Source: Sedimenticola sp.
GTDB taxonomy: Bacteria > Pseudomonadota > Gammaproteobacteria > Chromatiales > Chromatiaceae
Direction of reading: 5' to 3'
Assembly (NCBI GenBank): GCA_011051655.1
Contig: DRKS01000021.1
Coordinates: 1 to 64,000 of the forward strand
Length of the DNA stretch: 64,000 bases
Shown here: piece by piece, positions 1-64,000 of the stretch
Layout of the letters: each line of letters opens with the position of its first letter
How positions within the stretch are numbered: position 1 is the stretch's first letter
Program-made: the position numbers and the translations under genes
Notes under the pieces: generated by a model
Told to the model about the DNA's origin: nothing
Database searches by the model: none
Seen by the model: the letters and a program-made list of their open reading frames with translations, nothing else

Positions 1-240
1 CCCGCATTTCTCACCAGGATTTGGATTTTTGGGGCAAGCTGGCGAAGCAGGTTGGACGATCGGCCGCCGAAGCATAGCCGTAGCTATGGTTCAAGGCTGA
101 TCGTTCAAGATGCGAAGCCAGATTGTTCCAAAAACCAAATAGGACGGAGTATAAATTAACCGCCATCACCTTATGAGACTAAGTACATTGAATTTCATAA
201 ATTTCTCAATTAACCGGGTCCGCCTGGTGAGAAATGCGGG
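1..240. repeat. Foldback / MITE-like repeat with 18-bp terminal inverted repeats
   Basis: Positions 1-18 (CCCGCATTTCTCACCAGG) are perfectly inverted at 223-240. Inside, 19-61 is imperfectly complementary to 99-140: the 24-25 nt arms at 19-43 and 117-140 match with a few mismatches, and TTGGACGATC at 52-61 pairs with GATCGTTCAA at 99-108. A small hairpin (ATAGC/GCTAT) sits in the loop near 74-88. No transposase ORF lies inside. This is the layout of a non-autonomous element or a structured intergenic repeat. The left end touches the window edge, so the true left boundary is unknown. No second copy was found in this window. Confidence 0.6.
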
Positions 241-1892
241 TTAGAGCCGGCTATGGCCTGGCCCTGCTGCTTGGCGGCCTGTTGGCCGGGCTTACGGTTC
301 TGGCCTATTGGCCGGGCATGCAGGCGGGGTTTTATTTCGATGACCTGGTGAACATCGTCGATGCGCCGGCCCTGCATTGGAAGGAATGGTCGGCCGCCGG
401 CGTGCGGCGGGTGGTCGAGGAGGCCACCATGCCGACCCGGGTGCTGGCCAATCTCAGCTTTGCGCTCAACCATCTCTATGGAGGGCTGGATCCTTCCGGT
501 TACCATTGGACCAACCTGGTCATTCATCTGCTGGTGGGGGCGGCCCTGCTCTGGGTCGCCGTGCTGCTTGGGGGTCAGGGCTCGCGCTGCGTGGTAAAAC
601 CGGAGCAAAGACTCCTCTTCGCCCTGCCGGCCGTCTCCCTTTTTCTGCTGCATCCCCTCAACATCCAGGCGGTGACCTATGCCGTTCAGCGCATGACGGC
701 CCTGGCGGCCCTGTTCGTCCTGCTGGCCCTGGGCTGTTATATCAGCGCCAGGGTGCGGCATGGGAGGCGGGCCGCCGCCTGGTTTGCCGCTGCCGGGATC
801 TGCTGGCTGCTGGCCCTGGGCAACAAAGAGACCGCCGTGGCCCTGCCGCTGGTGTTGCTGATCTACGAGGCCTGTTTCTTTCCGGCCTGTTGGAAGGAAC
901 GGATCCGCCATCTCAGCCGGCGGCTGGGGCGTTTGCGGCTGGCGGGGCTGATTGTCGGAGCCGCCGCGCTGGCGGGAGCCGTCGCCGGCCAACTGTATTA
1001 CACCCCGGACCTCATCCGTTGGAACGAGCTGCTGCCGGGCCGGGATTTCACCGGCCTTCAGCGGGTGCTGACCGAGGCGCGGGTTCAGTTTTTCTATTTG
1101 TCCCTGCTGCTTTGGCCGGCGCCCTCCCGGCTCAATCTGGATCATGATTTTGGGCTGTCGGTTTCGCTATTCCAGCCGTGGACGACCGCCGTGGCCGTGG
1201 CCGGCTGGCTGGGCGTGGCGGCGGCGACATTATGGCTGGCCAGGCGTCATCCCCGCTACGGTTTTCCCCTTCTCGGCTACGGGGTGTTTCATTTGCTCGA
1301 ATCAGGGCCCATCAATCTGGAATTGGTATTCGAGCACCGGATGTACCTCCCCATGGCCTTTCTGGCGTTTCCGATCACCAATCTGCTGCTGGATTGCCGC
1401 CGGGGGCGCCGGCTGATCCTCGGGGGGTTGGCGTTGCTGCTCATCCCCCTGTCCGCCGCGACCTTCGAGCGCAATCAGACCTGGTCGGAGCCGCTGGTCT
1501 TTCTGCGTGATTGCGCCGCCAAGTCGCCGGACAAATTCCGGCCCTGGTACAACCTGGGCACTGAACTGGGCAAGGCCGGGCAGTTGGCGGAGGCGGAGCG
1601 TGCATTGTCGCGCGCCCTGGCTGTAAGACCGGATCACTCCATGGCGCATAACCAACTGGGGAATGTCTATTTATTGATGGGGCGCCGGCAACAGGCCTTG
1701 GTGCATTACCAGAAGGCCGTCCAGCATGATCCCGACAATCTGGAGGCCATGTTCAACCTGGCTGTGGAATATGACGCCAGAGGGGAGGGGAGGGAGGCGG
1801 TCCGGTTGTTTCGGCAGTTTGTGGAATCGGCCCCTCCATACTATGAAGAAGCCCGCCGCCGCGCACAGTTACGCTTGCGGGCACTGCGTTGA
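234..1892 (+). CDS. Polytopic membrane protein with C-terminal TPR repeats (TMTC/GT-C-like)
   Basis: The 552-residue protein has about ten hydrophobic helices over residues 5-400, then roughly three TPR units from about residue 435 to 530 (motifs such as WYNLGTELGKAGQLAEAERAL). The first periplasmic loop contains FDDLVNI, resembling the acidic loop of GT-C glycosyltransferases and TMTC-type proteins. A role in transferring a sugar from a lipid carrier is possible but inferred. The ATG at 234 lies inside the right inverted repeat of the upstream element, with GGTGAG only a few bases before it. The native start may therefore have been altered by insertion. It converges on the minus-strand cytochrome cluster, ending 28 bp before it. 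Confidence 0.75.
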   Translation: MRVRAGYGLALLLGGLLAGLTVLAYWPGMQAGFYFDDLVNIVDAPALHWKEWSAAGVRRVVEEATMPTRVLANLSFALNHLYGGLDPSGYHWTNLVIHLLVGAALLWVAVLLGGQGSRCVVKPEQRLLFALPAVSLFLLHPLNIQAVTYAVQRMTALAALFVLLALGCYISARVRHGRRAAAWFAAAGICWLLALGNKETAVALPLVLLIYEACFFPACWKERIRHLSRRLGRLRLAGLIVGAAALAGAVAGQLYYTPDLIRWNELLPGRDFTGLQRVLTEARVQFFYLSLLLWPAPSRLNLDHDFGLSVSLFQPWTTAVAVAGWLGVAAATLWLARRHPRYGFPLLGYGVFHLLESGPINLELVFEHRMYLPMAFLAFPITNLLLDCRRGRRLILGGLALLLIPLSAATFERNQTWSEPLVFLRDCAAKSPDKFRPWYNLGTELGKAGQLAEAERALSRALAVRPDHSMAHNQLGNVYLLMGRRQQALVHYQKAVQHDPDNLEAMFNLAVEYDARGEGREAVRLFRQFVESAPPYYEEARRRAQLRLRALR

Positions 1893-1920
1893 AGCTGAAA
1901 AGGGGCGCCTGCGAGCCCGG

Positions 1921-2274
1921 TCATTTATTGGCGGCCGGTTTCTCCAGCACCGCGTGGCAATTGTCGCAAAGATACAGTGGGAATGCGTAAGCGCTGTTGT
2001 GGCACCCTGAATAACCGCAGTACTGCTCGGTCATGTTTTTTTGCATATTGATATCGTTCGCTCCATGCTTGTCAATGAAGATTTTGGGGTGGCAATCTCC
2101 ACATTTGTACCACTGCTCATGCAGCTTATGAGGGTATGTGACCCGGCCCACATTGGCCTGCTTCATGCTGTCAAGCTTTGAATCCAGAATGATATCCGCA
2201 ATATCGCTTGCAGGCACGGGGGCTGAAAGCAGGGACAGAAACACAATAATTGCGGAAAGTGACGCTTTGATCAT
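1921..2274 (-). CDS. Triheme c7-type cytochrome, periplasmic
   Basis: The 117-residue protein has a signal peptide ending PVPASDIAD and a single c7-type triheme domain of the nanowire_3heme type. The domain starts with YPHKLHEQWYKCGDCH, followed by the CGYSGCH and CDNCH heme sites. The second site is CX4CH rather than CXXCH, unlike every other heme motif in this cluster. The start at 2274 was chosen because it gives a proper signal peptide; a longer reading from 2316 adds 14 residues that do not look like an exported N-terminus. It is the last gene of the minus-strand cluster and probably an electron carrier working with the hexaheme paralogues upstream. Confidence 0.85.
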   Translation of the reverse strand: MIKASLSAIIVFLSLLSAPVPASDIADIILDSKLDSMKQANVGRVTYPHKLHEQWYKCGDCHPKIFIDKHGANDINMQKNMTEQYCGYSGCHNSAYAFPLYLCDNCHAVLEKPAANK

Positions 2275-2333
2275 GGTAGTTGTTGCCTTGGGAAAATGGG
2301 CGCTATTATACAGCATCTTGAAACGCGGTGATG

Positions 2334-3242
2334 TCAGGGGTTCTTGGCTTCACGCACCAGTACGTTCTTGCCCAGCGGCGTGCCCTTGGGGTGATTGTGG
2401 CAACGCATGCAGTCGCTGATGGGGAAGGCGGTTTTGTCGTGGCAGCGGGAGCACCATTTCCCCTTGCCAATATCCATCATGGTGATGTTGTTCGCTCCAA
2501 GCTCATCCTTGAAGATGGCTCCGCCCTTGGTTTCATGGCATATCTTGCATTCGAGCCAGTAGCTGTGGATGCCGTGAGGGAACAGGACGTCCGGCATGCT
2601 TGCGCCTTTTGCCACGAACAGGATGTCATTGTCCCGAATGCGATGCTCTGTTTCTTTTACCTCCGGGTCGAGGCTCCATAACGGCTGGACTATTTTCTCT
2701 TTTACGGCCTTGGCCCAGTCCACTAGGCCATATTTATCCAGGGGCAGGCCGCTTTTCGACAGTGCAAGCGGATGCCAGCCGGAAGCGATTTCCATGAATT
2801 TTGAGTAGGGCTTTGCTTTCGTGCCGACCTTGCCGAGCAACAAGTCCACCTTGCTGACGCCCTTCACGGAATGCTGGATTACGCCAGGGCTCCACCCGGG
2901 CTCAAGGGCATGGCAGCGTTCACATTCCAGCGGTTCCCAGGCAATGAGCCCATTGTGGCAGACGCCACACATCTCCTTTTTCTCGGTGATGATCGCCATG
3001 CTGATTTCATTCTCCCCCGCCTTGAGCCGGAAGATATCTTCATGGCATACGCTGCAGCGAAACCGGATCCGGTGAAACCAATGAGGGAAAACAACGTCAT
3101 CGACCTCGGCGTCACGCATGGCCTCGGCAGTCTTGTTCAGGATGATATCGCCATACTCTGCGAAGGCGCTGTCAAGGGGGAAAACTGCGAGAATACTGAG
3201 GGCGATAGCGACAACTGGTCTCAACATCATCTGCGGCAGCAT
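2334..3242 (-). CDS. Hexaheme cytochrome with two c7-type triheme domains
   Basis: This 302-residue exported protein has a signal peptide ending near AFAEYG. Domain 1 opens with VFPHWFHRIRF and has hemes at residues 63-67, 92-96 and 107-111. Domain 2 opens with LFPHGIHSYW and has hemes at 232-236, 264-268 and 278-282. The two are joined by a linker with the motif GLPLDKYGLVDW, shared with two other proteins here. Domain 2 has a short insertion after its first heme. The FPHxxH histidines are likely axial ligands, as in other c7-type domains. It is probably a periplasmic electron-relay protein. It lies 60 bp from the next gene downstream and belongs to the long minus-strand cluster. Confidence 0.9.
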   Translation of the reverse strand: MLPQMMLRPVVAIALSILAVFPLDSAFAEYGDIILNKTAEAMRDAEVDDVVFPHWFHRIRFRCSVCHEDIFRLKAGENEISMAIITEKKEMCGVCHNGLIAWEPLECERCHALEPGWSPGVIQHSVKGVSKVDLLLGKVGTKAKPYSKFMEIASGWHPLALSKSGLPLDKYGLVDWAKAVKEKIVQPLWSLDPEVKETEHRIRDNDILFVAKGASMPDVLFPHGIHSYWLECKICHETKGGAIFKDELGANNITMMDIGKGKWCSRCHDKTAFPISDCMRCHNHPKGTPLGKNVLVREAKNP

Positions 3243-3299
3243 GGTTGGAGTTCTTACGGGTTATTGTGTAAACGGCCGGACTGCTTGGAAGTGGAATGG

Positions 3300-3701
3300 C
3301 TAATTGCAGTCCGGTATGTTCAATTTATAGGTTAATGGTTCCTCCGGCTCTTCCTCGCCGTCGTCTTCAATGTCACGCAGACCATGCACCATGATGCGGA
3401 TGTAGTCCAGCTCTTCCCTGGTAACGTCGCTCCATTCGCCGTCATCCGTTTCCATGGCTTTCAATTCACGCATCATTTCTCCCACCGCCTTCTTGTCGTT
3501 GCCGATCCTGGATTCCTTCAGCGTCAAGAGTTTTAAGATGGTGCTTTTGAATTTTATGTTTCTATGCAGAAACAGCAATTTTTCCCATTTTCTTGCGTCT
3601 CTTGAAACATTTACGGTAATGGCGGCCAGTTGCTGCCGTGTAAGCGATATGAGTTTGCGGTAAATACGGCTGTCTTTTTGATGTGCGGTGATGCTGGTCA
3701 T
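3300..3701 (-). CDS. Small charged protein of unknown function
   Basis: This 133-residue protein has no signal peptide, no membrane segment and no heme motif. The N-terminal half is basic (MTSITAHQKDSRIYRKLISL) and probably helical. The C-terminal part is strongly acidic (DIEDDGEEEPEEP). I do not recognise a family. It sits between two hexaheme cytochrome genes on the same strand, so it may be co-transcribed and could be a cytoplasmic assembly or regulatory partner, but nothing in the sequence proves this. The ribosome binding site is weak. Confidence 0.55.
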   Translation of the reverse strand: MTSITAHQKDSRIYRKLISLTRQQLAAITVNVSRDARKWEKLLFLHRNIKFKSTILKLLTLKESRIGNDKKAVGEMMRELKAMETDDGEWSDVTREELDYIRIMVHGLRDIEDDGEEEPEEPLTYKLNIPDCN

Positions 3702-3780
3702 ATGGGTGTTCTTGTCGGTGAATTCTGGATTGAATCCAAGGTGGTCATATCGGGTGTGTGGGGCGCGGCAAGTTTTCGGT

Positions 3781-4992
3781 CTAGCTGTCTTTCCGTTTCC
3801 TTTTCTTCCTGGGCTTGCCTACGTGCATGAGCGCGCCTTCAAATCGTACGCCTTTCTCCTGGCTGTGGCATCGCTTGCAGTCGGCGAAGGTAAAGGAAAC
3901 CTTCCCGTGGCAATGGCCGCAGTATTGTCCCTTGGACATCCTGATCATCTTGACATTGTTTTTGAGATCCTTGCTAAAGACCTCGGGATGGCAGGAGGTG
4001 CATCTTATCCAGCTCGAATGGACATTATGGCTGAACAGAACATTATTGACCTTGCTCTTTGATTCAAAGAGGATTTGGTTGTCTCTCACCTCCTGGTGGA
4101 AGTCCCCATTCAGTGATTCGACCGGCTTGAATATGCCGTCCCGCTTCAAGGTGAGCCAGTCTATGAAGCCGAAGCGGTCGACAGGGATGCGCCCATCAGG
4201 CAACTTGTCGATATTCCATTCGGCCCCAAGGCGCTTTGCAACCTCCTTGATGTGCTGGTGGTCAACCGCGTCCGCCTTATGCAGCCTTTCGGATCCCGGC
4301 CTTCCCGCAAGGTGGCATAAGTCGCATTTGTCCTTTTCATCGGCGCCAAAGGCGGTATTGCCGTCGTGGCAGACACCGCACTGTTTGCCCGCCAGGATTT
4401 TCTCCTGGGATATTTCATTGCGCCACCGCTTCATAATAAAGATTTCCTGGTGGCAGACCTTGCATTCGAACCAGATCCGATGGACCCAGTGAGGGTAGAT
4501 CACCGGCGCCAAGCCTTGCTGTTCCATTTCCTTCTCGTGCGTTTTCATGACGAAGTTGCCCAGAAAACGCTCCTCCTTTTTCCACTTCATCAACTCGGCG
4601 TTTCGCTGCTTTTCCTTTTCCAGTTCGTTGCTGATCAGCTTGTGGATTTTTCTAAGCAGTTTTTTACCGCCGCCGTGGTAATGTTGATAACCATTGGCCA
4701 TGGCGTTTGCGGCATCCAGCAGGAACATTCTTTGGCCGATGCTTATGTCGTCTGACATGGCGTCATCGATCAGGCTGCGTATTTCTCCCGGCAGGATGTC
4801 TTTGTTTTCTTTCAGCAGTTCCTCCTGGGCCTTGAACTGAAAGGTCTTGTAATTCGTTATGAATTGAATGCGAAACGGCGTGTCCTCGGCATTGCAGATG
4901 GCGGGGAGGAGGAAGAGCAGCAAAGTTGAAACAAGAACCGCCCTGAGGGGGAGAAGGGCGGGAAGGTCGATTTGTTTCATGCTTGGCGTCAT
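3781..4992 (-). CDS. Hexaheme c7-type cytochrome with extra N-terminal helical domain
   Basis: Starting at 4992, this protein of 403 residues overlaps the stop codon of the preceding gene as ATGA, implying translational coupling. A signal peptide ends near ICNAEDTP. It is followed by about 125 residues of heme-free, mainly helical sequence, then two triheme c7 domains. Domain 1 begins IYPHWVHRIWFECKVCH with further CGVCH and CDLCH sites. Domain 2 begins LFSHNVHSSWIRCTSCH with CGHCH and CKRCH. The domains are joined by a linker containing PVDRFGFIDW, the variant of the motif seen in the other hexahemes. The C-terminus is very basic (KPRKKRKRKDS). The N-terminal domain is unique among the three hexahemes and may dock a partner. 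Confidence 0.88.
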   Translation of the reverse strand: MTPSMKQIDLPALLPLRAVLVSTLLLFLLPAICNAEDTPFRIQFITNYKTFQFKAQEELLKENKDILPGEIRSLIDDAMSDDISIGQRMFLLDAANAMANGYQHYHGGGKKLLRKIHKLISNELEKEKQRNAELMKWKKEERFLGNFVMKTHEKEMEQQGLAPVIYPHWVHRIWFECKVCHQEIFIMKRWRNEISQEKILAGKQCGVCHDGNTAFGADEKDKCDLCHLAGRPGSERLHKADAVDHQHIKEVAKRLGAEWNIDKLPDGRIPVDRFGFIDWLTLKRDGIFKPVESLNGDFHQEVRDNQILFESKSKVNNVLFSHNVHSSWIRCTSCHPEVFSKDLKNNVKMIRMSKGQYCGHCHGKVSFTFADCKRCHSQEKGVRFEGALMHVGKPRKKRKRKDS

Positions 4993-6239
4993 TTTGTTGC
5001 AGCCTTGTTGTCGGCGCGCCATTTCCGGGCCGCCGAAATGGACCTCATCAGGAATGCTGAAGAAAGCTGGTACGCCTTTGATGCGCATTTGAGATTTCCT
5101 TGTGACTTCATTTCCTTGCCGTCGGCGCGCTCTTTTTCGGCGCGCCTGTAGAGGTCGAGGGCGTTCAGTCCGCCGTTCCCTTTGTCGATGCCCCTCTGTC
5201 TGGCGCGCTCGAGGTAGGCATCACTGACGGCAATGGCGGTCTCCAGTTCGTCCGCGATAGTCTTTGCCGCCCGCTCCTTGGCGCGGGATAAGGCCATGGC
5301 CTCTTTCAGTGATGCCGCCAGATCCTGCATTGCCCAGTATGCTGCTTCATGCTGTCCCCGCTCAATCTGAGCGGCAATGCTTTTTATGGTCTTTCGGCCA
5401 CGCTCCAATATGGCGATGGCCTTCTTGTTTCCGCTCTGTTCTATCTTTTTGGCGCTTTTTCCGGCAAGCAGGCGTGTGCTGATGTATTTAAACTGGCGTG
5501 CCACCGATTTTTTCAGCTTTTTCGGCGTCATGCCCTTGGGAAGGGTTTTTTTCTCCTTCGGGGTGAATTTTTTCTCCGTTACGGGCGCGGCCCGATTGTC
5601 TGCCTGCTTGGGGCGGGAACCGCTGCGCTTCTTTTTGGAGAGGGCGATGGCCTTCTGCAAGAGCCTGGATGAATCCAGGAAAACGGCCATGGCGGACTTG
5701 TAGTCCTTTGCAATCACCAGCCGGTTGGCCTCGTTCCGTGCCTTCTGCGCCCGCTGAAAAAATTCGAGGGCCTCCGGGCCACCGTCTCCCTTGTCGATCT
5801 TTCTTTGCTTCGCCCGGTTGTAATAGGCGTCGCTGGCGATGCGTGCGCTTTCCATGTCATCCTTGATTTTCTTGGCCGCTATATCCTTGGCCCGGACCAT
5901 TTTCATGGCGGTCCTGAGGGATTTGCCTAGATCCTGAAGGGCCCAGTACGAGGCCTCAAGTTTTCCCTGGCGGATTTGTTCGGCGATCCGGTCTCTCTCT
6001 TTGCGGCTGTTCTGCAATATGGCGATCGCCGAGGCATTTCCGCTTTCCTCGATCTGGCGGGCGCTCTTGCCGGAGAGCAAGCGGTCATCGATGTATTTGA
6101 GCTGGCGGTTGACCGATTTTTCCAGCTTTTCCGGCGTCATGCCCTTGGGGAGGGCCTTGCCGGTTTCGGCATGAAGAGAAGCAGCGCTGGAAAGGATTAC
6201 CAGTATAACTGCCAGGAATCTCCAGATACTTCTCTTCAT
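4989..6239 (-). CDS. Exported heme-free protein with tandem internal duplication
   Basis: The 416-residue protein begins with a signal peptide (MKRSIWRFLAVILVILSSAA, ending SLHAET). The mature protein is two copies of about 180 residues. Each starts with LPKGMTP.KL.KSV.RQ, continues with a GKSA..IE.SGN..AIAIL segment, then ASYWALQDL or AAYWAMQDL, and has RAKQRKIDKGDGG or RARQRGIDKGNGG near its end. There is no cysteine heme motif and the sequence is highly charged and helical. The family is not recognised. Its location between hexaheme genes, with ATGA coupling to the next one, suggests a structural or scaffold role for the periplasmic cytochromes. This is inference. Confidence 0.8.
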   Translation of the reverse strand: MKRSIWRFLAVILVILSSAASLHAETGKALPKGMTPEKLEKSVNRQLKYIDDRLLSGKSARQIEESGNASAIAILQNSRKERDRIAEQIRQGKLEASYWALQDLGKSLRTAMKMVRAKDIAAKKIKDDMESARIASDAYYNRAKQRKIDKGDGGPEALEFFQRAQKARNEANRLVIAKDYKSAMAVFLDSSRLLQKAIALSKKKRSGSRPKQADNRAAPVTEKKFTPKEKKTLPKGMTPKKLKKSVARQFKYISTRLLAGKSAKKIEQSGNKKAIAILERGRKTIKSIAAQIERGQHEAAYWAMQDLAASLKEAMALSRAKERAAKTIADELETAIAVSDAYLERARQRGIDKGNGGLNALDLYRRAEKERADGKEMKSQGNLKCASKAYQLSSAFLMRSISAARKWRADNKAATK

Positions 6240-6287
6240 GCCTACTTTGTCGATATGGCGTCAGCCAAGTGCAGGAGCAATCAACTC

Positions 6288-7394
6288 TCAGTCAGAGTAA
6301 GTGCAGTCTTCACTTTCCTTGCAAGCCTTTACCTTTTCCCTGTTGTGACATTTTTCGCAGTCCTCCAGGGGGAAGGCGACCCTGCCATGGCACTCACCAC
6401 AGTACTTGCCTTTGGCCATCTCCCGCATGGTCATCACGGTAGAGCCGGCGGAGCGCGTGAAACGGTGCGGATGGCAGCTCTTGCAGTTCAACCACCAGGC
6501 ATGCAGGGTGTGGGGGAACAAGACCTCGGAGATGGTCTTACTCTTCACCTGAATGATGATGTCTTCGATGTCTTCGTCCCCATCCGGGTTGAATGTATAG
6601 TGGACGGGTGACTCATAGAGGGGGTCATCAGGGTCGATGGAGCCTTTTGGCAGCAGCATGCCGTTTTTGGTGATTTTGATCCAGTCGACGAGACCATACT
6701 TGTCCTTCGGCAGGCCGGCGATGGAGAAGGCCTTGGGTTGCCAGCCGGCACCCCATTTGAAGGCGCTGCCCGCAGGCTTGCGGCGATCACCCCGGCCTGC
6801 CGGTTTGCCGCTTCGGCCGGCGAACAGAATATCTGCGGGGTTGGTGATCTCCTTGGGCTTTTGTTCGGCTTCGAGTTGCTCGATGGGGTAGAAGTGGCAG
6901 TTCTCGCACTCCAGGGGATCCCATGCCACAGAGCCGTCGTGACAGACGCCGCATTTTTCACCGGCGCTGATGGCGTCCATGTCAATGATGTTGGCGCCCT
7001 TGTTGGTCTCGAAGACGTCTTCGTGACAGACCTTGCAGCGGAAGCGAATGCGGTGGAACCAGTGCGGGAAGACAACTGCGTCCACCTCGCCCTCTATCAT
7101 GCCTTCCTTGGTTCTGGCCATGACGATATCGCCATAAACGAGCTCCACTTTTTCATAGTCAGGCTCAGCCGGCTGAGGTTTGGGAGCGGGTTTTTTGGCC
7201 GCTACGGTTTTCTTTTTGGCCGGTGCGGCCTTTTTTGCAGGGGGCGCCGCTTTTTTAGCAGTTTGCTTTACAAACTTTGCCGCCTTTGCTGGTTTCTTTG
7301 TTGGCTCGGCAGAATAGGCGCCGCCAGAGAAGACCAGGAACAGACCAATGAATATTAACAGTGATAGTAGTGTTGTACCCTTGAGTTTCACCAT
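6288..7394 (-). CDS. Hexaheme c7-type cytochrome with Lys/Ala/Pro-rich N-terminal spacer
   Basis: The ATG at 7394 is preceded by GGAGGAGG with an 8-nt spacer; the GTG at 7403 overlaps that site and is unlikely. The 368-residue protein has a signal peptide ending GGAYSAEP, then a Lys/Ala/Pro-rich stretch (about residues 30-77) that could act as an extended tether. Triheme domain 1 (VFPHWFHRIRF) has hemes near residues 120, 148 and 163. Domain 2 (LFPHTLHAWW) has hemes near 304, 332 and 346. The connecting linker carries GLPKDKYGLVDW. The C-terminus has two further cysteines (CKESEDC). It is likely a periplasmic electron-relay protein. A terminator lies between it and the upstream monoheme gene. 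Confidence 0.9.
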   Translation of the reverse strand: MVKLKGTTLLSLLIFIGLFLVFSGGAYSAEPTKKPAKAAKFVKQTAKKAAPPAKKAAPAKKKTVAAKKPAPKPQPAEPDYEKVELVYGDIVMARTKEGMIEGEVDAVVFPHWFHRIRFRCKVCHEDVFETNKGANIIDMDAISAGEKCGVCHDGSVAWDPLECENCHFYPIEQLEAEQKPKEITNPADILFAGRSGKPAGRGDRRKPAGSAFKWGAGWQPKAFSIAGLPKDKYGLVDWIKITKNGMLLPKGSIDPDDPLYESPVHYTFNPDGDEDIEDIIIQVKSKTISEVLFPHTLHAWWLNCKSCHPHRFTRSAGSTVMTMREMAKGKYCGECHGRVAFPLEDCEKCHNREKVKACKESEDCTYSD

Positions 7395-7450
7395 CACTTT
7401 CACCTCCTCCAGCTTTACAAATTTCAGATTTGATATTGTTTTGGATGCGT

Positions 7451-7484
7451 AAAAAACTCAAGGGGGTTAAAGAAACCCCCTTGA
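7451..7484 (-). terminator. Intrinsic terminator inside the cytochrome cluster
   Basis: On the minus strand, an 11-bp stem (TCAAGGGGGTT at 7458-7468 with AACCCCCTTGA at 7474-7484) and a 5-nt loop are followed by six T residues (complement of 7451-7456). It lies directly after the monoheme cytochrome gene and about 55 bp before the hexaheme gene start. Full termination would split the cluster into two units; partial read-through would set a ratio between the upstream enzyme genes and the downstream hexahemes. Confidence 0.85.
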
Positions 7485-7504
7485 ATGGTTAGATCAATCC
7501 TTAA

Positions 7505-7918
7505 TTACTGCACCAAGGACCTGATGTAGTGCACGAGCCCCCAAACCTGCTCATCGGTCAGTTCTTTTCCTTTTTTGGCCTTGCCAGCCATCCAGGGTTT
7601 CATCTCGGTCCCCTCACTGCCGTGCATGGTGATCCAGAAGAGTTCACCGTCGGTCCGGTCGATACCCCCGGTCCAATCCGGCGGCATCGGGTCCATATCC
7701 TTGGCGCCAGGACCCTTGCCGTTGCCTTTGGAGCCATGGCACTTTTTGCATTTTTTCTTGTACAATTTCTTGGCAGCTTTTAAGACATCGTCATCGGCCT
7801 CAACGGGGTTTTCCATAGCCTTGGCGTCAGCCGGAATCTCTGCCTTGGCAAAGGCCGCTGGAGAAAACAGGTATGCGGCCGCCAGGGCGGCAACAACTGT
7901 GACATTTCTTTTCAACAT
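7505..7918 (-). CDS. Monoheme class I c-type cytochrome
   Basis: This 137-residue protein has a signal peptide ending PAAFAKAE and one heme site, CKKCHG, near residue 57. Downstream are a DMDPMPPDW segment, a MKPWMAGK segment whose methionine is the likely sixth ligand, and the C-terminal helix LTDEQVWGLVHYIRSLVQ typical of small cytochrome c domains. The ATG at 7918 is preceded by GAGG with 7-nt spacing. It is probably a soluble periplasmic shuttle between the pentaheme/molybdoenzyme complex and the hexaheme proteins, based on gene order. It is followed by a strong terminator. Confidence 0.9.
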   Translation of the reverse strand: MLKRNVTVVAALAAAYLFSPAAFAKAEIPADAKAMENPVEADDDVLKAAKKLYKKKCKKCHGSKGNGKGPGAKDMDPMPPDWTGGIDRTDGELFWITMHGSEGTEMKPWMAGKAKKGKELTDEQVWGLVHYIRSLVQ

Positions 7919-8097
7919 ATATATACCTCACAATTGATGATTGGTCAGATTGATGTAGGTCCAACGGTCAGCAAACGGCAGCTTAGGCTGTTTACCGTCC
8001 GAAAATCGCAGTTATCGCAGAGGTCATATGCTACCCTGCAAACCGCATATTGAGGCGGCCAGTATTATGTAACTGGGAACCCATGCCCCTGCATGAG

Positions 8098-8192
8098 ACT
8101 CCCCGCTATATGGGGGAGTTCAACATTTTTAGCCTCAGGTTGCTATCCCCCGCCGGAGATACTCCGCTTTTTCTGAGGAGTATCCCGGCGGG
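8098..8192. other. Two intergenic hairpins between pentaheme and monoheme genes
   Basis: The 293-bp gap at 7919-8211 holds no convincing gene but two strong hairpins. At 8149-8192 a 16-bp stem (CCCGCCGG, bulged A, GATACTCC / GGAGTATC CCGGCGGG) closes an 11-nt loop. At 8098-8119 ACTCCCC pairs with GGGGAGT around an 8-nt loop. Neither is followed by a clear T-run in the minus direction. They look more like an RNA processing or stability structure than a simple terminator. Confidence 0.6.
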
Positions 8193-8211
8193 CAATCAGG
8201 CTTTTTCCTTT

Positions 8212-8877
8212 CTACTCCTCGTCCTCTTCCCAGTCCACTTCTGCGTGAACCAGATTGTAGTGGCAATGGATGCAGGACTTTCCTTTCTCCTTCATTGTCT
8301 GGTGGCGCTTGATTTCGTTCCACCACTCACTCTCGGTTTTGTGGCAGACCTGGCATTTGGCGCTTTGCGTTTCAATAAATTTCTTCCGCACTTTCTTTGC
8401 CAGTTCGATGCGTAACTCCTCCCATTTGGGAATATTCCGCAAGCTGTTGGAGATGGCATGGAAGGGACTTTCACCCAGTCCGCCCTTGTTCACATAGAAG
8501 AATTTCCACCGGAGGATCTGGGCCACACTGTGTGGTTCGTGACAACCGACGCAACCCGGGCGAACGCCCAACTCGTTATCATAGTGGGGTGATTCCCGGT
8601 ACTCCTCGTAGGGATAGGCATGACACTCGGCGCATCCCACAGTGGCGTCGAAGGCTTCGGGCTCGAACAGTTGCCGAGGCTTGTAGTCCTCTATGTCCGT
8701 GCTTACCTCGCCCATTGGCTTGTATTCATCGTAATCGACGAATATCTCATGGCAGACCGTACAGACGCTGATTCTCTGGAATCTGGTGCTGGTGCAGCTT
8801 ACAACCGAGATGACAAGGATCAGGATGATTGCGCCGGCGGCAACGGCGAGTCCGGCTTTAGTTTTTAGGAATTCCAA
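8212..8877 (-). CDS. Membrane-anchored pentaheme cytochrome, NapC/NirT-like
   Basis: The 221-residue protein has one N-terminal membrane anchor (about residues 9-28) and five CXXCH sites: CTVCH, CAECH, CVGCH, CQVCH and CIHCH. Layout and size match the NapC/NirT/NrfH group, which passes electrons from quinol to periplasmic partners, although that group usually has four hemes. A very acidic C-terminus (VDWEEDEE) follows the last heme. The start is TTG at 8877 with GGGGGA eight bases upstream; no ATG lies nearby in frame. It follows the molybdoenzyme gene by about 41 bp and is probably the link between the quinone-facing complex and the periplasmic hemes. Confidence 0.85.
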   Translation of the reverse strand: MEFLKTKAGLAVAAGAIILILVISVVSCTSTRFQRISVCTVCHEIFVDYDEYKPMGEVSTDIEDYKPRQLFEPEAFDATVGCAECHAYPYEEYRESPHYDNELGVRPGCVGCHEPHSVAQILRWKFFYVNKGGLGESPFHAISNSLRNIPKWEELRIELAKKVRKKFIETQSAKCQVCHKTESEWWNEIKRHQTMKEKGKSCIHCHYNLVHAEVDWEEDEE

Positions 8878-8918
8878 TCTACTATTCCCCCATTATTGTA
8901 TCGGTCTGAAAGCTAAGC

Positions 8919-11276
8919 TTATCCGAGCGACTTTTTGTAAATAGCGAGATGCTTGGCGTTATCGACATTGATGTCTCCGTACTTGTCCCCCGATTCTGCC
9001 GGTGTAACTTTTACCACCGTATCATTCCAGGCCTGGACGCCACTTTGTGGATCCAGGGCGATGGGGATGATGTCGTTGGGATTGGTGCCGCCATCCCGCC
9101 ACCAGAGGTTGTGATCGATGTCCTCATCCTCTTGCTCCTCGTGGGCAAAAGGCGCATGGGCGCGCGGGTTGGCCTGCGCTACCCTGCCGTAGGCGCTGCG
9201 GCCAACGGATGTGGAAATGCCGACAACCTGTGGGTGGATGCCTTGTGTCACCCATGCCTTGGTGACCAGATAGCCCACGTCGCTGGTCACCCTTACCAGG
9301 GCCCCGTCCTCGATCCCGAGTTTATGGGCCACTTCCTTATTGATCCACAGGGGATTGGAGTGCCACATCTCGGAGAGAAGCTTGAGGTTTGCAGTCAGGG
9401 ACAGGGACTGATAGGCCACCTTGAAGGTGCTCAACACGAACTCACCCGGCTTCAGGTCAGCGAGACGGGGGTTCGGGTTCCAGCTGGGCAGCGGGATCTC
9501 CACCCTTCCCGATGGGGTCGGAAGTCCCTCCGTGTGGAAGGTGTTGTATTCGGCCTCGATCACTTCTTTCTTCTTGACGATCTTTCTGCCGCCCGGGCCG
9601 ATTTTTCCATAGCTTGGCCAGGCGCCCTTCTTTTTCAGGGTCTTGTAGGTCTTCTTTTTGTCGATGCCCTCAGTGGCTTCAATCTGTTTTTTGACCCAGG
9701 TCTTGGCGTCGGAGAATGCCCAGTACTGTTTCATGCCCTTGGAGCCGTCGGCGTCGATGGCTTCAACGATCTTCTTCAGCGTCACGCGCACGTCCTGGGC
9801 CCGGCCGCGCGGCTTGAACTGGGGCCTGGTCATGCTTATCCAGGGGAAGAGGGCGGTGGGGCTGCTGGCCACATCGTCTCTTTCCACCCCGACGACGTCC
9901 GGCAGTATGATGTCCGCCAGCTCGGAGGTTTCACTCATGAAGGGGCTGAAGTCCACAATATAAGGAATGAGCTTTTCATCCTTGAGGACTTCTCGCCAGA
10001 CGCTTGCCGCAGGCGAGGAGTAGGCCGGGTTGCTCATGTGATTGAAGAGAACCTCTACCTTGCGGGCGCCTTCTTTCACTTCGAAGGGAAAACTGTGGTT
10101 CAGCTTCCTGACGGCGCTGCCCTTCGGCTCGGGGGCCGGCTGCAGGGTGGCGATGTTGAACTTCCGCGGGAGGCAGTTGCCGCCTTCGGTATCGATATTG
10201 CCGGTGATCACCGCAAGCAGCAGACAGGCCGTTTCGGCATCGACGCCGCCCTGATGGTAGCTGACGCCGTTCTGGCTGAGTACGGCCCCTGATCCCGCCT
10301 TGGCGAATTCGATAGCGATCCGCTTGATATCCTGTGCGGCCACGCCGCTGGCCTTGGCCGCCTTTTTCAGGGTGAACTGTTTCAGGTGTTCTGCCAGTTG
10401 ATCGGTGGTGTAGTCGGTCCAGTATCCGATGAACTGCTTGTCCGCCAGGCCTTTCTCCATGATCACATTGGCCATGGCCAGGGCCACGATGCCGTCGCTG
10501 CCGGGGAAGACAGGGTGCCATTCGTCACTGCGGCCCGCGGTGTGCGACATGCGGACATCGAAGGTGATGAGCTTCAGCTTCTGTTCCACCATGCCGTCGG
10601 TCAGGCGCTGAGCCAGGGGGGCGGCGGTCTCAAGGATGTTGGAGCCGAAATTCAGCACATATTGGGTGTGTTCGAGATCCGGCAGTACAAAATCGACGCC
10701 CAGCGCCTTCTCGGTGGCGGCCTGCTTGGCCGCATTGTTGATGGAGGGAAAGCGGCTGCGGATGACCGAGCTGGAGCCGATGGTATCCATAAAGCGGACG
10801 GTGCCGCCATCCTTGAAAGCGCCTTCGTTGAGATGGACGGTGTCGGCGCCTTTGTCCAGCGCCTTTTGAACCTTGCCGGCCACTTCTGCAATGGCGTCTT
10901 TCCAGCTGATCTCCTGCCACTGGCCGGAGCCGCGCGGCCCCGTGCGCTTGAGAGGGGCGAGAATCCTGTCCGGATCGGAAGCCCCGAAGAAGGAGGCCAG
11001 GCCCTTCGAGCAGAACTTGCCGCGGGTGGCGACATGGTTGGGATCACCCTCCACCTTTTGAATCTCCCCATCTTCGGCATAGGTGTAACCGCCGTCGAAG
11101 TAGGGGCACATGGTGCAGAGGTAGGGCGCCCTGGCACGCGGATGGAATGTCCTGATCTGATGGAAGTCCTCGCCGCCAAGCTTGAGTTCCATCGCGCTGC
11201 CGACCCCGGGGCAGGCGGCAACGGCTGTTGTTGCTGCGCCTACCTTCAAGAAGTCACGTCTGTTGATTTTTGACAT
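8919..11276 (-). CDS. Tat-exported molybdopterin oxidoreductase with altered Fe-S and Mo ligands
   Basis: This 785-residue catalytic subunit of the DMSO-reductase family has a Tat signal (NRRDFLKVGAATTA). The N-terminal Fe-S region is C54-x2-C57-x3-D61-x27-C89: the spacing is canonical but Asp replaces the third Cys. In the region where Psr- or Nap-type enzymes carry the Mo-ligand Cys, the sequence is SRFPSINNAAKQAATEKALG, with no Cys or selenocysteine codon. The remaining domains (pterin-binding ELADIILPDVVGVER, C-terminal barrel with NPLWINKEVAHKLGIEDGAL) are present, so it does not look like a decayed gene. The start at 11276 has GGAG nine bases upstream. With the NrfD and Fe-S genes it forms a CISM complex facing the periplasm. 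Substrate unknown. Confidence 0.9.
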   Translation of the reverse strand: MSKINRRDFLKVGAATTAVAACPGVGSAMELKLGGEDFHQIRTFHPRARAPYLCTMCPYFDGGYTYAEDGEIQKVEGDPNHVATRGKFCSKGLASFFGASDPDRILAPLKRTGPRGSGQWQEISWKDAIAEVAGKVQKALDKGADTVHLNEGAFKDGGTVRFMDTIGSSSVIRSRFPSINNAAKQAATEKALGVDFVLPDLEHTQYVLNFGSNILETAAPLAQRLTDGMVEQKLKLITFDVRMSHTAGRSDEWHPVFPGSDGIVALAMANVIMEKGLADKQFIGYWTDYTTDQLAEHLKQFTLKKAAKASGVAAQDIKRIAIEFAKAGSGAVLSQNGVSYHQGGVDAETACLLLAVITGNIDTEGGNCLPRKFNIATLQPAPEPKGSAVRKLNHSFPFEVKEGARKVEVLFNHMSNPAYSSPAASVWREVLKDEKLIPYIVDFSPFMSETSELADIILPDVVGVERDDVASSPTALFPWISMTRPQFKPRGRAQDVRVTLKKIVEAIDADGSKGMKQYWAFSDAKTWVKKQIEATEGIDKKKTYKTLKKKGAWPSYGKIGPGGRKIVKKKEVIEAEYNTFHTEGLPTPSGRVEIPLPSWNPNPRLADLKPGEFVLSTFKVAYQSLSLTANLKLLSEMWHSNPLWINKEVAHKLGIEDGALVRVTSDVGYLVTKAWVTQGIHPQVVGISTSVGRSAYGRVAQANPRAHAPFAHEEQEDEDIDHNLWWRDGGTNPNDIIPIALDPQSGVQAWNDTVVKVTPAESGDKYGDINVDNAKHLAIYKKSLG

Positions 11277-11292
11277 TGTATTATTCTCCAAA

Positions 11293-12201
11293 TCAATAGA
11301 ATGACTGTAGGTATTGGCCGCCCATTACCCACCAGATTCTCATGCCGTAGACACCGAAGGCCACCAGGAAGGAGGCGCCATAAACGCCGAGCCTGGTGCG
11401 CTTCAAGGGTGAAACCAGTATGGCAAGCGGTATGAACAAGCCGATGACGGTCTCGAGCCAGACATAGGGGAAGTTGAAAATGCCCATCAGCACTTCTCCG
11501 TGTCCCAGCATTTCGCTCTCGGTGCCATAATGGGTCTGCATGAAGTCGAGGTAGAGCAGGAAGATATCAAATACGATGCCGTACATCATGTATTGAGCCA
11601 TCTCCTCCATCAACGACCATTCGATGCGCTTTTCAGGGCGAACGAAGAAGTTCTGGATCCACAGGACTATGATCATCAGGCCGATACCGGATATGAAGGC
11701 GCCGGTGAGAAAGAGCAGCGGCGCAAGGGCGGTATGGTTGATGTAGCGCCCGGGGTTGAGCTCCATGACCACGCCGGTGTACCAGTGCGTGGACAGCGCC
11801 AGCACGATGGCGATGATGCCCACGAACCTTGCCCAGAACTGGTCGTTCTTTACAACGAAATAGACGTATATGAACATGGAGACCGGATAGCTCATGATCA
11901 GCAGAGCGCCCCAGGCCATGGGGCCGGTGCTGTGCCAGTAGCCCGGCAGCATGAGGTATATAAAGCGCAGCGGCTTACCCAGGTCCCAGATCAGCAGTAC
12001 CGGCACGATCAGCAGCATCACGATGGCCAGAATGGATGCCGACAGGGCCAGCGGCTTGTAGCGCTTGATTCCGAATACCCAGCCGAAGGCGGAAAGTACA
12101 AATGAACCGGCGCTGGCGCCTACGAGCCAGAAGTAGATTGAAATAGGCGTTCCCCACGCAACGTGGTGGAAGGCATTGCTTATGATTACGCTGTCATCCA
12201 T
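11293..12201 (-). CDS. NrfD/PsrC-type integral membrane subunit
   Basis: This 302-residue protein has about eight or nine transmembrane helices and begins in the periplasmic-loop style of the family (MDDSVIISNAFHHVAWGTPI). The segment WDLGKPLRFIYLMLPGYWHSTG resembles the quinone-site region of PsrC/NrfD proteins. It likely anchors the Fe-S and molybdenum subunits and exchanges electrons with the quinone pool, without heme. The ATG at 12201 has AGGGGGG eight to nine bases upstream. It is 13 bp from the Fe-S gene and 16 bp from the molybdoenzyme gene, so the three are clearly one transcription unit. Confidence 0.9.
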   Translation of the reverse strand: MDDSVIISNAFHHVAWGTPISIYFWLVGASAGSFVLSAFGWVFGIKRYKPLALSASILAIVMLLIVPVLLIWDLGKPLRFIYLMLPGYWHSTGPMAWGALLIMSYPVSMFIYVYFVVKNDQFWARFVGIIAIVLALSTHWYTGVVMELNPGRYINHTALAPLLFLTGAFISGIGLMIIVLWIQNFFVRPEKRIEWSLMEEMAQYMMYGIVFDIFLLYLDFMQTHYGTESEMLGHGEVLMGIFNFPYVWLETVIGLFIPLAILVSPLKRTRLGVYGASFLVAFGVYGMRIWWVMGGQYLQSFY

Positions 12202-12214
12202 CGTTGTCGCCCCC

Positions 12215-13096
12215 CTAGCCGAAGATCAGCTTCTTAAAAGCGTTGAATACACCAGCCGCTTTGTGTGGTATCGAAGCTATAAAGTCGGCCATGTTCTTAC
12301 CAACCCAGTACATCGTTGATTCACCTTCCACGATATCGGCGAATGCATCGCCAAAGTGGTTTTTCTTAAAGGTGTTGAATTCTTCAACGAGCTGACGGGA
12401 GCGGAACTTGTAGCTGTGGTTTTCGTCCATGATCGCCCAGTCGCCACCGATATAGTAGACGGACGGGCTGGTTCCCAGCTCTGGCTTCAATACGGATACC
12501 TGCTCCTTTGAGACCAGCTTGGCCACCTGACTCTTCGGATCGTTCAAATCGCCAAATATGCGGGCTCCGCCCACGCATGCCTGGACGCAGGCCGGGACGA
12601 GCCCTTTCTTCACCCGGTGAATGCAGAAGGTACATTTGTCGACGACCAAGCGGGGGAGGTTCTTGCCCTTGCGCGCTTCCGGCAGAAGATGCCTGGCGTT
12701 GTACGGGCATGCCACGACGCAGGTACGGCAGCCGATGCAGCGGTTGTAGCGCTGCAGCACAAATCCGTCTTCGTTCTTGAAGGTGGCCTGAGTGGGGCAG
12801 TTGCGCACGCAGATCGGATAGTCGCAGTGGTTGCACAGGCGCGGCATGAATACGCGTTTGGTGTGTGGATACCGTCCCTTGTCCGCCACCTTCACCCAGG
12901 TTCGCCAAACCCCCAGAGGAACGCCGTATTCGGCTTTACAGGCCACGACGCAGGACATGCATCCAATGCATTTTCGCAGGTCGATCACCATGGAATAACG
13001 TTTTTTACCCGGAACGCCCTTTGTTCCGGGTGTCTGGATTCCGTATGTTCGAGGCAGGTGTTTAACGGGCCTCATATTTTTGTTTTCTGTAGTCAT
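12215..13096 (-). CDS. Four-cluster ferredoxin-type electron-transfer subunit (PsrB/TtrB-like)
   Basis: The 293-residue protein has four cysteine groups for [4Fe-4S] clusters: CIGCMSCVVAC (residues 43-53), CNHCDYPICVRNC, CIGCRTCVVAC and CTFC...CVQAC. This is the standard B subunit of complex iron-sulfur molybdoenzymes, carrying electrons between the molybdenum subunit and the membrane subunit. About 100 residues of unassigned sequence follow the last cluster. No Tat signal is present, so it is probably exported by hitch-hiking with the molybdenum subunit. The ATG at 13096 has GGGAG four bases upstream. It is the first gene of the minus-strand cluster, downstream of a long regulatory gap. Confidence 0.9.
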   Translation of the reverse strand: MTTENKNMRPVKHLPRTYGIQTPGTKGVPGKKRYSMVIDLRKCIGCMSCVVACKAEYGVPLGVWRTWVKVADKGRYPHTKRVFMPRLCNHCDYPICVRNCPTQATFKNEDGFVLQRYNRCIGCRTCVVACPYNARHLLPEARKGKNLPRLVVDKCTFCIHRVKKGLVPACVQACVGGARIFGDLNDPKSQVAKLVSKEQVSVLKPELGTSPSVYYIGGDWAIMDENHSYKFRSRQLVEEFNTFKKNHFGDAFADIVEGESTMYWVGKNMADFIASIPHKAAGVFNAFKKLIFG

Positions 13097-13193
13097 CGGG
13101 CTCCCGTTTGCAGTTTGTAGCACTGAATTTTGGGTGCTGGGCACGATAGGTAGAACAACCTTCCTTTGCAAGCGGTAGTTGACAAAATAAGGC

Positions 13194-13247
13194 GGGTATA
13201 AGGGTTGAAAAATAACCTCTATACCCAATAAAGGGTAGTGATAGCAA
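13194..13247 (-). promoter_or_regulatory. Putative promoter and overlapping operator for the minus-strand cluster
   Basis: On the minus strand TTGCTA (13247-13242) and TATAGA (13223-13218) are separated by 18 bp, a plausible sigma-70 promoter about 120 bp upstream of the Fe-S gene. The -10 lies in a quasi-palindrome: GGGTATAAGGGTT at 13194-13206 is inverted at 13214-13226 with 11 of 13 matches. The half-site TATAGAGGT recurs at 13329-13337, suggesting a regulator-binding sequence. Inference from pattern only. Confidence 0.4.
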
Positions 13248-13330
13248 AAGTTGCAATATCAGGGAAAGGCAGGGAAAACCATAAAATACCCTAAAAATTG
13301 CGCGGTGTTATATTGGGTGGAATGGAAATA

Positions 13331-13344
13331 TAGAGGTACCTCTA
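13331..13344. promoter_or_regulatory. Perfect 14-bp palindrome, putative operator
   Basis: TAGAGGTACCTCTA is a perfect palindrome in the 517-bp divergent gap (13097-13613) between the cytochrome cluster and the lipoprotein gene. It shares the half-site TATAGAGGT with the sequence over the predicted -10 of the cluster promoter about 110 bp away. A weak FNR-like sequence, TTGGCGCAAATCAA, with only one good half-site, lies at 13437-13450. No gene is supported in the gap. Confidence 0.4.
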
Positions 13345-13613
13345 AAGTGGTACTACTAAAAAGGGCGCCATGGGCCCAGAATTTCAGGATCAAGACTGTG
13401 GTTTTGCAGCTCAATACCCCATTATCAGTAATGTAATTGGCGCAAATCAACCTTTGTCATCTCAGGCCCCGCAGAAGATGCGACATACTGCTTTGTTGGT
13501 AGTGCATCGCGGCTTACCAACCGTTTTGGGAGCCTGGGCGAGGCTTTTTCATGGTTGGGGTTGGTAATTGAGATATAGTAAGCATTCCGCCTGATCCCTG
13601 AATGGAGGTCGTG

Positions 13614-14705
13614 ATGCCTGAACCGCCCCGTTTCATCCGTTTCCTGGTCAAAGGGAGCGTCTTGATTTCGATGTTCATCGCCGGCTGCGCGGCCGTGCCG
13701 GTCAATGAGTTCAGTGCCTACAGGGAGTCCTTTGATCAGGCGCGCAGGGCGGGTGAGCAAGTCCTGATCGACTATGCCGCGGCCAAGAAGGAAGTGGAAT
13801 CCCTGGAGATAAACAAGCCGGCCGAGGTCCCTTCGGTGCGTGCCGTTCAATTCGATGCGGAGGAGTTGGCCTCCCGGGGAGATGCTGTTGATGCAGTAGC
13901 CGTCCGGCTGCGGGCATGGGAGGTTGTGGCGGCCTATAATGAGGCCCTGCTGGCCTTGGTTGAAGGACGGCCCGCGGCCCAGGTGGAGGCGGCGACGAGA
14001 AACCTGGTGGACAGCATGGCGAATTTTCCGGTCAATGCCTTCCAGGATCTGGCGGCCAGGGTTACGCCGGTGCTGGACGTGTTATCCACGGCTCTGACCG
14101 AACTCCAGAAGGCGTATGACCGGCAAAAGGCCTTGGATGCAATGGCGGCGGTGGGGCCCGTGATCAGTGACGGATTTATCCGGCTGCTGATAAAAGACAG
14201 CGAGCTTTTCTATAACCTGCGGTTTGGTCTTAACGATCGTAAATTCCGCAAAACCATACGGCGGATCATAGCGTTACGCAAGGGGTTCAAGCGTTTGGCT
14301 GAAACGGCGCAGCCCGGTGATGACATCACGAAAATGGTCAAGGCCATTAATGACAAGCTGGCGACACTGCCGCGGAAAAGCAATAACAGGCCTCAGGTTT
14401 CAGCCCTGAAGTTGGAGCGCTCGGGTGGTGCCGATGGTGAGGTTGTCAGATCGCAGCTGGCGGATCTGCGCGATAATATTTTCAAGCTCACCGACACGGC
14501 CTTGACCCAGACCAGGGAGTTGTCCGCCTATCGGGAGATGCTGGTTGCGTATGTGCGCATGGTAGGCGAGCTCGATGCCCGGTTGCGTGCGCTTTCCCGT
14601 GCCGCGGACTCGGGCGAGGCGACCCTGCCCCAGAGTGCAGAGCTTCTGTACTCGACTATCCGGGTCCGCCAATCCTACCTGACCTACAGGGAAAACAAGC
14701 AATAG
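13614..14705 (+). CDS. Predicted lipoprotein of unknown function
   Basis: This 363-residue protein has a lipoprotein signal sequence with lipobox FIAGCAAV. The rest is mostly charged, predicted helical sequence with no cysteines and no recognised domain. The ATG at 13614 has GGAGG five bases upstream, better than the in-frame ATG at 13602, which precedes that site. It ends 12 bp before a small protein gene on the same strand, and the two are probably one operon. It is divergent from the cytochrome cluster across a 517-bp gap. Function unknown; likely a peripheral membrane or cell-envelope helical protein. Confidence 0.8.
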   Translation: MPEPPRFIRFLVKGSVLISMFIAGCAAVPVNEFSAYRESFDQARRAGEQVLIDYAAAKKEVESLEINKPAEVPSVRAVQFDAEELASRGDAVDAVAVRLRAWEVVAAYNEALLALVEGRPAAQVEAATRNLVDSMANFPVNAFQDLAARVTPVLDVLSTALTELQKAYDRQKALDAMAAVGPVISDGFIRLLIKDSELFYNLRFGLNDRKFRKTIRRIIALRKGFKRLAETAQPGDDITKMVKAINDKLATLPRKSNNRPQVSALKLERSGGADGEVVRSQLADLRDNIFKLTDTALTQTRELSAYREMLVAYVRMVGELDARLRALSRAADSGEATLPQSAELLYSTIRVRQSYLTYRENKQ

Positions 14706-14717
14706 GAGAGAACTATC

Positions 14718-15023
14718 ATGGCGCTTACTCCATCTCTGGCCCTGGAGCAATACCAACACAACGCTGATGCCCTCCAGGATATCGTGGATAATGACGATTC
14801 AACGGAGGAACAGGTAAATGCGGCATCTGAGGCCATGGATAAACTCAATGCCGATTTCATCAATGCCGTCGAACAGGAGCTTGAAGCGCTGACGGCTCAA
14901 TACAATGGCTTTATCGGCTATATGGAAGGCGTGGTCGCCGAGCTGAGCGCCGGTGGTCCGCTTTCGGTGCTCGAGTCCGTCAATGATGCCCTGGCCGGGG
15001 CAAAAGAAGCGGTTTCAAGCTGA
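14718..15023 (+). CDS. Small acidic helical protein of unknown function
   Basis: This 101-residue protein has no signal peptide and no cysteines. It is acidic and probably forms a helical bundle (TEEQVNAASEAMDKLNADF). The start has AGGAGAG upstream at a good distance. It is the second gene of a pair with the lipoprotein and may bind its helical domain, though this is a guess. Its last nine bases overlap the end of the convergent epimerase-like gene on the other strand. Family not recognised. Confidence 0.75.
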   Translation: MALTPSLALEQYQHNADALQDIVDNDDSTEEQVNAASEAMDKLNADFINAVEQELEALTAQYNGFIGYMEGVVAELSAGGPLSVLESVNDALAGAKEAVSS

Positions 15024-15872
15024 AGGCCCTGTTATATCCAGGGTTGGATGAAGCAGCTCCACGCCCAATTCATCAAGCATTTTTTTGTTGCTGATGCGGC
15101 GTGATTCCCTGAGATAGGAGAGCATGGCCGGGCTCAATTGGCGCTCTGCTTCTTCCCAGCCGATCTCGCGGGGCCTTGGCATTCCAAGTGCGTCTGCGAT
15201 TTTGATGAAATATTCGCTCATGGTGCTGGCATCATTGTCGGCCACGTTATAGATCTCGCCCGCTGCTCCGCGATCTGCCGCGGCAAGGCAGATCCGGGCC
15301 AGATCATCGGCATGGATGTGGTTGGTATAGGGGGCGTCTTCCATGCGCAGCACCGGCCTGCCCCTTCGCAGCGCCTCGATTGGCAATCTGTCCGGGTGAT
15401 AGATGCCGGGCACCCGCAGCCTGACCACCGGTACGCCCTGTTTCTGACCCCAGCCGGCCAGTTGGTTCTCGGCGTCCAGGCGGCGTTTTGCCCGGTCCGT
15501 TTTCGGCCGGGGCGGCCGTTGCTCATCGACCCATTCCCCCCGGCAATCCCCATAGACGCCGGTGGTGCTGATGTAGACCACCTTTGCCGGGGAAAAGGGC
15601 TTGATGCTTTTCAGCCAGTTGCGCATGCGGCTGTCGTGCTTCCCCGTTGAGGGGGGTGGCGCCAGGTAATAAACGATGGCGCCGTGCAGGGGTTGCCGTT
15701 CGAGCGTGTCCGGCTGATCCAGGTCGGCATGAAACACCTTGATGCCGAGATTTTCGGTCTCCTTTATTTTGGCGTCGGTCCGAACCAGCGCGGATACATT
15801 GCGGCCCCGCCCCAGCTCCAGCCTTGCAATGCGGTGGCCGATATCGCCAAGACCTATGATATAGACGTGCAT
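15015..15872 (-). CDS. NAD(P)-dependent sugar epimerase/dehydratase-like SDR protein
   Basis: The 285-residue protein starts at 15872 with a Rossmann nucleotide-binding motif, MHVYIIGLGDIGHRIARLEL (GxGxxG), and contains YISTTGVYG and a later VVRLRVPGIYHPDRLP segment typical of extended SDR/NDP-sugar reductases. The usual catalytic YxxxK is not obvious at its normal place, where TDRAKRRLDAENQL occurs; this resembles the YeeZ-like subgroup. It starts eight bases after the aminotransferase gene ends, so it is the fourth gene of the glycan cluster. It probably modifies a nucleotide sugar, but a divergent oxidoreductase role is equally possible. Confidence 0.75.
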   Translation of the reverse strand: MHVYIIGLGDIGHRIARLELGRGRNVSALVRTDAKIKETENLGIKVFHADLDQPDTLERQPLHGAIVYYLAPPPSTGKHDSRMRNWLKSIKPFSPAKVVYISTTGVYGDCRGEWVDEQRPPRPKTDRAKRRLDAENQLAGWGQKQGVPVVRLRVPGIYHPDRLPIEALRRGRPVLRMEDAPYTNHIHADDLARICLAAADRGAAGEIYNVADNDASTMSEYFIKIADALGMPRPREIGWEEAERQLSPAMLSYLRESRRISNKKMLDELGVELLHPTLDITGPSA

Positions 15873-15880
15873 TGGGATTG

Positions 15881-17026
15881 CTATGGGTGAAATGCCCTTA
15901 CCGCTTCGATGACCCTGTCTTGATCCTCCTTGCCCAGCCCCGTATAGAAGGGCAGCCGAAGCAGGCGCTCGCTGATGCTTTGTGCATTCGGGCATGGCGC
16001 AGGCTGGCCAAAGCGCCGGGCCATGGGCGAGCTGTCGAGTGGCGTATAATGAAAAACACTCAGGATGTCTCTATTCCTTAGATGAGCGATGAGGCCATCC
16101 CGCGCCGCCGCCGTTGGCATGATGAGGTAGAACATGTGCCAGGATTGTTGCCGGTCTTCCGGTATGACCGGAAGGCGGGCCCCGACATGGCCGGCCCAAT
16201 CGGCAAGTTCTGTATGATATCGCTCCCAGATCTCTTTTCTGCGGGTCTGAATCCGTTCTTTGTTTTCCAGCTGCGCCAGCAGGAAGGCGCCCAGCAGGTC
16301 CGAGGGGAGAAAGCTCGATCCGATATCGACCCAGGTGTACCTGTCTACCTCGCCGCGAAAAAACCTTGCCCGGTTGGTGCCCTTTTCCCACAGGATTTCC
16401 GCGCGCCCGATCAGCCCCGGGTCGTTGATCAGCAGCGCGCCGCCTTCACCGCAGGAGATATTCTTGGTTTCATGGAAACTCAGGGTAGCCAGGGGGGCCA
16501 GGCTGCCCAGGGGGCGTCCGTGGTAGCTGGCGAACAGGCCATGGGCATTATCTTCCACCACGGTGATGTCATGGGATTGGGCGGTCTGCATAATGGCGTC
16601 CATTTCGCAGGCCACGCCGGCATAGTGTACGACCACGATGGCCCGTGTTCGCGCCGTGATCAGCTTTTCAAGCCGTGCCTCATCGATGTTGAGCGTGTCC
16701 GGCCGGATGTCGGCGAAAACCGGTCTGGCGCCTCTCAGGGCGAAGGCGTTGGCGGTTGAAACGAAGGTGTAGGCGGGGACGATGACCTCATCCCCGGGGC
16801 CGATATCGAGCAGGAGGGCGCACATCTCCAGCGCATCCGTGCAGGAGGTGGTAAGCATGGCCTTTTTTACCCCCAGTTCCCGTTCCAGGAACCGCTGACA
16901 TCGCCGGGTGAAGGGCCCGTTGCCCGAGGCATGACCGCCACGGATGGCCTCCGAGATATACTCCAGCTCCTTGCCGCTGAGCCACGGCCGGTTGAATGGA
17001 ATGCCATTTGTGGAATTATCATTCAT
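15881..17026 (-). CDS. DegT/DnrJ/EryC1-family sugar aminotransferase (WecE-like)
   Basis: This 381-residue PLP-dependent enzyme carries the family motifs FNRPWLSGKELEYI near the N-terminus, TTSCTDALEM, VVEDNAHGLF and SFHETKNISCGEGG, the last with the PLP-binding lysine. It resembles WecE, which aminates dTDP-4-keto-6-deoxyglucose. The start at 17026 overlaps the glycosyltransferase stop codon as ATGA. Together with the ArnC-like glycosyltransferase it suggests making and attaching a 4-amino sugar to a surface glycan or lipid. Exact nucleotide-sugar substrate cannot be told from sequence. Confidence 0.9.
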   Translation of the reverse strand: MNDNSTNGIPFNRPWLSGKELEYISEAIRGGHASGNGPFTRRCQRFLERELGVKKAMLTTSCTDALEMCALLLDIGPGDEVIVPAYTFVSTANAFALRGARPVFADIRPDTLNIDEARLEKLITARTRAIVVVHYAGVACEMDAIMQTAQSHDITVVEDNAHGLFASYHGRPLGSLAPLATLSFHETKNISCGEGGALLINDPGLIGRAEILWEKGTNRARFFRGEVDRYTWVDIGSSFLPSDLLGAFLLAQLENKERIQTRRKEIWERYHTELADWAGHVGARLPVIPEDRQQSWHMFYLIMPTAAARDGLIAHLRNRDILSVFHYTPLDSSPMARRFGQPAPCPNAQSISERLLRLPFYTGLGKEDQDRVIEAVRAFHP

Positions 17027-18012
17027 GCATCGGCGTCCCCGGCTTGTTTTTCCGGCAGGCGGCACTCCTCCACATAGGGCGGGCGGTCCATCAGTCTGTA
17101 ATGCATGCGCGCCAGGTATTCCCCGATGATCCCCAGTGCAAAGAGCTGCGCCCCGGAGAAGATGGCGATGATGGAGGCCAGAAACGGGAAGCCGGGCACG
17201 ACGCTTCCCTGCAGCATCCAGCGCACCAGGACATAGGCCAGTATGCCAAGGCCAAAGAGGGTGAAGACAAGCCCCACCAGGCTGGCGATCTGCAAGGGCA
17301 GGGTGCCAAAGCCGGTCATCATGTTCAGGGCATGAGTGATCAGCTTGCGCAGGGTATATTGGGATTCGCCGGCGAAGCGGGGCTCATGGCGGACCTCTAT
17401 GGCCGAGAACCGGCCCGTGCCCCAGGTCAAAAGCACATCAATGGATACGAATGTGCCGGAGTAGTCCGCGAAGGCCGCGCGCAGCTTGGTGCGAAACGCC
17501 CTGAAGGCGCTGACATTCCTGGCGTTGCGGATGCCCATGGCGCTTTTCAGGGCCAGCTTTGTCAAATTGGAGGCCAGGTTCCTGAGGAAGCCATGCTGTT
17601 GCAGCCGGGCGCTTCCATAGACCACATCATGGCCACGTTCGAGCTCCGCAAGCAGTTTGGGGATCTCCTCGGGGGGATGCTGAAGGTCGTCGTCCATGGT
17701 GATGATGATGGGGTTTCTGGCCGCCCTTATGCCGCAGAGCAGGGCATTGTGCTGGCCGAAATTGCGCATCAGGTTGATGCCCCTGAGCCAGTCACGCCCG
17801 GCGGCATGTTCCAGAATGATCTGCCAGCTGTCGTCCTGGCTGCCGTCATTGACAAGAATGAGTTCAAACGCCAAGCCTGCATCAGCCATGGCGCTGGCGA
17901 CGCGGTCGATGAGCACCGGGAGAATTCTGGCGCTGTTATAGACCGGGATGACGATGGATAAATCCCCGGGCTCTGATTCAGGCGGTTTCTTGGTGCTCAT
18001 AATCCCTCTCAT
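17023..18012 (-). CDS. Membrane glycosyltransferase family 2 (DPM/ArnC-like)
   Basis: The 329-residue protein has a GT2 domain (LSIVIPVYNSA, LVNDGSQDDSW, MDDDLQHPPEEIP with the DxD metal site) followed by two C-terminal transmembrane helices at about residues 235-262 and 272-300. This is the polyprenyl-phosphate sugar transferase layout of ArnC, GtrB and YfdH. It likely transfers a sugar from a nucleotide donor to undecaprenyl phosphate on the cytoplasmic face. Its ATG at 18012 overlaps the preceding stop as ATGA, and its own stop overlaps the aminotransferase start, showing tight coupling. Confidence 0.92.
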   Translation of the reverse strand: MRGIMSTKKPPESEPGDLSIVIPVYNSARILPVLIDRVASAMADAGLAFELILVNDGSQDDSWQIILEHAAGRDWLRGINLMRNFGQHNALLCGIRAARNPIIITMDDDLQHPPEEIPKLLAELERGHDVVYGSARLQQHGFLRNLASNLTKLALKSAMGIRNARNVSAFRAFRTKLRAAFADYSGTFVSIDVLLTWGTGRFSAIEVRHEPRFAGESQYTLRKLITHALNMMTGFGTLPLQIASLVGLVFTLFGLGILAYVLVRWMLQGSVVPGFPFLASIIAIFSGAQLFALGIIGEYLARMHYRLMDRPPYVEECRLPEKQAGDADA

Positions 18013-19502
18013 GGGATGCGTTGGAAGACCTGGGCGACTTCATCACGATGGATGCGTTTCCACGCCGGTTGCCGGTCCAGGTAGTCATTAATAGGATAGT
18101 GCTCACCGGTCAGGGGCTGGAAGTCTGGCGTAATGACAAGCCTGAAGTCCTCTTGGTCGAGCAGGCGCCGCCCGAGTTCCGTCACCCATAGTATATGGGT
18201 ATATTTGCCGAACACCTCAAACTCGAGATTGCGGCCATCGATGAATGGCGTTATCCCGGGCCCGGCATGGTAACTGAGATAGCCTCCCCAGTTGAAATGG
18301 TTGAATATTCGCCCCTGCAGTCCGGATTGTTGCAGAAATGCTACCGCTTCCACGGGGTATCTGCCCTCCTTGAGTCCGACCCGGAAGGCCCGGCCGGTCG
18401 TTGCGCCCCAGGCCAACAGGGCGCAGGCACCCAGCAGGAGGCCGATGTTGGCGGCGCCCCGCACCCGATGCCATGTCTCTGAACGGGGCGTCAGCTCTTG
18501 CAGGGCGCGCGCTGTTTCCGGTGCGGCCCCAAAGAGGAAGAAGGGGACATAGCGGAACGCATTGGCGCTTATGATCAAGAGGAATGCGGTGACGGCCAGC
18601 GCCACCAACTGTCTTTGTTGCGCCAGCCTGACCAGGGTCGCCAGTGAAAGCAGCAGCAGGACCCAGTAGCCCGGTATCGCAATCCCAAGCCTTTGCCATG
18701 CCGCCAGCGGGCTCAGGTACTCAGAGGTGCGGTTTTGCATCTCGCTTCCCTGATACTCCCAAACCATCCGGTAGAGATCGAGTCCGTTAGGTGACAGGAG
18801 CGTGGCCAAGGCGCCTGCTATAAGGATCGCCACCACCAGCTGGTCTTTGGCCATCGGCCGGCCGCCGCGCAGACGCTGCTCCAACGGAATACAAAGGGCG
18901 ATCATCACCAGCAGCACGCCGCCAAGGGTGACGCCGCCATGGAGGTTGGCCCAGGCAATCATGAGGCTAATGAGTCCAAGGGCGGCAGGACAGTCCGGTT
19001 TTTTTCGTACCCGGTCCACCAAGGGCATGAGGATGGCGATGCCGAGGAAGGAAAACAGGGCCGGCCGGTCGCCGCTGAATGCCAGAGCCGTGCAGCCCGC
19101 GAGGACTGTAATCAGGCCCGTCCAAAAGGCACCGGCCCCAAGCCGGTGCGCGCGCCACATCATTAAACCGAGCGCCGAGGTGAGCACAATGGCCCGCAAT
19201 ACGATAATGCCGCTTGTGCCGAAGCCTTCCAGGAGAAACTGGTAGAGAACCTGTGATAACCAATAGGCGCGCAGAAGCACTTCGGCTCGCAGATCCTTCA
19301 CTTGGTAAATGCCGAGGGGATCCGTATCGGGTATTTCTCCCGCTTCCAGGATGGCGCGCCCCGTGGCGGCATGCCACCAGAAGTCGATGTCCCACAGAGG
19401 GGTAATACAGAACCCGAAAAAAGTTGCCAGCATCAGGCCAGCGGTCAGGGTCGCAACGGGACGGGTGCTACCAGTCACTGCCGGCCTTTTTGTGCTGGTC
19501 AT
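18009..19502 (-). CDS. Polytopic membrane protein, putative GT-C-type glycosyltransferase or flippase partner
   Basis: The 497-residue protein has about 11 or 12 hydrophobic helices over residues 15-400 and a C-terminal soluble domain of about 120 residues. The first loop contains PLWDIDFWWHAATGRAI, an acidic motif reminiscent of GT-C enzymes. The C-terminal domain contains GRIFNHFNWGGYLSYHAGPG and ITPFIDGRNLEF, seen in bacterial membrane proteins of unknown function. The start is uncertain: ATG 19502 places helix 1 near residue 17, while ATG 19589 would add 29 residues; neither has a strong ribosome site. It is probably the final sugar-transfer step using lipid-linked sugar made by the next two genes. 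Confidence 0.75.
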   Translation of the reverse strand: MTSTKRPAVTGSTRPVATLTAGLMLATFFGFCITPLWDIDFWWHAATGRAILEAGEIPDTDPLGIYQVKDLRAEVLLRAYWLSQVLYQFLLEGFGTSGIIVLRAIVLTSALGLMMWRAHRLGAGAFWTGLITVLAGCTALAFSGDRPALFSFLGIAILMPLVDRVRKKPDCPAALGLISLMIAWANLHGGVTLGGVLLVMIALCIPLEQRLRGGRPMAKDQLVVAILIAGALATLLSPNGLDLYRMVWEYQGSEMQNRTSEYLSPLAAWQRLGIAIPGYWVLLLLSLATLVRLAQQRQLVALAVTAFLLIISANAFRYVPFFLFGAAPETARALQELTPRSETWHRVRGAANIGLLLGACALLAWGATTGRAFRVGLKEGRYPVEAVAFLQQSGLQGRIFNHFNWGGYLSYHAGPGITPFIDGRNLEFEVFGKYTHILWVTELGRRLLDQEDFRLVITPDFQPLTGEHYPINDYLDRQPAWKRIHRDEVAQVFQRIP

Positions 19503-19684
19503 AAGCTGATGCGGGGTGGTCGAATCAAAAGCGCCGGCTTGAGGAGGATAAAAAGAAGCAAAAACAGTATAGGATATTTTTTTGAACATGCTCAAGAACA
19601 GGCCGCACCGGCCGAAAACGATGATACTGACCCCCGTTGCGATAGCAACTATTTGATCTTGCGGAATATTGAGGGTGTTTCCTT

Positions 19685-20278
19685 ATGAAAAAAAGACATG
19701 CCACAGCCGTGCTCTTTGTCATATTTTTTCTCACAATGGCGTTGCAGGCGGCAGAGGCGAAGCCAAAATATGTGGGCAGCAAGAAATGTGGAGGCTGCCA
19801 TAAATCGGAGCAACTGGCCTGGCAGGTCAGCATTCATGCCAAGGCATTTGATTTGCTTAAACCAGGCAAACGGAAGAAGGCAAAGAAAAGGGCCGAACTC
19901 GACCCCGAGAAGGACTACACGGCGGATAAAAAATGCGTGAAGTGCCATGTTACCGGCTATGGTGAAAAAGGCGGCTACAAAGACATTAAATCAACACCCA
20001 ATATGCTTGGGGTCGGTTGTGAAAGCTGCCACGGCCCCGGCAGCAAATATGTGATATTGCATGATGAGAAAATGTATGGTTTTGGGCGGAGTGAGGCCAA
20101 AGCGCTCGGGCAGACCTACGGCTCCGAGGATGAGTCTGTTTGCATAAAATGCCATGGAGACAAAGACTCCCCCTTCCATGAAAAAATTGACCCGAAATAT
20201 AAATTTGACTGGAAGGCGGCGCTTGCGAAGAGAAAAACCTTCCATCCCAAGAAGAAAAAAAGCAGCTTTGCCTTTTAA
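19685..20278 (+). CDS. Tetraheme cytochrome c554-like protein
   Basis: The 197-residue protein has a signal peptide ending AAEAKPKYVG, then four heme sites: CGGCH (35-39), CVKCH (84-88), CESCH (112-116) and CIKCH (153-157). The spacing and the start YVGSKKCGGCH..E match the cytochrome c554 family, known as the electron acceptor of hydroxylamine oxidoreductase in ammonia oxidisers and as a general periplasmic carrier elsewhere. The C-terminus is lysine-rich (HPKKKKSSF). It stands 62 bp before a diguanylate cyclase gene and near a heme-carrying Wsp receptor, so it might also feed redox information to them. This last point is inference. Confidence 0.88.
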   Translation: MKKRHATAVLFVIFFLTMALQAAEAKPKYVGSKKCGGCHKSEQLAWQVSIHAKAFDLLKPGKRKKAKKRAELDPEKDYTADKKCVKCHVTGYGEKGGYKDIKSTPNMLGVGCESCHGPGSKYVILHDEKMYGFGRSEAKALGQTYGSEDESVCIKCHGDKDSPFHEKIDPKYKFDWKAALAKRKTFHPKKKKSSFAF

Positions 20279-20340
20279 TGGGCGTTCATTGATTCTGGCT
20301 GGCTGTTGGCACACCGGGTGGCTGAGTGGGATATTAAAAA

Positions 20341-22341
20341 ATGAGCCTGTTTGATGGATTCAAAAAAGCAATCCTGGATCTCAGGCTCAGTACCAAATTT
20401 ATTGGGGCGATAGCCATTATACTGGTCATCATGACGGTAATGGACATCGCCTATAACGCCGAAAAGAATCGCAAGATTTCCCAGGAAGCCATAAAGGAAT
20501 GGACCTTCCTTTTTGCTGAAAATGTCAGGGTTGCATTGAATACATTAATGCGGCAAGGGCAGATGGATATGCGTTTTTCCCTTTTCAAGAGCATGCATGA
20601 GGAACTGACAGGGCTGAAAGATGTTCGGGTTATCAGGAGCAAACTGACTAATGAGATATTCATGGAAGTCAACAGGCGCAATATTATCCCGCCTCTTCAG
20701 GAAATGAAACGTGCATATGAGGAACAGCTTGCCAATCTTGATGGCCTCCTGAAAAATGCAGTGGATGAGGACGAAAAGGAAGAGCTTATAGAGCAACGGG
20801 CTGAGCTGCAAGATAGCGTTGAAGAGATTGAAGATCAAATCAGAGAAGCATCAAAATTCATAGAGAGGGACGAGCGTGAACGTCCAAGAGATGCACTTGA
20901 GGAGCAGGTCCTGAATACCGGGCAGCCTGTCTACCGCTTCTATGGTGATAATGCCAGGGTGCTTATCCCTTACACCGCCAAAGAAAAAGGCTGTTCAGAG
21001 AAAGATGGCTGCCATGTCTACGCCAAGCCGGGAGATGTGCTGGGGGCCATCAATCTGGAATTTTCCATAAAGGCCATAAACCAGCAGATCAGAGAAAATA
21101 ATATAAAAATGGCCGGTGTATGGCTTATACGATTCATTGTATTTTTATTGGTCATAACCCTGCTTCTTTCCTTTATCATTACCGGCAACCTGCACAAAAT
21201 GCTGCGGGTCTTTAACAAGGTTGCCGAGGGTGACTTCTCTGTAAGAGCGCCTGTAAAAAGCAAGGATGAAATTGGCGAACTTGCCATGGGCTTCAACAGC
21301 ATGGCAGCTTCCCTTGATGAAACCAGAAAGGAACTTGACCACAGGCTTTTGGAAATCTATGCACTATACAATATAAGCAAGACACTGAATGCAAGTTTTG
21401 AAACCGAGCAATTGTTAATCCAACTGATTGAGGATATCTGTAAAAACCTTGATGTTGATCGCATGGTGATTCTGTTACCCGACAAGTTTTTTACAGAACT
21501 TACAGTAGCTTCTTATACTGGTTTTACCGATGAGGAGGCGCGTCGGATCAGGCCTGATTTACATGAAGGCATCTACTCTCTCATTGCATCTGAAGGTATA
21601 AGCCGGTTGATTGAGAATGTCGATACTGATGTCACCATTATGGAGCATGATATTTTCAGTCCAGACATCGGTTCTATCATTGCTGTTCCTTTCCTGAGGC
21701 GGGGAAAGGTATTGGGCATAATATGCGCCTTTCGCAACAGGCCGAAACAATTCCAGTTCTCTGATCTGAAGTTGTTCAATAGTGTAGCCGAGCACTTGGC
21801 TGTCGCAATTGAGAATGCCCGTCTTTTTGAAAAAACCAAGGAGATGGCGATAACAGATGGCCTTACCAACCTGTATAACAAACGCTTTCTGTTGGATGTT
21901 TTGGAGTCTGAAATAGCCCGTGCATCAAGATGTGGGCATAAGCTTTCATTGATCATAATGGATATCGACAACTTCAAACATTATAACGATACTCATGGGC
22001 ATCCTGCCGGAGATGCGCTGCTCAAAGAGCTTTCATTATTGATCAGAAAGTCAATAAGAAAGGTGGACATTCCCTGTCGCTATGGTGGAGAGGAATTTGT
22101 CGTGCTTCTTCCTGAAACCTCCAAGTTGGAGGCATTAGTGGTTGCAGAAAAACTTGTAGCCACAATAGCTGAGTATCCGTTTGCTCACGCCGAGGATCAG
22201 CCGCTTGGTTGTGTGTCCGTCAGCATGGGCTTGGCGGAATATCCACAGGATGCTGATGATGATGAGGGTCTTGTCTCTGCTGCAGATAAGGCGCTTTACA
22301 CAGCCAAAACGACAGGAAAGAATCGAGTCGTTCTCAGTTAG
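20341..22341 (+). CDS. Transmembrane diguanylate cyclase: periplasmic CX5CH sensor, HAMP, GAF, GGDEF
   Basis: The 666-residue protein has two membrane helices (about 20-38 and 262-284) around a periplasmic domain with a long charged coiled coil (about 120-180) and the motif CSEKDGCH (218-225). Next come a HAMP domain, a GAF domain (about 350-500) and a GGDEF domain with GGEEF and an upstream RKVD, a plausible inhibitory c-di-GMP site. It should synthesise c-di-GMP. CX5CH is not a standard heme-attachment motif, but it sits just where the neighbouring WspA receptor has CLDCH, before a similar GAINLEFS-type segment, so heme or metal binding is possible but unproven. Confidence 0.85.
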   Translation: MSLFDGFKKAILDLRLSTKFIGAIAIILVIMTVMDIAYNAEKNRKISQEAIKEWTFLFAENVRVALNTLMRQGQMDMRFSLFKSMHEELTGLKDVRVIRSKLTNEIFMEVNRRNIIPPLQEMKRAYEEQLANLDGLLKNAVDEDEKEELIEQRAELQDSVEEIEDQIREASKFIERDERERPRDALEEQVLNTGQPVYRFYGDNARVLIPYTAKEKGCSEKDGCHVYAKPGDVLGAINLEFSIKAINQQIRENNIKMAGVWLIRFIVFLLVITLLLSFIITGNLHKMLRVFNKVAEGDFSVRAPVKSKDEIGELAMGFNSMAASLDETRKELDHRLLEIYALYNISKTLNASFETEQLLIQLIEDICKNLDVDRMVILLPDKFFTELTVASYTGFTDEEARRIRPDLHEGIYSLIASEGISRLIENVDTDVTIMEHDIFSPDIGSIIAVPFLRRGKVLGIICAFRNRPKQFQFSDLKLFNSVAEHLAVAIENARLFEKTKEMAITDGLTNLYNKRFLLDVLESEIARASRCGHKLSLIIMDIDNFKHYNDTHGHPAGDALLKELSLLIRKSIRKVDIPCRYGGEEFVVLLPETSKLEALVVAEKLVATIAEYPFAHAEDQPLGCVSVSMGLAEYPQDADDDEGLVSAADKALYTAKTTGKNRVVLS

Positions 22342-22478
22342 TACTTTGCCACACAGCACCGAATTTGTCCGGTTGCAGGACTAATCAGGTCCGTAGCAGT
22401 GATATGCTTTCTCAGTGGCTTCGATGCCTGCCGTGAACCCCCGTCCATCAAGCGCTTCCCGCATAATTTAGTGAACTG

Positions 22479-22502
22479 ACCCCATGTTAAAGAGTATGGG
22501 GT
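22479..22502. other. Hairpin in the intergenic region upstream of wspA
   Basis: ACCCCAT (22479-22485) and ATGGGGT (22496-22502) form a 7-bp stem around a 10-nt loop in the 268-bp gap at 22342-22609. It may be the terminator of the diguanylate cyclase gene, without a T-run, or a relic of a mobile-element end: TGAACTGACCCC resembles sequences common at insertion-sequence borders. No gene is supported in this gap. Confidence 0.35.
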
Positions 22503-22548
22503 GTTGGCCGATCAATACGGTAATACAGCAAGCCGGGGAAGTAATTTC

Positions 22549-22565
22549 CTGGCATTTCACGTGCT
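22549..22565 (+). promoter_or_regulatory. Putative sigma-54 promoter of the wsp operon
   Basis: CTGGCATTTCACGTGCT carries GG at 22551-22552 and GC at 22563-22564, exactly 12 bp apart, and otherwise fits the -24/-12 consensus TGGCAY-N-TTGC with few mismatches. It predicts a transcription start near 22575, about 35 bp before wspA. No binding site for an activator was identified. Tentative. Confidence 0.4.
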
Positions 22566-22609
22566 TTATTGCTCCAAATCAACCAGAATTTAATTAAGGA
22601 ATACTATTC

Positions 22610-24571
22610 ATGCCTTCCCTGCTCAATTCGGTGCGCGGAAAGATCTATATAACTGTCACTGTTATATTTTTTACAGTCATTGGCTTGGTCACGGCCTACA
22701 CAATGCGTGAGGAGCGGGAACGAGTCCTGACGATGACGAAGCAACAGATCCAAAATGCCATAAATTTCTATTTTGAAAGCCTGAATACCATGATGCTAAC
22801 CAAAAGCATGGACGACCGCAGCATACTTAGGCAAAAAATATTGAAACAACCCGGCATTATTGAGGCTAGAGTGATTCGCGGTCAACCCGTAATCAAGGAG
22901 TATGGGAAAGGGATGGCAGAAGAAAAAGTAATTGATGAATTGGATGCCAGAGCTCTTCAAGGTGAAAAAATCGTCAACCTGAGAAAAACAAGCAACGGAC
23001 GGGTGCTGACAATGGTTACCCCCATTATAGCCACGGATAAGAATAATTGCCTTGATTGCCATGATGTACCGGAAAACAGTATTAATGGCGCAATCCGTAT
23101 CAGCTATTCACTTGCGGAAATGGACAAGGAACTTGACAGGCACGTCATATTTACCATGTCCGCCAATATAGTCCTGATGATTATAGGGCTTTTATTGATC
23201 AATCTCTGTGTACGCAAATGGGTTACCCGCCCGCTGGGCAGCCTGATGGAAGTGGTTATGCAGCGTGCTGCCGGAGACTCTTCAGCAAGGGCAAAGGTGG
23301 AGACCCGGGATGAAATTGGTTGCCTGGCCGAATCCTTTAATACCATGGCGGATAATGTCAATAGCGTTACCGAGCAAAACAGGCTTGCTGCAAGGGACCT
23401 GATTGAAAAAATCGATCAGCTTTTGGTAGTGGTAAATCAGGCTGCCGAGGGAGATCTTACCGGCCAGGTAACATTTTCAGGTGAAGATAGAATTTGTGAA
23501 CTCGGGCGCGGCGTCCAAACCATGATCGATAACCTGCGCAGTCTGATGGATGAGAAAAAGGCGGCGGTCCGTCAACTGCAAGAGAAAGTAGACACCATTT
23601 TGGAGACAGTAAGCAAGGCTGCGGAGGGCGACCTTACCGGGCATATCGATATTAAAGGCAATGATGCCATTGGAAGGCTGGCAGCAGGGGTACAGAGGAT
23701 GTTGGATAACATTAATGCCCTTGTAACGCAGGTTCAGAAATCAGGAATACAGGTGACTTCATCCTGTACGGAGATTGCTGCTATGGCCAAGCAACAGGAA
23801 GCCACGGTAACCAAGCAAGCTGCAACGACAAATGAGATCGTCGCAACTGCAACTGAAATTTCTGCAACCTCAAAGGAACTGGTTTCTACCATGGATGAGG
23901 TGTCAACTCTGGCGGATCAAACTGCATCGTCTGCTGAGAGCGGGCATGCCGGTTTAGAGAAGATGGAAGAAACTATACGGCAAATCGTCAATGCCTCAGG
24001 GAATATTGCAGCCAAGCTAGAGGTCTTAAATGAAAAAGCAGCCAATATAGGCACAGTTATTACAACGATTACCAAAGTGGCCGACCAGACCAACCTTCTG
24101 TCACTAAATGCGGCTATAGAAGCAGAGAAGGCAGGTGAGTATGGTTTGGGATTTTCAGTGGTTGCTACTGAGATCCGGCGTTTGGCGGATCAAACCGCAG
24201 TGGCAACCTGGGATATTGAACAAATGGTCAAGGAAATGCAATCGGCGGTATCGGCCGGAGTAATGAGTGTTGACAAATTTTCCACGGATGTGCAGGAAAG
24301 TGTTCAGGAGGTCAGGCAAGTCGGAGCAGAATTAAACCAGATTATCGAGCAAGTACAGGCATTGACTCCACGCTTTGAAGCAGTGCATGAAGGTATGCAA
24401 TTTCAATCCCAAGGCGCCGATCAAATCAAGCAAGCTATAGTGCAGCTCAGTGAGGCGGCACGGCAGACTGTTGACTCCTTGGCCACCTCAAACTCCGCCA
24501 TTGAAACCTTAAATGAAGCTGCTAATGGCTTACATACAGGGGTTTCCCGCTTCAAGGTGCTTGGCAACTGA
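22610..24571 (+). CDS. wspA: WspA-like methyl-accepting receptor with periplasmic heme-c motif
   Basis: This 653-residue chemoreceptor has TM1 (about 12-31), a periplasmic domain with a CLDCH heme-attachment site at 147-151, TM2 (about 181-204), three successive HAMP-like segments (two start VNQAAEGDLT or VSKAAEGDLT), and a long cytoplasmic signalling coiled coil. The hairpin tip region IEAEKAGEYGLGFSVVATEI and the following VATWDIEQMVKEMQ are typical of WspA. Pseudomonas WspA senses surface contact through a heme-free periplasmic domain; here a Tll0287/DUF3365-like heme domain seems to replace it, so redox or gas sensing is likely. The start has AAGGA nine bases upstream. First gene of wspABCDEFR. 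Confidence 0.92.
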   Translation: MPSLLNSVRGKIYITVTVIFFTVIGLVTAYTMREERERVLTMTKQQIQNAINFYFESLNTMMLTKSMDDRSILRQKILKQPGIIEARVIRGQPVIKEYGKGMAEEKVIDELDARALQGEKIVNLRKTSNGRVLTMVTPIIATDKNNCLDCHDVPENSINGAIRISYSLAEMDKELDRHVIFTMSANIVLMIIGLLLINLCVRKWVTRPLGSLMEVVMQRAAGDSSARAKVETRDEIGCLAESFNTMADNVNSVTEQNRLAARDLIEKIDQLLVVVNQAAEGDLTGQVTFSGEDRICELGRGVQTMIDNLRSLMDEKKAAVRQLQEKVDTILETVSKAAEGDLTGHIDIKGNDAIGRLAAGVQRMLDNINALVTQVQKSGIQVTSSCTEIAAMAKQQEATVTKQAATTNEIVATATEISATSKELVSTMDEVSTLADQTASSAESGHAGLEKMEETIRQIVNASGNIAAKLEVLNEKAANIGTVITTITKVADQTNLLSLNAAIEAEKAGEYGLGFSVVATEIRRLADQTAVATWDIEQMVKEMQSAVSAGVMSVDKFSTDVQESVQEVRQVGAELNQIIEQVQALTPRFEAVHEGMQFQSQGADQIKQAIVQLSEAARQTVDSLATSNSAIETLNEAANGLHTGVSRFKVLGN

Positions 24572-24602
24572 TGAAAACTCGCCCTAATAATAAGATGCTA
24601 GC

Positions 24603-25097
24603 ATGATGCTTCTTTTATTCAATATAGGCGAAGAGCGGTACGGAGTTGATGTGTCACAAGTGCTGGAGGTTCTGCCATTTTTAAAATTAACGCCAATACG
24701 CAAAACCCCGGCCTATGTAGCTGGTGTCGCCAATTGCCGGGGGCAATTGATCCCTGTACTGGATATATCCAGAATGTACACAAAAAAATCTGCCTCCAAC
24801 CGCTTAAGTACAAGAATAATTTTAGTTACGCAAACGCTGGCGGATGATAAAAAACATGTGCTTGGAATATTGGCGGAAAGGGTTACGGATGCTGTGCGTA
24901 TAGATAATATGATGCCAGCCTCTCCATATGAAAAAGAAAATAAATCAATGCTTCTTGGGCAAGAGCTGATAATGGTGGATGAACAGATTATTCAGCGGGT
25001 TAATGCTGATGAATTGTTGCCTTCATATCTGCATAAGCGCTTATTTCACCTGAACACTCCAACAAAACCACATGATGCAGGAAACGAATGTCATTAG
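24603..25097 (+). CDS. wspB: CheW-like adaptor WspB
   Basis: The 164-residue protein is a single CheW domain (LLFNIGEERYGVDVSQVLEVLP, ..GVANCRGQLIPVLDIS) that would couple the WspA receptor to the WspE kinase. It lies 31 bp after wspA, and its last 10 bases overlap the next gene. The position between the receptor and a CheR-TPR gene matches the Pseudomonas wsp order. The start is the first of two adjacent ATGs; the ribosome site is weak. Confidence 0.9.
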   Translation: MMLLLFNIGEERYGVDVSQVLEVLPFLKLTPIRKTPAYVAGVANCRGQLIPVLDISRMYTKKSASNRLSTRIILVTQTLADDKKHVLGILAERVTDAVRIDNMMPASPYEKENKSMLLGQELIMVDEQIIQRVNADELLPSYLHKRLFHLNTPTKPHDAGNECH

Positions 25098-26332
25098 AAG
25101 CGATTAGTGGATTGCTGCAAAAAGCAACTGGGCTTGACGTTGATACGGTTGGGCTTCCTGTGATAAGGCAGGCAATTGATGATCGTATGGCAGAGTGTAA
25201 TATAAATAATTATTCAACTTATTATACGATACTAAATAAAACGCCTGGGGAGCTACAAGCTCTCATAAATGAGACAATGGTGCCGGAAACCTGGTTTTTT
25301 CGTGGGCAGGAACCATTTGTCTGCTTAAGATCTTATGTTATGCGGGAATGGATGCTGAAACCAGATAAGGATGTTTTACGCATATTAACCATACCTTGCT
25401 CAACAGGAGAGGAGCCTTATTCGGTTGCCATTACCTTGATCGAATGTGGTCTTAAACCAAGTGACTTTGCCATTGATGCTATTGATGTGTCAACGCAGTC
25501 GCTGGATATGGCAAAAGAAGCCGTTTATACGGACCATTCCTTCCGTGGTGTAGATCCTATATTACGCAAAAATTATTTTTCGAAAATAGAAAATGGGTAT
25601 CGTTTGAACAGAAACATTAGAGATTTGGTTAAATTTGAACATGGAAACATACTTAGTCTAGATTGCCCAGGCAATATGGCCCTATACGACATCATATTCT
25701 GCCGAAATCTCCTTATATATTTCAATAAAGAGACACAAGATAATGTGTTAGGCAAACTTCACTTTCTCCTCAAAAACAATGGCATTTTATTCATCGGGCA
25801 TGGAGAAGCCGGGTGTATGGTTGGGCATGACTATAAAAGTATCGGTAAGCCAAGTGCCTTTGCATATTCAAAATCAGACAAAGAAATCTTTGTGCCACCA
25901 CAAAGGAAGCTTAAAACACCATTAAAGCGACGGACAAACCAGCATAATAATATCAAGACAAATAATAATGCAGGTATTATTGAAGAATGTTCAAAGAAGA
26001 AAGAAAGAGACCCAACTAAAATCCTGGAGGATGCCAGGCAACTTGCAAATATAGGGCGCTTGGCAGAAGCAGAACAAAAATGCAGGGAAAACCTGGAAAC
26101 CGATGGGCCATCTGCGGAAGCATTTTATCTGCTGGGCGTAATCCTTGATGCACAAGGCAATAAGAGTGGAGCCGAATACCTATATAAACGAGCAATTTAT
26201 TTGTGCCCTGATCATTACCAATCACTCATACATTTGGCATCACATGCTGAACGGCAGGGAGATATGCAAAAGGCGGAGATTTACCGCAGCAGATCGGAGA
26301 AACATGCTGTTGGAAAGGTGGGAAAACAATAG
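25088..26332 (+). CDS. wspC: CheR methyltransferase with C-terminal TPR region, WspC
   Basis: The 414-residue protein has an N-terminal CheR domain (INETMVPETWFFRGQEPF, IPCSTGEEPYS as the SAM-binding motif, DIIFCRNLLIYF) and a C-terminal TPR segment from about residue 315 (ANIGRLAEAEQKC, AFYLLGVILDAQGN). It would methylate glutamates of WspA. The TPR extension is also present in Pseudomonas WspC. A low-complexity basic linker rich in Lys and Asn joins the two parts. The start has AGGAA upstream and overlaps wspB by 10 bp. Confidence 0.92.
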   Translation: MSLEAISGLLQKATGLDVDTVGLPVIRQAIDDRMAECNINNYSTYYTILNKTPGELQALINETMVPETWFFRGQEPFVCLRSYVMREWMLKPDKDVLRILTIPCSTGEEPYSVAITLIECGLKPSDFAIDAIDVSTQSLDMAKEAVYTDHSFRGVDPILRKNYFSKIENGYRLNRNIRDLVKFEHGNILSLDCPGNMALYDIIFCRNLLIYFNKETQDNVLGKLHFLLKNNGILFIGHGEAGCMVGHDYKSIGKPSAFAYSKSDKEIFVPPQRKLKTPLKRRTNQHNNIKTNNNAGIIEECSKKKERDPTKILEDARQLANIGRLAEAEQKCRENLETDGPSAEAFYLLGVILDAQGNKSGAEYLYKRAIYLCPDHYQSLIHLASHAERQGDMQKAEIYRSRSEKHAVGKVGKQ

Positions 26333-26355
26333 CGCGGTATGATTGAGATATTGCA

Positions 26356-27045
26356 ATGCCTGGAACTAAACAAGCTGCAAACCAAGAAATAATTGCTGAT
26401 TGTTGGAATCATATTGGTGTTTGGGGCAAACAAGGGCAGGTTTGTGAAAAATTAGCTAATGTCATCCATTGCCGCAATTGTGAGGCATTTATCACTGCAG
26501 GCAGGTTGCTTCTGGATCGTAAGATATCTCCGGAATACCAAGAGGAGTGGTGTAATCTTTTAATAAAAGAAAAAAATGACGAAAAGAAGAGTAATGCGGT
26601 TGTGATTTTTCGATTGGGAGGGGAGTGGTTTGGGCTTCCTGCAAGTATATTTCATGAGATACTGAAATCACGTCCTGTACATAGTATTCCACATAACAGG
26701 GATCCTGCTTTAGTTGGAATTGTATCTATTCACGGCGAACTACAACTTTGCATTTCTTTGGAGCATATTTTAAGAATAGGAGAGGAAAATGTAATAGAAA
26801 GAGCCACACAAGAAATCTACGAACGTATGGCTATTATTGAGGTAGAGGGCTTCAAGTTTGTGTTTCCAGTGTCTGAGATACGTGATATCCATTACTATGC
26901 GGATAATGATTTGGAGAATGCACCCATAACTGCAAATGCCGGTGCCAATAGGTGTTTGAGAGGAATTTTGACTTGGCGAGGACAACATGTTAGTTGCCTG
27001 GATGACATTGCTTTAATTTCATTGGTTAGTGGCCTGTTTAGATGA
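26356..27045 (+). CDS. wspD: CheW-domain adaptor WspD
   Basis: This 229-residue protein has about 75 N-terminal residues with a cysteine-rich patch (VCEKLANVIHCRNCEAF) followed by a CheW domain (VVIFRLGGEWFGLPASIFHEIL, LVGIVSIHGELQLCISLEHIL). The N-terminal extension with CxxC-like cysteines is found in WspD proteins. It would serve as the second adaptor for the WspA-WspE array. Its stop overlaps the wspE start as ATGA. Confidence 0.9.
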   Translation: MPGTKQAANQEIIADCWNHIGVWGKQGQVCEKLANVIHCRNCEAFITAGRLLLDRKISPEYQEEWCNLLIKEKNDEKKSNAVVIFRLGGEWFGLPASIFHEILKSRPVHSIPHNRDPALVGIVSIHGELQLCISLEHILRIGEENVIERATQEIYERMAIIEVEGFKFVFPVSEIRDIHYYADNDLENAPITANAGANRCLRGILTWRGQHVSCLDDIALISLVSGLFR

Positions 27046-29351
27046 CTGGTACTGGTGATAATGGATTAGGTGATCTTTCTATGCTTGAGCTCTTTCGTAT
27101 GGAAGAGCAACAGCAATCAGGAGTGCTGACAGAGAGTTTGCTGGCCTTGGAACAAGAGCCAACATCTCCGAAGCACCTTGAATCGTTAATGCGCGCCGCA
27201 CATTCGTTGAAAGGCGCTGCCCGTATGGTTGGGCTGGATACCGTGGTGGAACTGGCTCATATTATGGAAGACTGTTTTGTCGCTGCTCAAAAGGGAGAGT
27301 TGGTATTCAAAGCTGATCATATTGACATGTTGTTCAGCAGCATCGATATGATTTCGAAGATTGCAGCATCAGAAAGTATTGAACTATGGCTTGAGGAGAA
27401 TCAAGCAAAGTATGGTGCCCAACTTGAGCAACTTCGTGCAATTCAGAGTGGTTTGCCAAATGATGTCGCTGATGTTGAGAATGATCGGACGGATGATATG
27501 CAAGCCAGCCTGCTGGATGAAGGCGGGTATGTTGGAGAAGAAGAGCAAACAAGTGCTGATAATGGTAGTGGTGAACAGGCGGTTCAACAGAAGGCGGCGA
27601 CCTTAAAAAGTGATTTGCGTATTAGCTCGGAACAGATTAATCGATTAATGGGGTTGGCTGGAGAGGCGGCTGAGGGCTCTCGTTGGGTTCGGCAGTTTTC
27701 GGAATCGCTATTACAACTTAAACGTAGCCAGGTAGAGTTGATTGGCATGCTGGATGATGCGGTGGAAAGAGCCCGCGAGTATGAGGGTAATGTGCAACTC
27801 CAAGAAATATTGCATATGGCCAAAGCCAAAGCATCTGATTGTCGAAAGATCATGGGCGATCGTCTTTTGGAGTTGGATGGCTTTGAGCGCCGTGGAACCA
27901 GCATATCAACGCGGCTTTCTCAAGCCGTTATAAAAAGCCGTATGCAGCCATTTGGAGATGGTACTGGCGGTTTTCCAAGGCTGGTTAGAGATGTGGCAAG
28001 AAAGCTCGGAAAAGAAGTAAAGCTGCAAATAGAGGGGCAAGGTACTCTGGTTGATAGAGAGATTCTTGCAAAAATTGAGGCCCCCCTCAATCACCTTTTA
28101 CGGAACGCCGTAGATCATGGAATTGAAACACCAGATATGCGTGAGGCGTTAGGAAAGCCACGGCAAGGCACTATTTGCCTTTCCGCCTATCATATGTCCG
28201 GTATGCTGTTTATTGTTATTGTGGATGATGGGCAAGGTATAGATCTTGATAGCCTGCGTCAGAAGATTATCAAAAAAGGCCTCCTTAATAAAGGCATACC
28301 CGAGAAGCTGACTGAAGAAGAGCTTTTGGAGTTTCTTTTTTTGCCGAGTTTTTCCACCAGGGAAGAGGTTACTGAAATATCTGGCCGTGGTGTTGGACTG
28401 GATGTAGTCCAAGATGCAGTGCGGGAAATGGGCGGAATCATCAGAACCTACAGCAAATGGGGGGAAGGAACAACATTTCAGCTTAATTTGCCATTGACAC
28501 TATCGGTTGTACCCAGTCTGCTTGTTGAGATTAGTGGAGAGCCTTATGCCTTTCCGTTAGCCAGGGTACACAGTATTCTGAAAGCTGAACGAGGGGAAAT
28601 CAAAGTGGCAGAAGGTCACCAATTTATCGATATCGGGGGCCAACATATCGGGCTTGTAAGTGCAGCACAAATCCTTGGATTACATGAGGGGCAATCTGAT
28701 GACGGAGCTATAGTGGCGGTACTGCTTGGTGATTATAAAAATCCTTACGGCTTGGTTGTGGACAAGTTGCTTGGAGAGCAGGATTTAGTTGTCCATGTTC
28801 TTCCTGGCGAACTTGGGAAAGTAAAGGATATAAGTGCTGCCGCTATTCTTGAAGATGGATCAACTTTGTTGATTATTAATGTAGACGATATATTGAGGTC
28901 TATCGAAAAAGCGGTTGTTGCCGGCAAAGTAGGCAAGGTTGGAAAGGGAGAAACAGGTGTTGAGTCGAGTGGACGTAAGCGCATCCTTGTAGTAGATGAT
29001 TCTATAACTGTACGTGAAGTTGAGCGTAATCTTTTAGAGGCAGCAGGATATGAAGTAGAGGTTGCCGTTGATGGCATGGATGGTTGGCATGTGATAAACC
29101 AGATTGCATTTGATCTGATCATAACAGATATCGATATGCCGCGCATGGATGGTATTGAATTGGTTCGGCAAATTAAATCAAAACAATACTTGCGCAATAT
29201 TCCGGTAATTATCGTCTCATATAAAGATCGGGATGAAGACCGTCGACGCGGCTTGGAGGCCGGGGCGGACTATTATCTGACAAAGGGTAGTTTTCAGGAT
29301 GACAGCTTGCGCGAAGCCGTAGTTGATTTGATTGGAGAGGCTGCGGCATGA
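27042..29351 (+). CDS. wspE: Hybrid CheA kinase with receiver domain, WspE
   Basis: The 769-residue protein has an N-terminal Hpt domain with the phosphorylated histidine in AAHSLKGAARMVGL (about residue 48), a linker, a dimerisation region, an HATPase domain (LNHLLRNAVDHGIE as the N-box), a CheW-like domain and a C-terminal receiver (LVVDDSITVREV, phosphoacceptor Asp in IITDIDMPRMDG). This is the WspE layout. It should phosphorylate WspF and WspR. The start overlaps wspD (ATGA) and the stop overlaps wspF (ATGA), indicating coupled translation. Confidence 0.95.
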   Translation: MTGTGDNGLGDLSMLELFRMEEQQQSGVLTESLLALEQEPTSPKHLESLMRAAHSLKGAARMVGLDTVVELAHIMEDCFVAAQKGELVFKADHIDMLFSSIDMISKIAASESIELWLEENQAKYGAQLEQLRAIQSGLPNDVADVENDRTDDMQASLLDEGGYVGEEEQTSADNGSGEQAVQQKAATLKSDLRISSEQINRLMGLAGEAAEGSRWVRQFSESLLQLKRSQVELIGMLDDAVERAREYEGNVQLQEILHMAKAKASDCRKIMGDRLLELDGFERRGTSISTRLSQAVIKSRMQPFGDGTGGFPRLVRDVARKLGKEVKLQIEGQGTLVDREILAKIEAPLNHLLRNAVDHGIETPDMREALGKPRQGTICLSAYHMSGMLFIVIVDDGQGIDLDSLRQKIIKKGLLNKGIPEKLTEEELLEFLFLPSFSTREEVTEISGRGVGLDVVQDAVREMGGIIRTYSKWGEGTTFQLNLPLTLSVVPSLLVEISGEPYAFPLARVHSILKAERGEIKVAEGHQFIDIGGQHIGLVSAAQILGLHEGQSDDGAIVAVLLGDYKNPYGLVVDKLLGEQDLVVHVLPGELGKVKDISAAAILEDGSTLLIINVDDILRSIEKAVVAGKVGKVGKGETGVESSGRKRILVVDDSITVREVERNLLEAAGYEVEVAVDGMDGWHVINQIAFDLIITDIDMPRMDGIELVRQIKSKQYLRNIPVIIVSYKDRDEDRRRGLEAGADYYLTKGSFQDDSLREAVVDLIGEAAA

Positions 29352-30379
29352 GAGTTGCAATTGTTGATGATACGCTTATGGCGGTAGAAAGCTTACGCCG
29401 GGTGCTCATAGAATCTGGCGATTACCAGGTAGCATGGATTGCGCATAATGGCCAAGAAGCGGTGGAGCAGTGTAATAAAGATACGCCAGATTTGATTTTG
29501 ATGGATCTGGTTATGCCTGTAATGGAAGGGGTGGAAGCTACACGTTTGATCATGGCAAATACGCCTTGTCCAATTTTAATTGTGACAAGCTCGGTTAGCA
29601 AATATGCACAACAGGTTTTTGCAGCAATGGGTTATGGTGCATTGGACGCAGTTAATACGCCCATCCTGAGCGGGGATGGTTCCGCGCGTGGTAAAAGTGA
29701 CTTTTTATCTAAAATAGCAACGATTAAACAGCTCAGTTCTACAAGAGATTCCATCAAATCCATAAATATAAAAAATAAATCACCAACATATCTGCAAACC
29801 AGTCATAAATCTGATAAGCATCTGATTGTTATCGGTTCATCAGCGGGCGGTCCACAGGCTTTGCATTGTATATTAAGTGCGCTGCCAGCAGCTTTTCCAC
29901 TTCCAATAGTGATCGTTCAGCATATTGATGCTTTATTTTCTGATGATTTGAGCAAGTGGTTGGATAAATGCTGTAATCTTACAGTTAAAATTGCAGAAAA
30001 TGGCGATCATCCACGGCCGGGCATGGTATTGCTTGGAGGAACAAACGATCACTTGGTCTTAAATAAAGCTGGATGCATGGAATATACGGCAGATCCAATA
30101 GAAGAGGCATACCGTCCATCAGTTAACATTTTTTTTAAAAGTGTTCTTGAGCATTGGCAGGGAAATATAACAGCATTGCTGTTGACAGGGATGGGGCGTG
30201 ATGGAGCGCAGGGTTTATTGCATTTTAAGGAAAGGGGGTTCTATACCATTGCTCAGGATGAAAAATCATGTGCGGTATATGGTATGCCAAGAGCGGCAGC
30301 GGAATTGAATGCGGCTGTTGATATTCTGCCCCTTGATAAGATTGCCACCAGATTGATTGCTTTGGGCAGCCAGGTTTAG
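29348..30379 (+). CDS. wspF: CheB methylesterase WspF
   Basis: The 343-residue protein has a receiver domain (VAIVDDTLMAVESL, phosphoacceptor in LILMDLVMPVMEG) and a methylesterase domain with the catalytic triad regions GSSAGG (Ser), IVQHID (His) and TGMGRDGAQG (Asp). It would demethylate WspA and so lower c-di-GMP output; loss of WspF in Pseudomonas gives constitutive Wsp signalling. The interdomain linker here is Lys/Ser-rich. Its ATG overlaps the wspE stop. Confidence 0.94.
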   Translation: MRVAIVDDTLMAVESLRRVLIESGDYQVAWIAHNGQEAVEQCNKDTPDLILMDLVMPVMEGVEATRLIMANTPCPILIVTSSVSKYAQQVFAAMGYGALDAVNTPILSGDGSARGKSDFLSKIATIKQLSSTRDSIKSINIKNKSPTYLQTSHKSDKHLIVIGSSAGGPQALHCILSALPAAFPLPIVIVQHIDALFSDDLSKWLDKCCNLTVKIAENGDHPRPGMVLLGGTNDHLVLNKAGCMEYTADPIEEAYRPSVNIFFKSVLEHWQGNITALLLTGMGRDGAQGLLHFKERGFYTIAQDEKSCAVYGMPRAAAELNAAVDILPLDKIATRLIALGSQV

Positions 30380-30380
30380 G

Positions 30381-31409
30381 ATGGGCGATGCTATGACAGA
30401 TATGGATTATGAGAATAAAGTAAAAATATCTACTGAAATATCTAGAAGCAGCCGTGTCCTGCTGGTGGATGATCAGCCGATTGTTGCAGAGGCGATACGA
30501 CGTATGCTTGCCGACCAGGAAGATATTGAATTTCATTATTGCCGCGACCCGGAACAGGCTGTGCAAACTGCCGTGACGTATAAGCCAACTGTGATATTGC
30601 AGGACCTTGTAATGCCGGATGTTGACGGAATGACCCTGCTTGGAAAATACAAAGGTACTGCTGAAATTCAAGCCGTCCCTGTAATCGTGCTTTCAACCAA
30701 GGAAGATCCGATTATTAAAAAGGATGCTTTTGAGCGGAATGCAAGTGATTATCTCATTAAGATCCCGGACAAGATTGAGTTGATTGCCAGAATCCACGCA
30801 CATTCACGCAGCTACCTGGCCCAGAAACAAAGAGATGAAGCGTTTGCTGCATTGCGTGAATTGCAGGTGGAACTTGAGAAGAAAAATGCAGAATTGGCGC
30901 GTCTATCGGCACGTGATGGGTTAACCGGCATCCTTAATCGGCGCAGCTTTGATGAACTGCTGCCAAAAGAATTCAATCGAGCAGTTCGTGATAACAAGCC
31001 ACTTGCCTTGATTTTGATAGATATCGATCACTTCAAGCTGTTTAATGATAACTATGGCCATCAGGGAGGGGATGACTGCCTCAGAAAAGTTGCACAGGAA
31101 TTGGACAGGGTTGTTCAGCGATCTTCAGATTTTGTTGCACGCTATGGTGGTGAGGAGTTTGCCGTAGTATTGCCGGGAACAGATTGCCAGGGTGCGGAGG
31201 TTGTAGCTGAAAGCCTGTGCTTGGCGGTAGAGCGGCTTGGTATTGTGCATGAATATTCGAGTGCGGCAGATCATGTTACTATCAGCGCTGGTATCTCTGT
31301 GATTATGCCCGACAAACGGAAGTCCGCTGCTGAGCTTGTCGCCGTGGCAGACAAGGCGCTATATAAGGCCAAAGAGGAAGGGCGGAATCGTTATTATATC
31401 TGCACTTAG
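30381..31409 (+). CDS. wspR: Response-regulator diguanylate cyclase WspR
   Basis: The 342-residue protein has a receiver (VLLVDDQPIVAEAIRRML, phosphoacceptor Asp in TVILQDLVMPDVDG), a helical stalk, and a GGDEF domain with ARYGGEEF and an RSSD inhibitory site upstream. The match to WspR is close through IIVLSTKE-like and HSRSYxAxQQRDEA-like segments. It is the output of the Wsp pathway, making c-di-GMP when phosphorylated by WspE. The start at 30381 lies one base after the wspF stop, with AGG six bases upstream; ATG 30393 is also possible. It ends the operon. Confidence 0.94.
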   Translation: MGDAMTDMDYENKVKISTEISRSSRVLLVDDQPIVAEAIRRMLADQEDIEFHYCRDPEQAVQTAVTYKPTVILQDLVMPDVDGMTLLGKYKGTAEIQAVPVIVLSTKEDPIIKKDAFERNASDYLIKIPDKIELIARIHAHSRSYLAQKQRDEAFAALRELQVELEKKNAELARLSARDGLTGILNRRSFDELLPKEFNRAVRDNKPLALILIDIDHFKLFNDNYGHQGGDDCLRKVAQELDRVVQRSSDFVARYGGEEFAVVLPGTDCQGAEVVAESLCLAVERLGIVHEYSSAADHVTISAGISVIMPDKRKSAAELVAVADKALYKAKEEGRNRYYICT

Positions 31410-31605
31410 ATATAATCTCTGTGCCGACATTTTATCCGTAATTCACAATGTTATTCCGCCTGGCCGGATCTATGGCTGTGACGGGTTGACATGTTCCAAT
31501 AGCATTTTGGCACTATCAATGGGCTGATCCAGCAATCGTATAAGGCCTGCCTTGTTCTTGAAATTTATCCTTATTTGTTGGCTGTCTAAAGGATTAACAG
31601 AACCT

Positions 31606-31630
31606 ACCGCTATCTCTTAAGAGATGCGGT
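31606..31630. promoter_or_regulatory. Palindrome upstream of small exported-protein gene
   Basis: ATCTCTTAAGAGAT (31612-31625) is a perfect 14-bp palindrome flanked by ACCGC (31606-31610) and GCGGT (31626-31630) with one unpaired T. It lies about 55 bp before the small exported-protein gene in the gap 31410-31684. It could be an operator or a hairpin terminator without a T-run. Nothing else was seen in this gap. Confidence 0.4.
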
Positions 31631-31684
31631 AAATGCTGTGTGTGAACCCATGCAGCTCTAAATCTGTACGGGAAGGAGAGTAAT

Positions 31685-32089
31685 ATGACCCAACGCACAC
31701 AGCTGTATGCAATGTTATTCATATCGGTGATTTTACTGCTGGCGCAGCCTGCAATAGCTGCTGACCCAATCCTTGTTGTTGGAAAAATTTCGCCGATTCC
31801 ATATGACATCTATCTATGCCGGGAAAAAATTTCGGTAGACAATATAATAGAGATGCAGCAAGAAGTTGGGTTGGATGTTGCTCAGGACAGGGTCAACCAG
31901 TATGCAATAGCAGGTATATGCAATACGCATAGAGCGGTATATATTCAGGTGGACAGTGTCTACTATACAGCCATGCTGGACATTGATGGAGAAAGCCACT
32001 CTGTTGTTGTCGTAGGTGTGACAACTGGTGACGGCGAAATGCTATACGGCGCCATACCTGCAGAAGATCTTGGCTTAACGTCAACCTGA
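31685..32089 (+). CDS. Small exported protein of unknown function
   Basis: The 134-residue protein has a clear signal peptide (LYAMLFISVILLLAQPAIAA). The mature part has two cysteines, CREK and ICNTH, likely forming a disulfide in the periplasm, and a beta-rich C-terminal half (HSVVVVGVTTGDGEMLYG). The start has AAGGAGAG at proper spacing. It is single, between the wsp operon and a convergent gspB gene, and I do not recognise its family. Confidence 0.8.
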   Translation: MTQRTQLYAMLFISVILLLAQPAIAADPILVVGKISPIPYDIYLCREKISVDNIIEMQQEVGLDVAQDRVNQYAIAGICNTHRAVYIQVDSVYYTAMLDIDGESHSVVVVGVTTGDGEMLYGAIPAEDLGLTST

Positions 32090-32110
32090 CATCGTAAACT
32101 ACCAACCCTA

Positions 32111-32147
32111 ACCCTGACAAAGCCTCTGAATGTGGCTTTGTCATGGT
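32111..32147. terminator. Hairpin between convergent genes, probable bidirectional terminator
   Basis: TGACAAAGCC (32115-32124) pairs perfectly with GGCTTTGTCA (32134-32143) around a 9-nt loop. The stem extends by ACC/GGT across a C/T mismatch. It lies between the stop of the small exported protein and the end of gspB, with a modest T-rich tail on the plus strand. Confidence 0.65.
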
Positions 32148-32151
32148 TAGT

Positions 32152-32901
32152 CTATGTTTTGATAACAAGAAGAAAGAACGTTCCACGATAACTTAGTATT
32201 ACACCGTTACTTATTATTTCCTCCAATATGATGCCATCGCCAATCCGCGCACCTTCGCTATAGCGTATGGAATTGATATAGACGAAGCGCTTGGATGGAT
32301 TGTCTGAAAATACATGGACATTCAGCTCGAGTGCGGGCAACTGTGTCCGGATGGATTCAGGCAGGTTATGAATAAGCGGAATGTCATTATGCCCATTAGA
32401 CAGGGCTGATTCTTTGGTTTCAGGCTGGTAGGCCACTTTGTCTTCGGTCAATTTGGCAGCGGCGGTTGTATCTTTCTTTTCAGTTGTCGTAAGTTTGTCA
32501 GCCGTATGTATTGCAGCAGCTTGGGTTGGCTCGCCGACCATGTTGTGCAGCCGTGAGGCTTCGGTGTTTGCGTTGTTGACCGGGGCCGTTGGTCTGACTT
32601 CAAGAGTTTTCTTGTCAATAGCCGCTGTCATTTCCGCCCCGGCTTTTGTCGGTTTTTGGGGGAGAATGGCTGCTGGGGCGGCAGTGATGGCGTCTTTTTG
32701 TTCCTGTGAAAAAAACCCACTGTTTTGCAGCGCCAGATAGAGGCCAAACACAAGGGCGCTGCCTGCGATGGAGATCAGAAAAACCAGCAGCCACTGGCGC
32801 CTGGGGTTGTTTTCAATGGGATGGGGTGCTGTTATGGCATGCCCGGTTTGGCTGCCGCGATCCCTCTCCGCCTTATTTAGAGCCTCAAGAATAAACGACA
32901 T
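32152..32901 (-). CDS. gspB: GspB-type type II secretion assembly protein
   Basis: The 249-residue protein starts MSFILEALNKAERDRGSQ, the typical N-terminus of GspB/ExeB. One transmembrane helix follows at about residues 37-58, then an Ala/Thr/Lys-rich periplasmic linker and a C-terminal domain (LELNVHVFSDNPSKRFVYIN, YSEGARIGDGIILEEI) that binds secretin or peptidoglycan partners in characterised systems. It lies 15 bp after the exeA gene. No other type II secretion genes are in the window, so the partner secretin may be elsewhere or the pair may serve the pilus secretin. Confidence 0.88.
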   Translation of the reverse strand: MSFILEALNKAERDRGSQTGHAITAPHPIENNPRRQWLLVFLISIAGSALVFGLYLALQNSGFFSQEQKDAITAAPAAILPQKPTKAGAEMTAAIDKKTLEVRPTAPVNNANTEASRLHNMVGEPTQAAAIHTADKLTTTEKKDTTAAAKLTEDKVAYQPETKESALSNGHNDIPLIHNLPESIRTQLPALELNVHVFSDNPSKRFVYINSIRYSEGARIGDGIILEEIISNGVILSYRGTFFLLVIKT

Positions 32902-32916
32902 GTTTGGTGATTCTGG

Positions 32917-34728
32917 CTATCGGTTTGAATAATGCAGGAGCGGGATTGATGGATCTGCGGTCAGGGTGTTCAGCAGAATCAAAGTATCTCTGCCTGCAAT
33001 GCCGTCTGGCTGTAGGGAATTGGCCTGCTGAAATTGAATAACCTGCTGCTCCAGCTCCTCGTCAAATACGCTGCTGGCTGTGTAGCCGGGAGGGTGAGTC
33101 ACACCCATCACCGCATCCAACTGTTGGCGGAGTTGCCGTACTTCACGGCTGTTATTGCCTCGTTCAAAGCGTGACCTGTGTTTGGGTGGTTTCCACAGAA
33201 GCAGGAACTCTCCGAGCCAGTACGGATCGACTTGCCCGATGGTGATGTTGGCGGAATCGCCGCCGCAGCTGAGTTTGATGTTGTCGCCATTGATTTCGCT
33301 TACCAGCAAATGCTGCCAACCGCCGGCGGGGGTGAGCAGCTCAACGATTGCCGGACGATTGTAGCGGCGCAGATTGTTCCATGTGCCTTTGCTGTGCAGG
33401 CAGCGCAGGCCTTCGCCGCGGGCGATTTCACAGGGGGTGCGGTTGGGCTGTGCCTGGTATTCTTTGCCCCAAAGCCTGAACAGGGCGCTGATGGCCACGT
33501 CCGTGCCGCTGTTGCAATTTTGATTGCTCAGCAGGCCCATCAGGCCGGGATTTCCTGCATCGGCTTCGATTTGCGCAGCTTCCTCTAGGGGGGAGGTTTC
33601 ATTGCTGCCAGGCCTGAGCGGGGAGGACATATTCATATCCAATCTGGCGACCAAGACGGCGGCCTTGGCATTGGATGCTGGCGGTGTGGTTGTCTCCGCG
33701 TCTGCTTCAACCGGTACGATTACTGATTTCGGAGGTGTTGAGGCGGGAGGATTTGTTTCCGTTGCCGCTGGCCTGGATTCTGCAACGGCATCGGCCTCCT
33801 TATGGTCCGTGAAACCAAGCCTTTCCCAGGGACGCAGCGTATAGGCTGCTACCGCAAAGCTGAGCAGCAACATGGCTGCCGCAGCAACCCGCACCGTATG
33901 ATTGGAGAGATTGCGCTGAGTTTCGGGCAACACCTCCTGGGCGGCCTGGTTGACGATTCTGGCGTCAATGGTCGGCCTGTTCTGGGCGTAGGCCCCCAGG
34001 AGGGCCCGGTCGCAAATGATATTGATCAGCCGCGGTGTCCCGCGGCACAGCTTGTGGATTTTGGTGATTGCCTCCTTGGAGAAGATCGGGCGTTCGACGC
34101 CGGCCACCCCCATACGGTGCCGTATGTAGGCGCCGGTTTCCACCGGCGTCAGCGGGGCGATATGGTACCGGGCGGTGATTCTTTGGGTAAGCTGGCGCAG
34201 TTGGGGGCGGGACAGCATGGCCTGAAGTTCGGGCTGGCCGGCCAGCAATATCTGCAACAGTTTGCGTTTGGTCGTTTCCAGGTTCGTCAGCAGACGGACC
34301 TGTTCCAGCACCTCGTCCGAGAGATTCTGGGCCTCGTCGATGATCAGGATGGTGCGTCTGCCCCGGGCGTGGTTTTCCAGTAAATGGGCGTTCAGCAGGT
34401 CGATCAATACCTTGATGCTGGTGGTGTCATGGGGGTAGTCGATGTGCAGCTCATCGCAGATGTTGGCCACCAGCTCAAAGGCGGTCTGCCTGGGATTCAG
34501 AATGAGGGCGGCATCGATGGTCGCCGGAAGCTGCTCCAGCAGGCAGCGGCAGAGGGCGGTCTTGCCGGTACCCACTTCCCCGGTAAGCAATACGAAACCA
34601 TTTGTTTCGAAGAGGCCGTATTTCAGGTGAGCCAGGGCATCCTGGTGCCTTTGACTCATATAGAGAAATTTGGGATCAGGGGTGATGGCGAAAGGCGTCT
34701 CGCCGAATCCGAAGTAGCTCTTGTACAT
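32917..34728 (-). CDS. exeA: ExeA/GspA-type ATPase with peptidoglycan-binding C-terminus
   Basis: The 603-residue protein begins MYKSYFGFGETPFAITPDP, has Walker A GEVGTGKT and Walker B TILIIDEAQ in an AAA domain (residues 1-270), a transmembrane helix near 285-300, a variable Pro/Ala linker, a C39-peptidase-like periplasmic domain (about 400-500), and a C-terminal peptidoglycan-binding domain (FQQANSLQPDGIAGRDTLI). With GspB it forms the ExeAB complex that helps insert a secretin through peptidoglycan. It is the first gene of the minus-strand pair. Confidence 0.92.
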   Translation of the reverse strand: MYKSYFGFGETPFAITPDPKFLYMSQRHQDALAHLKYGLFETNGFVLLTGEVGTGKTALCRCLLEQLPATIDAALILNPRQTAFELVANICDELHIDYPHDTTSIKVLIDLLNAHLLENHARGRRTILIIDEAQNLSDEVLEQVRLLTNLETTKRKLLQILLAGQPELQAMLSRPQLRQLTQRITARYHIAPLTPVETGAYIRHRMGVAGVERPIFSKEAITKIHKLCRGTPRLINIICDRALLGAYAQNRPTIDARIVNQAAQEVLPETQRNLSNHTVRVAAAAMLLLSFAVAAYTLRPWERLGFTDHKEADAVAESRPAATETNPPASTPPKSVIVPVEADAETTTPPASNAKAAVLVARLDMNMSSPLRPGSNETSPLEEAAQIEADAGNPGLMGLLSNQNCNSGTDVAISALFRLWGKEYQAQPNRTPCEIARGEGLRCLHSKGTWNNLRRYNRPAIVELLTPAGGWQHLLVSEINGDNIKLSCGGDSANITIGQVDPYWLGEFLLLWKPPKHRSRFERGNNSREVRQLRQQLDAVMGVTHPPGYTASSVFDEELEQQVIQFQQANSLQPDGIAGRDTLILLNTLTADPSIPLLHYSNR

Positions 34729-34825
34729 TCAGGTCTGTTGGCGCCAATGGGAGTGGTTTCGCCTACTGATGCATAGGATACCTGCCATGCCGCCATTTTC
34801 TCAAGAATGACGGCCGAATGATAGG

Positions 34826-36253
34826 TCAGTACACACCCAGGTCAAGGTAAGAGCGCGACAGCTTGGTCAGGGCGATCACATAGGCCGCCGTGCGGTAGTC
34901 ATCAATATCGCTGTTGCGGTTGCGCTGTTCGATGATCTCCTGCATGGAAAGGCGCATGCTGTCATCCAGCCCGGAGCGCACCAGGTCGAATTCATCGGCG
35001 CCACGCACCAGTTCATTACGTATCCAATCGGGGATGGTGGTATTTCCCAGCATTTCCAATGCGGTAACGATATGCTGCCCCCGTGCCTCATCGAAACGGC
35101 GTTGCAGCCGCCCGAAGCGGATATGGGTCAGATTCCTGATCCATTCGAAATAGGAGACGATCACGCCCCCCGCATTCAGATAGGCGTCAGGCAGGATGGC
35201 CACGCCTTTCTTTCTCAAGATGGCGTCGGCCCCGAAGGTTACCGGGCCGTTGGCGGCCTCGGCGATGAGTTTCGCCTTGATATTTCCGGCGTTTCCCTTG
35301 TGAATAACGCCTTCCAGGGCGGCGGGGATCAGGATGTCGCACTCCATCTCCAGGGCCTTGTCTCCAGCGGGGGAGTATTTGGCGCCGGCGAAGCCTTTCA
35401 GGCCGCCCGTCTCCGACTTGTGGTAATAGGCCTGCTGCACCTGGATGCCATCCTCGTTCATGATGACGCCGTCATGCTCGATAATGGCGATAATCTTCGC
35501 CTCATCCTCCTCGGACAGGAATTTGGCGACATGATAGCCCACGTTTCCCAGCCCCTGGATGACAATGCGTTTTCCGGCCAGGCCGCCATCCAGGCCGGCT
35601 GCCTTCACCTCATCGGGATGGCGGAAGAATTCGCGCAGGGCGTATTGGACGCCGCGTCCGGTGGCCTCTGTCCGCCCCCGGATGCCCCCGTGGGCCACCG
35701 GCTTGCCCGTTACGCAGGCGATATAATTGATATCGTTTGGATTGAGATGCTTGTAGGTGTCGGCGATCCAGGCCATTTCCCGCTGGCCGGTGCCCATGTC
35801 CGGGGCCGGGACATTGGTCGCCGGATTGAGAAAGCCTTTTTCCGCCAGCTCCCGCGCAAAACGGCGGGTGATTCTTTGCATCTCATCCCTTGAGTATTTG
35901 CCGGGATCGATAAACAGGCCGCCCTTGGAGCCGCCGAAGGGCACATCCACAATGGCGCATTTGTAGGTCATGAGGGCGGCGAGGGCCTCGACCTCCATCT
36001 GATCCACCGAGGTGGCGTAACGGATACCCCCCTTGGAGGGAAGCCGGTGGATGCTGTGGACCGCCCGCCAGCCGGTAAAGACCTCGATCTTGCCCCTGAT
36101 CTCCACCGGAAAGGTGACCTGCAGCACCGATGTACAGGCCTTCATGGCATTGGCCACGCCGGTGTCCAGCTTCATGATCTGAATCGCGCGGTCCACCATA
36201 TGATCCACGCTTTGCCTGAATGAAAGTCCACTGGTCTTGATTGCGTCTGACAC
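34826..36253 (-). CDS. gdhA: Glutamate dehydrogenase (Glu/Leu/Phe/Val dehydrogenase family)
   Basis: The 475-residue enzyme has the catalytic signature DVPFGGSKGGLFIDP with the active-site lysine, the substrate-binding segment LPSKGGIRYA, and an NAD-binding Rossmann motif VIQGLGNVGYH. It interconverts 2-oxoglutarate plus ammonium and glutamate. The fingerprint and size are those of the hexameric class. Cofactor preference cannot be stated with certainty. It is a single minus-strand gene preceded by a gap of about 160 bp. It may assimilate ammonium made by the nap-hao pathway about 6 kb away, but there is no direct evidence of co-regulation. Confidence 0.92.
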   Translation of the reverse strand: MSDAIKTSGLSFRQSVDHMVDRAIQIMKLDTGVANAMKACTSVLQVTFPVEIRGKIEVFTGWRAVHSIHRLPSKGGIRYATSVDQMEVEALAALMTYKCAIVDVPFGGSKGGLFIDPGKYSRDEMQRITRRFARELAEKGFLNPATNVPAPDMGTGQREMAWIADTYKHLNPNDINYIACVTGKPVAHGGIRGRTEATGRGVQYALREFFRHPDEVKAAGLDGGLAGKRIVIQGLGNVGYHVAKFLSEEDEAKIIAIIEHDGVIMNEDGIQVQQAYYHKSETGGLKGFAGAKYSPAGDKALEMECDILIPAALEGVIHKGNAGNIKAKLIAEAANGPVTFGADAILRKKGVAILPDAYLNAGGVIVSYFEWIRNLTHIRFGRLQRRFDEARGQHIVTALEMLGNTTIPDWIRNELVRGADEFDLVRSGLDDSMRLSMQEIIEQRNRNSDIDDYRTAAYVIALTKLSRSYLDLGVY

Positions 36254-36442
36254 CGCCTGCTCCTCCTGTCCACTCTTGATTTGTCGAGGCTGATGTACCC
36301 AACCTCAAGGTTTACCATGCTCATTCAATATATTAGACGATAAAGTGAGAGTAGTGGATTAATTTTGTATCCCTCCTGGCCCCGGCTCCTCCCTGCCATG
36401 ATGTGATGGACAATGGGGCCGCCAGGCAGTAAAAAGGCCGCT

Positions 36443-36886
36443 ATGGCGTTCGATCGGCTAATCAAAAGATATTCCGCCTATTATTCGGGCTGGTGCGTCG
36501 CCTTTGGTGAGCATGAAATAACCTATGATGAAGACAAGGACATCAACTGGCTGCATGGAGAGTCGAAAATCGGCTTTGCCCTGGTGCCGCGGCTGAAAAG
36601 AATTCTCATCAGGGAACTGCTCGGAAAACATATCGACATTCCCGAAATCACCCTGGCGGACGCCTATGTCAAGATCAATGAAAGAAAATATGAGCTCGAG
36701 TCGGACACGGACAGGCAGGAGATGGACCTGCTCAAGGATTTTTTCCGTTCACCGGACGATATCCACATGTTCATGACCAGCCATTTCTGTTACCCCCCCG
36801 GAACAAAGATCGTCACCTTTTCCACAAAAAAACCCCTGGTCATCATGTACAAGGAAATCAAGCCCCTCAGGTTGGTCATCCTGTAG
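36443..36886 (+). CDS. Small protein of unknown function
   Basis: The 147-residue protein has no signal peptide or membrane segment, and I recognise no domain. It is mixed in charge, with WLHGESKIGFALVPRLKRIL in the middle and a beta-rich C-terminus (KIVTFSTKKPLVIMYKEIKP). The ATG at 36443 has AAAAAGG five bases upstream; an ATG at 36413 would add ten residues without a ribosome site. It ends four bases before the P-type ATPase gene and is therefore probably co-transcribed with it. Confidence 0.65.
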   Translation: MAFDRLIKRYSAYYSGWCVAFGEHEITYDEDKDINWLHGESKIGFALVPRLKRILIRELLGKHIDIPEITLADAYVKINERKYELESDTDRQEMDLLKDFFRSPDDIHMFMTSHFCYPPGTKIVTFSTKKPLVIMYKEIKPLRLVIL

Positions 36887-36890
36887 GGAA

Positions 36891-39617
36891 ATGGGGGTGG
36901 GCCCGGGTAAACCGCCTGCATGGCATGCGCTGACCGACAAGGCGGCCGTTGCCATGCTGGCATCGGATGCCCGCCATGGCCTTGCCGCCGCCGAGGTGGC
37001 GGGCCGGCTCAGGCGTTACGGCCCCAATCTCCTTCGGACCTTCAAAGAAGAGGCGTGGTACGCAGTCCTTGGGCGCCAGTTCGCCAATGTCCTGATTGTC
37101 ATCCTGCTGGCGGCCGCCGCCATTGCCCTGCTCATAGGCGAAGCCGGTGATGCGCTCACCATCCTCGCCATTGTGGTGCTCAACGGCCTGCTCGGTTTTG
37201 TCCAGGAATGGAAGGCCGAAAAGGCCATGGCCGCCCTGCGCCAGATGCTCTCGCTGCGCTGCAAGGTGATGCGTGACGGTGCCGAACAAGACATCGATGC
37301 CCGCGACCTGGTGCCGGGAGACATCGTCCTGCTGGAGACCGGCGACCGGGTGCCGGCCGATTTGCGTCTCATCCAGGCAATCAACCTCAAGGTGGATGAG
37401 TCGGTGCTTACCGGTGAATCCGTTTCCGTATCCAAGGATTGTGCCGCCGTCGATGAGGCCGCGGCCCTGGCGGGCCGTTCCTCCATGGCCTGGATGGGCA
37501 CCGCCGTGACCAACGGCCGGGCGCGGGGCCTGGTGATCGCCACCGGCATGGATACCGAGTTCGGCCGCATCGCCCGGCTGACCCAGGCGGTGGAGGAGGA
37601 GCCCAGCCCGCTGCAAATCAAGCTGGCGGCGCTGGGCAAACAATTGGGCGTCCTCTCTATCGGGGTTTCGGCCCTGGTGATTCTGGCCGGCTGGCTGCTG
37701 GGCAAATCCCTGCTGGAGATGTTCTTCACCGGCGTATCCCTGGCGGTTGCCGTGGTGCCGGAGGGGTTGCCCGCAGTGGTGACCATCACCCTGGCCCTGG
37801 GCATCCGCGCCATGGTCAGGCGCCGGGCGCTGTTGCGCCGCCTCCAGGCGGCCGAGACACTGGGTGCTGCCACGGTAATCTGCACGGACAAGACCGGAAC
37901 CCTGACCGAGAACCAGATGACGCTCACCCGCATCTGGTTGCCGGCGGGGGAGGTCAGGGTGACCGGCGCCGGTTATGAGCCGGCCGGTCACTTCGAGGTC
38001 GACGGCCGCCGGATCGACCATCACGGGCGCCGGGACCTGATGGCGCTGCTCGAAACCGGTCTCATCTGCTCCCATGCAAAACTGCTCAAGGGAGAGCAGG
38101 GGTGGCATGAGTCGGGAGACCCCACGGAGATCGCCCTGGTGGTTGCGGCCTGCAAGGCGGCGCTGCGCCGGGATCCCGATGCGCAACCCATCACTGAATT
38201 CTCCTTCGACTCCGGCCGCAAGCGCATGACCGTGGTCATGCCGGGGGATGAAGGGCCGGTGGCCCATGCCAAGGGCGCCCCCGAGGTCATCCTGGCGCTG
38301 TGCTCCCACATCCTGGTGGGAGAGGAGGAACTCCCGCTGACCGACGCCCACCGCCAGGCCGTCAGCGCCGCCTACACGGGCATGGCGGAGACGGGACTGC
38401 GCACCCTGGCCCTGGCCAGGCGCAGGCTCGCCGCCGGTGCGCCCATGGGGGAGGACGAGGTCGAGCAATCCTTCACCCTGCTCGGCGTGGCGGGCATTAT
38501 CGATCCCCCCCGGCCCGAGGTCCCGGCGGCGGTGCGGATGGCCCGGGAGGCCGGCATCCGGCTGATCATGATCACGGGCGACGCCGCGGCCACGGCCCTG
38601 GCCATCGCCCGGCGCACGGGCCTGCCGGCGGAGCGGGCCCTGGACGGAGCGGCGCTGGAGACCATGGATGACAGCAGCCTGCTGCGGGTGCTCGACGGAA
38701 GGGCGGTCTTCGCCCGCACCACGCCGGAACACAAGTTGCGCATCGTCACCCTGCTGCAGCAACAGGGGCAGGTGGTTGGCATGACCGGCGACGGCGTGAA
38801 CGATGCGCCGGCGCTGAAGAAGGCGGACATCGGCATCGCCATGGGCAGGCGCGGCACCGACGTGGCCAGGGGCGCGGCCGATATGGTGCTCACCGATGAC
38901 AACTTCGCCTCCATCATCGGCGCCGTGGAGGAAGGGCGGCGCCAGTACGACAATATCCAGAAGTTTGTCCGTTATATGATGGCCTCCAATACCGGCGAGG
39001 CGGTGGCCATTTTTCTGAATGTGCTCATGGGCGGCCCCCTGATCCTGCTGCCGATCCATATTCTGTGGATAAATCTCATTACCGACGGCATGATAGCGCT
39101 GACGTTGGGCATGGAACCGGCGGAAAAGGATATTATGCAGCGTCCGCCCCGCGCCCCGGGGGAGCGGTTGCTGGATCGCCGGGGCCTCTGGATGATTCTG
39201 CTGCTTGGGGGCTACATAGGGTTGGCCGCCTTGTGGCTGTTTCATCATTATCTGGGGGAGGGCGGACCCGGGCGGCTGGTGCTGGCCCAAACCATGGCCT
39301 TTACGGGCATTATCGTGATGGAGAATATAAATCTGTATAACTTCCGCAACCTGCGCGCGCCCCTGGCCGGGTCCGATGTTTTCTCCAACCGCTGGGTGTT
39401 GCCGGCCTGGCTCTTGAATCTCGGCCTGCAACTGTGCGCGGTATATACGCTTTTCATGCAGGAGGCGCTGCATACGGCGCCACTGGGATGGACGGATTGG
39501 GGGCTTATCCTGGCCCTTTCCATGCCCGTGTTCCTTATGGCCGAGGGCTATAAACGCTATCGTTGGGCGCGGGGCCATGCCCGGCGGCCCCCTGACCGGG
39601 ATTCGACTCATGACTGA
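36891..39617 (+). CDS. P2-type cation-transporting ATPase
   Basis: The 908-residue protein has the P-type ATPase sequence elements in order: an N-terminal cation-ATPase domain, the actuator TGES loop ([10 protein letters not shown]), the M4 motif VVPEGLP typical of P2 Ca2+-type pumps, the phosphorylation site [12 protein letters not shown], and the hinge [21 protein letters not shown]. About ten helices are predicted. PEGLP favours calcium or a related divalent or monovalent cation over heavy metals; no CXX metal-binding domain is present. The ion is therefore likely but not certainly Ca2+. The start has a TAGGGAA site. It overlaps the next gene by 8 bp. Confidence 0.92.
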
Positions 39618-41166
39618 TGCGCGCCGACAAACCCTGAGATTACGCCGGGTGGCCATCGACACCTACAAGGAGAACGTCGCCTACCTTCACCGGGATTGCG
39701 CCGTCTATCGCACCGAAGGCTTTCAGGCCCTGACCAAGGTGGAGGTCAGAACGGGAGAGGGCAGGCGCCGGCGGGTGCTGGCGGTATTGAATGTGGTGGA
39801 CGATGAATCCATTACCGGATGCGAGGAGTTGGGGCTGAGCGAACAGGCGTTTGAACAGCTAGGCCTTCCGGAAGGGCGTTCCGTCCGCGTCGCCCATGCT
39901 GAACTGCCGCCGTCGCTGGATGCCGTCCACCGCAAGATTGCCGGCGAGAGGCTCAGCCTGAAGGACTTTCGCGCCATCGCCCGCGACATTGTGGCCAGCC
40001 GTTATTCCAAGACGGAAATGACCGCCTTTCTGGTGAGCTGCAGCCAGGCGGGCCTGGAGCGCGAGGAGGTGCTGCACCTGACCCGCGCCATGGTGGAATG
40101 CGGGGAGCGCCTGGATTGGGGCGAGCCCCTGGTGGCGGACAAGCACTGTATCGGCGGCATCCCCGGCAACCGCACCAGCATGCTGGTGGTGCCCATCGTC
40201 GCCGCCCACGGCATGCTGATCCCCAAGACCTCCAGCCGGGCCATCACCTCACCGGCGGGCACCGCCGATACCATGGCGCTGCTTGCCCAGGTCAAGCTGC
40301 CGCCCAAGAAACTGCGGGGAATCGTCCGCCGCCAGCGCGGTTGCCTGGCCTGGGGCGGCACGGCCCGCCTGGCCCCGATGGACGATATCCTGATCTCCGT
40401 CGAGCGGCCGCTGTTTCTGGACTCCCCGGGCCAGATGGTGGCCTCCATCCTGGCCAAGAAGCTGGCGGCGGGCTCCACCCACCTGCTGATCGACATCCCG
40501 GTGGGACCCACCGCCAAGGTGCGGCATACGGCGGAGGCGCTGCAATTGCGCAAGCTGTTCGAATTCGTCGGCGACCGGCTGGGGCTGCATCTGGAAGTGG
40601 TCATCACTGACGGCCGGCAGCCCGTGGGGCGGGGCATCGGCCCGGTGCTGGAATTGCGGGACGTCATGCAGGTGCTGGAAAATGATCCCCAGGCCCCCCC
40701 CGATCTGAGGCAAAAGGCCCTGTGGCTGGCAGGACGGGTGCTGGAGTTCGATCCCGATGTCCGCGGCGGCCAGGGTTACGCCATCGCCCGGGACATCCTG
40801 GACTCGGGCCGGGCCATCAACAAGATGCGGGATATCGTAAAGGCCCAGGGCCGCAATCCCGTCAGGGTGGAGCCCGGAACGCTGCAGCATGAAGTGAAGG
40901 CGCCGGCCAGCGGTTTTGTCAACGGCATCGACAACAAGCAAATGGCCCGCATCGCCCGCCTGGCGGGGGCGCCCATGGACAAGGGGGCGGGAGTGGACCT
41001 GTTCAAGAAGCTGGGCGACCCGGTGGAAACGGGGGAACCCCTCTACCGCATCTATGCCGATTTCCCCGCCGACTATCGTTTCGCCCGGGAGCTTGCGGAA
41101 AAGGACAGCGGTTTCCGCATTGGCGACAGGCGCCCGGCCCGGCCCGCGGAAGCCACCTTTTTCTGA
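39610..41166 (+). CDS. AMP phosphorylase / thymidine phosphorylase-like enzyme
   Basis: The 518-residue protein belongs to the thymidine/pyrimidine-nucleoside phosphorylase superfamily, of the archaeal-type AMP phosphorylase subgroup. Key segments are [32 protein letters not shown] and the C-terminal biotinyl-like domain ([21 protein letters not shown]). Archaeal relatives convert AMP and phosphate to adenine and ribose-1,5-bisphosphate; a role in nucleotide recycling is likely here. The start at 39610 overlaps the ATPase gene by 8 bp, and a PRPP-synthetase-like gene follows 6 bp later. No RuBisCO or ribose-1,5-bisphosphate isomerase gene is in the window. Confidence 0.85.
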
Positions 41167-41172
41167 CCCGGC

Positions 41173-42057
41173 ATGAGCAACGAAAACGACAGGGGACTGG
41201 TGCTGGGATTTCCGGAATACTGCGAGCCGGCCCGGCGCCTGGCCGAGGCGGCCGGCCTGGCGTTCGAGCAGATCGGGCTGCACATCTTCCCGGACGGGGA
41301 GAGCCGGGTCCGGCTGCCGGCAAGGCTGCCGGAGCGGGTGATTATCTGCCGCAGCCTGGACCATCCCAACGCCAAGCTGGTGGAACTGGCCCTGGCCGCC
41401 GTGACCGCCCGGGAACTGGGCGCATCGCACCTGGTGCTGGTGGCGCCCTATCTTTGCTACATGCGTCAGGACAAGGCCTTCCGGCCTGGGGAGGCGGTGA
41501 GCCAGCCCATTATCGGGAGCCTGCTGGCCCGCTGGTTCGATGAGGTGGTGACGGTGGATCCCCACTTGCACCGGGTTCACGACCTCGGCCAGGCAGTGCC
41601 GGCGAAGCGCGCCACCGTCCTTACCGCCGCCGGGGCCATGTCCGGCTTTCTGGCCGAAACCTGCAAGGACGCCTTTCTGATAGGGCCGGACGAGGAGTCG
41701 GAGCAGTGGGTGTCCAGCGTCGCCCGGGAAGGAGGGCTGGACTATGCCGTGGGACGCAAGCGGCGCCTTGGCGACAGCAGGGTCGAAATCATCCTCCCCG
41801 AAAGGGAGTACCGGGGGCGCCAAATGGTGCTGCTGGATGACGTCGCCAGCACCGGCCGCACCCTTGAAGTAACCGCCGGGGCACTGTCCAGTCACAAGCC
41901 CGCGTCCATATCAGTGCTGGTGACCCATGCCCTGTTCGTAAAGGACGCCCTCCAGCGCCTGAACAAGGCGGGCGTCGGCCGGATCTGGAGCACGGACAGC
42001 ATCCCCCATGCCACCAACGTCATCCACCTGGCCGGACTGATATCCACGGCTTTGTAA
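41173..42057 (+). CDS. Ribose-phosphate pyrophosphokinase-like protein
   Basis: The 294-residue protein has the PRPP synthetase fold: FPDGESRVRLPARLPERV near the N-terminus, the metal-binding region VDPHLHRVHDL and the PRPP-loop VLLDDVASTGRTLE. It is shorter than classic PrsA (about 315 residues), and the loop reads DDVASTGRT instead of the usual DDIxDTGxT, so it is a divergent paralogue. Coupling to the AMP-phosphorylase-like gene suggests both act on ribose phosphates from nucleotides. Actual activity is not proven by sequence. Confidence 0.85.
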   Translation: MSNENDRGLVLGFPEYCEPARRLAEAAGLAFEQIGLHIFPDGESRVRLPARLPERVIICRSLDHPNAKLVELALAAVTARELGASHLVLVAPYLCYMRQDKAFRPGEAVSQPIIGSLLARWFDEVVTVDPHLHRVHDLGQAVPAKRATVLTAAGAMSGFLAETCKDAFLIGPDEESEQWVSSVAREGGLDYAVGRKRRLGDSRVEIILPEREYRGRQMVLLDDVASTGRTLEVTAGALSSHKPASISVLVTHALFVKDALQRLNKAGVGRIWSTDSIPHATNVIHLAGLISTAL

Positions 42058-42224
42058 GGGGCCAGATCCGGTATCGGTTGCCCGTTTTTTTGCATCCTTG
42101 GCAAAAATAAGATTTTAAATCCCGCCGTTGCCACAACTTATTGAAAATCTGTATTTTAATAAAGTTGAGCAAAAAACTTTATTATTATCAACCCGTTAAA
42201 AAGCCCTACAAAAATTCTGCCAAC

Positions 42225-42238
42225 TTGATCTATGTCAA
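42225..42238 (+). promoter_or_regulatory. FNR/ANR-type site upstream of the nap operon
   Basis: TTGATCTATGTCAA matches the FNR consensus TTGAT-N4-ATCAA except for one base in the right half. It lies 73 bp upstream of napF. With the site centred near 42231.5, a class II promoter would start near 42273 and place its -10 around TAAGAAT at 42261. Activation under low oxygen is inferred. Confidence 0.6.
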
Positions 42239-42275
42239 ATACGCTGCTTTAAAATCGGCGTAAGAATCCCCTTAT

Positions 42276-42288
42276 TACCTGTAAGGTA
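42276..42288 (+). promoter_or_regulatory. Palindromic TACCT-GTA-AGGTA sequence in the nap leader
   Basis: A perfect 5-3-5 inverted repeat sits between the predicted nap promoter and napF. It contains heptamer-like TACC sequences reminiscent of NarL/NarP sites, but the spacing does not fit the 7-2-7 arrangement, so the regulator is unknown. The gap 42058-42310 also contains an A+T-rich hairpin (AATAAAGTT 42158-42166 with AACTTTATT 42175-42183), perhaps ending the preceding operon. Confidence 0.35.
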
Positions 42289-42310
42289 TAGGGTTAATGG
42301 CGCGGGCAAA

Positions 42311-42817
42311 ATGGCCGGATCCATCAGCAGAATGCAATTTCTACGGGGCGATTTCAAAGGCGAAATCAAGCTGCTCAGGCCGCCCTGGGCGATTCCTGAA
42401 GCATTATTCATCGAAACATGCAGCGGCTGTGGCGAATGCATCAAGGCCTGTCCTGCATCCATCCTGAAGCCCGGCCGGGCGAAGCTGCCCGAGGTCGATT
42501 TCTCCGGCGGCGGCTGTGATTTCTGCGGTGACTGCAAGGCGGTTTGTGAGACCGGCGCGTTGTCCCAGTCAGCCGGCCCAGGCCGCTCTCCCTGGACGCT
42601 GAAGGCCCATTTTGAAGACGCCTGCCTGGCCCGCCAGGGGATGGCCTGCTACACCTGCCAGGAATCCTGCGACATGGACGCCATCCGCCTCCGGCTCGTC
42701 GTCGGCGGCGTGTCCGCTCCACAACTTGTTTCTGACGCATGCAACGGCTGCGGGGACTGTTATGCACCCTGTCCCGTCGGCGCCGTATCCATGCGTCCGC
42801 AACCAGCGCAATCCTAA
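42311..42817 (+). CDS. napF: NapF-like cytoplasmic ferredoxin
   Basis: The 168-residue protein has Cys groups for three or four [4Fe-4S] clusters: CSGCGECIKAC, CDFCGDCKAVC, CYTCQESC and CNGCGDCYAPC. NapF is thought to help mature NapA in the cytoplasm. The order F-D-A-B matches nap operons of gammaproteobacteria. The start is ATG at 42311 with a weak ribosome site. It is the first gene of the nap-hao operon, downstream of an FNR-like box. Confidence 0.88.
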   Translation: MAGSISRMQFLRGDFKGEIKLLRPPWAIPEALFIETCSGCGECIKACPASILKPGRAKLPEVDFSGGGCDFCGDCKAVCETGALSQSAGPGRSPWTLKAHFEDACLARQGMACYTCQESCDMDAIRLRLVVGGVSAPQLVSDACNGCGDCYAPCPVGAVSMRPQPAQS

Positions 42818-42844
42818 TCTTCGCATCGGACAGGAGGCAATACA

Positions 42845-43096
42845 TTGAACATCTCAGGAATCATTGTCACTACCGCGCCGGACATGAAGGACGCGGTCGT
42901 AACCGAGATCGGCAACATGCAAAACATCGAGGTCAACGATGCATCCCTGAACCAAACGGTGATCGCCACGGTTGAAGTGGAAACGCTTGGTGACGCCGCC
43001 GCCATTTTCAAGAATGTTCACGATATTACCGGTGTAACGAACGTAAGCTTGGCCTGCAGTTACGAGGTAGAGGAAGGTGAACAACTCATCAATTAA
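42845..43096 (+). CDS. napD: NapD chaperone
   Basis: The 83-residue protein begins [18 protein letters not shown], and has a ferredoxin-like fold pattern typical of NapD, which binds the Tat signal of NapA and controls export. The start is TTG at 42845, supported by GGAGG seven bases upstream and by agreement with the family N-terminus. The rare start may keep chaperone levels low. It ends 44 bp before napA. Confidence 0.9.
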
Positions 43097-43140
43097 GGGA
43101 CTATTTGTTTTCCTGCTGCTTAAACGAGGGGGGTTCGACC

Positions 43141-45621
43141 ATGAGTATTTCAAGAAGGGAGTTTGTTAAATCCACAGTAGTCGCAACGACCATGGCAACC
43201 GCGGGGGTTGTCCCCAAGATGGGGGTCAAAGACGCTGCCGCCGCGGAAGGCGAGGGTATCCGCTGGGACAAGGCCGCCTGCCGTTTCTGCGGCGTGGGCT
43301 GTGGCGTCGAAATCGGGGTGAAGGACGGCAAGATGGTTGCCTGCCGGGGTGATGCCAAATCCCCCGTGAACCGGGGCATGATGTGCATCAAGGGCTACTT
43401 CCTGCCAAAGATCATGTATGGCAAGGACAGGCTCACCAAGCCCTTGTTGAGGATGAAAAACGGCAAGTTCGACAAGAACGGTGATTTCACGCCCATCACC
43501 TGGGACCAGGCCTTCGACATCATGGAACAGAAGTACAAGGAGGCCCTTAAGAAGAAGGGACCGGAATCCGTCGCCATGTTCGGCTCCGGCCAGTGGACCA
43601 TCTTCGAGGGTATCGCCGCCTCCAAGTTCATGAAGGCCGGGCTGCTGTCCAACAACCTGGACCCCAATGCCAGGCACTGCATGGCCTCCGCCGTGGGCGC
43701 CTTTATCCGCACCTTTGGCGTCGACGAGCCTATGGGCTGCTACGACGACATCGAGGCGGCGGATGTCTTCGTGCTCTGGGGCTCCAACATGGCGGAAATG
43801 CATCCCATGCTCTATACCCGGGTCACCAACAGGAAGGTCACCGGCAAGGCCAAGGTCTACGTGCTTTCGACCTTTACCCATCGTTCCAGTGAGATCGCGG
43901 ACAAGACCATGATCTTCACGCCCCAGACCGACCTGGCCATCGCCAACTGCATCGCCAACTACATCGTCAATGAGAAGAAGGCGGTCAACAAGGATTTTCT
44001 CAAGTACGTGAACTTCAAGCGGGGCACCTGGGACACCGGTTACGGCCTGCGGCCCGAGCATCCGCTGCAGAAGAAGGCGAAAAACGTCAAGACCGCCAAG
44101 AAGATGCATCCGGCGACCTTCGAGGAATACGCCAAGCACATCAAGAAGTACACCTTCAAGTATACGGCGAAGCTCTCCGGCGTCTCCGAGAAGGATCTCA
44201 AGACCCTGGCCAAGGTCTACGCCAATCCCAAGAAGAAGGTGATGAGCTTCTGGACCATGGGCATGAACCAGCACACCAGGGGCGTCTGGATCAACCAGCT
44301 CGTCTACAACCTGCATCTGCTCACCGGCAAGATCTCGGAGCCCGGCAATTCCCCGTTCTCCCTTACCGGCCAGCCTTCCGCCTGTGGCACCGCACGGGAG
44401 GTGGGAACCTTCGCCCACCGGCTCCCCGGTGATCTGGTGGTATTCAAGGAGGCACACCGGACCAAGGCCGAAGAGCTTTGGGGTCTGCCCAAGGGGCTGC
44501 TGCCCGGCAAGGTGGGCACCCATGCGGTCAAGATGATGCGCAACCTGGAGGACAAGAAGGTCAACATCCTCTGGGTCATGTGCGCCAACGCCTTCCAGGA
44601 TTACGCCAACCTGAATCACTGGCTCAAGGCGGCGCGGGATCCGGAGAATTTCGTGATCTGCTCCGACCCCTACCCGACCATGTCCGGCATGGCCGCGGAT
44701 CTCATGCTGCCCACCGCCATGTGGATGGAGAAGGAGGGGGCCTACGGCAACTCCGAAAGAAGGACCCAGTTCTGGCGCCAGCAGGTCAACCCGCCCAAGG
44801 GGGCCAAGTCGGATCTGTGGCAGCTCGTTGAGTTTTCCAAGCGCTTCAAGGTGGACGAGGTCTGGCCCGCGGACAAGGTCAAGGCGGCGAATGCCAGTGG
44901 CAAGACCCTGTATGACATGCTCTTTGCCACCAAGGCGATCACCCAGTATCCGGTGCCGGACACCAGTGAGTTCGCCAACGACGACGCCACCGACTTCGGC
45001 TTCCACATCCACAAGGGGCTGTGGGAGGAGTACCGCAAGTTCTCCAGGGTCAAACATCACGACCTGGCGCCCTTCGATGAGTATCACAAGGTGCGGGGGC
45101 TGCGTTGGCCGGTGGTCAACGGCAAGGAAACCCTGTGGCGCTACCGGGAGGGCTATGACCCCTTCGTCGAGAAGGGCAGCGGCATCCAGTTCTACGGCAA
45201 ACCGGACAAGAAGGCCCTGGTCCTCATGTATCCCTATGAGCCGCCACCAGAGATGCCGGATGACGAGTATGACATGTGGCTGGTCACCGGGCGCGTTCTC
45301 GAGCACTGGCACTCCGGCAGCATGACCATGCGGGTGCCGGAACTCTATCGCGCCTTCCCCAATGCCAAGATCTTCATGCATCCAAAGGATGCGAAGAAGA
45401 GGGGACTCAAGCGCAACGACCTGGCAAAGGTCGTCACCCGGCGGGGCGAAGTGACCGCCAGGGTCGAGACCAAAGGCCGGAACAAGCCGCCGGAGGGGCG
45501 CATCTTCGTTCCATGGTTCGACGCCAATGTCCTTATCAACAAATGCACCCTCGACGCCACGGACCCACTGTCCAAACAGACAGATTACAAAAAGTGCGCG
45601 GCCAAGGTCATCAAGGCATAA
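43141..45621 (+). CDS. napA: Periplasmic nitrate reductase catalytic subunit NapA
   Basis: The 826-residue molybdoenzyme has a Tat signal ([20 protein letters not shown]), an intact C47-x2-C50-x3-C54-x27-C82 iron-sulfur motif, and the Mo-ligand Cys at 180 in [14 protein letters not shown]. Strings such as INRG-like [12 protein letters not shown] and [10 protein letters not shown] are standard for NapA. It reduces nitrate to nitrite in the periplasm with electrons from NapB. The start at 43141 has GAGGGGGG at good spacing; the in-frame codon at 43105 lacks one and would place residues before the Tat motif. Confidence 0.96.
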
Positions 45622-45636
45622 ATGAAGGAGGCGACA

Positions 45637-46137
45637 ATGAACATAGTAAAGCCCATCGCAATCAGCATGGTTGCCCTGTTCGCCACCGCGGCATCCGCGG
45701 TCAACGTGGGGGGCAAGGTTCAATCCATGCGCCAATCCAATGAAATCCTGGGCGCCTCGGTGCAACCGAGGCCGGAGGCGTTCCCTGACGTGGAACCCGG
45801 GAAATCGAAAACCATGCCCAGGGCCTATGCCGGTGCGCCGGCGCAGATCCCGCATACCATCGAGGGGATGTCCATCACCTCCAAGGTAAGAAAGCATGAG
45901 TGTCTGAAATGCCATGACCGGGCCAACGCCAAGGAGGAAGAGGCGCCTTCGGCCCCGCCCTCCCACTACCGGGATCCGATCACCGGCAAGAAACTGGACA
46001 GCATCCATGGCCGGCGTCTCAACTGCACCCAGTGCCATGTGCCCCAGTCGGATGCGGACCTGAGGGTTGAGAACACCTACGACAATCCGCCGTTCAAGGG
46101 AACCCTCGACGAAAACACCAAGGTGCTGGGTTGGTGA
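45637..46137 (+). CDS. napB: Diheme cytochrome NapB
   Basis: The 166-residue protein has a signal peptide ending ASAVNVGG and two heme sites, CLKCH and CTQCH, with NapB hallmarks PRAYAGAPAQIPHTIEGM, SHYRDP and VPQSDA. It passes electrons to NapA. The start at 45637 has GGAGG five bases upstream; the ATG at 45622 overlaps that site. It is 15 bp after napA and is followed by a hairpin and the napG gene. Confidence 0.95.
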   Translation: MNIVKPIAISMVALFATAASAVNVGGKVQSMRQSNEILGASVQPRPEAFPDVEPGKSKTMPRAYAGAPAQIPHTIEGMSITSKVRKHECLKCHDRANAKEEEAPSAPPSHYRDPITGKKLDSIHGRRLNCTQCHVPQSDADLRVENTYDNPPFKGTLDENTKVLGW

Positions 46138-46195
46138 CCGGCAACAGCAGGAAGCATCCCATGGCCGGTCGGGATTTGTAGATCGGAACGGAGAG

Positions 46196-46225
46196 GGGCG
46201 GCCATGGCGGCCGCCCTTCTTCCTT
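46196..46225 (+). terminator. Hairpin and T/C-rich tail between napB and napG
   Basis: GGGCGGCC (46196-46203) and GGCCGCCC (46209-46216) form an 8-bp G+C stem with a 5-nt loop, followed by TTCTTCCTT. It resembles a weak intrinsic terminator or a processing hairpin inside the nap operon and may lower expression of napGH and the hao genes relative to napAB. Confidence 0.55.
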
Positions 46226-46248
46226 GAAAGAGGACACACATATCCAAG

Positions 46249-46932
46249 ATGGCGCCTGCGACACCCAAGAAGAGGGCCGCCGGGAATATCGGAAGGCGGG
46301 AGTTCCTCTCCCTCTCATTGCGCTCCATGGCCGGGATGCTGGCAGGCGGCGGACTGCTTGGCCTTTATATCAAGGGAGAAAAGGCGAGATCCGCCCCCCT
46401 GCGCCCCCCCAGCGCCCTTGCGGAGGAGGACTTTCTCGGCAGGTGCCTCCGGTGCGGCCTGTGTGCAAAGGATTGCCCTTATGATGCCATCCGGATGGCG
46501 ACGCCGGGCGGGGGGATCGTTACCGGCACTCCCTATATCGAAGCGCGAAAGATTCCCTGCTATATGTGCGAGGACATTCCGTGTCAAAAGGCGTGCCCGA
46601 GCGGGGCGCTGGACAAGGGGATGGAGCATATCGAGCAGGCGAGGATGGGGCTTGCCGTTCTTCATGACCAGGAAACATGCCTGGCCTACCTCGGACAGAG
46701 ATGCGAAGTCTGTTACCGGGCCTGCCCGCTTTTGGGCACGGCCATGACCATTGAGTACAAGCCGGGAGAGAATGCCGCCTATTTTCTGCCCATAGTGCAT
46801 TCGGAGGCCTGTACGGGCTGCGGTTTTTGTGAGCACGTATGCATTCTGGACAAGCCCGCCATCAAGGTGTTCGACATCGCCCTGGTCAAGGGAGAAAGGG
46901 GACCACACTATCGCAAAGAGGTGCTCCGGTGA
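46249..46932 (+). CDS. napG: NapG iron-sulfur electron-transfer protein
   Basis: The 227-residue protein has a Tat motif (GRREFLSLSLRSMAGMLAGG) and four [4Fe-4S] motifs: CLRCGLCAKDC, CYMC.DIPC.KAC, CEVCYRAC and CTGCGFCEHVC. With NapH it forms a menaquinol or ubiquinol dehydrogenase that delivers electrons to periplasmic acceptors. The ATG at 46249 lacks a well-placed ribosome site. Its stop overlaps the napH start as GTGA. Confidence 0.92.
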   Translation: MAPATPKKRAAGNIGRREFLSLSLRSMAGMLAGGGLLGLYIKGEKARSAPLRPPSALAEEDFLGRCLRCGLCAKDCPYDAIRMATPGGGIVTGTPYIEARKIPCYMCEDIPCQKACPSGALDKGMEHIEQARMGLAVLHDQETCLAYLGQRCEVCYRACPLLGTAMTIEYKPGENAAYFLPIVHSEACTGCGFCEHVCILDKPAIKVFDIALVKGERGPHYRKEVLR

Positions 46933-47876
46933 AACGCTACAAGTGGCTTATCCTGCGGCGCATTTCACAGGCCTTGATCCTTGCGCTTTTTCTCACCGGG
47001 ACATACTTTGAAGTAAAAATAGAGCAGAAGACCTCCGAAACGGCCGAAGCGCTCAATCTGCTTCCGGTCACGGGGCTGACACCGGGTCTGGCGCCGCCTT
47101 TGCCCGCTCCCGAAGAGACTTCGCAACCATCGGGACCCGCCTGGAGCGCCGCCGATATTGTTGAAGGCAGCCTCAACTCGGCGGATATCCTGGACATCGT
47201 TGCCCTTACGGATCCCTTTGTTTTTCTGCAAGGCTTTTTCGCATCGGGCTGGGACCTGCTTGAAACCACGGCGGCCGCCGGGGCCGCCATAGTGCTGCTT
47301 TTCTATTTCATCGTGGGCGGGCGGGTCTACTGCGCATGGGTATGCCCTGTTAACCCGGTTACCGACCTTGCCCATTGGTTGAGAATCAGGATGGGCATAA
47401 AGCGCAGAAAAAAGGCCCTGACGGGAAATGAACGCTATCTCTTCCTGGCCCTTGTATTGGTGCTGTCCTTCTGGACGGGAGCGATTGCCTTCGAGTTTAT
47501 GAATCCCGTCTCCATGCTTCACCGGGGATTGCTCTACGGCATGGGCCTGGGTTGGGTGATACTGGCAGTCATATTTCTCTACGACCTTTTTATTATGCCG
47601 AGGGGCTGGTGCTCACACTGGTGCCCCATAGGGGGCTTTTACTCCCTCGTGGGTAGATTCAGCCTCCTGAGGGTTAGATTCCATTCCGAAAAGTGCGACC
47701 AGTGCGGCGACTGCTTCCCGGTCTGCCCGGAGCCACGAGTGCTGAAACCATCCATATCGGACGGCGTGGAAAGGGTCTTGTCCGGCAAATGCAGCAACTG
47801 TGGTAACTGTATAGATGTATGCCATACGGATGCACTTGATTTCGGCACCCGTTTTTATAAAAGCGCTGAGAAATGA
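46929..47876 (+). CDS. napH: NapH membrane iron-sulfur quinol dehydrogenase subunit
   Basis: The 315-residue protein starts with GTG at 46929 (KRYKWLILRRISQALILAL), overlapping the napG stop as GTGA. Four helices are predicted, with conserved YCAWVCPVNPVTD and WCSHWCPIGG loops and a C-terminal pair of [4Fe-4S] motifs, CDQCGDCFPVC and CSNCGNCIDVC. It oxidises quinol and reduces NapG. Since no napC gene is present, NapGH is the only quinol-linked module in this operon. Confidence 0.93.
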   Translation: MKRYKWLILRRISQALILALFLTGTYFEVKIEQKTSETAEALNLLPVTGLTPGLAPPLPAPEETSQPSGPAWSAADIVEGSLNSADILDIVALTDPFVFLQGFFASGWDLLETTAAAGAAIVLLFYFIVGGRVYCAWVCPVNPVTDLAHWLRIRMGIKRRKKALTGNERYLFLALVLVLSFWTGAIAFEFMNPVSMLHRGLLYGMGLGWVILAVIFLYDLFIMPRGWCSHWCPIGGFYSLVGRFSLLRVRFHSEKCDQCGDCFPVCPEPRVLKPSISDGVERVLSGKCSNCGNCIDVCHTDALDFGTRFYKSAEK

Positions 47877-47898
47877 AGTAACGAAAGGTAGAGACGGA

Positions 47899-49425
47899 AT
47901 GAGACTGTGGAGAAAAACAATTAACCTCGCGCCAGGTGTTCTTGCTGGAGCAGTTGTCTTATTGGTTTGCTTTGTTTTTCCGGCCGAGGTAGAGGCGGTG
48001 AAAGTGGACCCGGACAAGGTCTCCTGGGGCAGCCCCAAGGCCAAGAGATGCAAAGGATGTCACCGCCATGAAACCCCAGGGCTATATTACGAATGGCGCC
48101 AGGGGGCCCACGGCAAGGCGGGGGTGAACTGTTATGACTGCCACCGGGCGGAAAAAGGGGATCCGGATGCCATCAGGCACAAGAAAAGTTTCGATATCGC
48201 AATAATAGTCACCCCCAAGGACTGCGGCAGATGTCACGAGCATGAAGCAAATCAGTTCAGAAACAGCCACCACGCCAGGGCCGTGGCCATACTGGACGGC
48301 CTGGAGAATCACCTCGGCAAAGTTGTGGTGGGGGAGGCGGCGGTCAACAGCGGCTGCGTCGTATGCCATGGCTCCACCGTAAAGATGAAAGACGGCAAAT
48401 TGGACCCGGCCACCTGGCCCAACACCGGCATCGCCAGGGTAAACCTGGACGGCAGCATCGGCTCCTGCAGCGCCTGCCACACCCGCCACCGTTTTTCGAA
48501 GGCCCAGGCCCGCCAGCCGGTCACCTGCGGAAGATGCCATTCAGGCGACCATCAGCCCCAACTGGAATCATACAACTCATCCAAGCACGGCATGCTTTTC
48601 GCGGCCAACCGGGAAAAGATGAATCTCGAAAGCGACAGATGGATCGCCGGCAAGGACTACTACGATGCCCCCACCTGCACCACCTGCCACATGGGAGAGG
48701 TGGACATCGCCAGCGGCCGGCTGGAGGTTACGCATGACGTCGGCGAGCGGCTGAGCTGGAATCTCAGGGGAGAAGTGTCGGAAAAATATGCCCTGGTCGT
48801 CTACGAGAATGGCGCCAGGGAGAACTGGCCGGAGGATGGCGAAGAGGATGTTCCGGAAGAAGGCGATGAGGTGGAGAGGAATGGAAAGACATTGACCGTG
48901 GAACAGGTGCTCGATGTGGAGGCCAGAAGGGAGAAGATGACGCTCGTATGCATGAGTTGCCACAGCGAAAAGTGGGCGCAGGCGTTTTATACCCAGCTCG
49001 ACAGGCTGGTCGAACTGTATAACGACAAGTTCGCCAAACCCGGCCTTGCCATCATGAATGAACTCAAGGAGAGCGGCAGGCTCACCAGGCAGGACTTCGA
49101 TGAAAGGCTCGAATGGATATGGTACGAACTCTGGCGCAAGGCGGGGCGCAGCGCGCGCTCCGGCTGGGCCATGACGGCCAGCGCAGAATATACCTGGTGG
49201 CAAGGCATGTACGAGGTGGGCAAGCGGTTTTACAGCAGGTTTTTGCCGGAAGTGAAAAAAGTCGCGGGAAATGAGCTGTACCAGGAACTCCTGGATAAGC
49301 ATGTAAAAGACGCAGAGGGGCAAGAGTGGTTTTTTGAGGCCCGGAAAATACTTGCTTCGTTGAATAAAGCGCCGCCCAAGAAGAATGACGCGCAAAAGCA
49401 ACAGCAAGGCACGGGGCAACAATAA
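47899..49425 (+). CDS. Octaheme hydroxylamine oxidoreductase-family cytochrome, copy 1
   Basis: The 508-residue protein has a signal peptide ending EVEAVKVD and eight CXXCH sites in HAO order: CKGCH, CYDCH, CGRCH, CVVCH, CSACH, CGRCH, CTTCH and CMSCH. The segments ETPGLYYEWRQGAHGKAGVNC and SYNSSKHGMLF are HAO-family features. About 100 C-terminal residues follow heme 8 and include AEYTWWQGMYEV; whether that Tyr corresponds to the crosslinking Tyr of N. europaea HAO needs alignment. Position after napGH suggests a reductive role (nitrite or hydroxylamine toward ammonia), as proposed for epsilonproteobacterial HaoA. The ATG at 47899 has AAAGG upstream. No haoC is nearby. Confidence 0.88.
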   Translation: MRLWRKTINLAPGVLAGAVVLLVCFVFPAEVEAVKVDPDKVSWGSPKAKRCKGCHRHETPGLYYEWRQGAHGKAGVNCYDCHRAEKGDPDAIRHKKSFDIAIIVTPKDCGRCHEHEANQFRNSHHARAVAILDGLENHLGKVVVGEAAVNSGCVVCHGSTVKMKDGKLDPATWPNTGIARVNLDGSIGSCSACHTRHRFSKAQARQPVTCGRCHSGDHQPQLESYNSSKHGMLFAANREKMNLESDRWIAGKDYYDAPTCTTCHMGEVDIASGRLEVTHDVGERLSWNLRGEVSEKYALVVYENGARENWPEDGEEDVPEEGDEVERNGKTLTVEQVLDVEARREKMTLVCMSCHSEKWAQAFYTQLDRLVELYNDKFAKPGLAIMNELKESGRLTRQDFDERLEWIWYELWRKAGRSARSGWAMTASAEYTWWQGMYEVGKRFYSRFLPEVKKVAGNELYQELLDKHVKDAEGQEWFFEARKILASLNKAPPKKNDAQKQQQGTGQQ

Positions 49426-49453
49426 AATCCTTATCAGTAAGGTGGAGATGACA

Positions 49454-50914
49454 ATGGCACTATGGCGAAAATCACTTGGCGACCTTATATCTCATATCAT
49501 TGCCGGAGCGCTTGTGGCGGCATTTTGCCTGGTTTTTCCGGTTGAAGTGGCGGCGGTAAAAGTAGATGCCAGCAAAGTCTCATGGGACAGCCCCAAGGGA
49601 AAGAAATGCAAGAGCTGTCACCGCAAAGAGACCCCCGGCCTGTGGAACGAATGGCACGAAGGTGCCCATGGCAAGGCGGACGTGAACTGCTATGACTGCC
49701 ATCAGGCGGACAAGGATGATGTCGATCACATAAAGCATAAAGGCTTCGATATTGCGGTAATAGTATCGCCCAGCGACTGCGCCCGCTGCCATGAGACAGA
49801 GGTGAATCAGTTCAAGGGCAGCCACCACTCCAAGGCCGTGGCGATTCTCGATGGAATAGATAATTTTCTTGGCAAGGAGATCGTCGGCGCCACCGCCGTC
49901 GATACCGGCTGCATCGTATGCCACGGCTCCACCGTGAAAATTGAAGATGGAGAGCTGGACCCGGCCACATGGCCCAATACCGGCATAGGACGGGTCAACC
50001 CGGATGGCAGCATCGGTTCATGCACCGCCTGCCACACCCGCCATCGTTTCTCAAAGGCCCAGGCCCGCCAGCCCACCACCTGCGGGAGATGTCATTCAGG
50101 TGATCACCAGCCTCAACTGGAGTCATACAATTCATCCAAGCATGGCATGCTTTTCGCGGCCGACCGGGAAAAGATGAACCTCGAAAGTGATCAGTGGATC
50201 GTGGGCAAGGACTACTATGATGCGCCGACCTGCACCACCTGCCACATGGGGCAGGTCAAGGGCGTGGCTGGGGACCTGGAGGTCACCCATGACGTGGGCG
50301 AGAGGCTGAGCTGGAATCTCAGGGGCGAGGTATCGCAGAAGGAGGCCCTGGTCATCTATGAAAATGGCGACAGGGAAAGCTGGCCGGAGGACGGCGATGA
50401 GGATGTGCCGGAAGAAGGCGATGAGGTGGAGAAGGACGGGAAGACGCGAACCGTGGCGCAGGTCCTCGGCGTGGAGGCCAGAAGGGAGCGCATGACCCTG
50501 GTCTGCATCAACTGCCACAGCGAAATATACGTAAAGGCGTTTTACAACCAGCTCGACAGCCTGGTCGAACTCTATAACGAGAAATTCGCCAAGCCGGGGC
50601 TCGCCATAATGACGGATCTCAAGGAAAGGGGCCTGCTTACCCGGCAGGACTTCGATGAGAACCTTGAATGGATATGGTACGAGCTTTGGCGCAAGGCGGG
50701 CCGGAATGCGCGCTCGGGCATAGCCATGACGGCTACCGCCGAATATACCTGGTGGCAAGGCATGTACGAAGTCGCCAAGCGGTTTTACAACGACTTCCTG
50801 CCGGAGGTCGAAAGAATCGCCGGTGACCAGGTGTACAAAGAGCTGACGGAGAAGCACTTGAAAGATATCGAGGGCCACCAGTGGTATTTCGAGGCCCGGA
50901 AAGGGAAAAATTAA
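49454..50914 (+). CDS. Octaheme hydroxylamine oxidoreductase-family cytochrome, copy 2
   Basis: The 486-residue protein is a close paralogue of the preceding gene, with eight CXXCH sites (CKSCH, CYDCH, CARCH, CIVCH, CTACH, CGRCH, CTTCH, CINCH) and long identical stretches such as DHQPQLESYNSSKHGMLFAA. It has the same C-terminal AEYTWWQGMYEV and lacks the Gln/Lys-rich tail of copy 1. It likely arose by tandem duplication, and the two may form a mixed trimer or divide substrates. The start at 49454 has GGAG six bases upstream; an ATG at 49448 is close. It is 28 bp after copy 1. Confidence 0.88.
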   Translation: MALWRKSLGDLISHIIAGALVAAFCLVFPVEVAAVKVDASKVSWDSPKGKKCKSCHRKETPGLWNEWHEGAHGKADVNCYDCHQADKDDVDHIKHKGFDIAVIVSPSDCARCHETEVNQFKGSHHSKAVAILDGIDNFLGKEIVGATAVDTGCIVCHGSTVKIEDGELDPATWPNTGIGRVNPDGSIGSCTACHTRHRFSKAQARQPTTCGRCHSGDHQPQLESYNSSKHGMLFAADREKMNLESDQWIVGKDYYDAPTCTTCHMGQVKGVAGDLEVTHDVGERLSWNLRGEVSQKEALVIYENGDRESWPEDGDEDVPEEGDEVEKDGKTRTVAQVLGVEARRERMTLVCINCHSEIYVKAFYNQLDSLVELYNEKFAKPGLAIMTDLKERGLLTRQDFDENLEWIWYELWRKAGRNARSGIAMTATAEYTWWQGMYEVAKRFYNDFLPEVERIAGDQVYKELTEKHLKDIEGHQWYFEARKGKN

Positions 50915-50976
50915 TACTATATAAAAGAAGCGGTAACAAGCCATACCTCAACCATTTTGCCAACTTTGAGGCGCCC

Positions 50977-50999
50977 AAAAGCGGCGCTTCCGCTCTTTT
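50977..50999 (+). terminator. Probable intrinsic terminator after the second octaheme gene
   Basis: AAAAGCGG pairs with CCGCT-C-TTTT around the loop CGCTT (core stem AGCGG 50980-50984 with CCGCT 50990-50994), followed by CTTTTC. It lies 62 bp after the second HAO-like gene and probably ends the nap-hao transcript. Confidence 0.55.
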
Positions 51000-51093
51000 C
51001 GCGCCCGGTTGAATTTCAAATGATGTAAGATTAGCGGCCGCGGGCGCGCATCCTGCCCCGCAGATTCACAGACCTGACAGCTATCGGGAGTAC

Positions 51094-51633
51094 ATGGTGA
51101 GGCCTAAACTCATAACGTTTTTTTGCATTGCTTTATTCATAATCGGCGCGCTTCAATTTGTCGGATCGGTAGGGGCCATCATGATAGGGAACGGCATAGG
51201 GCCGGAAAAAATATTCAACCGGGACGAACATGTGCAGGTTCCCGTGGAGGACGAAGCAGCAAGCGTCCGGCAGGGAGACCAAGGCGGCGCCCCAACCAGA
51301 GTGGTTCCCGAGCATATCATTCCCGCCGGCAAGTACGGGCTGCTCATGAATCTCGCCTTCCTCATATCCCTGGTGGGGCTGTGGAAGATGAAAAAATGGG
51401 GTGTCTATGCCTTTGGTGTCGCCAGCGTCGTAAACATCTGGACCATGCTTGTATGGAGACCGGAATGGCTCATGCAAAGCCAGAGCCCCGCGGGGGCCTG
51501 GATGAGCCTGCTGCTGCCCATAATCTATTTTGCCGTCGTATTGCCTTACTGGAAACGGTTGGACATGAAATTGGAGCGGAAAGAGGCCGGGGCGGACGAA
51601 GAGCAAAATCCGCTCCTCAAGCTTTGGAGGTAA
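51094..51633 (+). CDS. Small membrane protein of unknown function
   Basis: The 179-residue protein has about four membrane helices (near residues 7-29, 80-95, 103-120 and 135-152). A periplasmic or cytoplasmic loop of about 50 charged residues separates helices 1 and 2. It has no metal-binding motif or cysteine pair, and I recognise no family. The start has GGGAG three bases upstream. It follows the nap-hao operon terminator by about 100 bp, so it may be expressed separately or by read-through. Confidence 0.75.
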   Translation: MVRPKLITFFCIALFIIGALQFVGSVGAIMIGNGIGPEKIFNRDEHVQVPVEDEAASVRQGDQGGAPTRVVPEHIIPAGKYGLLMNLAFLISLVGLWKMKKWGVYAFGVASVVNIWTMLVWRPEWLMQSQSPAGAWMSLLLPIIYFAVVLPYWKRLDMKLERKEAGADEEQNPLLKLWR

Positions 51634-51687
51634 ACGGCCGATTTATGACGCATCCCACGCCGAAGCGAGATTGCGATTGAGGCGCCT

Positions 51688-52437
51688 GTGAACGATCCTG
51701 AACCACCGCTCAAATATGATGCCAATCGCCTGGACCCGAGAGTTATTCCGAAGGGCATGACCGCTGCCATCCGGCGGCGGGGTTTTTTGCCCTTTTTCAA
51801 ATTTCGGCCATGCCGGTTTCTCAGCATAAGCCGCGGAGGCATTGGCGTATTGGTGGATGACTGGTCCGCCTCCACCAACACCAAGGTCGCCCTCAAACTG
51901 ACTTATCATGAAAATGACTTTGTCGCCAACGGCATTATCGTCCACCGCGGCTACCGGGAAAACGCTTTCAAATACGGCATCATCTTTACCTCCGTCTCAT
52001 ACGAACTGGACCGCCTGATCGATTTCTTCCTTCATCGGCTTCCGCAGGATCACTGGGACAGACAAAAGCAGGAGCATCAGAAGCAACAGCGCAGGAACCA
52101 ACGCTTCCGCCTGAAAGATATGTATGCGGGTGTACGGGTGTCCGGGTTTCTGGGGCGCAGGAACACCCATAAGTGCCTGATCAACGACATCAGCAAAACC
52201 GGCGTCAGTTTTTTCAGCCCGGTTTCTCTTTGTTCCAAAATCCCCTTCAAGGTAAAAATAGAACTGGCCGTGAACGCCGTGCCCTATCAGGCCGACGGCC
52301 TTGTAAACCATTACCGGATCACGGAACAGGGCTATTGCTACGGGCTGGAATTGTTGGCTGTTTCACCCGGCCTCTCCCATGCAATTGAACATCTGGCGGC
52401 GACGGCCGGCCAGGCGTCTTCAATGACATTCAAATAA
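51688..52437 (+). CDS. PilZ-domain protein (putative c-di-GMP receptor)
   Basis: The 249-residue protein has two related segments. The second is a recognisable PilZ domain: RRNQRFRLKD supplies the RxxxR motif (residues about 130-140) and NDISKTGVSFFS the D/NxSxxG motif. The first segment (CRFLSISRGGIGVLVDDW) resembles the second half of a PilZ domain but lacks a good RxxxR before it. It likely binds c-di-GMP through the second domain. The GTG start at 51688 has GAGG upstream; ATG 51757 is an alternative. It precedes the pilus operon, which is a plausible target. Confidence 0.82.
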   Translation: MNDPEPPLKYDANRLDPRVIPKGMTAAIRRRGFLPFFKFRPCRFLSISRGGIGVLVDDWSASTNTKVALKLTYHENDFVANGIIVHRGYRENAFKYGIIFTSVSYELDRLIDFFLHRLPQDHWDRQKQEHQKQQRRNQRFRLKDMYAGVRVSGFLGRRNTHKCLINDISKTGVSFFSPVSLCSKIPFKVKIELAVNAVPYQADGLVNHYRITEQGYCYGLELLAVSPGLSHAIEHLAATAGQASSMTFK

Positions 52438-52643
52438 TCCCCTCACGTTTTTTCAAGTATTGCCGATAGCACTGCCGAAGGCTTGCCATTGCTTGCCGGG
52501 ATTGCGGCATGCTTTTTGCTATATACCCGGCAAGGTTCTGTAAAACAACAGATTATGAACAATAACGCTGAATAACGGGACAGAGCGCCTGGTTTATGAC
52601 GCAGCCGTCGGCCGGGCATCAAAATTTTGGCGGGGAGATGGGG

Positions 52644-54020
52644 ATGTACTACGAGTATTTTGGTCTGGACCGGGCGCCATACAGGATCACGCCGGATACC
52701 GACCTGTTTTATCCCGGCGGCGACCGGGGCGCTATTCTCGATGCCCTGGTTTACGCCATCGTCAATGGCAACGCCATCACCAAGGTCGTGGGCGAAGTGG
52801 GCAGCGGCAAGACCATGTTGTGCCGCATGCTCGAGGTGAAGCTGCCCAAGCGGATCGAGATCGTATACCTCGCCAATCCCAGTCTCTCCCCCGAGCATAT
52901 CCCGCATGCCATCGCCTTCGAGCTGGGACTGGAGGAAGCAACCGACGGCAGCCGCTTGCAGGTTATGAAGGCCCTCCAGGACTATTTGCTCGAGAAGCAC
53001 GGCGAGAACCGCCAGGTCGTGGTGTTCGTGGAAGAGGCCCAGAGCATGCCGCTGGAAACCCTGGAGGAAATCCGCCTGCTCAGTAATCTTGAAACCAGGC
53101 ATCACAAGCTGCTGCAGGTCGTGATGTTTGGCCAGCCCGAGCTGGATGAGCGCTTGTCCGCCCCCCATGTGCGTCAGATCAAGGAGCGCATCACCGACAG
53201 TTTTGAGTTGCCGCCGCTGGCGCCAAAGGATATCCGGAAATATCTCATGTTCCGGCTGTGTCTTGCCGGTTGCAAGGAGCCGGATATCTTTCACCGGGGG
53301 GCGGTGCGCCTGATTGCGCGGGCCTCGGGAGGGCTGATGCGCCGGATCAACGTCCTGGCTGACAAGGCCCTGCTGGCCGCTTATACCGATAACGCCCGGG
53401 TTGTTAAGGCGCGGCATGTCCGGGCCGCAATAAGTGATTGCGAATTTGCACCCCGCCGGTCTTGGGGCTGGCCTGCCGCCGCCACTGCATCCTTTGCGGG
53501 AGGCGCATTGCTGCTGTCCGCCTGGTCCCACATGGGGACGGCGGGCCTCGCGGGATGGTCTCCCGGCGCTTCGTCCACCGCCGATCTGGAGCAAGCCCTG
53601 AGAACGCCCCCCGCCGCCGGCATTGAAAGATCCCCCCACACAGATGAAGCCCCTGGGGCGGCCGGGCCGGCCCGGTCTTCCGGCCTGTTGGAAGACCGGC
53701 TGGAAATGACCCGGAAGTGGCTGTCGGAGGCCGATCCCGATCACTTCAGTATTCAGGTGCTGGTAACGGATGCCGGACAGGAGCCGGCATTGGAGCGCCT
53801 GTTGCAGCACCGGGACGTCCGGGATGACCTCGGGAAACTCTATGTCCACCGGGTCGATATCCGGGGCAGGGAAATGCTGGGCGTACTGTATGGCGATTAC
53901 TCCGATTATGGCGAGGCCGAGGCGGCGCTGAAGCGGCTGCCGGAGGTTTTGCGCCATTACAACCCCTATCTGCGCAATGTCCGCTATGTTCTTGCCGAGT
54001 CGATTTCAAAAGACGGGTGA
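52644..54020 (+). CDS. MshM/ExeA-like ATPase with C-terminal SPOR-like domain
   Basis: The 458-residue protein starts MYYEYFGLDRAPYRITPDTD, like ExeA/MshM proteins, with Walker A GEVGSGKT and Walker B VVVFVEEAQ, and an AAA domain to about residue 260. One transmembrane helix (about 275-295) is followed by a Pro/Ala linker and a C-terminal domain (FSIQVLVTDAGQ, YVHRVDIRGREMLGVLYGDY) that resembles a SPOR domain. SPOR domains bind denuded peptidoglycan, so this ATPase may localise secretin assembly. The start at 52644 has GGGGAG six bases upstream. It heads the pilus operon. Confidence 0.85.
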   Translation: MYYEYFGLDRAPYRITPDTDLFYPGGDRGAILDALVYAIVNGNAITKVVGEVGSGKTMLCRMLEVKLPKRIEIVYLANPSLSPEHIPHAIAFELGLEEATDGSRLQVMKALQDYLLEKHGENRQVVVFVEEAQSMPLETLEEIRLLSNLETRHHKLLQVVMFGQPELDERLSAPHVRQIKERITDSFELPPLAPKDIRKYLMFRLCLAGCKEPDIFHRGAVRLIARASGGLMRRINVLADKALLAAYTDNARVVKARHVRAAISDCEFAPRRSWGWPAAATASFAGGALLLSAWSHMGTAGLAGWSPGASSTADLEQALRTPPAAGIERSPHTDEAPGAAGPARSSGLLEDRLEMTRKWLSEADPDHFSIQVLVTDAGQEPALERLLQHRDVRDDLGKLYVHRVDIRGREMLGVLYGDYSDYGEAEAALKRLPEVLRHYNPYLRNVRYVLAESISKDG

Positions 54021-54024
54021 TTGG

Positions 54025-55737
54025 ATGACAAATATGAAGACGAACAGATCCGGTTGTCCCATTTGCGGGGGCTGGAAGCCGGCATTCCTGCTTGCCTGCG
54101 GCCTGTGGCTGGGCGCCTGCACGGCGACCCGTCCGCCGGCGCTGTCCCCCGGGCATCTTGGCGGTGCTTCGCCGTCCGCCGTGTCCGGGGCGGAGGAAAT
54201 CCCGCCGGCCATCACCCGGGCGCCGGTGCTGCCGCCACCCGAGCCGGCGCCCCCGGTGGAAACCTATACCGTGGTGGTGAACGGCGTGCCGGTCAGGGAC
54301 CTGCTGTTCGAGCTGGCGCGTGACGCCAAGCTCAATGTGGATATCCACCCGGATATCCACGGCAGCGTCACCCTGAATGCGGTGAACCAGACCTTTCCGC
54401 AGATCATGGACCGCATCGCCCGGCAGGTGGATCTGCGCTATCAGTTGAACGGCCCCAACCTGGTCGTCTCTCCGGATACCCCCTATTGGCGCAGCTATCC
54501 TATCGACTATGTCAATCTGTCCCGTGACAGTGTGAGCGAAGTGAGCGTGGCGACCCAGATTGCCACCACCGGCGGCAGCGTCGGCGAGAACAGCGGCAGC
54601 AGCAGAACCGGCCTCCAGAACGGCAACATCTCCTCCACCAAGCTGACGAACACGGGCAAAAACCATTTTTGGGACGCCATCGAGGCCAACATCCGGGCGA
54701 TACTCGGCATCGGCGCATCCGGGGAAGGCGCGTCCGTATCCGGGGAGACGGATTCCGGCGGGGACGGGCCGCTCGTTATCAGCAATCCCATGAGCGGGAT
54801 TATTTCCGTGCGCGCGGCGAGGCGGGAGCACGAGCAGATTCAGGCCTTCCTGGACAAGGTGATGAACAGCGCCCTGCGCCAGGTGCTGATTGAGATGACC
54901 ATCGTGGAGGTGGAGCTCAGCGACCGCTACCAGGCGGGGGTGGACTGGCAGACGCTGGCCACCGGTTCCGGGTTGACGCTGCTCTCCAGCCTGACCGGCG
55001 CAAACCTCGCCACCGCGCCCTTCTTTTCCCTTGGCTACACCCACACCACCGGCTCGGGGCGCACCATCAGCTCCACCCTGCGCATGCTGGAGACCTTCGG
55101 CAATGTCAAGGTGCTGTCCAGTCCGAAGGTGATGACGCTGAACAATCAGACGGCCCTGCTCAAGGTGGTGGACGAGAAGGTCTATTTCACCGTTGAGCGC
55201 GAGATCGTGGACGCCACCATCAACTCTCCGGCGCGGGAGAACTACTTCAGCGAAATACACACGGTGCCGGTGGGCCTGGTGATGAGCGTCACCTCCCAGA
55301 TCACGGAGGGGAACAACGTGGCCATAAACGTCCGGCCCACCATATCCCGCATTACCGGCTATGCCCTCGATCCGGTCCCGAAGCTGCTCAACGCCAATTT
55401 CGACAACCTGATCCCGGAGATCCAGGTAAGGGAGATGGAATCCCTGCTCCAGGTTGCCGACGGCCAGACGGTGGTCATGGGCGGCCTGATGCAGAACAAG
55501 ATCAGCAAGGACAGGGACGGAGTGCCGGGCACCTCCGAGACGCCGGTGGTCGGTGATCTGCTCAGTTACCGGGATGAAGAATTCACCAAGACCGAACTGG
55601 TCATCTTTCTGCGCCCCACCGTGATCAAGGGCGCCGGGTTGGGCTTTGACCTGGAGCGTTACCGCGGCTATTTACCCGATGCGGCTGACCGGGACGGCGC
55701 TCCCGACAAATGGCTGCGGGCCGAAAGAGGGCGGTAG
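54025..55737 (+). CDS. mshL: MshL/PilQ-family secretin lipoprotein
   Basis: The 570-residue protein has a lipobox (LWLGACTATRP), an STN-like N-terminal domain (VVNGVPVRDLLFELARDAKL), a low-complexity Ser/Gly-rich insert, and a C-terminal secretin domain (VKVLSSPKVMTLNNQTALLKV, LLQVADGQTVVMGGLMQ, ELVIFLRPTVI). It would form the outer-membrane pore for the pilus. The start at 54025 lies just after the upstream stop. Gene order M-L-N-E-G is close to the Vibrio msh locus, where mshL precedes mshM. Confidence 0.92.
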   Translation: MTNMKTNRSGCPICGGWKPAFLLACGLWLGACTATRPPALSPGHLGGASPSAVSGAEEIPPAITRAPVLPPPEPAPPVETYTVVVNGVPVRDLLFELARDAKLNVDIHPDIHGSVTLNAVNQTFPQIMDRIARQVDLRYQLNGPNLVVSPDTPYWRSYPIDYVNLSRDSVSEVSVATQIATTGGSVGENSGSSRTGLQNGNISSTKLTNTGKNHFWDAIEANIRAILGIGASGEGASVSGETDSGGDGPLVISNPMSGIISVRAARREHEQIQAFLDKVMNSALRQVLIEMTIVEVELSDRYQAGVDWQTLATGSGLTLLSSLTGANLATAPFFSLGYTHTTGSGRTISSTLRMLETFGNVKVLSSPKVMTLNNQTALLKVVDEKVYFTVEREIVDATINSPARENYFSEIHTVPVGLVMSVTSQITEGNNVAINVRPTISRITGYALDPVPKLLNANFDNLIPEIQVREMESLLQVADGQTVVMGGLMQNKISKDRDGVPGTSETPVVGDLLSYRDEEFTKTELVIFLRPTVIKGAGLGFDLERYRGYLPDAADRDGAPDKWLRAERGR

Positions 55738-55740
55738 ATC

Positions 55741-57426
55741 ATGAGCCTGTTAATGGACGCCCTGAAAAAGGTGGAGCAGGCCAAGTCGGATGCCGACAGG
55801 GAATCTCCTGCCGGTCATGCCGGTGAACCGGGTGCAGGGGAGCGCGGGGAGCCGGAGACCGGCATGACGGAGCCGGGGCCCCATGAGAATCCGGCCGCAT
55901 CCCCTGCCGATGATTGGGCCGCCGGACAAAAGGCTCTCCTCCCGGCGGCGGAGAATCTGCCGCCGTTGCCTCGTGCCCCCGCCGGGGAGCCCGGGCGGGA
56001 GGAGATCGAGACGCTGGATCCGCCCCTGGAGCTGCCGGAGCCTGAGCTGGCCGCCGAAGCCGGGGGCGAAGGACCGCAGGAGACAACCGTTCCATCCGGT
56101 CCGGCTCATGCTCCGGCCTCCACAGAACCGGAGCCCGCACCCCTCCCACCACGGTTATCCGCCGTTCCCTCCGCACCCCATGCGGCGGAGCCCCCGCCGG
56201 AGATGGAGATGATGCGCCTGGCCACCCCGGACCCGGCGGAACGGCCGTCCGGCGTCCCTTACGGTGGCGCCGGGGACAGGGCCGGTCCCGAAACCGGCGG
56301 GCCCGGCATAGAGCTGGATATCATGCCCGCGAGTATCAGGCCGCCACCCGGCTCCGGCCTCAGGAAAAAGCTGTCCTCCAATGCCAGGCGTCTTGCCTGG
56401 GGGGGAGTGATGCTGGGCGTCCTGTCTCTCCTCGGCGCCGGTTACGTCTATCTCGATACCCTGTTGAACGATCCCGGCGATGAGTTTCTGGTGCGGCTGC
56501 CCTGGTCCGCCCCGGAGGCGGAACCCACGGGAGCGGTTTCCTTCGATCCCCTGGAGGAAGACCGGCTGGAGCCGCCGGCCGCCCCGGCACCCGGCGTTCC
56601 GCCCGGCCGGGAAGGAATGGACCCCGGCCAACCCGGGAAACCGGCCGCCCCGGCGGCCGTGGTATCGGCATCCGCGCCGGCGGCCCCGGAGCCTGTTGTG
56701 GACCAGCCCCCGGCGGCGCCGGTCAAGGCAAATATGGCTGAGCCCAGTCCCCAGGCGCAGCCTGCGGAGGCGCCGGAGCAGGAGCCGCCCCAACCTGCTG
56801 TTGCCAAACCCCCCATCCGGATCATCCGGGAAAGGGTGCCCGCCCGGCGGCAGCGCCTGCTGGAACGCGCCTATGCCGCCTATCTGGCGGGTGACCTGGC
56901 CGGCGCGCGGCAGGATTACCTGGAGGCATTGAAACATGCGCCGGATGACCGCAATGGGCTCCTCGGACTGGCGGCCATCGCCCAGCGCAGGGGCGATATC
57001 GCCGCCGCCCGGCGCTATTACCGGCGCCTGCTCGATATCAATCCCGCCGACAGCGTTGCTGCCAGCGGCATGATCGGGCTGCAGGAAGGGGCTGATGCGG
57101 TGCAGGGGGAAAGCCGTCTCAAGATGCTGCTCGATCTGGAGCCGGAGGCGGCCCATCTGCATTTCGCCCTGGGAACCCAGTATGTAAGCCAGTCCCGCTG
57201 GGCGGAGGCGCAGCAGTCCTTTTTTCAGGCCCACCGCTATGATCCGGGCAACGCGGACTATATGTTCAACCTCGCGGTGAGCCTGGATCGTCTGGGCCAG
57301 GGCGATGCGGCGCTGCAATATTACCGTAAGGCGCTGGCGGCCTCCGCCGGCCGACAGGCCGGGTTCGACCCTGCTGCCGCCCGCAAACGCATCGAGGCGC
57401 TGACGGCCGGGAAGGGCGGGGCATGA
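55741..57426 (+). CDS. mshN: MshN-like protein: N-terminal helix, Pro/Ala linker, C-terminal TPR repeats
   Basis: The 561-residue protein begins MSLLMDALKKVEQAKSDA, has a transmembrane helix (about 220-240), very long Pro/Ala/Glu-rich linkers, and about four TPR units from residue 370 onward (RLLERAYAAYLAGDLAGARQD, FALGTQYVSQSRWAEAQQSF). It matches MshN, a periplasmic assembly protein in MSHA biogenesis. The disordered linker is longer than usual. It overlaps the mshE start by four bases. Confidence 0.88.
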   Translation: MSLLMDALKKVEQAKSDADRESPAGHAGEPGAGERGEPETGMTEPGPHENPAASPADDWAAGQKALLPAAENLPPLPRAPAGEPGREEIETLDPPLELPEPELAAEAGGEGPQETTVPSGPAHAPASTEPEPAPLPPRLSAVPSAPHAAEPPPEMEMMRLATPDPAERPSGVPYGGAGDRAGPETGGPGIELDIMPASIRPPPGSGLRKKLSSNARRLAWGGVMLGVLSLLGAGYVYLDTLLNDPGDEFLVRLPWSAPEAEPTGAVSFDPLEEDRLEPPAAPAPGVPPGREGMDPGQPGKPAAPAAVVSASAPAAPEPVVDQPPAAPVKANMAEPSPQAQPAEAPEQEPPQPAVAKPPIRIIRERVPARRQRLLERAYAAYLAGDLAGARQDYLEALKHAPDDRNGLLGLAAIAQRRGDIAAARRYYRRLLDINPADSVAASGMIGLQEGADAVQGESRLKMLLDLEPEAAHLHFALGTQYVSQSRWAEAQQSFFQAHRYDPGNADYMFNLAVSLDRLGQGDAALQYYRKALAASAGRQAGFDPAAARKRIEALTAGKGGA

Positions 57427-59150
57427 AGGCGGAGAAAAAACCCGTGCGGCTCGGCGACCTGCTGATCGGCAAAGGGCTGATCAGTGAAGATCAGCTGCGT
57501 ATCGGCCTCATTGAACAGAAAAGGCGGGATCTTCCCCTGGGCAAGGTCCTGGTGCAGCTCGGCTTCATTTCCGAGGCGATGGTGCGGGATGCGCTGGGCG
57601 ACCAATTGGGCCAGGAGAGCATCGACCTCGCCAAGGTGATACCGGACCCCGAGGCCATCAGGCTGATCCCGCAGGATATCGCCCGGCGCTATCACCTGCT
57701 TCCCATCACCTATGACCAGGGCCGGAACGTCCTCACCGTGGCCATGTCCGACACCTTCGATGTCGTGGCGCTGGATCAGATATCGGCCCGTATCGGCGGC
57801 GGCGCCCAGCTCCGGCCCCTGCTGGCCGGAGAGGCCGAGATCCATAATGCCATCGACCAGTATTATTGTTGTGAAATGTCCATCGAGGGCATTTTGCATG
57901 AGCTGGATACCGGCGAGGTGGACTATCAGACCCTGGAGGCGGGGCATGATGAATACAGCCAGCCGCTGGTGCGCCTGGTGGATGTGATGATGGCGGATGC
58001 GGTCAAGCGGGGCGCCTCGGACATACACTTCGAGCCGGAAGAGGGTTTCCTGCGCATCCGCTACCGCATCGATGGCGTGTTGCGCCAGGCCCAATCCCTG
58101 CACAAGAAGTACTGGTCCGGCATCGCGGTGCGCCTGAAGGTCATGGCGGGCATGGATATCGCGGAGACCCGGGCGCCCCAGGACGGCCGCATCTCCCTCA
58201 CCCTGTCCGGCCGGGCGGTGGACTTCCGGGTGGCCTCCCAGCCCACCACCCATGGTGAAAACATCGTCCTGCGCGTGCTCGACCGGGAGAAGGGCATCGT
58301 GCCGCTGGAAGAACTGGACATGACGCCCGAGGCCCTTTCCATGCTCAAGCTCATGATGGCGCGGCCGGAAGGCATCATCATGGTGACGGGGCCTACCGGC
58401 AGCGGCAAGACCACCACCCTCTACTCCATGCTCAACTATCTGAATGACGAGTCCGTCAACATCATGACCCTGGAGGACCCGGTGGAGTATCCCATGGCCA
58501 TGATTCGCCAGAGCGCGGTCAATGAGGCGGTCAAGCTGGATTTCGCCAACGGCATCCGCTCCATGATGCGGCAGGACCCGGACATCATCCTGGTGGGCGA
58601 GGTGCGTGACGAGGATACGGCGGAGATGGCGTTCCGCGCCGCCATGACGGGCCACCAGGTATTCACCACGCTGCACACGAATTCGGCCCTGAGGTCCATT
58701 CCCAGGCTGCTCGATATCGGCGTCAAGCCGGACATCATGGCGGGCAACATCATTGGCATAGTGGCCCAGCGGCTGGTCCGCCGTCTTTGTCCCCAGTGCA
58801 AGGAGCCGGCCGAGGCCAATGAGGTGGAGCGCCAATTGATGGGGCTTGGGGCCGGTCAGGACCCCGTGACCCTCTATCGCCCAAAGGGCTGCCCCCAGTG
58901 CGACCACCACGGCTACAAGGGGCGCATGGCCCTGATGGAGGTATTGCGCATGGACGGGGATCTGGACGAGCTGGTCGCGCGTAGCGCCACCATGCGTGAA
59001 CTGCATGAGATGGCCTTGAGCAAGGGTTTCCAAACCCTGGCGGACGACGGCATCCGCCAGGTGTTGAAAGGCAAGACCAGTCTGGATGAGGTGTCCAGGG
59101 TGGTGGATCTCACCGACCGGGTGATAAACCCCGGCGGCGGCGCAGACTGA
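57423..59150 (+). CDS. mshE: MshE/PilB-family pilus assembly ATPase
   Basis: The 575-residue protein has an N-terminal MshEN domain (LGDLLIGKGLISEDQLRIGL, repeated PLGKVLVQLGFI), which in MshE binds c-di-GMP, followed by the GspE-type ATPase with Walker A GPTGSGKTTTLYSML, an Asp box, Walker B DPDIILVGEVRDEDTAEMA, a His box, and a zinc site made of CPQCKEP and CPQCDHH. It powers pilus extension. Its ATG overlaps the mshN stop as ATGA and its stop overlaps mshG. Confidence 0.95.
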   Translation: MKAEKKPVRLGDLLIGKGLISEDQLRIGLIEQKRRDLPLGKVLVQLGFISEAMVRDALGDQLGQESIDLAKVIPDPEAIRLIPQDIARRYHLLPITYDQGRNVLTVAMSDTFDVVALDQISARIGGGAQLRPLLAGEAEIHNAIDQYYCCEMSIEGILHELDTGEVDYQTLEAGHDEYSQPLVRLVDVMMADAVKRGASDIHFEPEEGFLRIRYRIDGVLRQAQSLHKKYWSGIAVRLKVMAGMDIAETRAPQDGRISLTLSGRAVDFRVASQPTTHGENIVLRVLDREKGIVPLEELDMTPEALSMLKLMMARPEGIIMVTGPTGSGKTTTLYSMLNYLNDESVNIMTLEDPVEYPMAMIRQSAVNEAVKLDFANGIRSMMRQDPDIILVGEVRDEDTAEMAFRAAMTGHQVFTTLHTNSALRSIPRLLDIGVKPDIMAGNIIGIVAQRLVRRLCPQCKEPAEANEVERQLMGLGAGQDPVTLYRPKGCPQCDHHGYKGRMALMEVLRMDGDLDELVARSATMRELHEMALSKGFQTLADDGIRQVLKGKTSLDEVSRVVDLTDRVINPGGGAD

Positions 59151-60355
59151 TGGCGATTTTCAAATACAAGGGAATAGACCCGAAGGGCAAGAAGGTGCAG
59201 GGGCGCATCGTGGCGGCCAATGTGGCCGACCTGGAGATGCGCCTGGACCATATGAACCTGGAATTGATCACCTGCAGGGAGGTCAGTTCCAACCGGTCCG
59301 TCTTCGGCGGCGGCAAAATAACCCGCCAGGAGTTGATCAATTTCTGCGTCCACATGGAACAGATGACGCGGGTCGGCGTTCCCATCCTGGAGGCCTTGAA
59401 GGATTTGCGCGACAGCGTGGATGACGGCCGCTTCCGTGAAATCCTGTCGGCCCTGGTCTCTTCCATCGAGGGCGGCAAAACCCTTTCCCAGGCGATGGAG
59501 GAATTCCCCCGGGTATTCGACGAGGTCTTCACCAACCTGATCCGGGCCGGTGAGCAGAGCGGTGAACTGGGGACCGTCCTGAAGGACCTGATCGAGTCTC
59601 TCAAGTGGCAGGATGAATTGGCGGCCCAGACCAAGAAGGTCCTGATGTATCCCGCCTTCGTGTCCCTGGTCGTGGTTGGTGTGCTCTTTTTCCTCATGCT
59701 CTACCTGGTGCCCCAGATGGTTGCTTTCATCCAGAGCATGGGAGAGGAAATCCCGCTGCATACCGAGGTGCTCATTTTCATTTCCAATATTTTTGTCGAC
59801 TACTGGTACCTGATCCTGTCCTTGCCCCTGGCGGGTGTCATATTGCTGGGTTATCTCATGCGTGTTATGCCCGGTGTGCGTTATATCGTCGATGCCATAA
59901 AGCTGCGGCTTTGGGTGATAGGTCCGATTCTGAGAAAGATCACCCTGGGACGCTTTGCCAATTGCTTCGCCCTGCTGTACTCCTCCGGCATGACCGTGCT
60001 CTCCTGCATAAAAATCAGTGAAGGCATTACCGGCAACCGGGTGATCGCTAGGGCCCTGGGTGACGTGAGACAGCAGATCGCCGACGGCCATGCCATCAGT
60101 GAAAGCTTCGAAAGCGCGGGCATTTTTCCTCCGCTGGTGCTGCGTATGTTCAAGGTGGGGGAGAGCACCGGCGGCCTGGACGAGGCCCTGCTGAACATCA
60201 GCTACTTCTACAACCGGGACGTCAGGGATTCCGTGGACAAGCTCCAGGCCATGATCGAGCCGGCCATGACCGTGGTGCTCGGGCTGATTCTGGGTTGGGT
60301 CATGATATCGGTGCTGGGTCCGATTTACGACATTATCAGCAGGATGTCTCTTTGA
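59150..60355 (+). CDS. mshG: MshG/PilC-family inner-membrane platform protein
   Basis: The 401-residue protein has two GspF domains, each with a helical cytoplasmic part, and three transmembrane helices (near 165-190, 215-235 and 370-395). Conserved strings include LINFCVHMEQMTRVGVPILEAL and LGRFANCFALLYSSGMTVL. It forms the platform on which the MshE ATPase acts. The start overlaps the mshE stop (TGATG). Confidence 0.95.
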   Translation: MAIFKYKGIDPKGKKVQGRIVAANVADLEMRLDHMNLELITCREVSSNRSVFGGGKITRQELINFCVHMEQMTRVGVPILEALKDLRDSVDDGRFREILSALVSSIEGGKTLSQAMEEFPRVFDEVFTNLIRAGEQSGELGTVLKDLIESLKWQDELAAQTKKVLMYPAFVSLVVVGVLFFLMLYLVPQMVAFIQSMGEEIPLHTEVLIFISNIFVDYWYLILSLPLAGVILLGYLMRVMPGVRYIVDAIKLRLWVIGPILRKITLGRFANCFALLYSSGMTVLSCIKISEGITGNRVIARALGDVRQQIADGHAISESFESAGIFPPLVLRMFKVGESTGGLDEALLNISYFYNRDVRDSVDKLQAMIEPAMTVVLGLILGWVMISVLGPIYDIISRMSL

Positions 60356-60356
60356 C

Positions 60357-62000
60357 ATGACGGTCAAACGGGTCTTTTACATCACCTCCGACAATCTCGC
60401 CATATTCCTGTGGCGGGAAGGCGGCTGGCGTGAGGAACTGTCTCTCCCCAATTCCCCCGGCAGCCTGGATGCATTCGATGCCTGTCTGGTCCGGCAGCCG
60501 GATGTGATCAGTTGCCTGCTGGTGGATCTGGTGGAGGAAGAACACCGCAACGAGACGGTGCCCCATGTCGGCGGACGCGACCGCCGGGCCCTGCTGCAAC
60601 GCAAGATGAAGCACCTGTTCCGCGGCACCCCCTATTGCACCGCGCAACTGCGGGGGCGGGAGAAGTTCGGCCGGCGTGACGCCAGGGTATTGTTCTCGGC
60701 CCTGACCAATCCGGATGCGGTGGAGTTCTGGCTCGAGGGCATGATCAGGCGCAAGGTGCCGATTGCCGGTATTTATTCTCTGCCCCTGATCAGCCAGCAG
60801 CTGCTCAAGGGGCTGAAGATCAATGGCGCCCATACCCTGTTGTTATCCCGGCACCGCAACAACCTGCTGCGCCAGAGTTTTTTCACCGGTTACGATCTCA
60901 AGGCCAGTCGCTTGTCATCCAGGGAAACCCGCAGTGGTGAAGCCTGGTTGGAGTTTCTGCTGGATGAAGTGCAAAGGACCCGGCGTTACCTGGGCCGGCA
61001 ACAGCTTCTTCCCCAGGGCGCCCCCCTCGATATCTGTATCCTCAGCCAGGGTGATCAATTGGAATGCCTAAAGGCGGGATGCGTGGACACGGATTCGTCC
61101 CGCTACCACTTCATCGACCTCAATGAGGTCCTGGTCAAGTTGCACCTGAAGGGGGATATACCGGCGGACAGGGCCGAATTGCTTTTTGTACACCTGGTGA
61201 GGAAGGCCAAATCCCGGCTCGATTATGCCCGCCCGGCCGATCGCCGCTATTTCATTATGCACCAGGCGCGACTGGGGCTGATGGCGGCGGGCATGCTGCT
61301 GGCCCTTGGCAGTGCGGGTTGGAGCGCGGGCAATATTTTTTATGCAAATGAGCTGAAGGAGCAGACGGCCACGGCCTCTCACCAGATACGCCAATTGCGC
61401 AAGAGATATGAGCGGGCGCTGGCGGCGATGCCGGAAGTTCCCGCAAATCCACGGGCCATGCGCTCGGCGGTGGAGATCGGCAAGGAACTGAAGCGGCGCA
61501 AATCGAGCCCGCGGGCCATGCTGGTTGCGCTCAGCAAAGGCCTGGCGGTAAATCCGCATATACAGTTGGATGAAATCCGGTGGCGCGCCACCGATCACCC
61601 CGATGCGCAAGACAGGAGGCGGGACAGCATGGAGGACATGCAACCCGGACCGGATGATATGCCGGACATGATGGATGAGAACACGGCGGCCATGCCCGCG
61701 GAGGACGGCACCGCGGAGGACGGCATGCAGGACCATGGCGGGGCCCTCTACCAGATCGCCATCATCAAGGGATGGCTGGACCCGGCTGGTGCCGACTACC
61801 ACACAACCTTCAAGCTGGTGGAGGATTTCATCAAGACATTGCGGCGGGACCGCGCCTTCGTCGCGGTCGAGGCATTGGCCATGCCGGTGAACGTGGACCC
61901 CGCTGTCGTGCTTGCCGGGGAATCGAAGCTGGATGTCAGGGCCGCCAGGGCGATGTTTGAGATCAAGGCGGTCATGAGGGTGGACCATGACGCGGTTTGA
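60357..62000 (+). CDS. Pilus assembly protein, MshI/PilM-PilN-like fusion (putative)
   Basis: The 547-residue protein has an N-terminal cytoplasmic domain of about 300 residues without clear ATPase motifs, one transmembrane helix (about 303-322), a coiled coil, and a periplasmic PilN/MshI-like domain. A Met/Asp-rich, probably disordered loop lies at about residues 420-455 (MEDMQPGPDDMPDMMDEN). Topology and position suggest it replaces separate PilM and PilN proteins. The family assignment rests on size, topology and position, not on clear motifs. It starts one base after mshG ends and overlaps the next gene by 14 bp. Confidence 0.7.
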   Translation: MTVKRVFYITSDNLAIFLWREGGWREELSLPNSPGSLDAFDACLVRQPDVISCLLVDLVEEEHRNETVPHVGGRDRRALLQRKMKHLFRGTPYCTAQLRGREKFGRRDARVLFSALTNPDAVEFWLEGMIRRKVPIAGIYSLPLISQQLLKGLKINGAHTLLLSRHRNNLLRQSFFTGYDLKASRLSSRETRSGEAWLEFLLDEVQRTRRYLGRQQLLPQGAPLDICILSQGDQLECLKAGCVDTDSSRYHFIDLNEVLVKLHLKGDIPADRAELLFVHLVRKAKSRLDYARPADRRYFIMHQARLGLMAAGMLLALGSAGWSAGNIFYANELKEQTATASHQIRQLRKRYERALAAMPEVPANPRAMRSAVEIGKELKRRKSSPRAMLVALSKGLAVNPHIQLDEIRWRATDHPDAQDRRRDSMEDMQPGPDDMPDMMDENTAAMPAEDGTAEDGMQDHGGALYQIAIIKGWLDPAGADYHTTFKLVEDFIKTLRRDRAFVAVEALAMPVNVDPAVVLAGESKLDVRAARAMFEIKAVMRVDHDAV

Positions 62001-62619
62001 TATCGACTGGTCCTATATGCGGACGGCGCTGACGGTGTTGGCCGTTGCCTCCCTGGTAAGCCTGGGGTCCCTTGCCGCCAGCTATATCTACGCCGGCCGG
62101 ATTGAGGATGCATTCGCCTCGGAGACGGCGCAGCGGAATGCCCTGAGGGCGAAATTACGGGCCGTCCGGGATGATGAATTACTGGTCGAAAAATATCTCA
62201 CCCCTTATCTCCGGCTGGAGCAGGACGGCATGATCGGGGAAGAGCAGCGGCTTGTCTGGGTCGATGCCCTGCAGGCTGTCTCGGACATGTTGAAGCTGCC
62301 CTCCATGCACTACCGGATTGCGGTTCAGAAACCCTTTGCCGCCCCATACACGGCGGCCGCGGACAGCCTCAGGGTCAATGCCAGCCGAATGGAGCTGAAC
62401 GTGGGGCTGCTGCACGAGGAAGACCTGTTGCGCCTGTTTGGCGAACTCGGCCGCAGGGTGCCGGACACCTTTCATATCGACAATTGCACCCTGCGCAGGA
62501 CCGGGGATCGTTTTGTCTATGTCCCCAAGCGCGCCAACCTGGCGGCTGCCTGCCAGTTGTTGTGGTTCAGCCTCCAGCCTTCCGCCGGCACCCGGGAAGT
62601 GATGGAGGACCCGATATGA
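61987..62619 (+). CDS. Bitopic pilus assembly protein, PilO/MshJ-like (putative)
   Basis: The 210-residue protein has a short cytoplasmic tail, one transmembrane helix (about 12-34), a coiled coil and a periplasmic alpha/beta domain. This is the PilO/MshJ topology, which aligns the inner-membrane platform with the secretin. No conserved motif makes it certain. The start overlaps the previous gene by 14 bp, and its stop overlaps the next start as ATGA. Confidence 0.7.
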   Translation: MTRFDIDWSYMRTALTVLAVASLVSLGSLAASYIYAGRIEDAFASETAQRNALRAKLRAVRDDELLVEKYLTPYLRLEQDGMIGEEQRLVWVDALQAVSDMLKLPSMHYRIAVQKPFAAPYTAAADSLRVNASRMELNVGLLHEEDLLRLFGELGRRVPDTFHIDNCTLRRTGDRFVYVPKRANLAAACQLLWFSLQPSAGTREVMEDPI

Positions 62620-63140
62620 TTTTGCGCCGGTTCACCGCCACGGCAGCATTGCTGGCGGGCATGCATCTGTTGCCGGTTTCTCCGGCCGGAGCGGAGGAGA
62701 TTGGACGTTTGTTCAGTACCCCGGCCGAGCGCGCGCGGCTGGATGAGCTTCGCAGCGGCATTGCCGGCCAGGCTGGCGCGGCCGGCGCGGCCTCCGGGGA
62801 TCCGGCGCCGTCCCGGGAGCATCTGCACCGGCCGGTATTCCTCAATGGCATGGTGCTCCGTGGCGATGGCACGGAAATCGTCTGGGTAAACGGCTGTCGA
62901 CTGGAGGGGCAAACCGGCCCGGACGGCATCGAGGTCCGGAGGGTGTCGGACAGTGATTTCAGGGTGACGGTCAGGGGTTACGCCAAGGCGGCCCGCCTCA
63001 GGCCGGGACAGGCGTGGACCCCCGGCAGCGGCCGGGTATCGGAAGGTCCGCCCGTGGCGGCGGGGCCGGAATCATCCCGCCAGGACGCCGATGAGGGGAA
63101 GGGTGCGGGCGAGACGGACGAAACCGGGGGCGGTGCCTGA
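62616..63140 (+). CDS. Exported pilus-associated protein, MshK/PilP-like (putative)
   Basis: The 174-residue protein starts at 62616 (ATGA overlap with the previous gene) with a signal peptide ending SPAGAEEIG. It has a central beta-rich segment (PVFLNGMVLRGDGTEIVWVNG, IEVRRVSDSDFRVTV) and a disordered, Gly/Glu-rich C-terminal tail. The middle resembles the small periplasmic domain of MshK and PilP that contacts the secretin. This identity is inferred from order and topology. Confidence 0.7.
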   Translation: MILRRFTATAALLAGMHLLPVSPAGAEEIGRLFSTPAERARLDELRSGIAGQAGAAGAASGDPAPSREHLHRPVFLNGMVLRGDGTEIVWVNGCRLEGQTGPDGIEVRRVSDSDFRVTVRGYAKAARLRPGQAWTPGSGRVSEGPPVAAGPESSRQDADEGKGAGETDETGGGA

Positions 63141-63158
63141 GGGCGGCGGCAGGCGGCG

Positions 63159-64000
63159 ATGAAGAGCGGGCCGGGATGCCGGAAGCAAAGGGGGGCGGCG
63201 CTGCTGGTGCTGCTCACCATAATGGTCCTGGGCGCTGCCACCCTGCTGGTGACGCAACTGAACCACTTTTCCGGTTTTTGGGTCCGTGACCGGCACAGCA
63301 TGCAGGCCCTGGCCCAGGCCAAGGCCGCATTGATCGGTTGGGCGGTCAGTCATCCACTGCAGCCCGGCCTGCTGCCCTTCCCGGATCGTAACGGCGATGG
63401 CGACTATGACGGCAACAGTGATTGTCCGGCGACGGTGGACCTGTCCACCCTGACCGGCCGCCTGCCGGGATTGGGCTATCCGGCCCCCTGTGTAAATCCC
63501 CAGGGTGGGCTGGGCGTCAACCCATTGGACGGCAGTGGTGAACCACTGTGGTATTCCGTAAGCAGCAATCTTGTCTATGATGGCGGCTACCCGGTGATCA
63601 ACTCGGACCTGCGGGATGAGCCCGACAACTGGATCACAGTGATCGACGGCTCGGGAAACCTGCTCTCCGACAGGGTGGCGGCCGTTATTATCGCACCGGG
63701 AGGCGTGCTGGGCGGACAGAGCCGCGGCGGTGGCGCGCCGGCGGTGGACAATTATCTGGACAGCGCCACCGTGGGAGGGACGACCTACAGCAACTCGGAT
63801 CTGGACCTGAACTTTATCGCCGCCCAGCCCAGTGGCAGCTTTAACGACCGCCTCATCTATATCACCATCGATGAACTGCTGGACCAGGTGGAACGGGTGG
63901 TGGCGCGGCGTATCGATCAGCTTGTCCGGCCCTGCCTGACCGCTTATGCCGCCGCATCGGGCGGGAAATATCCCTGGGCGGCGCAGCTCGACGGAAGCGC
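63159..64000 (+). CDS. Minor pilin/PilX-like protein, truncated by window end
   Basis: The reading frame opens at ATG 63159, preceded by AGGCGGCG, and stays open to the end of the window (280 codons visible). The N-terminus KQRGAALLVLLTIMVLGAAT has the prepilin-like hydrophobic helix with RG before it, but the glutamate at position 5 of type IV pilins is absent, as in PilX-type proteins. Downstream repeats of Asp/Gly/Asn (DRNGDGDYDGNSD) look like a calcium-binding loop. It continues beyond 64000, so length and function are incomplete. Confidence 0.65.
   Translation, partial: MKSGPGCRKQRGAALLVLLTIMVLGAATLLVTQLNHFSGFWVRDRHSMQALAQAKAALIGWAVSHPLQPGLLPFPDRNGDGDYDGNSDCPATVDLSTLTGRLPGLGYPAPCVNPQGGLGVNPLDGSGEPLWYSVSSNLVYDGGYPVINSDLRDEPDNWITVIDGSGNLLSDRVAAVIIAPGGVLGGQSRGGGAPAVDNYLDSATVGGTTYSNSDLDLNFIAAQPSGSFNDRLIYITIDELLDQVERVVARRIDQLVRPCLTAYAAASGGKYPWAAQLDGS

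Follow-up and report, generated by a model that had tools for sequence, protein, structure and literature searches.

Electrons passing from quinol to cd1 nitrite reductase (NirS) are usually assigned to cytochrome bc1 or to NirT, the known quinol-side donor for cd1 enzymes. In the PsrABC, PhsABC and TtrABC systems, Fe-S, NrfD-type and TAT-exported Mo-type subunits are encoded together in one operon. Alternative complex III (ACIII, ActABCDEF) combines a pentaheme membrane cytochrome, a cofactor-less Mo-like subunit, four Fe-S clusters, NrfD and a monoheme partner, with a proposed quinol:cytochrome c activity (PMC8076601). QrcABCD combines a multiheme cytochrome with Mo-like, Fe-S and NrfD subunits and uses cytochrome c3 as the electron donor for menaquinone reduction, according to PMC6303296 and PMC13059093. 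PMC6303296 also describes QrcB and ActB as cofactor-less members of the same family; the membrane subunits of the published cofactor-less complexes have 10 helices.

The window analysed here, a stretch of 64,000 nucleotides from a Sedimenticola sp. genome, carries 11 ORFs running on the minus strand from 13096 to 1921 (Table 1). An earlier note on this DNA described a CISM-type core, a pentaheme anchor, a monoheme cytochrome, three hexaheme and one triheme c7 protein and two heme-free proteins, with about 27 c-type hemes. ORF coordinates and Pfam/NCBIfam matches agree with this content, and the heme sites add up to 27: 5+1+6+6+6+2 of CXXCH type, and one CX4CH, in the triheme protein, that has to be counted to reach this total. 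Corrected starts are ATG 13096 for the Fe-S gene and, probably, 7403 or 7394 for hex1, 2316 or 2274 for the triheme gene and 4992 or 4980 rather than 5088 for hex2; the Mo-like subunit starts at TTG 11291 or ATG 11276. The gap between the monoheme gene and hex1 contains a G+C-rich 13-bp hairpin followed by a T tract (7486-7456), and hairpins are found at the same position in L033, L034, L040 and L041. The cluster therefore probably comprises at least two transcription units. Cytochrome genes transcribed independently of the enzyme genes would contradict the earlier note; by prediction this applies in part, the hairpin suggesting that the c7 genes are transcribed apart from the core and the monoheme gene.

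Table 1. Features of the gene cluster in the window, in order of transcription.
Feature	Coordinates	Strand	Evidence or remark
Fe-S subunit, 293 aa	12215..13096	-	Pfam/NCBIfam; PsrB-like; Cys motifs
NrfD/PsrC-type membrane subunit, 302 aa	11293..12201	-	Pfam NrfD 2.2e-30; alignment; profile matches ActC, PsrC
Molybdopterin-oxidoreductase-like (Mo-like) subunit, 790 aa	8919..11291	-	Pfam Molybdopterin 1.7e-25; TAT signal
Pentaheme NapC/NirT-like cytochrome c	8212..8877	-	Pfam Cytochrom_NNT (PF03264) 4.6e-29
Monoheme cytochrome c, 137 aa	7505..7918	-	Pfam Cytochrom_C 1.4e-14
Terminator-like hairpin, 13 pairs + T tract	7456..7486	-	between monoheme gene and hex1
hex1, hexaheme, two c7 triheme domains	6288..7403	-	PF14522 + TIGR04257, two stretches
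unkA, heme-free, secreted, two similar helical repeats	4989..6239	-	no Pfam/NCBIfam match
hex2, hexaheme c7	3781..4992	-	PF14522 + TIGR04257; ORF opens 5088
unkB, heme-free, without signal peptide	3300..3701	-	no match (Pfam)
hex3, hexaheme c7	2334..3242	-	PF14522 + TIGR04257
Triheme c7 protein	1921..2316	-	two CXXCH + one CX4CH; TIGR04257 (NCBIfam)

The Fe-S subunit (Fer4_11, 2.4e-21) has 16 Cys in four motifs, so that four 4Fe-4S clusters are expected, and carries no signal peptide of its own. Its best solved relative is PsrB (2vpw_B, E 3e-52), with weaker matches to C-terminal parts of ActB. In the NrfD-type subunit the alignment shows conserved N10/H13, D73 and Y141, which by motif correspond to the residues described for the quinone site of PsrC (PMC8076601). 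The pentaheme protein has an N-terminal membrane helix (10-28) and a NapC/NirT domain at residues 82-214 with one heme site ahead of it, and its five CXXCH motifs are invariant across 13 aligned rows. It stays below the curated NapC/NirT thresholds (napC_nirT 59 vs 311, torC 69 vs 478 bits); its search against PDB sequences gave nothing useful, and its structure model has a mean pLDDT of 48.

The Mo-like subunit has Asn185 at the Mo-ligand position, and its orthologues have Gly or Ser there. None of the 20 rows of this clade has Cys at that position (all N/S/G), whereas Cys is kept in all seven nearest paralogues and in NapA of the same genome. The ligand-less family forms one clade (SH-aLRT 99). 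In a sister subclade the FS0 (4Fe-4S) cysteines are lost too; the NrfD, Fe-S and heme partners are kept, and the pentaheme gene is fused to two more c domains. The earlier note had described a molybdoenzyme complex with a possible heme relay to or from an unknown substrate; the CISM-type core and the c7 relay are real, but the clade-wide loss of the ligand Cys and the partnership with cd1 nitrite reductase weaken the rest of that proposal. From sequence, the label 'molybdoenzyme' is doubtful for this complex, and the Mo-like subunit may have lost its cofactor.

Searches of other genomes recovered the full gene order in other Sedimenticola-type genomes (L033, L034 and L025/L040) and its first part at L041, where the contig ends; the arrangement is thus not due to chance. 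Most relatives keep the four-gene core (Fe-S, NrfD, Mo-like, pentaheme) alone, without c7 genes; its carriers are Gammaproteobacteria- and Alphaproteobacteria-labelled and Magnetococcales genomes. About 12 distinct loci have the core next to nirS, in most cases inside a nir operon with further nir genes (L035, L039, L042 (= L121), L079, L080, L119, L120, L122, L123, L125, L126 and L127). cd1 proteins are encoded in 22/22 core genomes (two of these handles being one locus), compared with 15/59 coreless genomes (1/20 + 14/39) and 0/5 sister-clade genomes; for the co-occurrence of core and cd1, Fisher p is 2.5e-10, uncorrected. Homologues of the monoheme gene are present at L035, L039, L042, L079, L080 and L085, and in relatives the homologue adjoins nirS. 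In the Sedimenticola sp. genome nirS is on contig C47, and on contig C88 a monoheme-gene homologue comes after a nirS 3' end.

Cytochrome b of bc1 has a full-length match in all other core genomes searched. The core is therefore not simply a replacement for bc1, and that explanation was rejected. In the Sedimenticola sp. genome no cytochrome c1 was found and cytochrome b gave weak matches only, which may reflect an assembly gap or a local loss.

By sequence the nearest described systems are of the PsrABC type: PsrA is the best relative of the Mo-like subunit (2e-106, profile), and four-cluster Fe-S and NrfD subunits stand next to a Mo-type subunit as in those enzymes. The window complex differs from them in the lost Mo-ligating Cys, in the pentaheme NapC-like cytochrome that adjoins every complete core seen, in the link to cd1 nitrite reductase and in the absence of an adjacent TorD gene. 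The likeness to ACIII extends to the components listed for it above, with a Mo-like subunit that may be cofactor-less, and, by inference, to its activity. However, separate genes encode the Fe-S and Mo-like parts, which are fused in ActB, ActD and a second NrfD (ActF) are absent from the cluster, the Mo-like subunit keeps a full PsrA-type fold, and the pentaheme protein is not recognisable as ActA by sequence. ActB chains do not occur among the 60 best PDB matches of the Mo-like subunit, and subunit make-up and PDB matches together rule out membership in ACIII. The core shares its kinds of subunit with QrcABCD, but Qrc models score far below their cut-offs (QrcB 164 vs 440, QrcC 130 vs 400 bits), a NapC-like pentaheme protein takes the place of QrcA, and the partner is NirS rather than cytochrome c3/hydrogenase. 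The pentaheme subunit matches the Pfam family of NapC/NirT quinol dehydrogenases, from which it differs in its five hemes and in always accompanying an NrfD/Fe-S/Mo-like core with its own quinone site. The earlier impression that the combination is unfamiliar stands: no description of the gene cluster was found in the literature searched, outside subscription journals.

Because the Mo-ligand Cys is lost and cd1 is the phylogenetic and genomic partner, the locus is best explained as an electron-transfer complex for nitrite respiration. With a probability of roughly 0.55, the core is a quinol:cytochrome c oxidoreductase that feeds cd1 nitrite reductase, with ACIII/Qrc-like working, PsrABC-type parts and a lineage-added c7 relay. 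The genes at 13096-8212 would encode a membrane-bound complex derived from a PsrABC/TtrABC-type CISM enzyme. NrfD would oxidise menaquinol or ubiquinol; the four Fe-S clusters would carry the electrons on to the pentaheme cytochrome, from which they would reach the monoheme cytochrome and then NirS, encoded elsewhere in the genome. The Mo-like subunit would probably be structural or electron-bridging, as are QrcB and ActB. In the Sedimenticola-type lineage, the c7 set, probably transcribed separately, would have been added downstream and would probably spread electrons among periplasmic acceptors. Besides the cytochrome b matches of the other core genomes and the conserved fold of the Mo-like subunit described below, several observations count against this explanation: the 302-aa NrfD suggests 8 helices, compared with the 10 of the published cofactor-less complexes; the Mo-like subunit is by sequence nearer to PsrA than to ActB; and in the window lineage nirS lies apart from the core.

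Arsenite oxidase holds Mo without a protein ligand. A working Mo/W-bisPGD enzyme of this kind, with a denitrification- or sulfur-oxidation-linked substrate and electrons exchanged with the quinone pool and cytochromes, is unlikely here, although much of the subunit would suit it. Identity is 59-72% across distant genomes, residues of the paralogues' pterin-binding regions are retained, and the AlphaFold2 model (mean pLDDT 82) predicts a complete DMSO-reductase-family fold; the Mo-like subunit may therefore still bind a cofactor. The window protein has a CxxCxxxD...C FS0 motif, the nir/hex clade retains FS0 cysteines or Asp, and beside the ligand position stands a nearly invariant RS(R) motif. 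However, the ligand position itself varies, the match to AioA is weak (E 1e-15 or worse), and the sister subclade lost its FS0 cysteines yet kept its partners. No dedicated chaperone gene adjoins the core either, the single PF02613 match in the genome being narJ of narGHJI; this absence is a weak argument for an inactive Mo site, since a Cys-bearing paralogue on contig C5 likewise has no adjacent TorD gene. It is less probable again that the subunit binds a ligand-free bis-pterin metal cofactor for nitrogen oxide or sulfur chemistry, within a complex specific to cd1 denitrifiers; if this were so, a new enzyme would be hidden in nir operons.

c7 cytochromes generally have low potentials, which would suit electron flow in the opposite direction: sulfur or other donors would reduce the periplasmic c7 proteins, and these would reduce quinone through the core. 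Qrc, built of the same kind of parts, works in this way according to the two sources named above, but the core is linked to and co-occurs with NirS, a high-potential acceptor, and its conserved monoheme partner is of the nirS-adjacent type, making reverse flow improbable. A c7 module for extracellular electron exchange, with the core as its inner-membrane gate, appears more improbable still. The genome encodes many hexaheme and triheme c7 proteins, and the c7 domains match the 'nanowire_3heme' model; however, most relatives carry the core without c7 genes, and one genome (G028) has a hexaheme c7 gene where a close core was not found. The earlier note had seen no porin-cytochrome gene, and for MtrB/PioB, the type searched, this extends to the whole Sedimenticola sp. 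genome, with no match over cut-off in 14 genomes.

Read as a quinol:cytochrome c oxidoreductase, the complex probably has no substrate of its own and instead supplies nitrite respiration with electrons from the membrane. If so, the nir operons of sulfur-oxidising and magnetotactic bacteria would share an NrfD-based complex that offers nitrite respiration a different, possibly energy-conserving route, and the window c7 proteins would connect this route with a periplasmic heme pool of high capacity. One more molybdoenzyme would have become an electron-transfer scaffold, and intermediate stages of the change would survive, the ligand being lost first and the Fe-S site later in the sister clade.

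Each of hex1-hex3 carries two c7 domains above the Pfam and NCBIfam cut-offs, and the triheme protein carries one above the NCBIfam cut-off. Geobacter-type c7 proteins (PpcA family, nanowire_3heme) share these domains; the hexaheme tandems differ in their long N-terminal extensions and in their setting, beside a quinone-linked core in a Sedimenticola-type genome. The three hexaheme paralogues noted earlier are three locally, and the genome has at least four more (C53, two on C55, C102), with stand-alone hex2 paralogues on C53, C55 and C102. The same genome encodes a homologue of unkA downstream of narGHJI (L087:11388-12305, 52% over 205 aa), and in L079 and L080 an unkB homologue separates the pentaheme gene from nirS.

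The eleven minus-strand genes reported in an earlier note were confirmed at their positions, and its parts list was borne out by family searches. These encode an Fe-S protein (four cluster motifs and 16 cysteines, from family searches and motif reading), NrfD, a TAT-exported molybdopterin-oxidoreductase-like (Mo-like) protein, a NapC/NirT-like pentaheme cytochrome, a monoheme cytochrome c, three hexaheme proteins that pair two c7 triheme domains, a triheme c7 protein, and two heme-free proteins (unkA and unkB) for which family searches gave no match. Heme sites total 27, a figure that includes the smallest protein's CX4CH site. The contig that bears the window is 73.5 kb long, and its assembly spans 3.1 Mb at 96% completeness. 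Elsewhere in the window, a stretch of about 44% G+C, compared with 55-65% in the flanks, may have been acquired; it carries genes for diguanylate cyclases alongside chemosensory and CheB/CheR/CheA-like ones.

Positions of the cluster and of other features discussed
Feature	Sequence	Positions	Strand
Eleven-gene cluster	window	13096-1921	-
Four-gene core	window	13096-8212	-
Pentaheme-monoheme gap	window	7919-8211	
Monoheme gene	window	7505-7918	-
First hexaheme c7 gene	window	6288-7403	-
unkA	window	4989-6239	-
unkB	window	3300-3701	-
Low-G+C stretch	window	20001-32000	
Nap/octaheme module	window	42311-50914	+
Second Mo-type/Fe-S pair	contig C5 (L027)	1052-4386	
Triheme c7 trio	L063	8290-10269	
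Triheme c7 trio	L066	1738-3580	
Triheme c7 trio	L068	12713-14692	

The gene order, which the earlier note proposed to seek in other genomes, recurs with all 11 genes at L033, L034 and L025 (= L040), the last from a different genus of the same family, and its first part is present at L041, where the contig ends within the locus. As L033 and L034 are near-identical, there are fewer independent cases than the count. Record titles of these whole or partial loci are Sedimenticola or 'Candidatus Polarisedimenticolaceae'. The latter (L034, L040; Acidobacteriota in taxonomy) have loci nearly identical to the Sedimenticola ones, and their titles are probably wrong. Outside the 11-gene loci, only the Fe-S, NrfD, Mo-like and pentaheme genes are kept together; this core stands on its own in a Thioploca MAG and Ca. 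Halobeggiatoa (L037, L038) and adjoins nirS in many other genomes. All genomes compared are drafts, in which a missing gene is weak evidence.

At L039, a single strand carries, in this order, nirS, the monoheme c, Fe-S, NrfD, Mo-like and pentaheme genes, and then nirE, nirC, nirF, nirD/L-type regulators, nirJ and nirN; family matches identify nirE and nirJ, and we name the others by their place in the order and their size, together with general knowledge. L079 and L080 have the order core, unkB, nirS, monoheme, and comparable nirS linkage is seen at L035, L042 (= L121), L119, L120, L122, L123, L125, L126 and L127. A cd1-domain protein is found in 22/22 genomes with the core, versus 0/5 with a sister-clade core, and in 1/20 and 14/39 coreless genomes in two samples (Fisher 2.5e-10 for co-occurrence, with shared ancestry ignored and two of the 22 handles being one locus); the counts are samples of relatives, with phylogeny uncorrected. 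In the window genome, nirS is on contig C47, C88 carries the 3' end of a nirS gene and, after it, a gene homologous to the one for the window's monoheme cytochrome, and C49 has an unkA homologue downstream of narGHJI. The core with its small accessory genes is therefore part of nitrate/nitrite respiration. A separate window module encodes ferredoxin, NapA-type nitrate reductase, NapB, NapG/NapH-like Fe-S proteins and a tandem pair of similar octaheme cytochromes (8 CXXCH). Neither NapC nor NrfA was seen among its genes, and it may turn nitrate into ammonium, with the octaheme proteins as nitrite reductases.

The system is real and conserved, and we place it, as a variant, among the NrfD-based quinone/cytochrome complexes and do not regard it as an enzyme of a new kind. 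NrfD residues N10, H13, D73 and Y141 match PsrC quinone-site residues by motif, and the NrfD profile matches ActC and PsrC. Four Fe-S clusters, a pentaheme cytochrome anchored in the membrane and a monoheme partner give the system a parts list that matches those of alternative complex III and Qrc, whose Mo-like subunits are cofactor-free according to PMC6303296 and PMC8076601. Electrons would most likely pass from quinol through NrfD, Fe-S, pentaheme and monoheme proteins to NirS. The predicted structure of the pentaheme cytochrome was of too low quality for use, and the papers searched held no description of the cluster.

The nearest paralogues that bear a Cys are Psr/Ttr-like, with an adjacent TorD-family gene in two tested cases, and use the Cys of 'TSIC' as their Mo ligand. 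This column holds Asn185 in the window and Gly or Ser in orthologues; Cys is found in 0/20 clade rows, whereas seven paralogues and the window genome's NapA have it. Most of the clade has the FS0 motif CxxCxxxD...C; L040/L041 have a third Cys. A tree unites every ligand-less protein in one clade (SH-aLRT 99), in which the c7-linked loci form a single group of moderate support (87) that nests among nir-linked ones. The AlphaFold2 model, whose mean pLDDT of 82 drops most around the N-terminus, the ligand loop and two C-terminal loops, shows a complete DMSO-reductase-family fold; its nearest relatives are formate dehydrogenases, PsrA, Nap and ArrA, and pterin-binding-region residues are kept. The metal ligand is thus shown to be lost in the aligned sequences, and we infer that the cofactor is lost also. 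The window genome has a second Mo-type/Fe-S pair on C5, with the ligand Cys kept and neither NrfD nor TorD gene beside it.

In the sister subclade (L081, L129-L133), the pentaheme gene carries two more c-type heme domains as a fusion (7 hemes), the Mo-like subunit has lost the ligand segment and FS0 cysteines, and the Fe-S and NrfD proteins are still about 50-60% identical. The genomes with sister-clade cores lack cd1 enzymes.

In the window lineage, nirS is located elsewhere and the c7 genes come after the monoheme gene. A hairpin between them, joined in the window to a T tract, is kept in position in four relatives, which suggests that the c7 genes are transcribed apart from the monoheme gene. 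Strong hairpins are also seen in the pentaheme-monoheme gap and the matching gaps of L033, L034 and L040. Hexaheme c7 genes also occur solitary, in the window genome and others, which marks the c7 set as an add-on. Three triheme c7 genes, one with a lipoprotein-like signal, form a conserved set apart from the core in three genomes.
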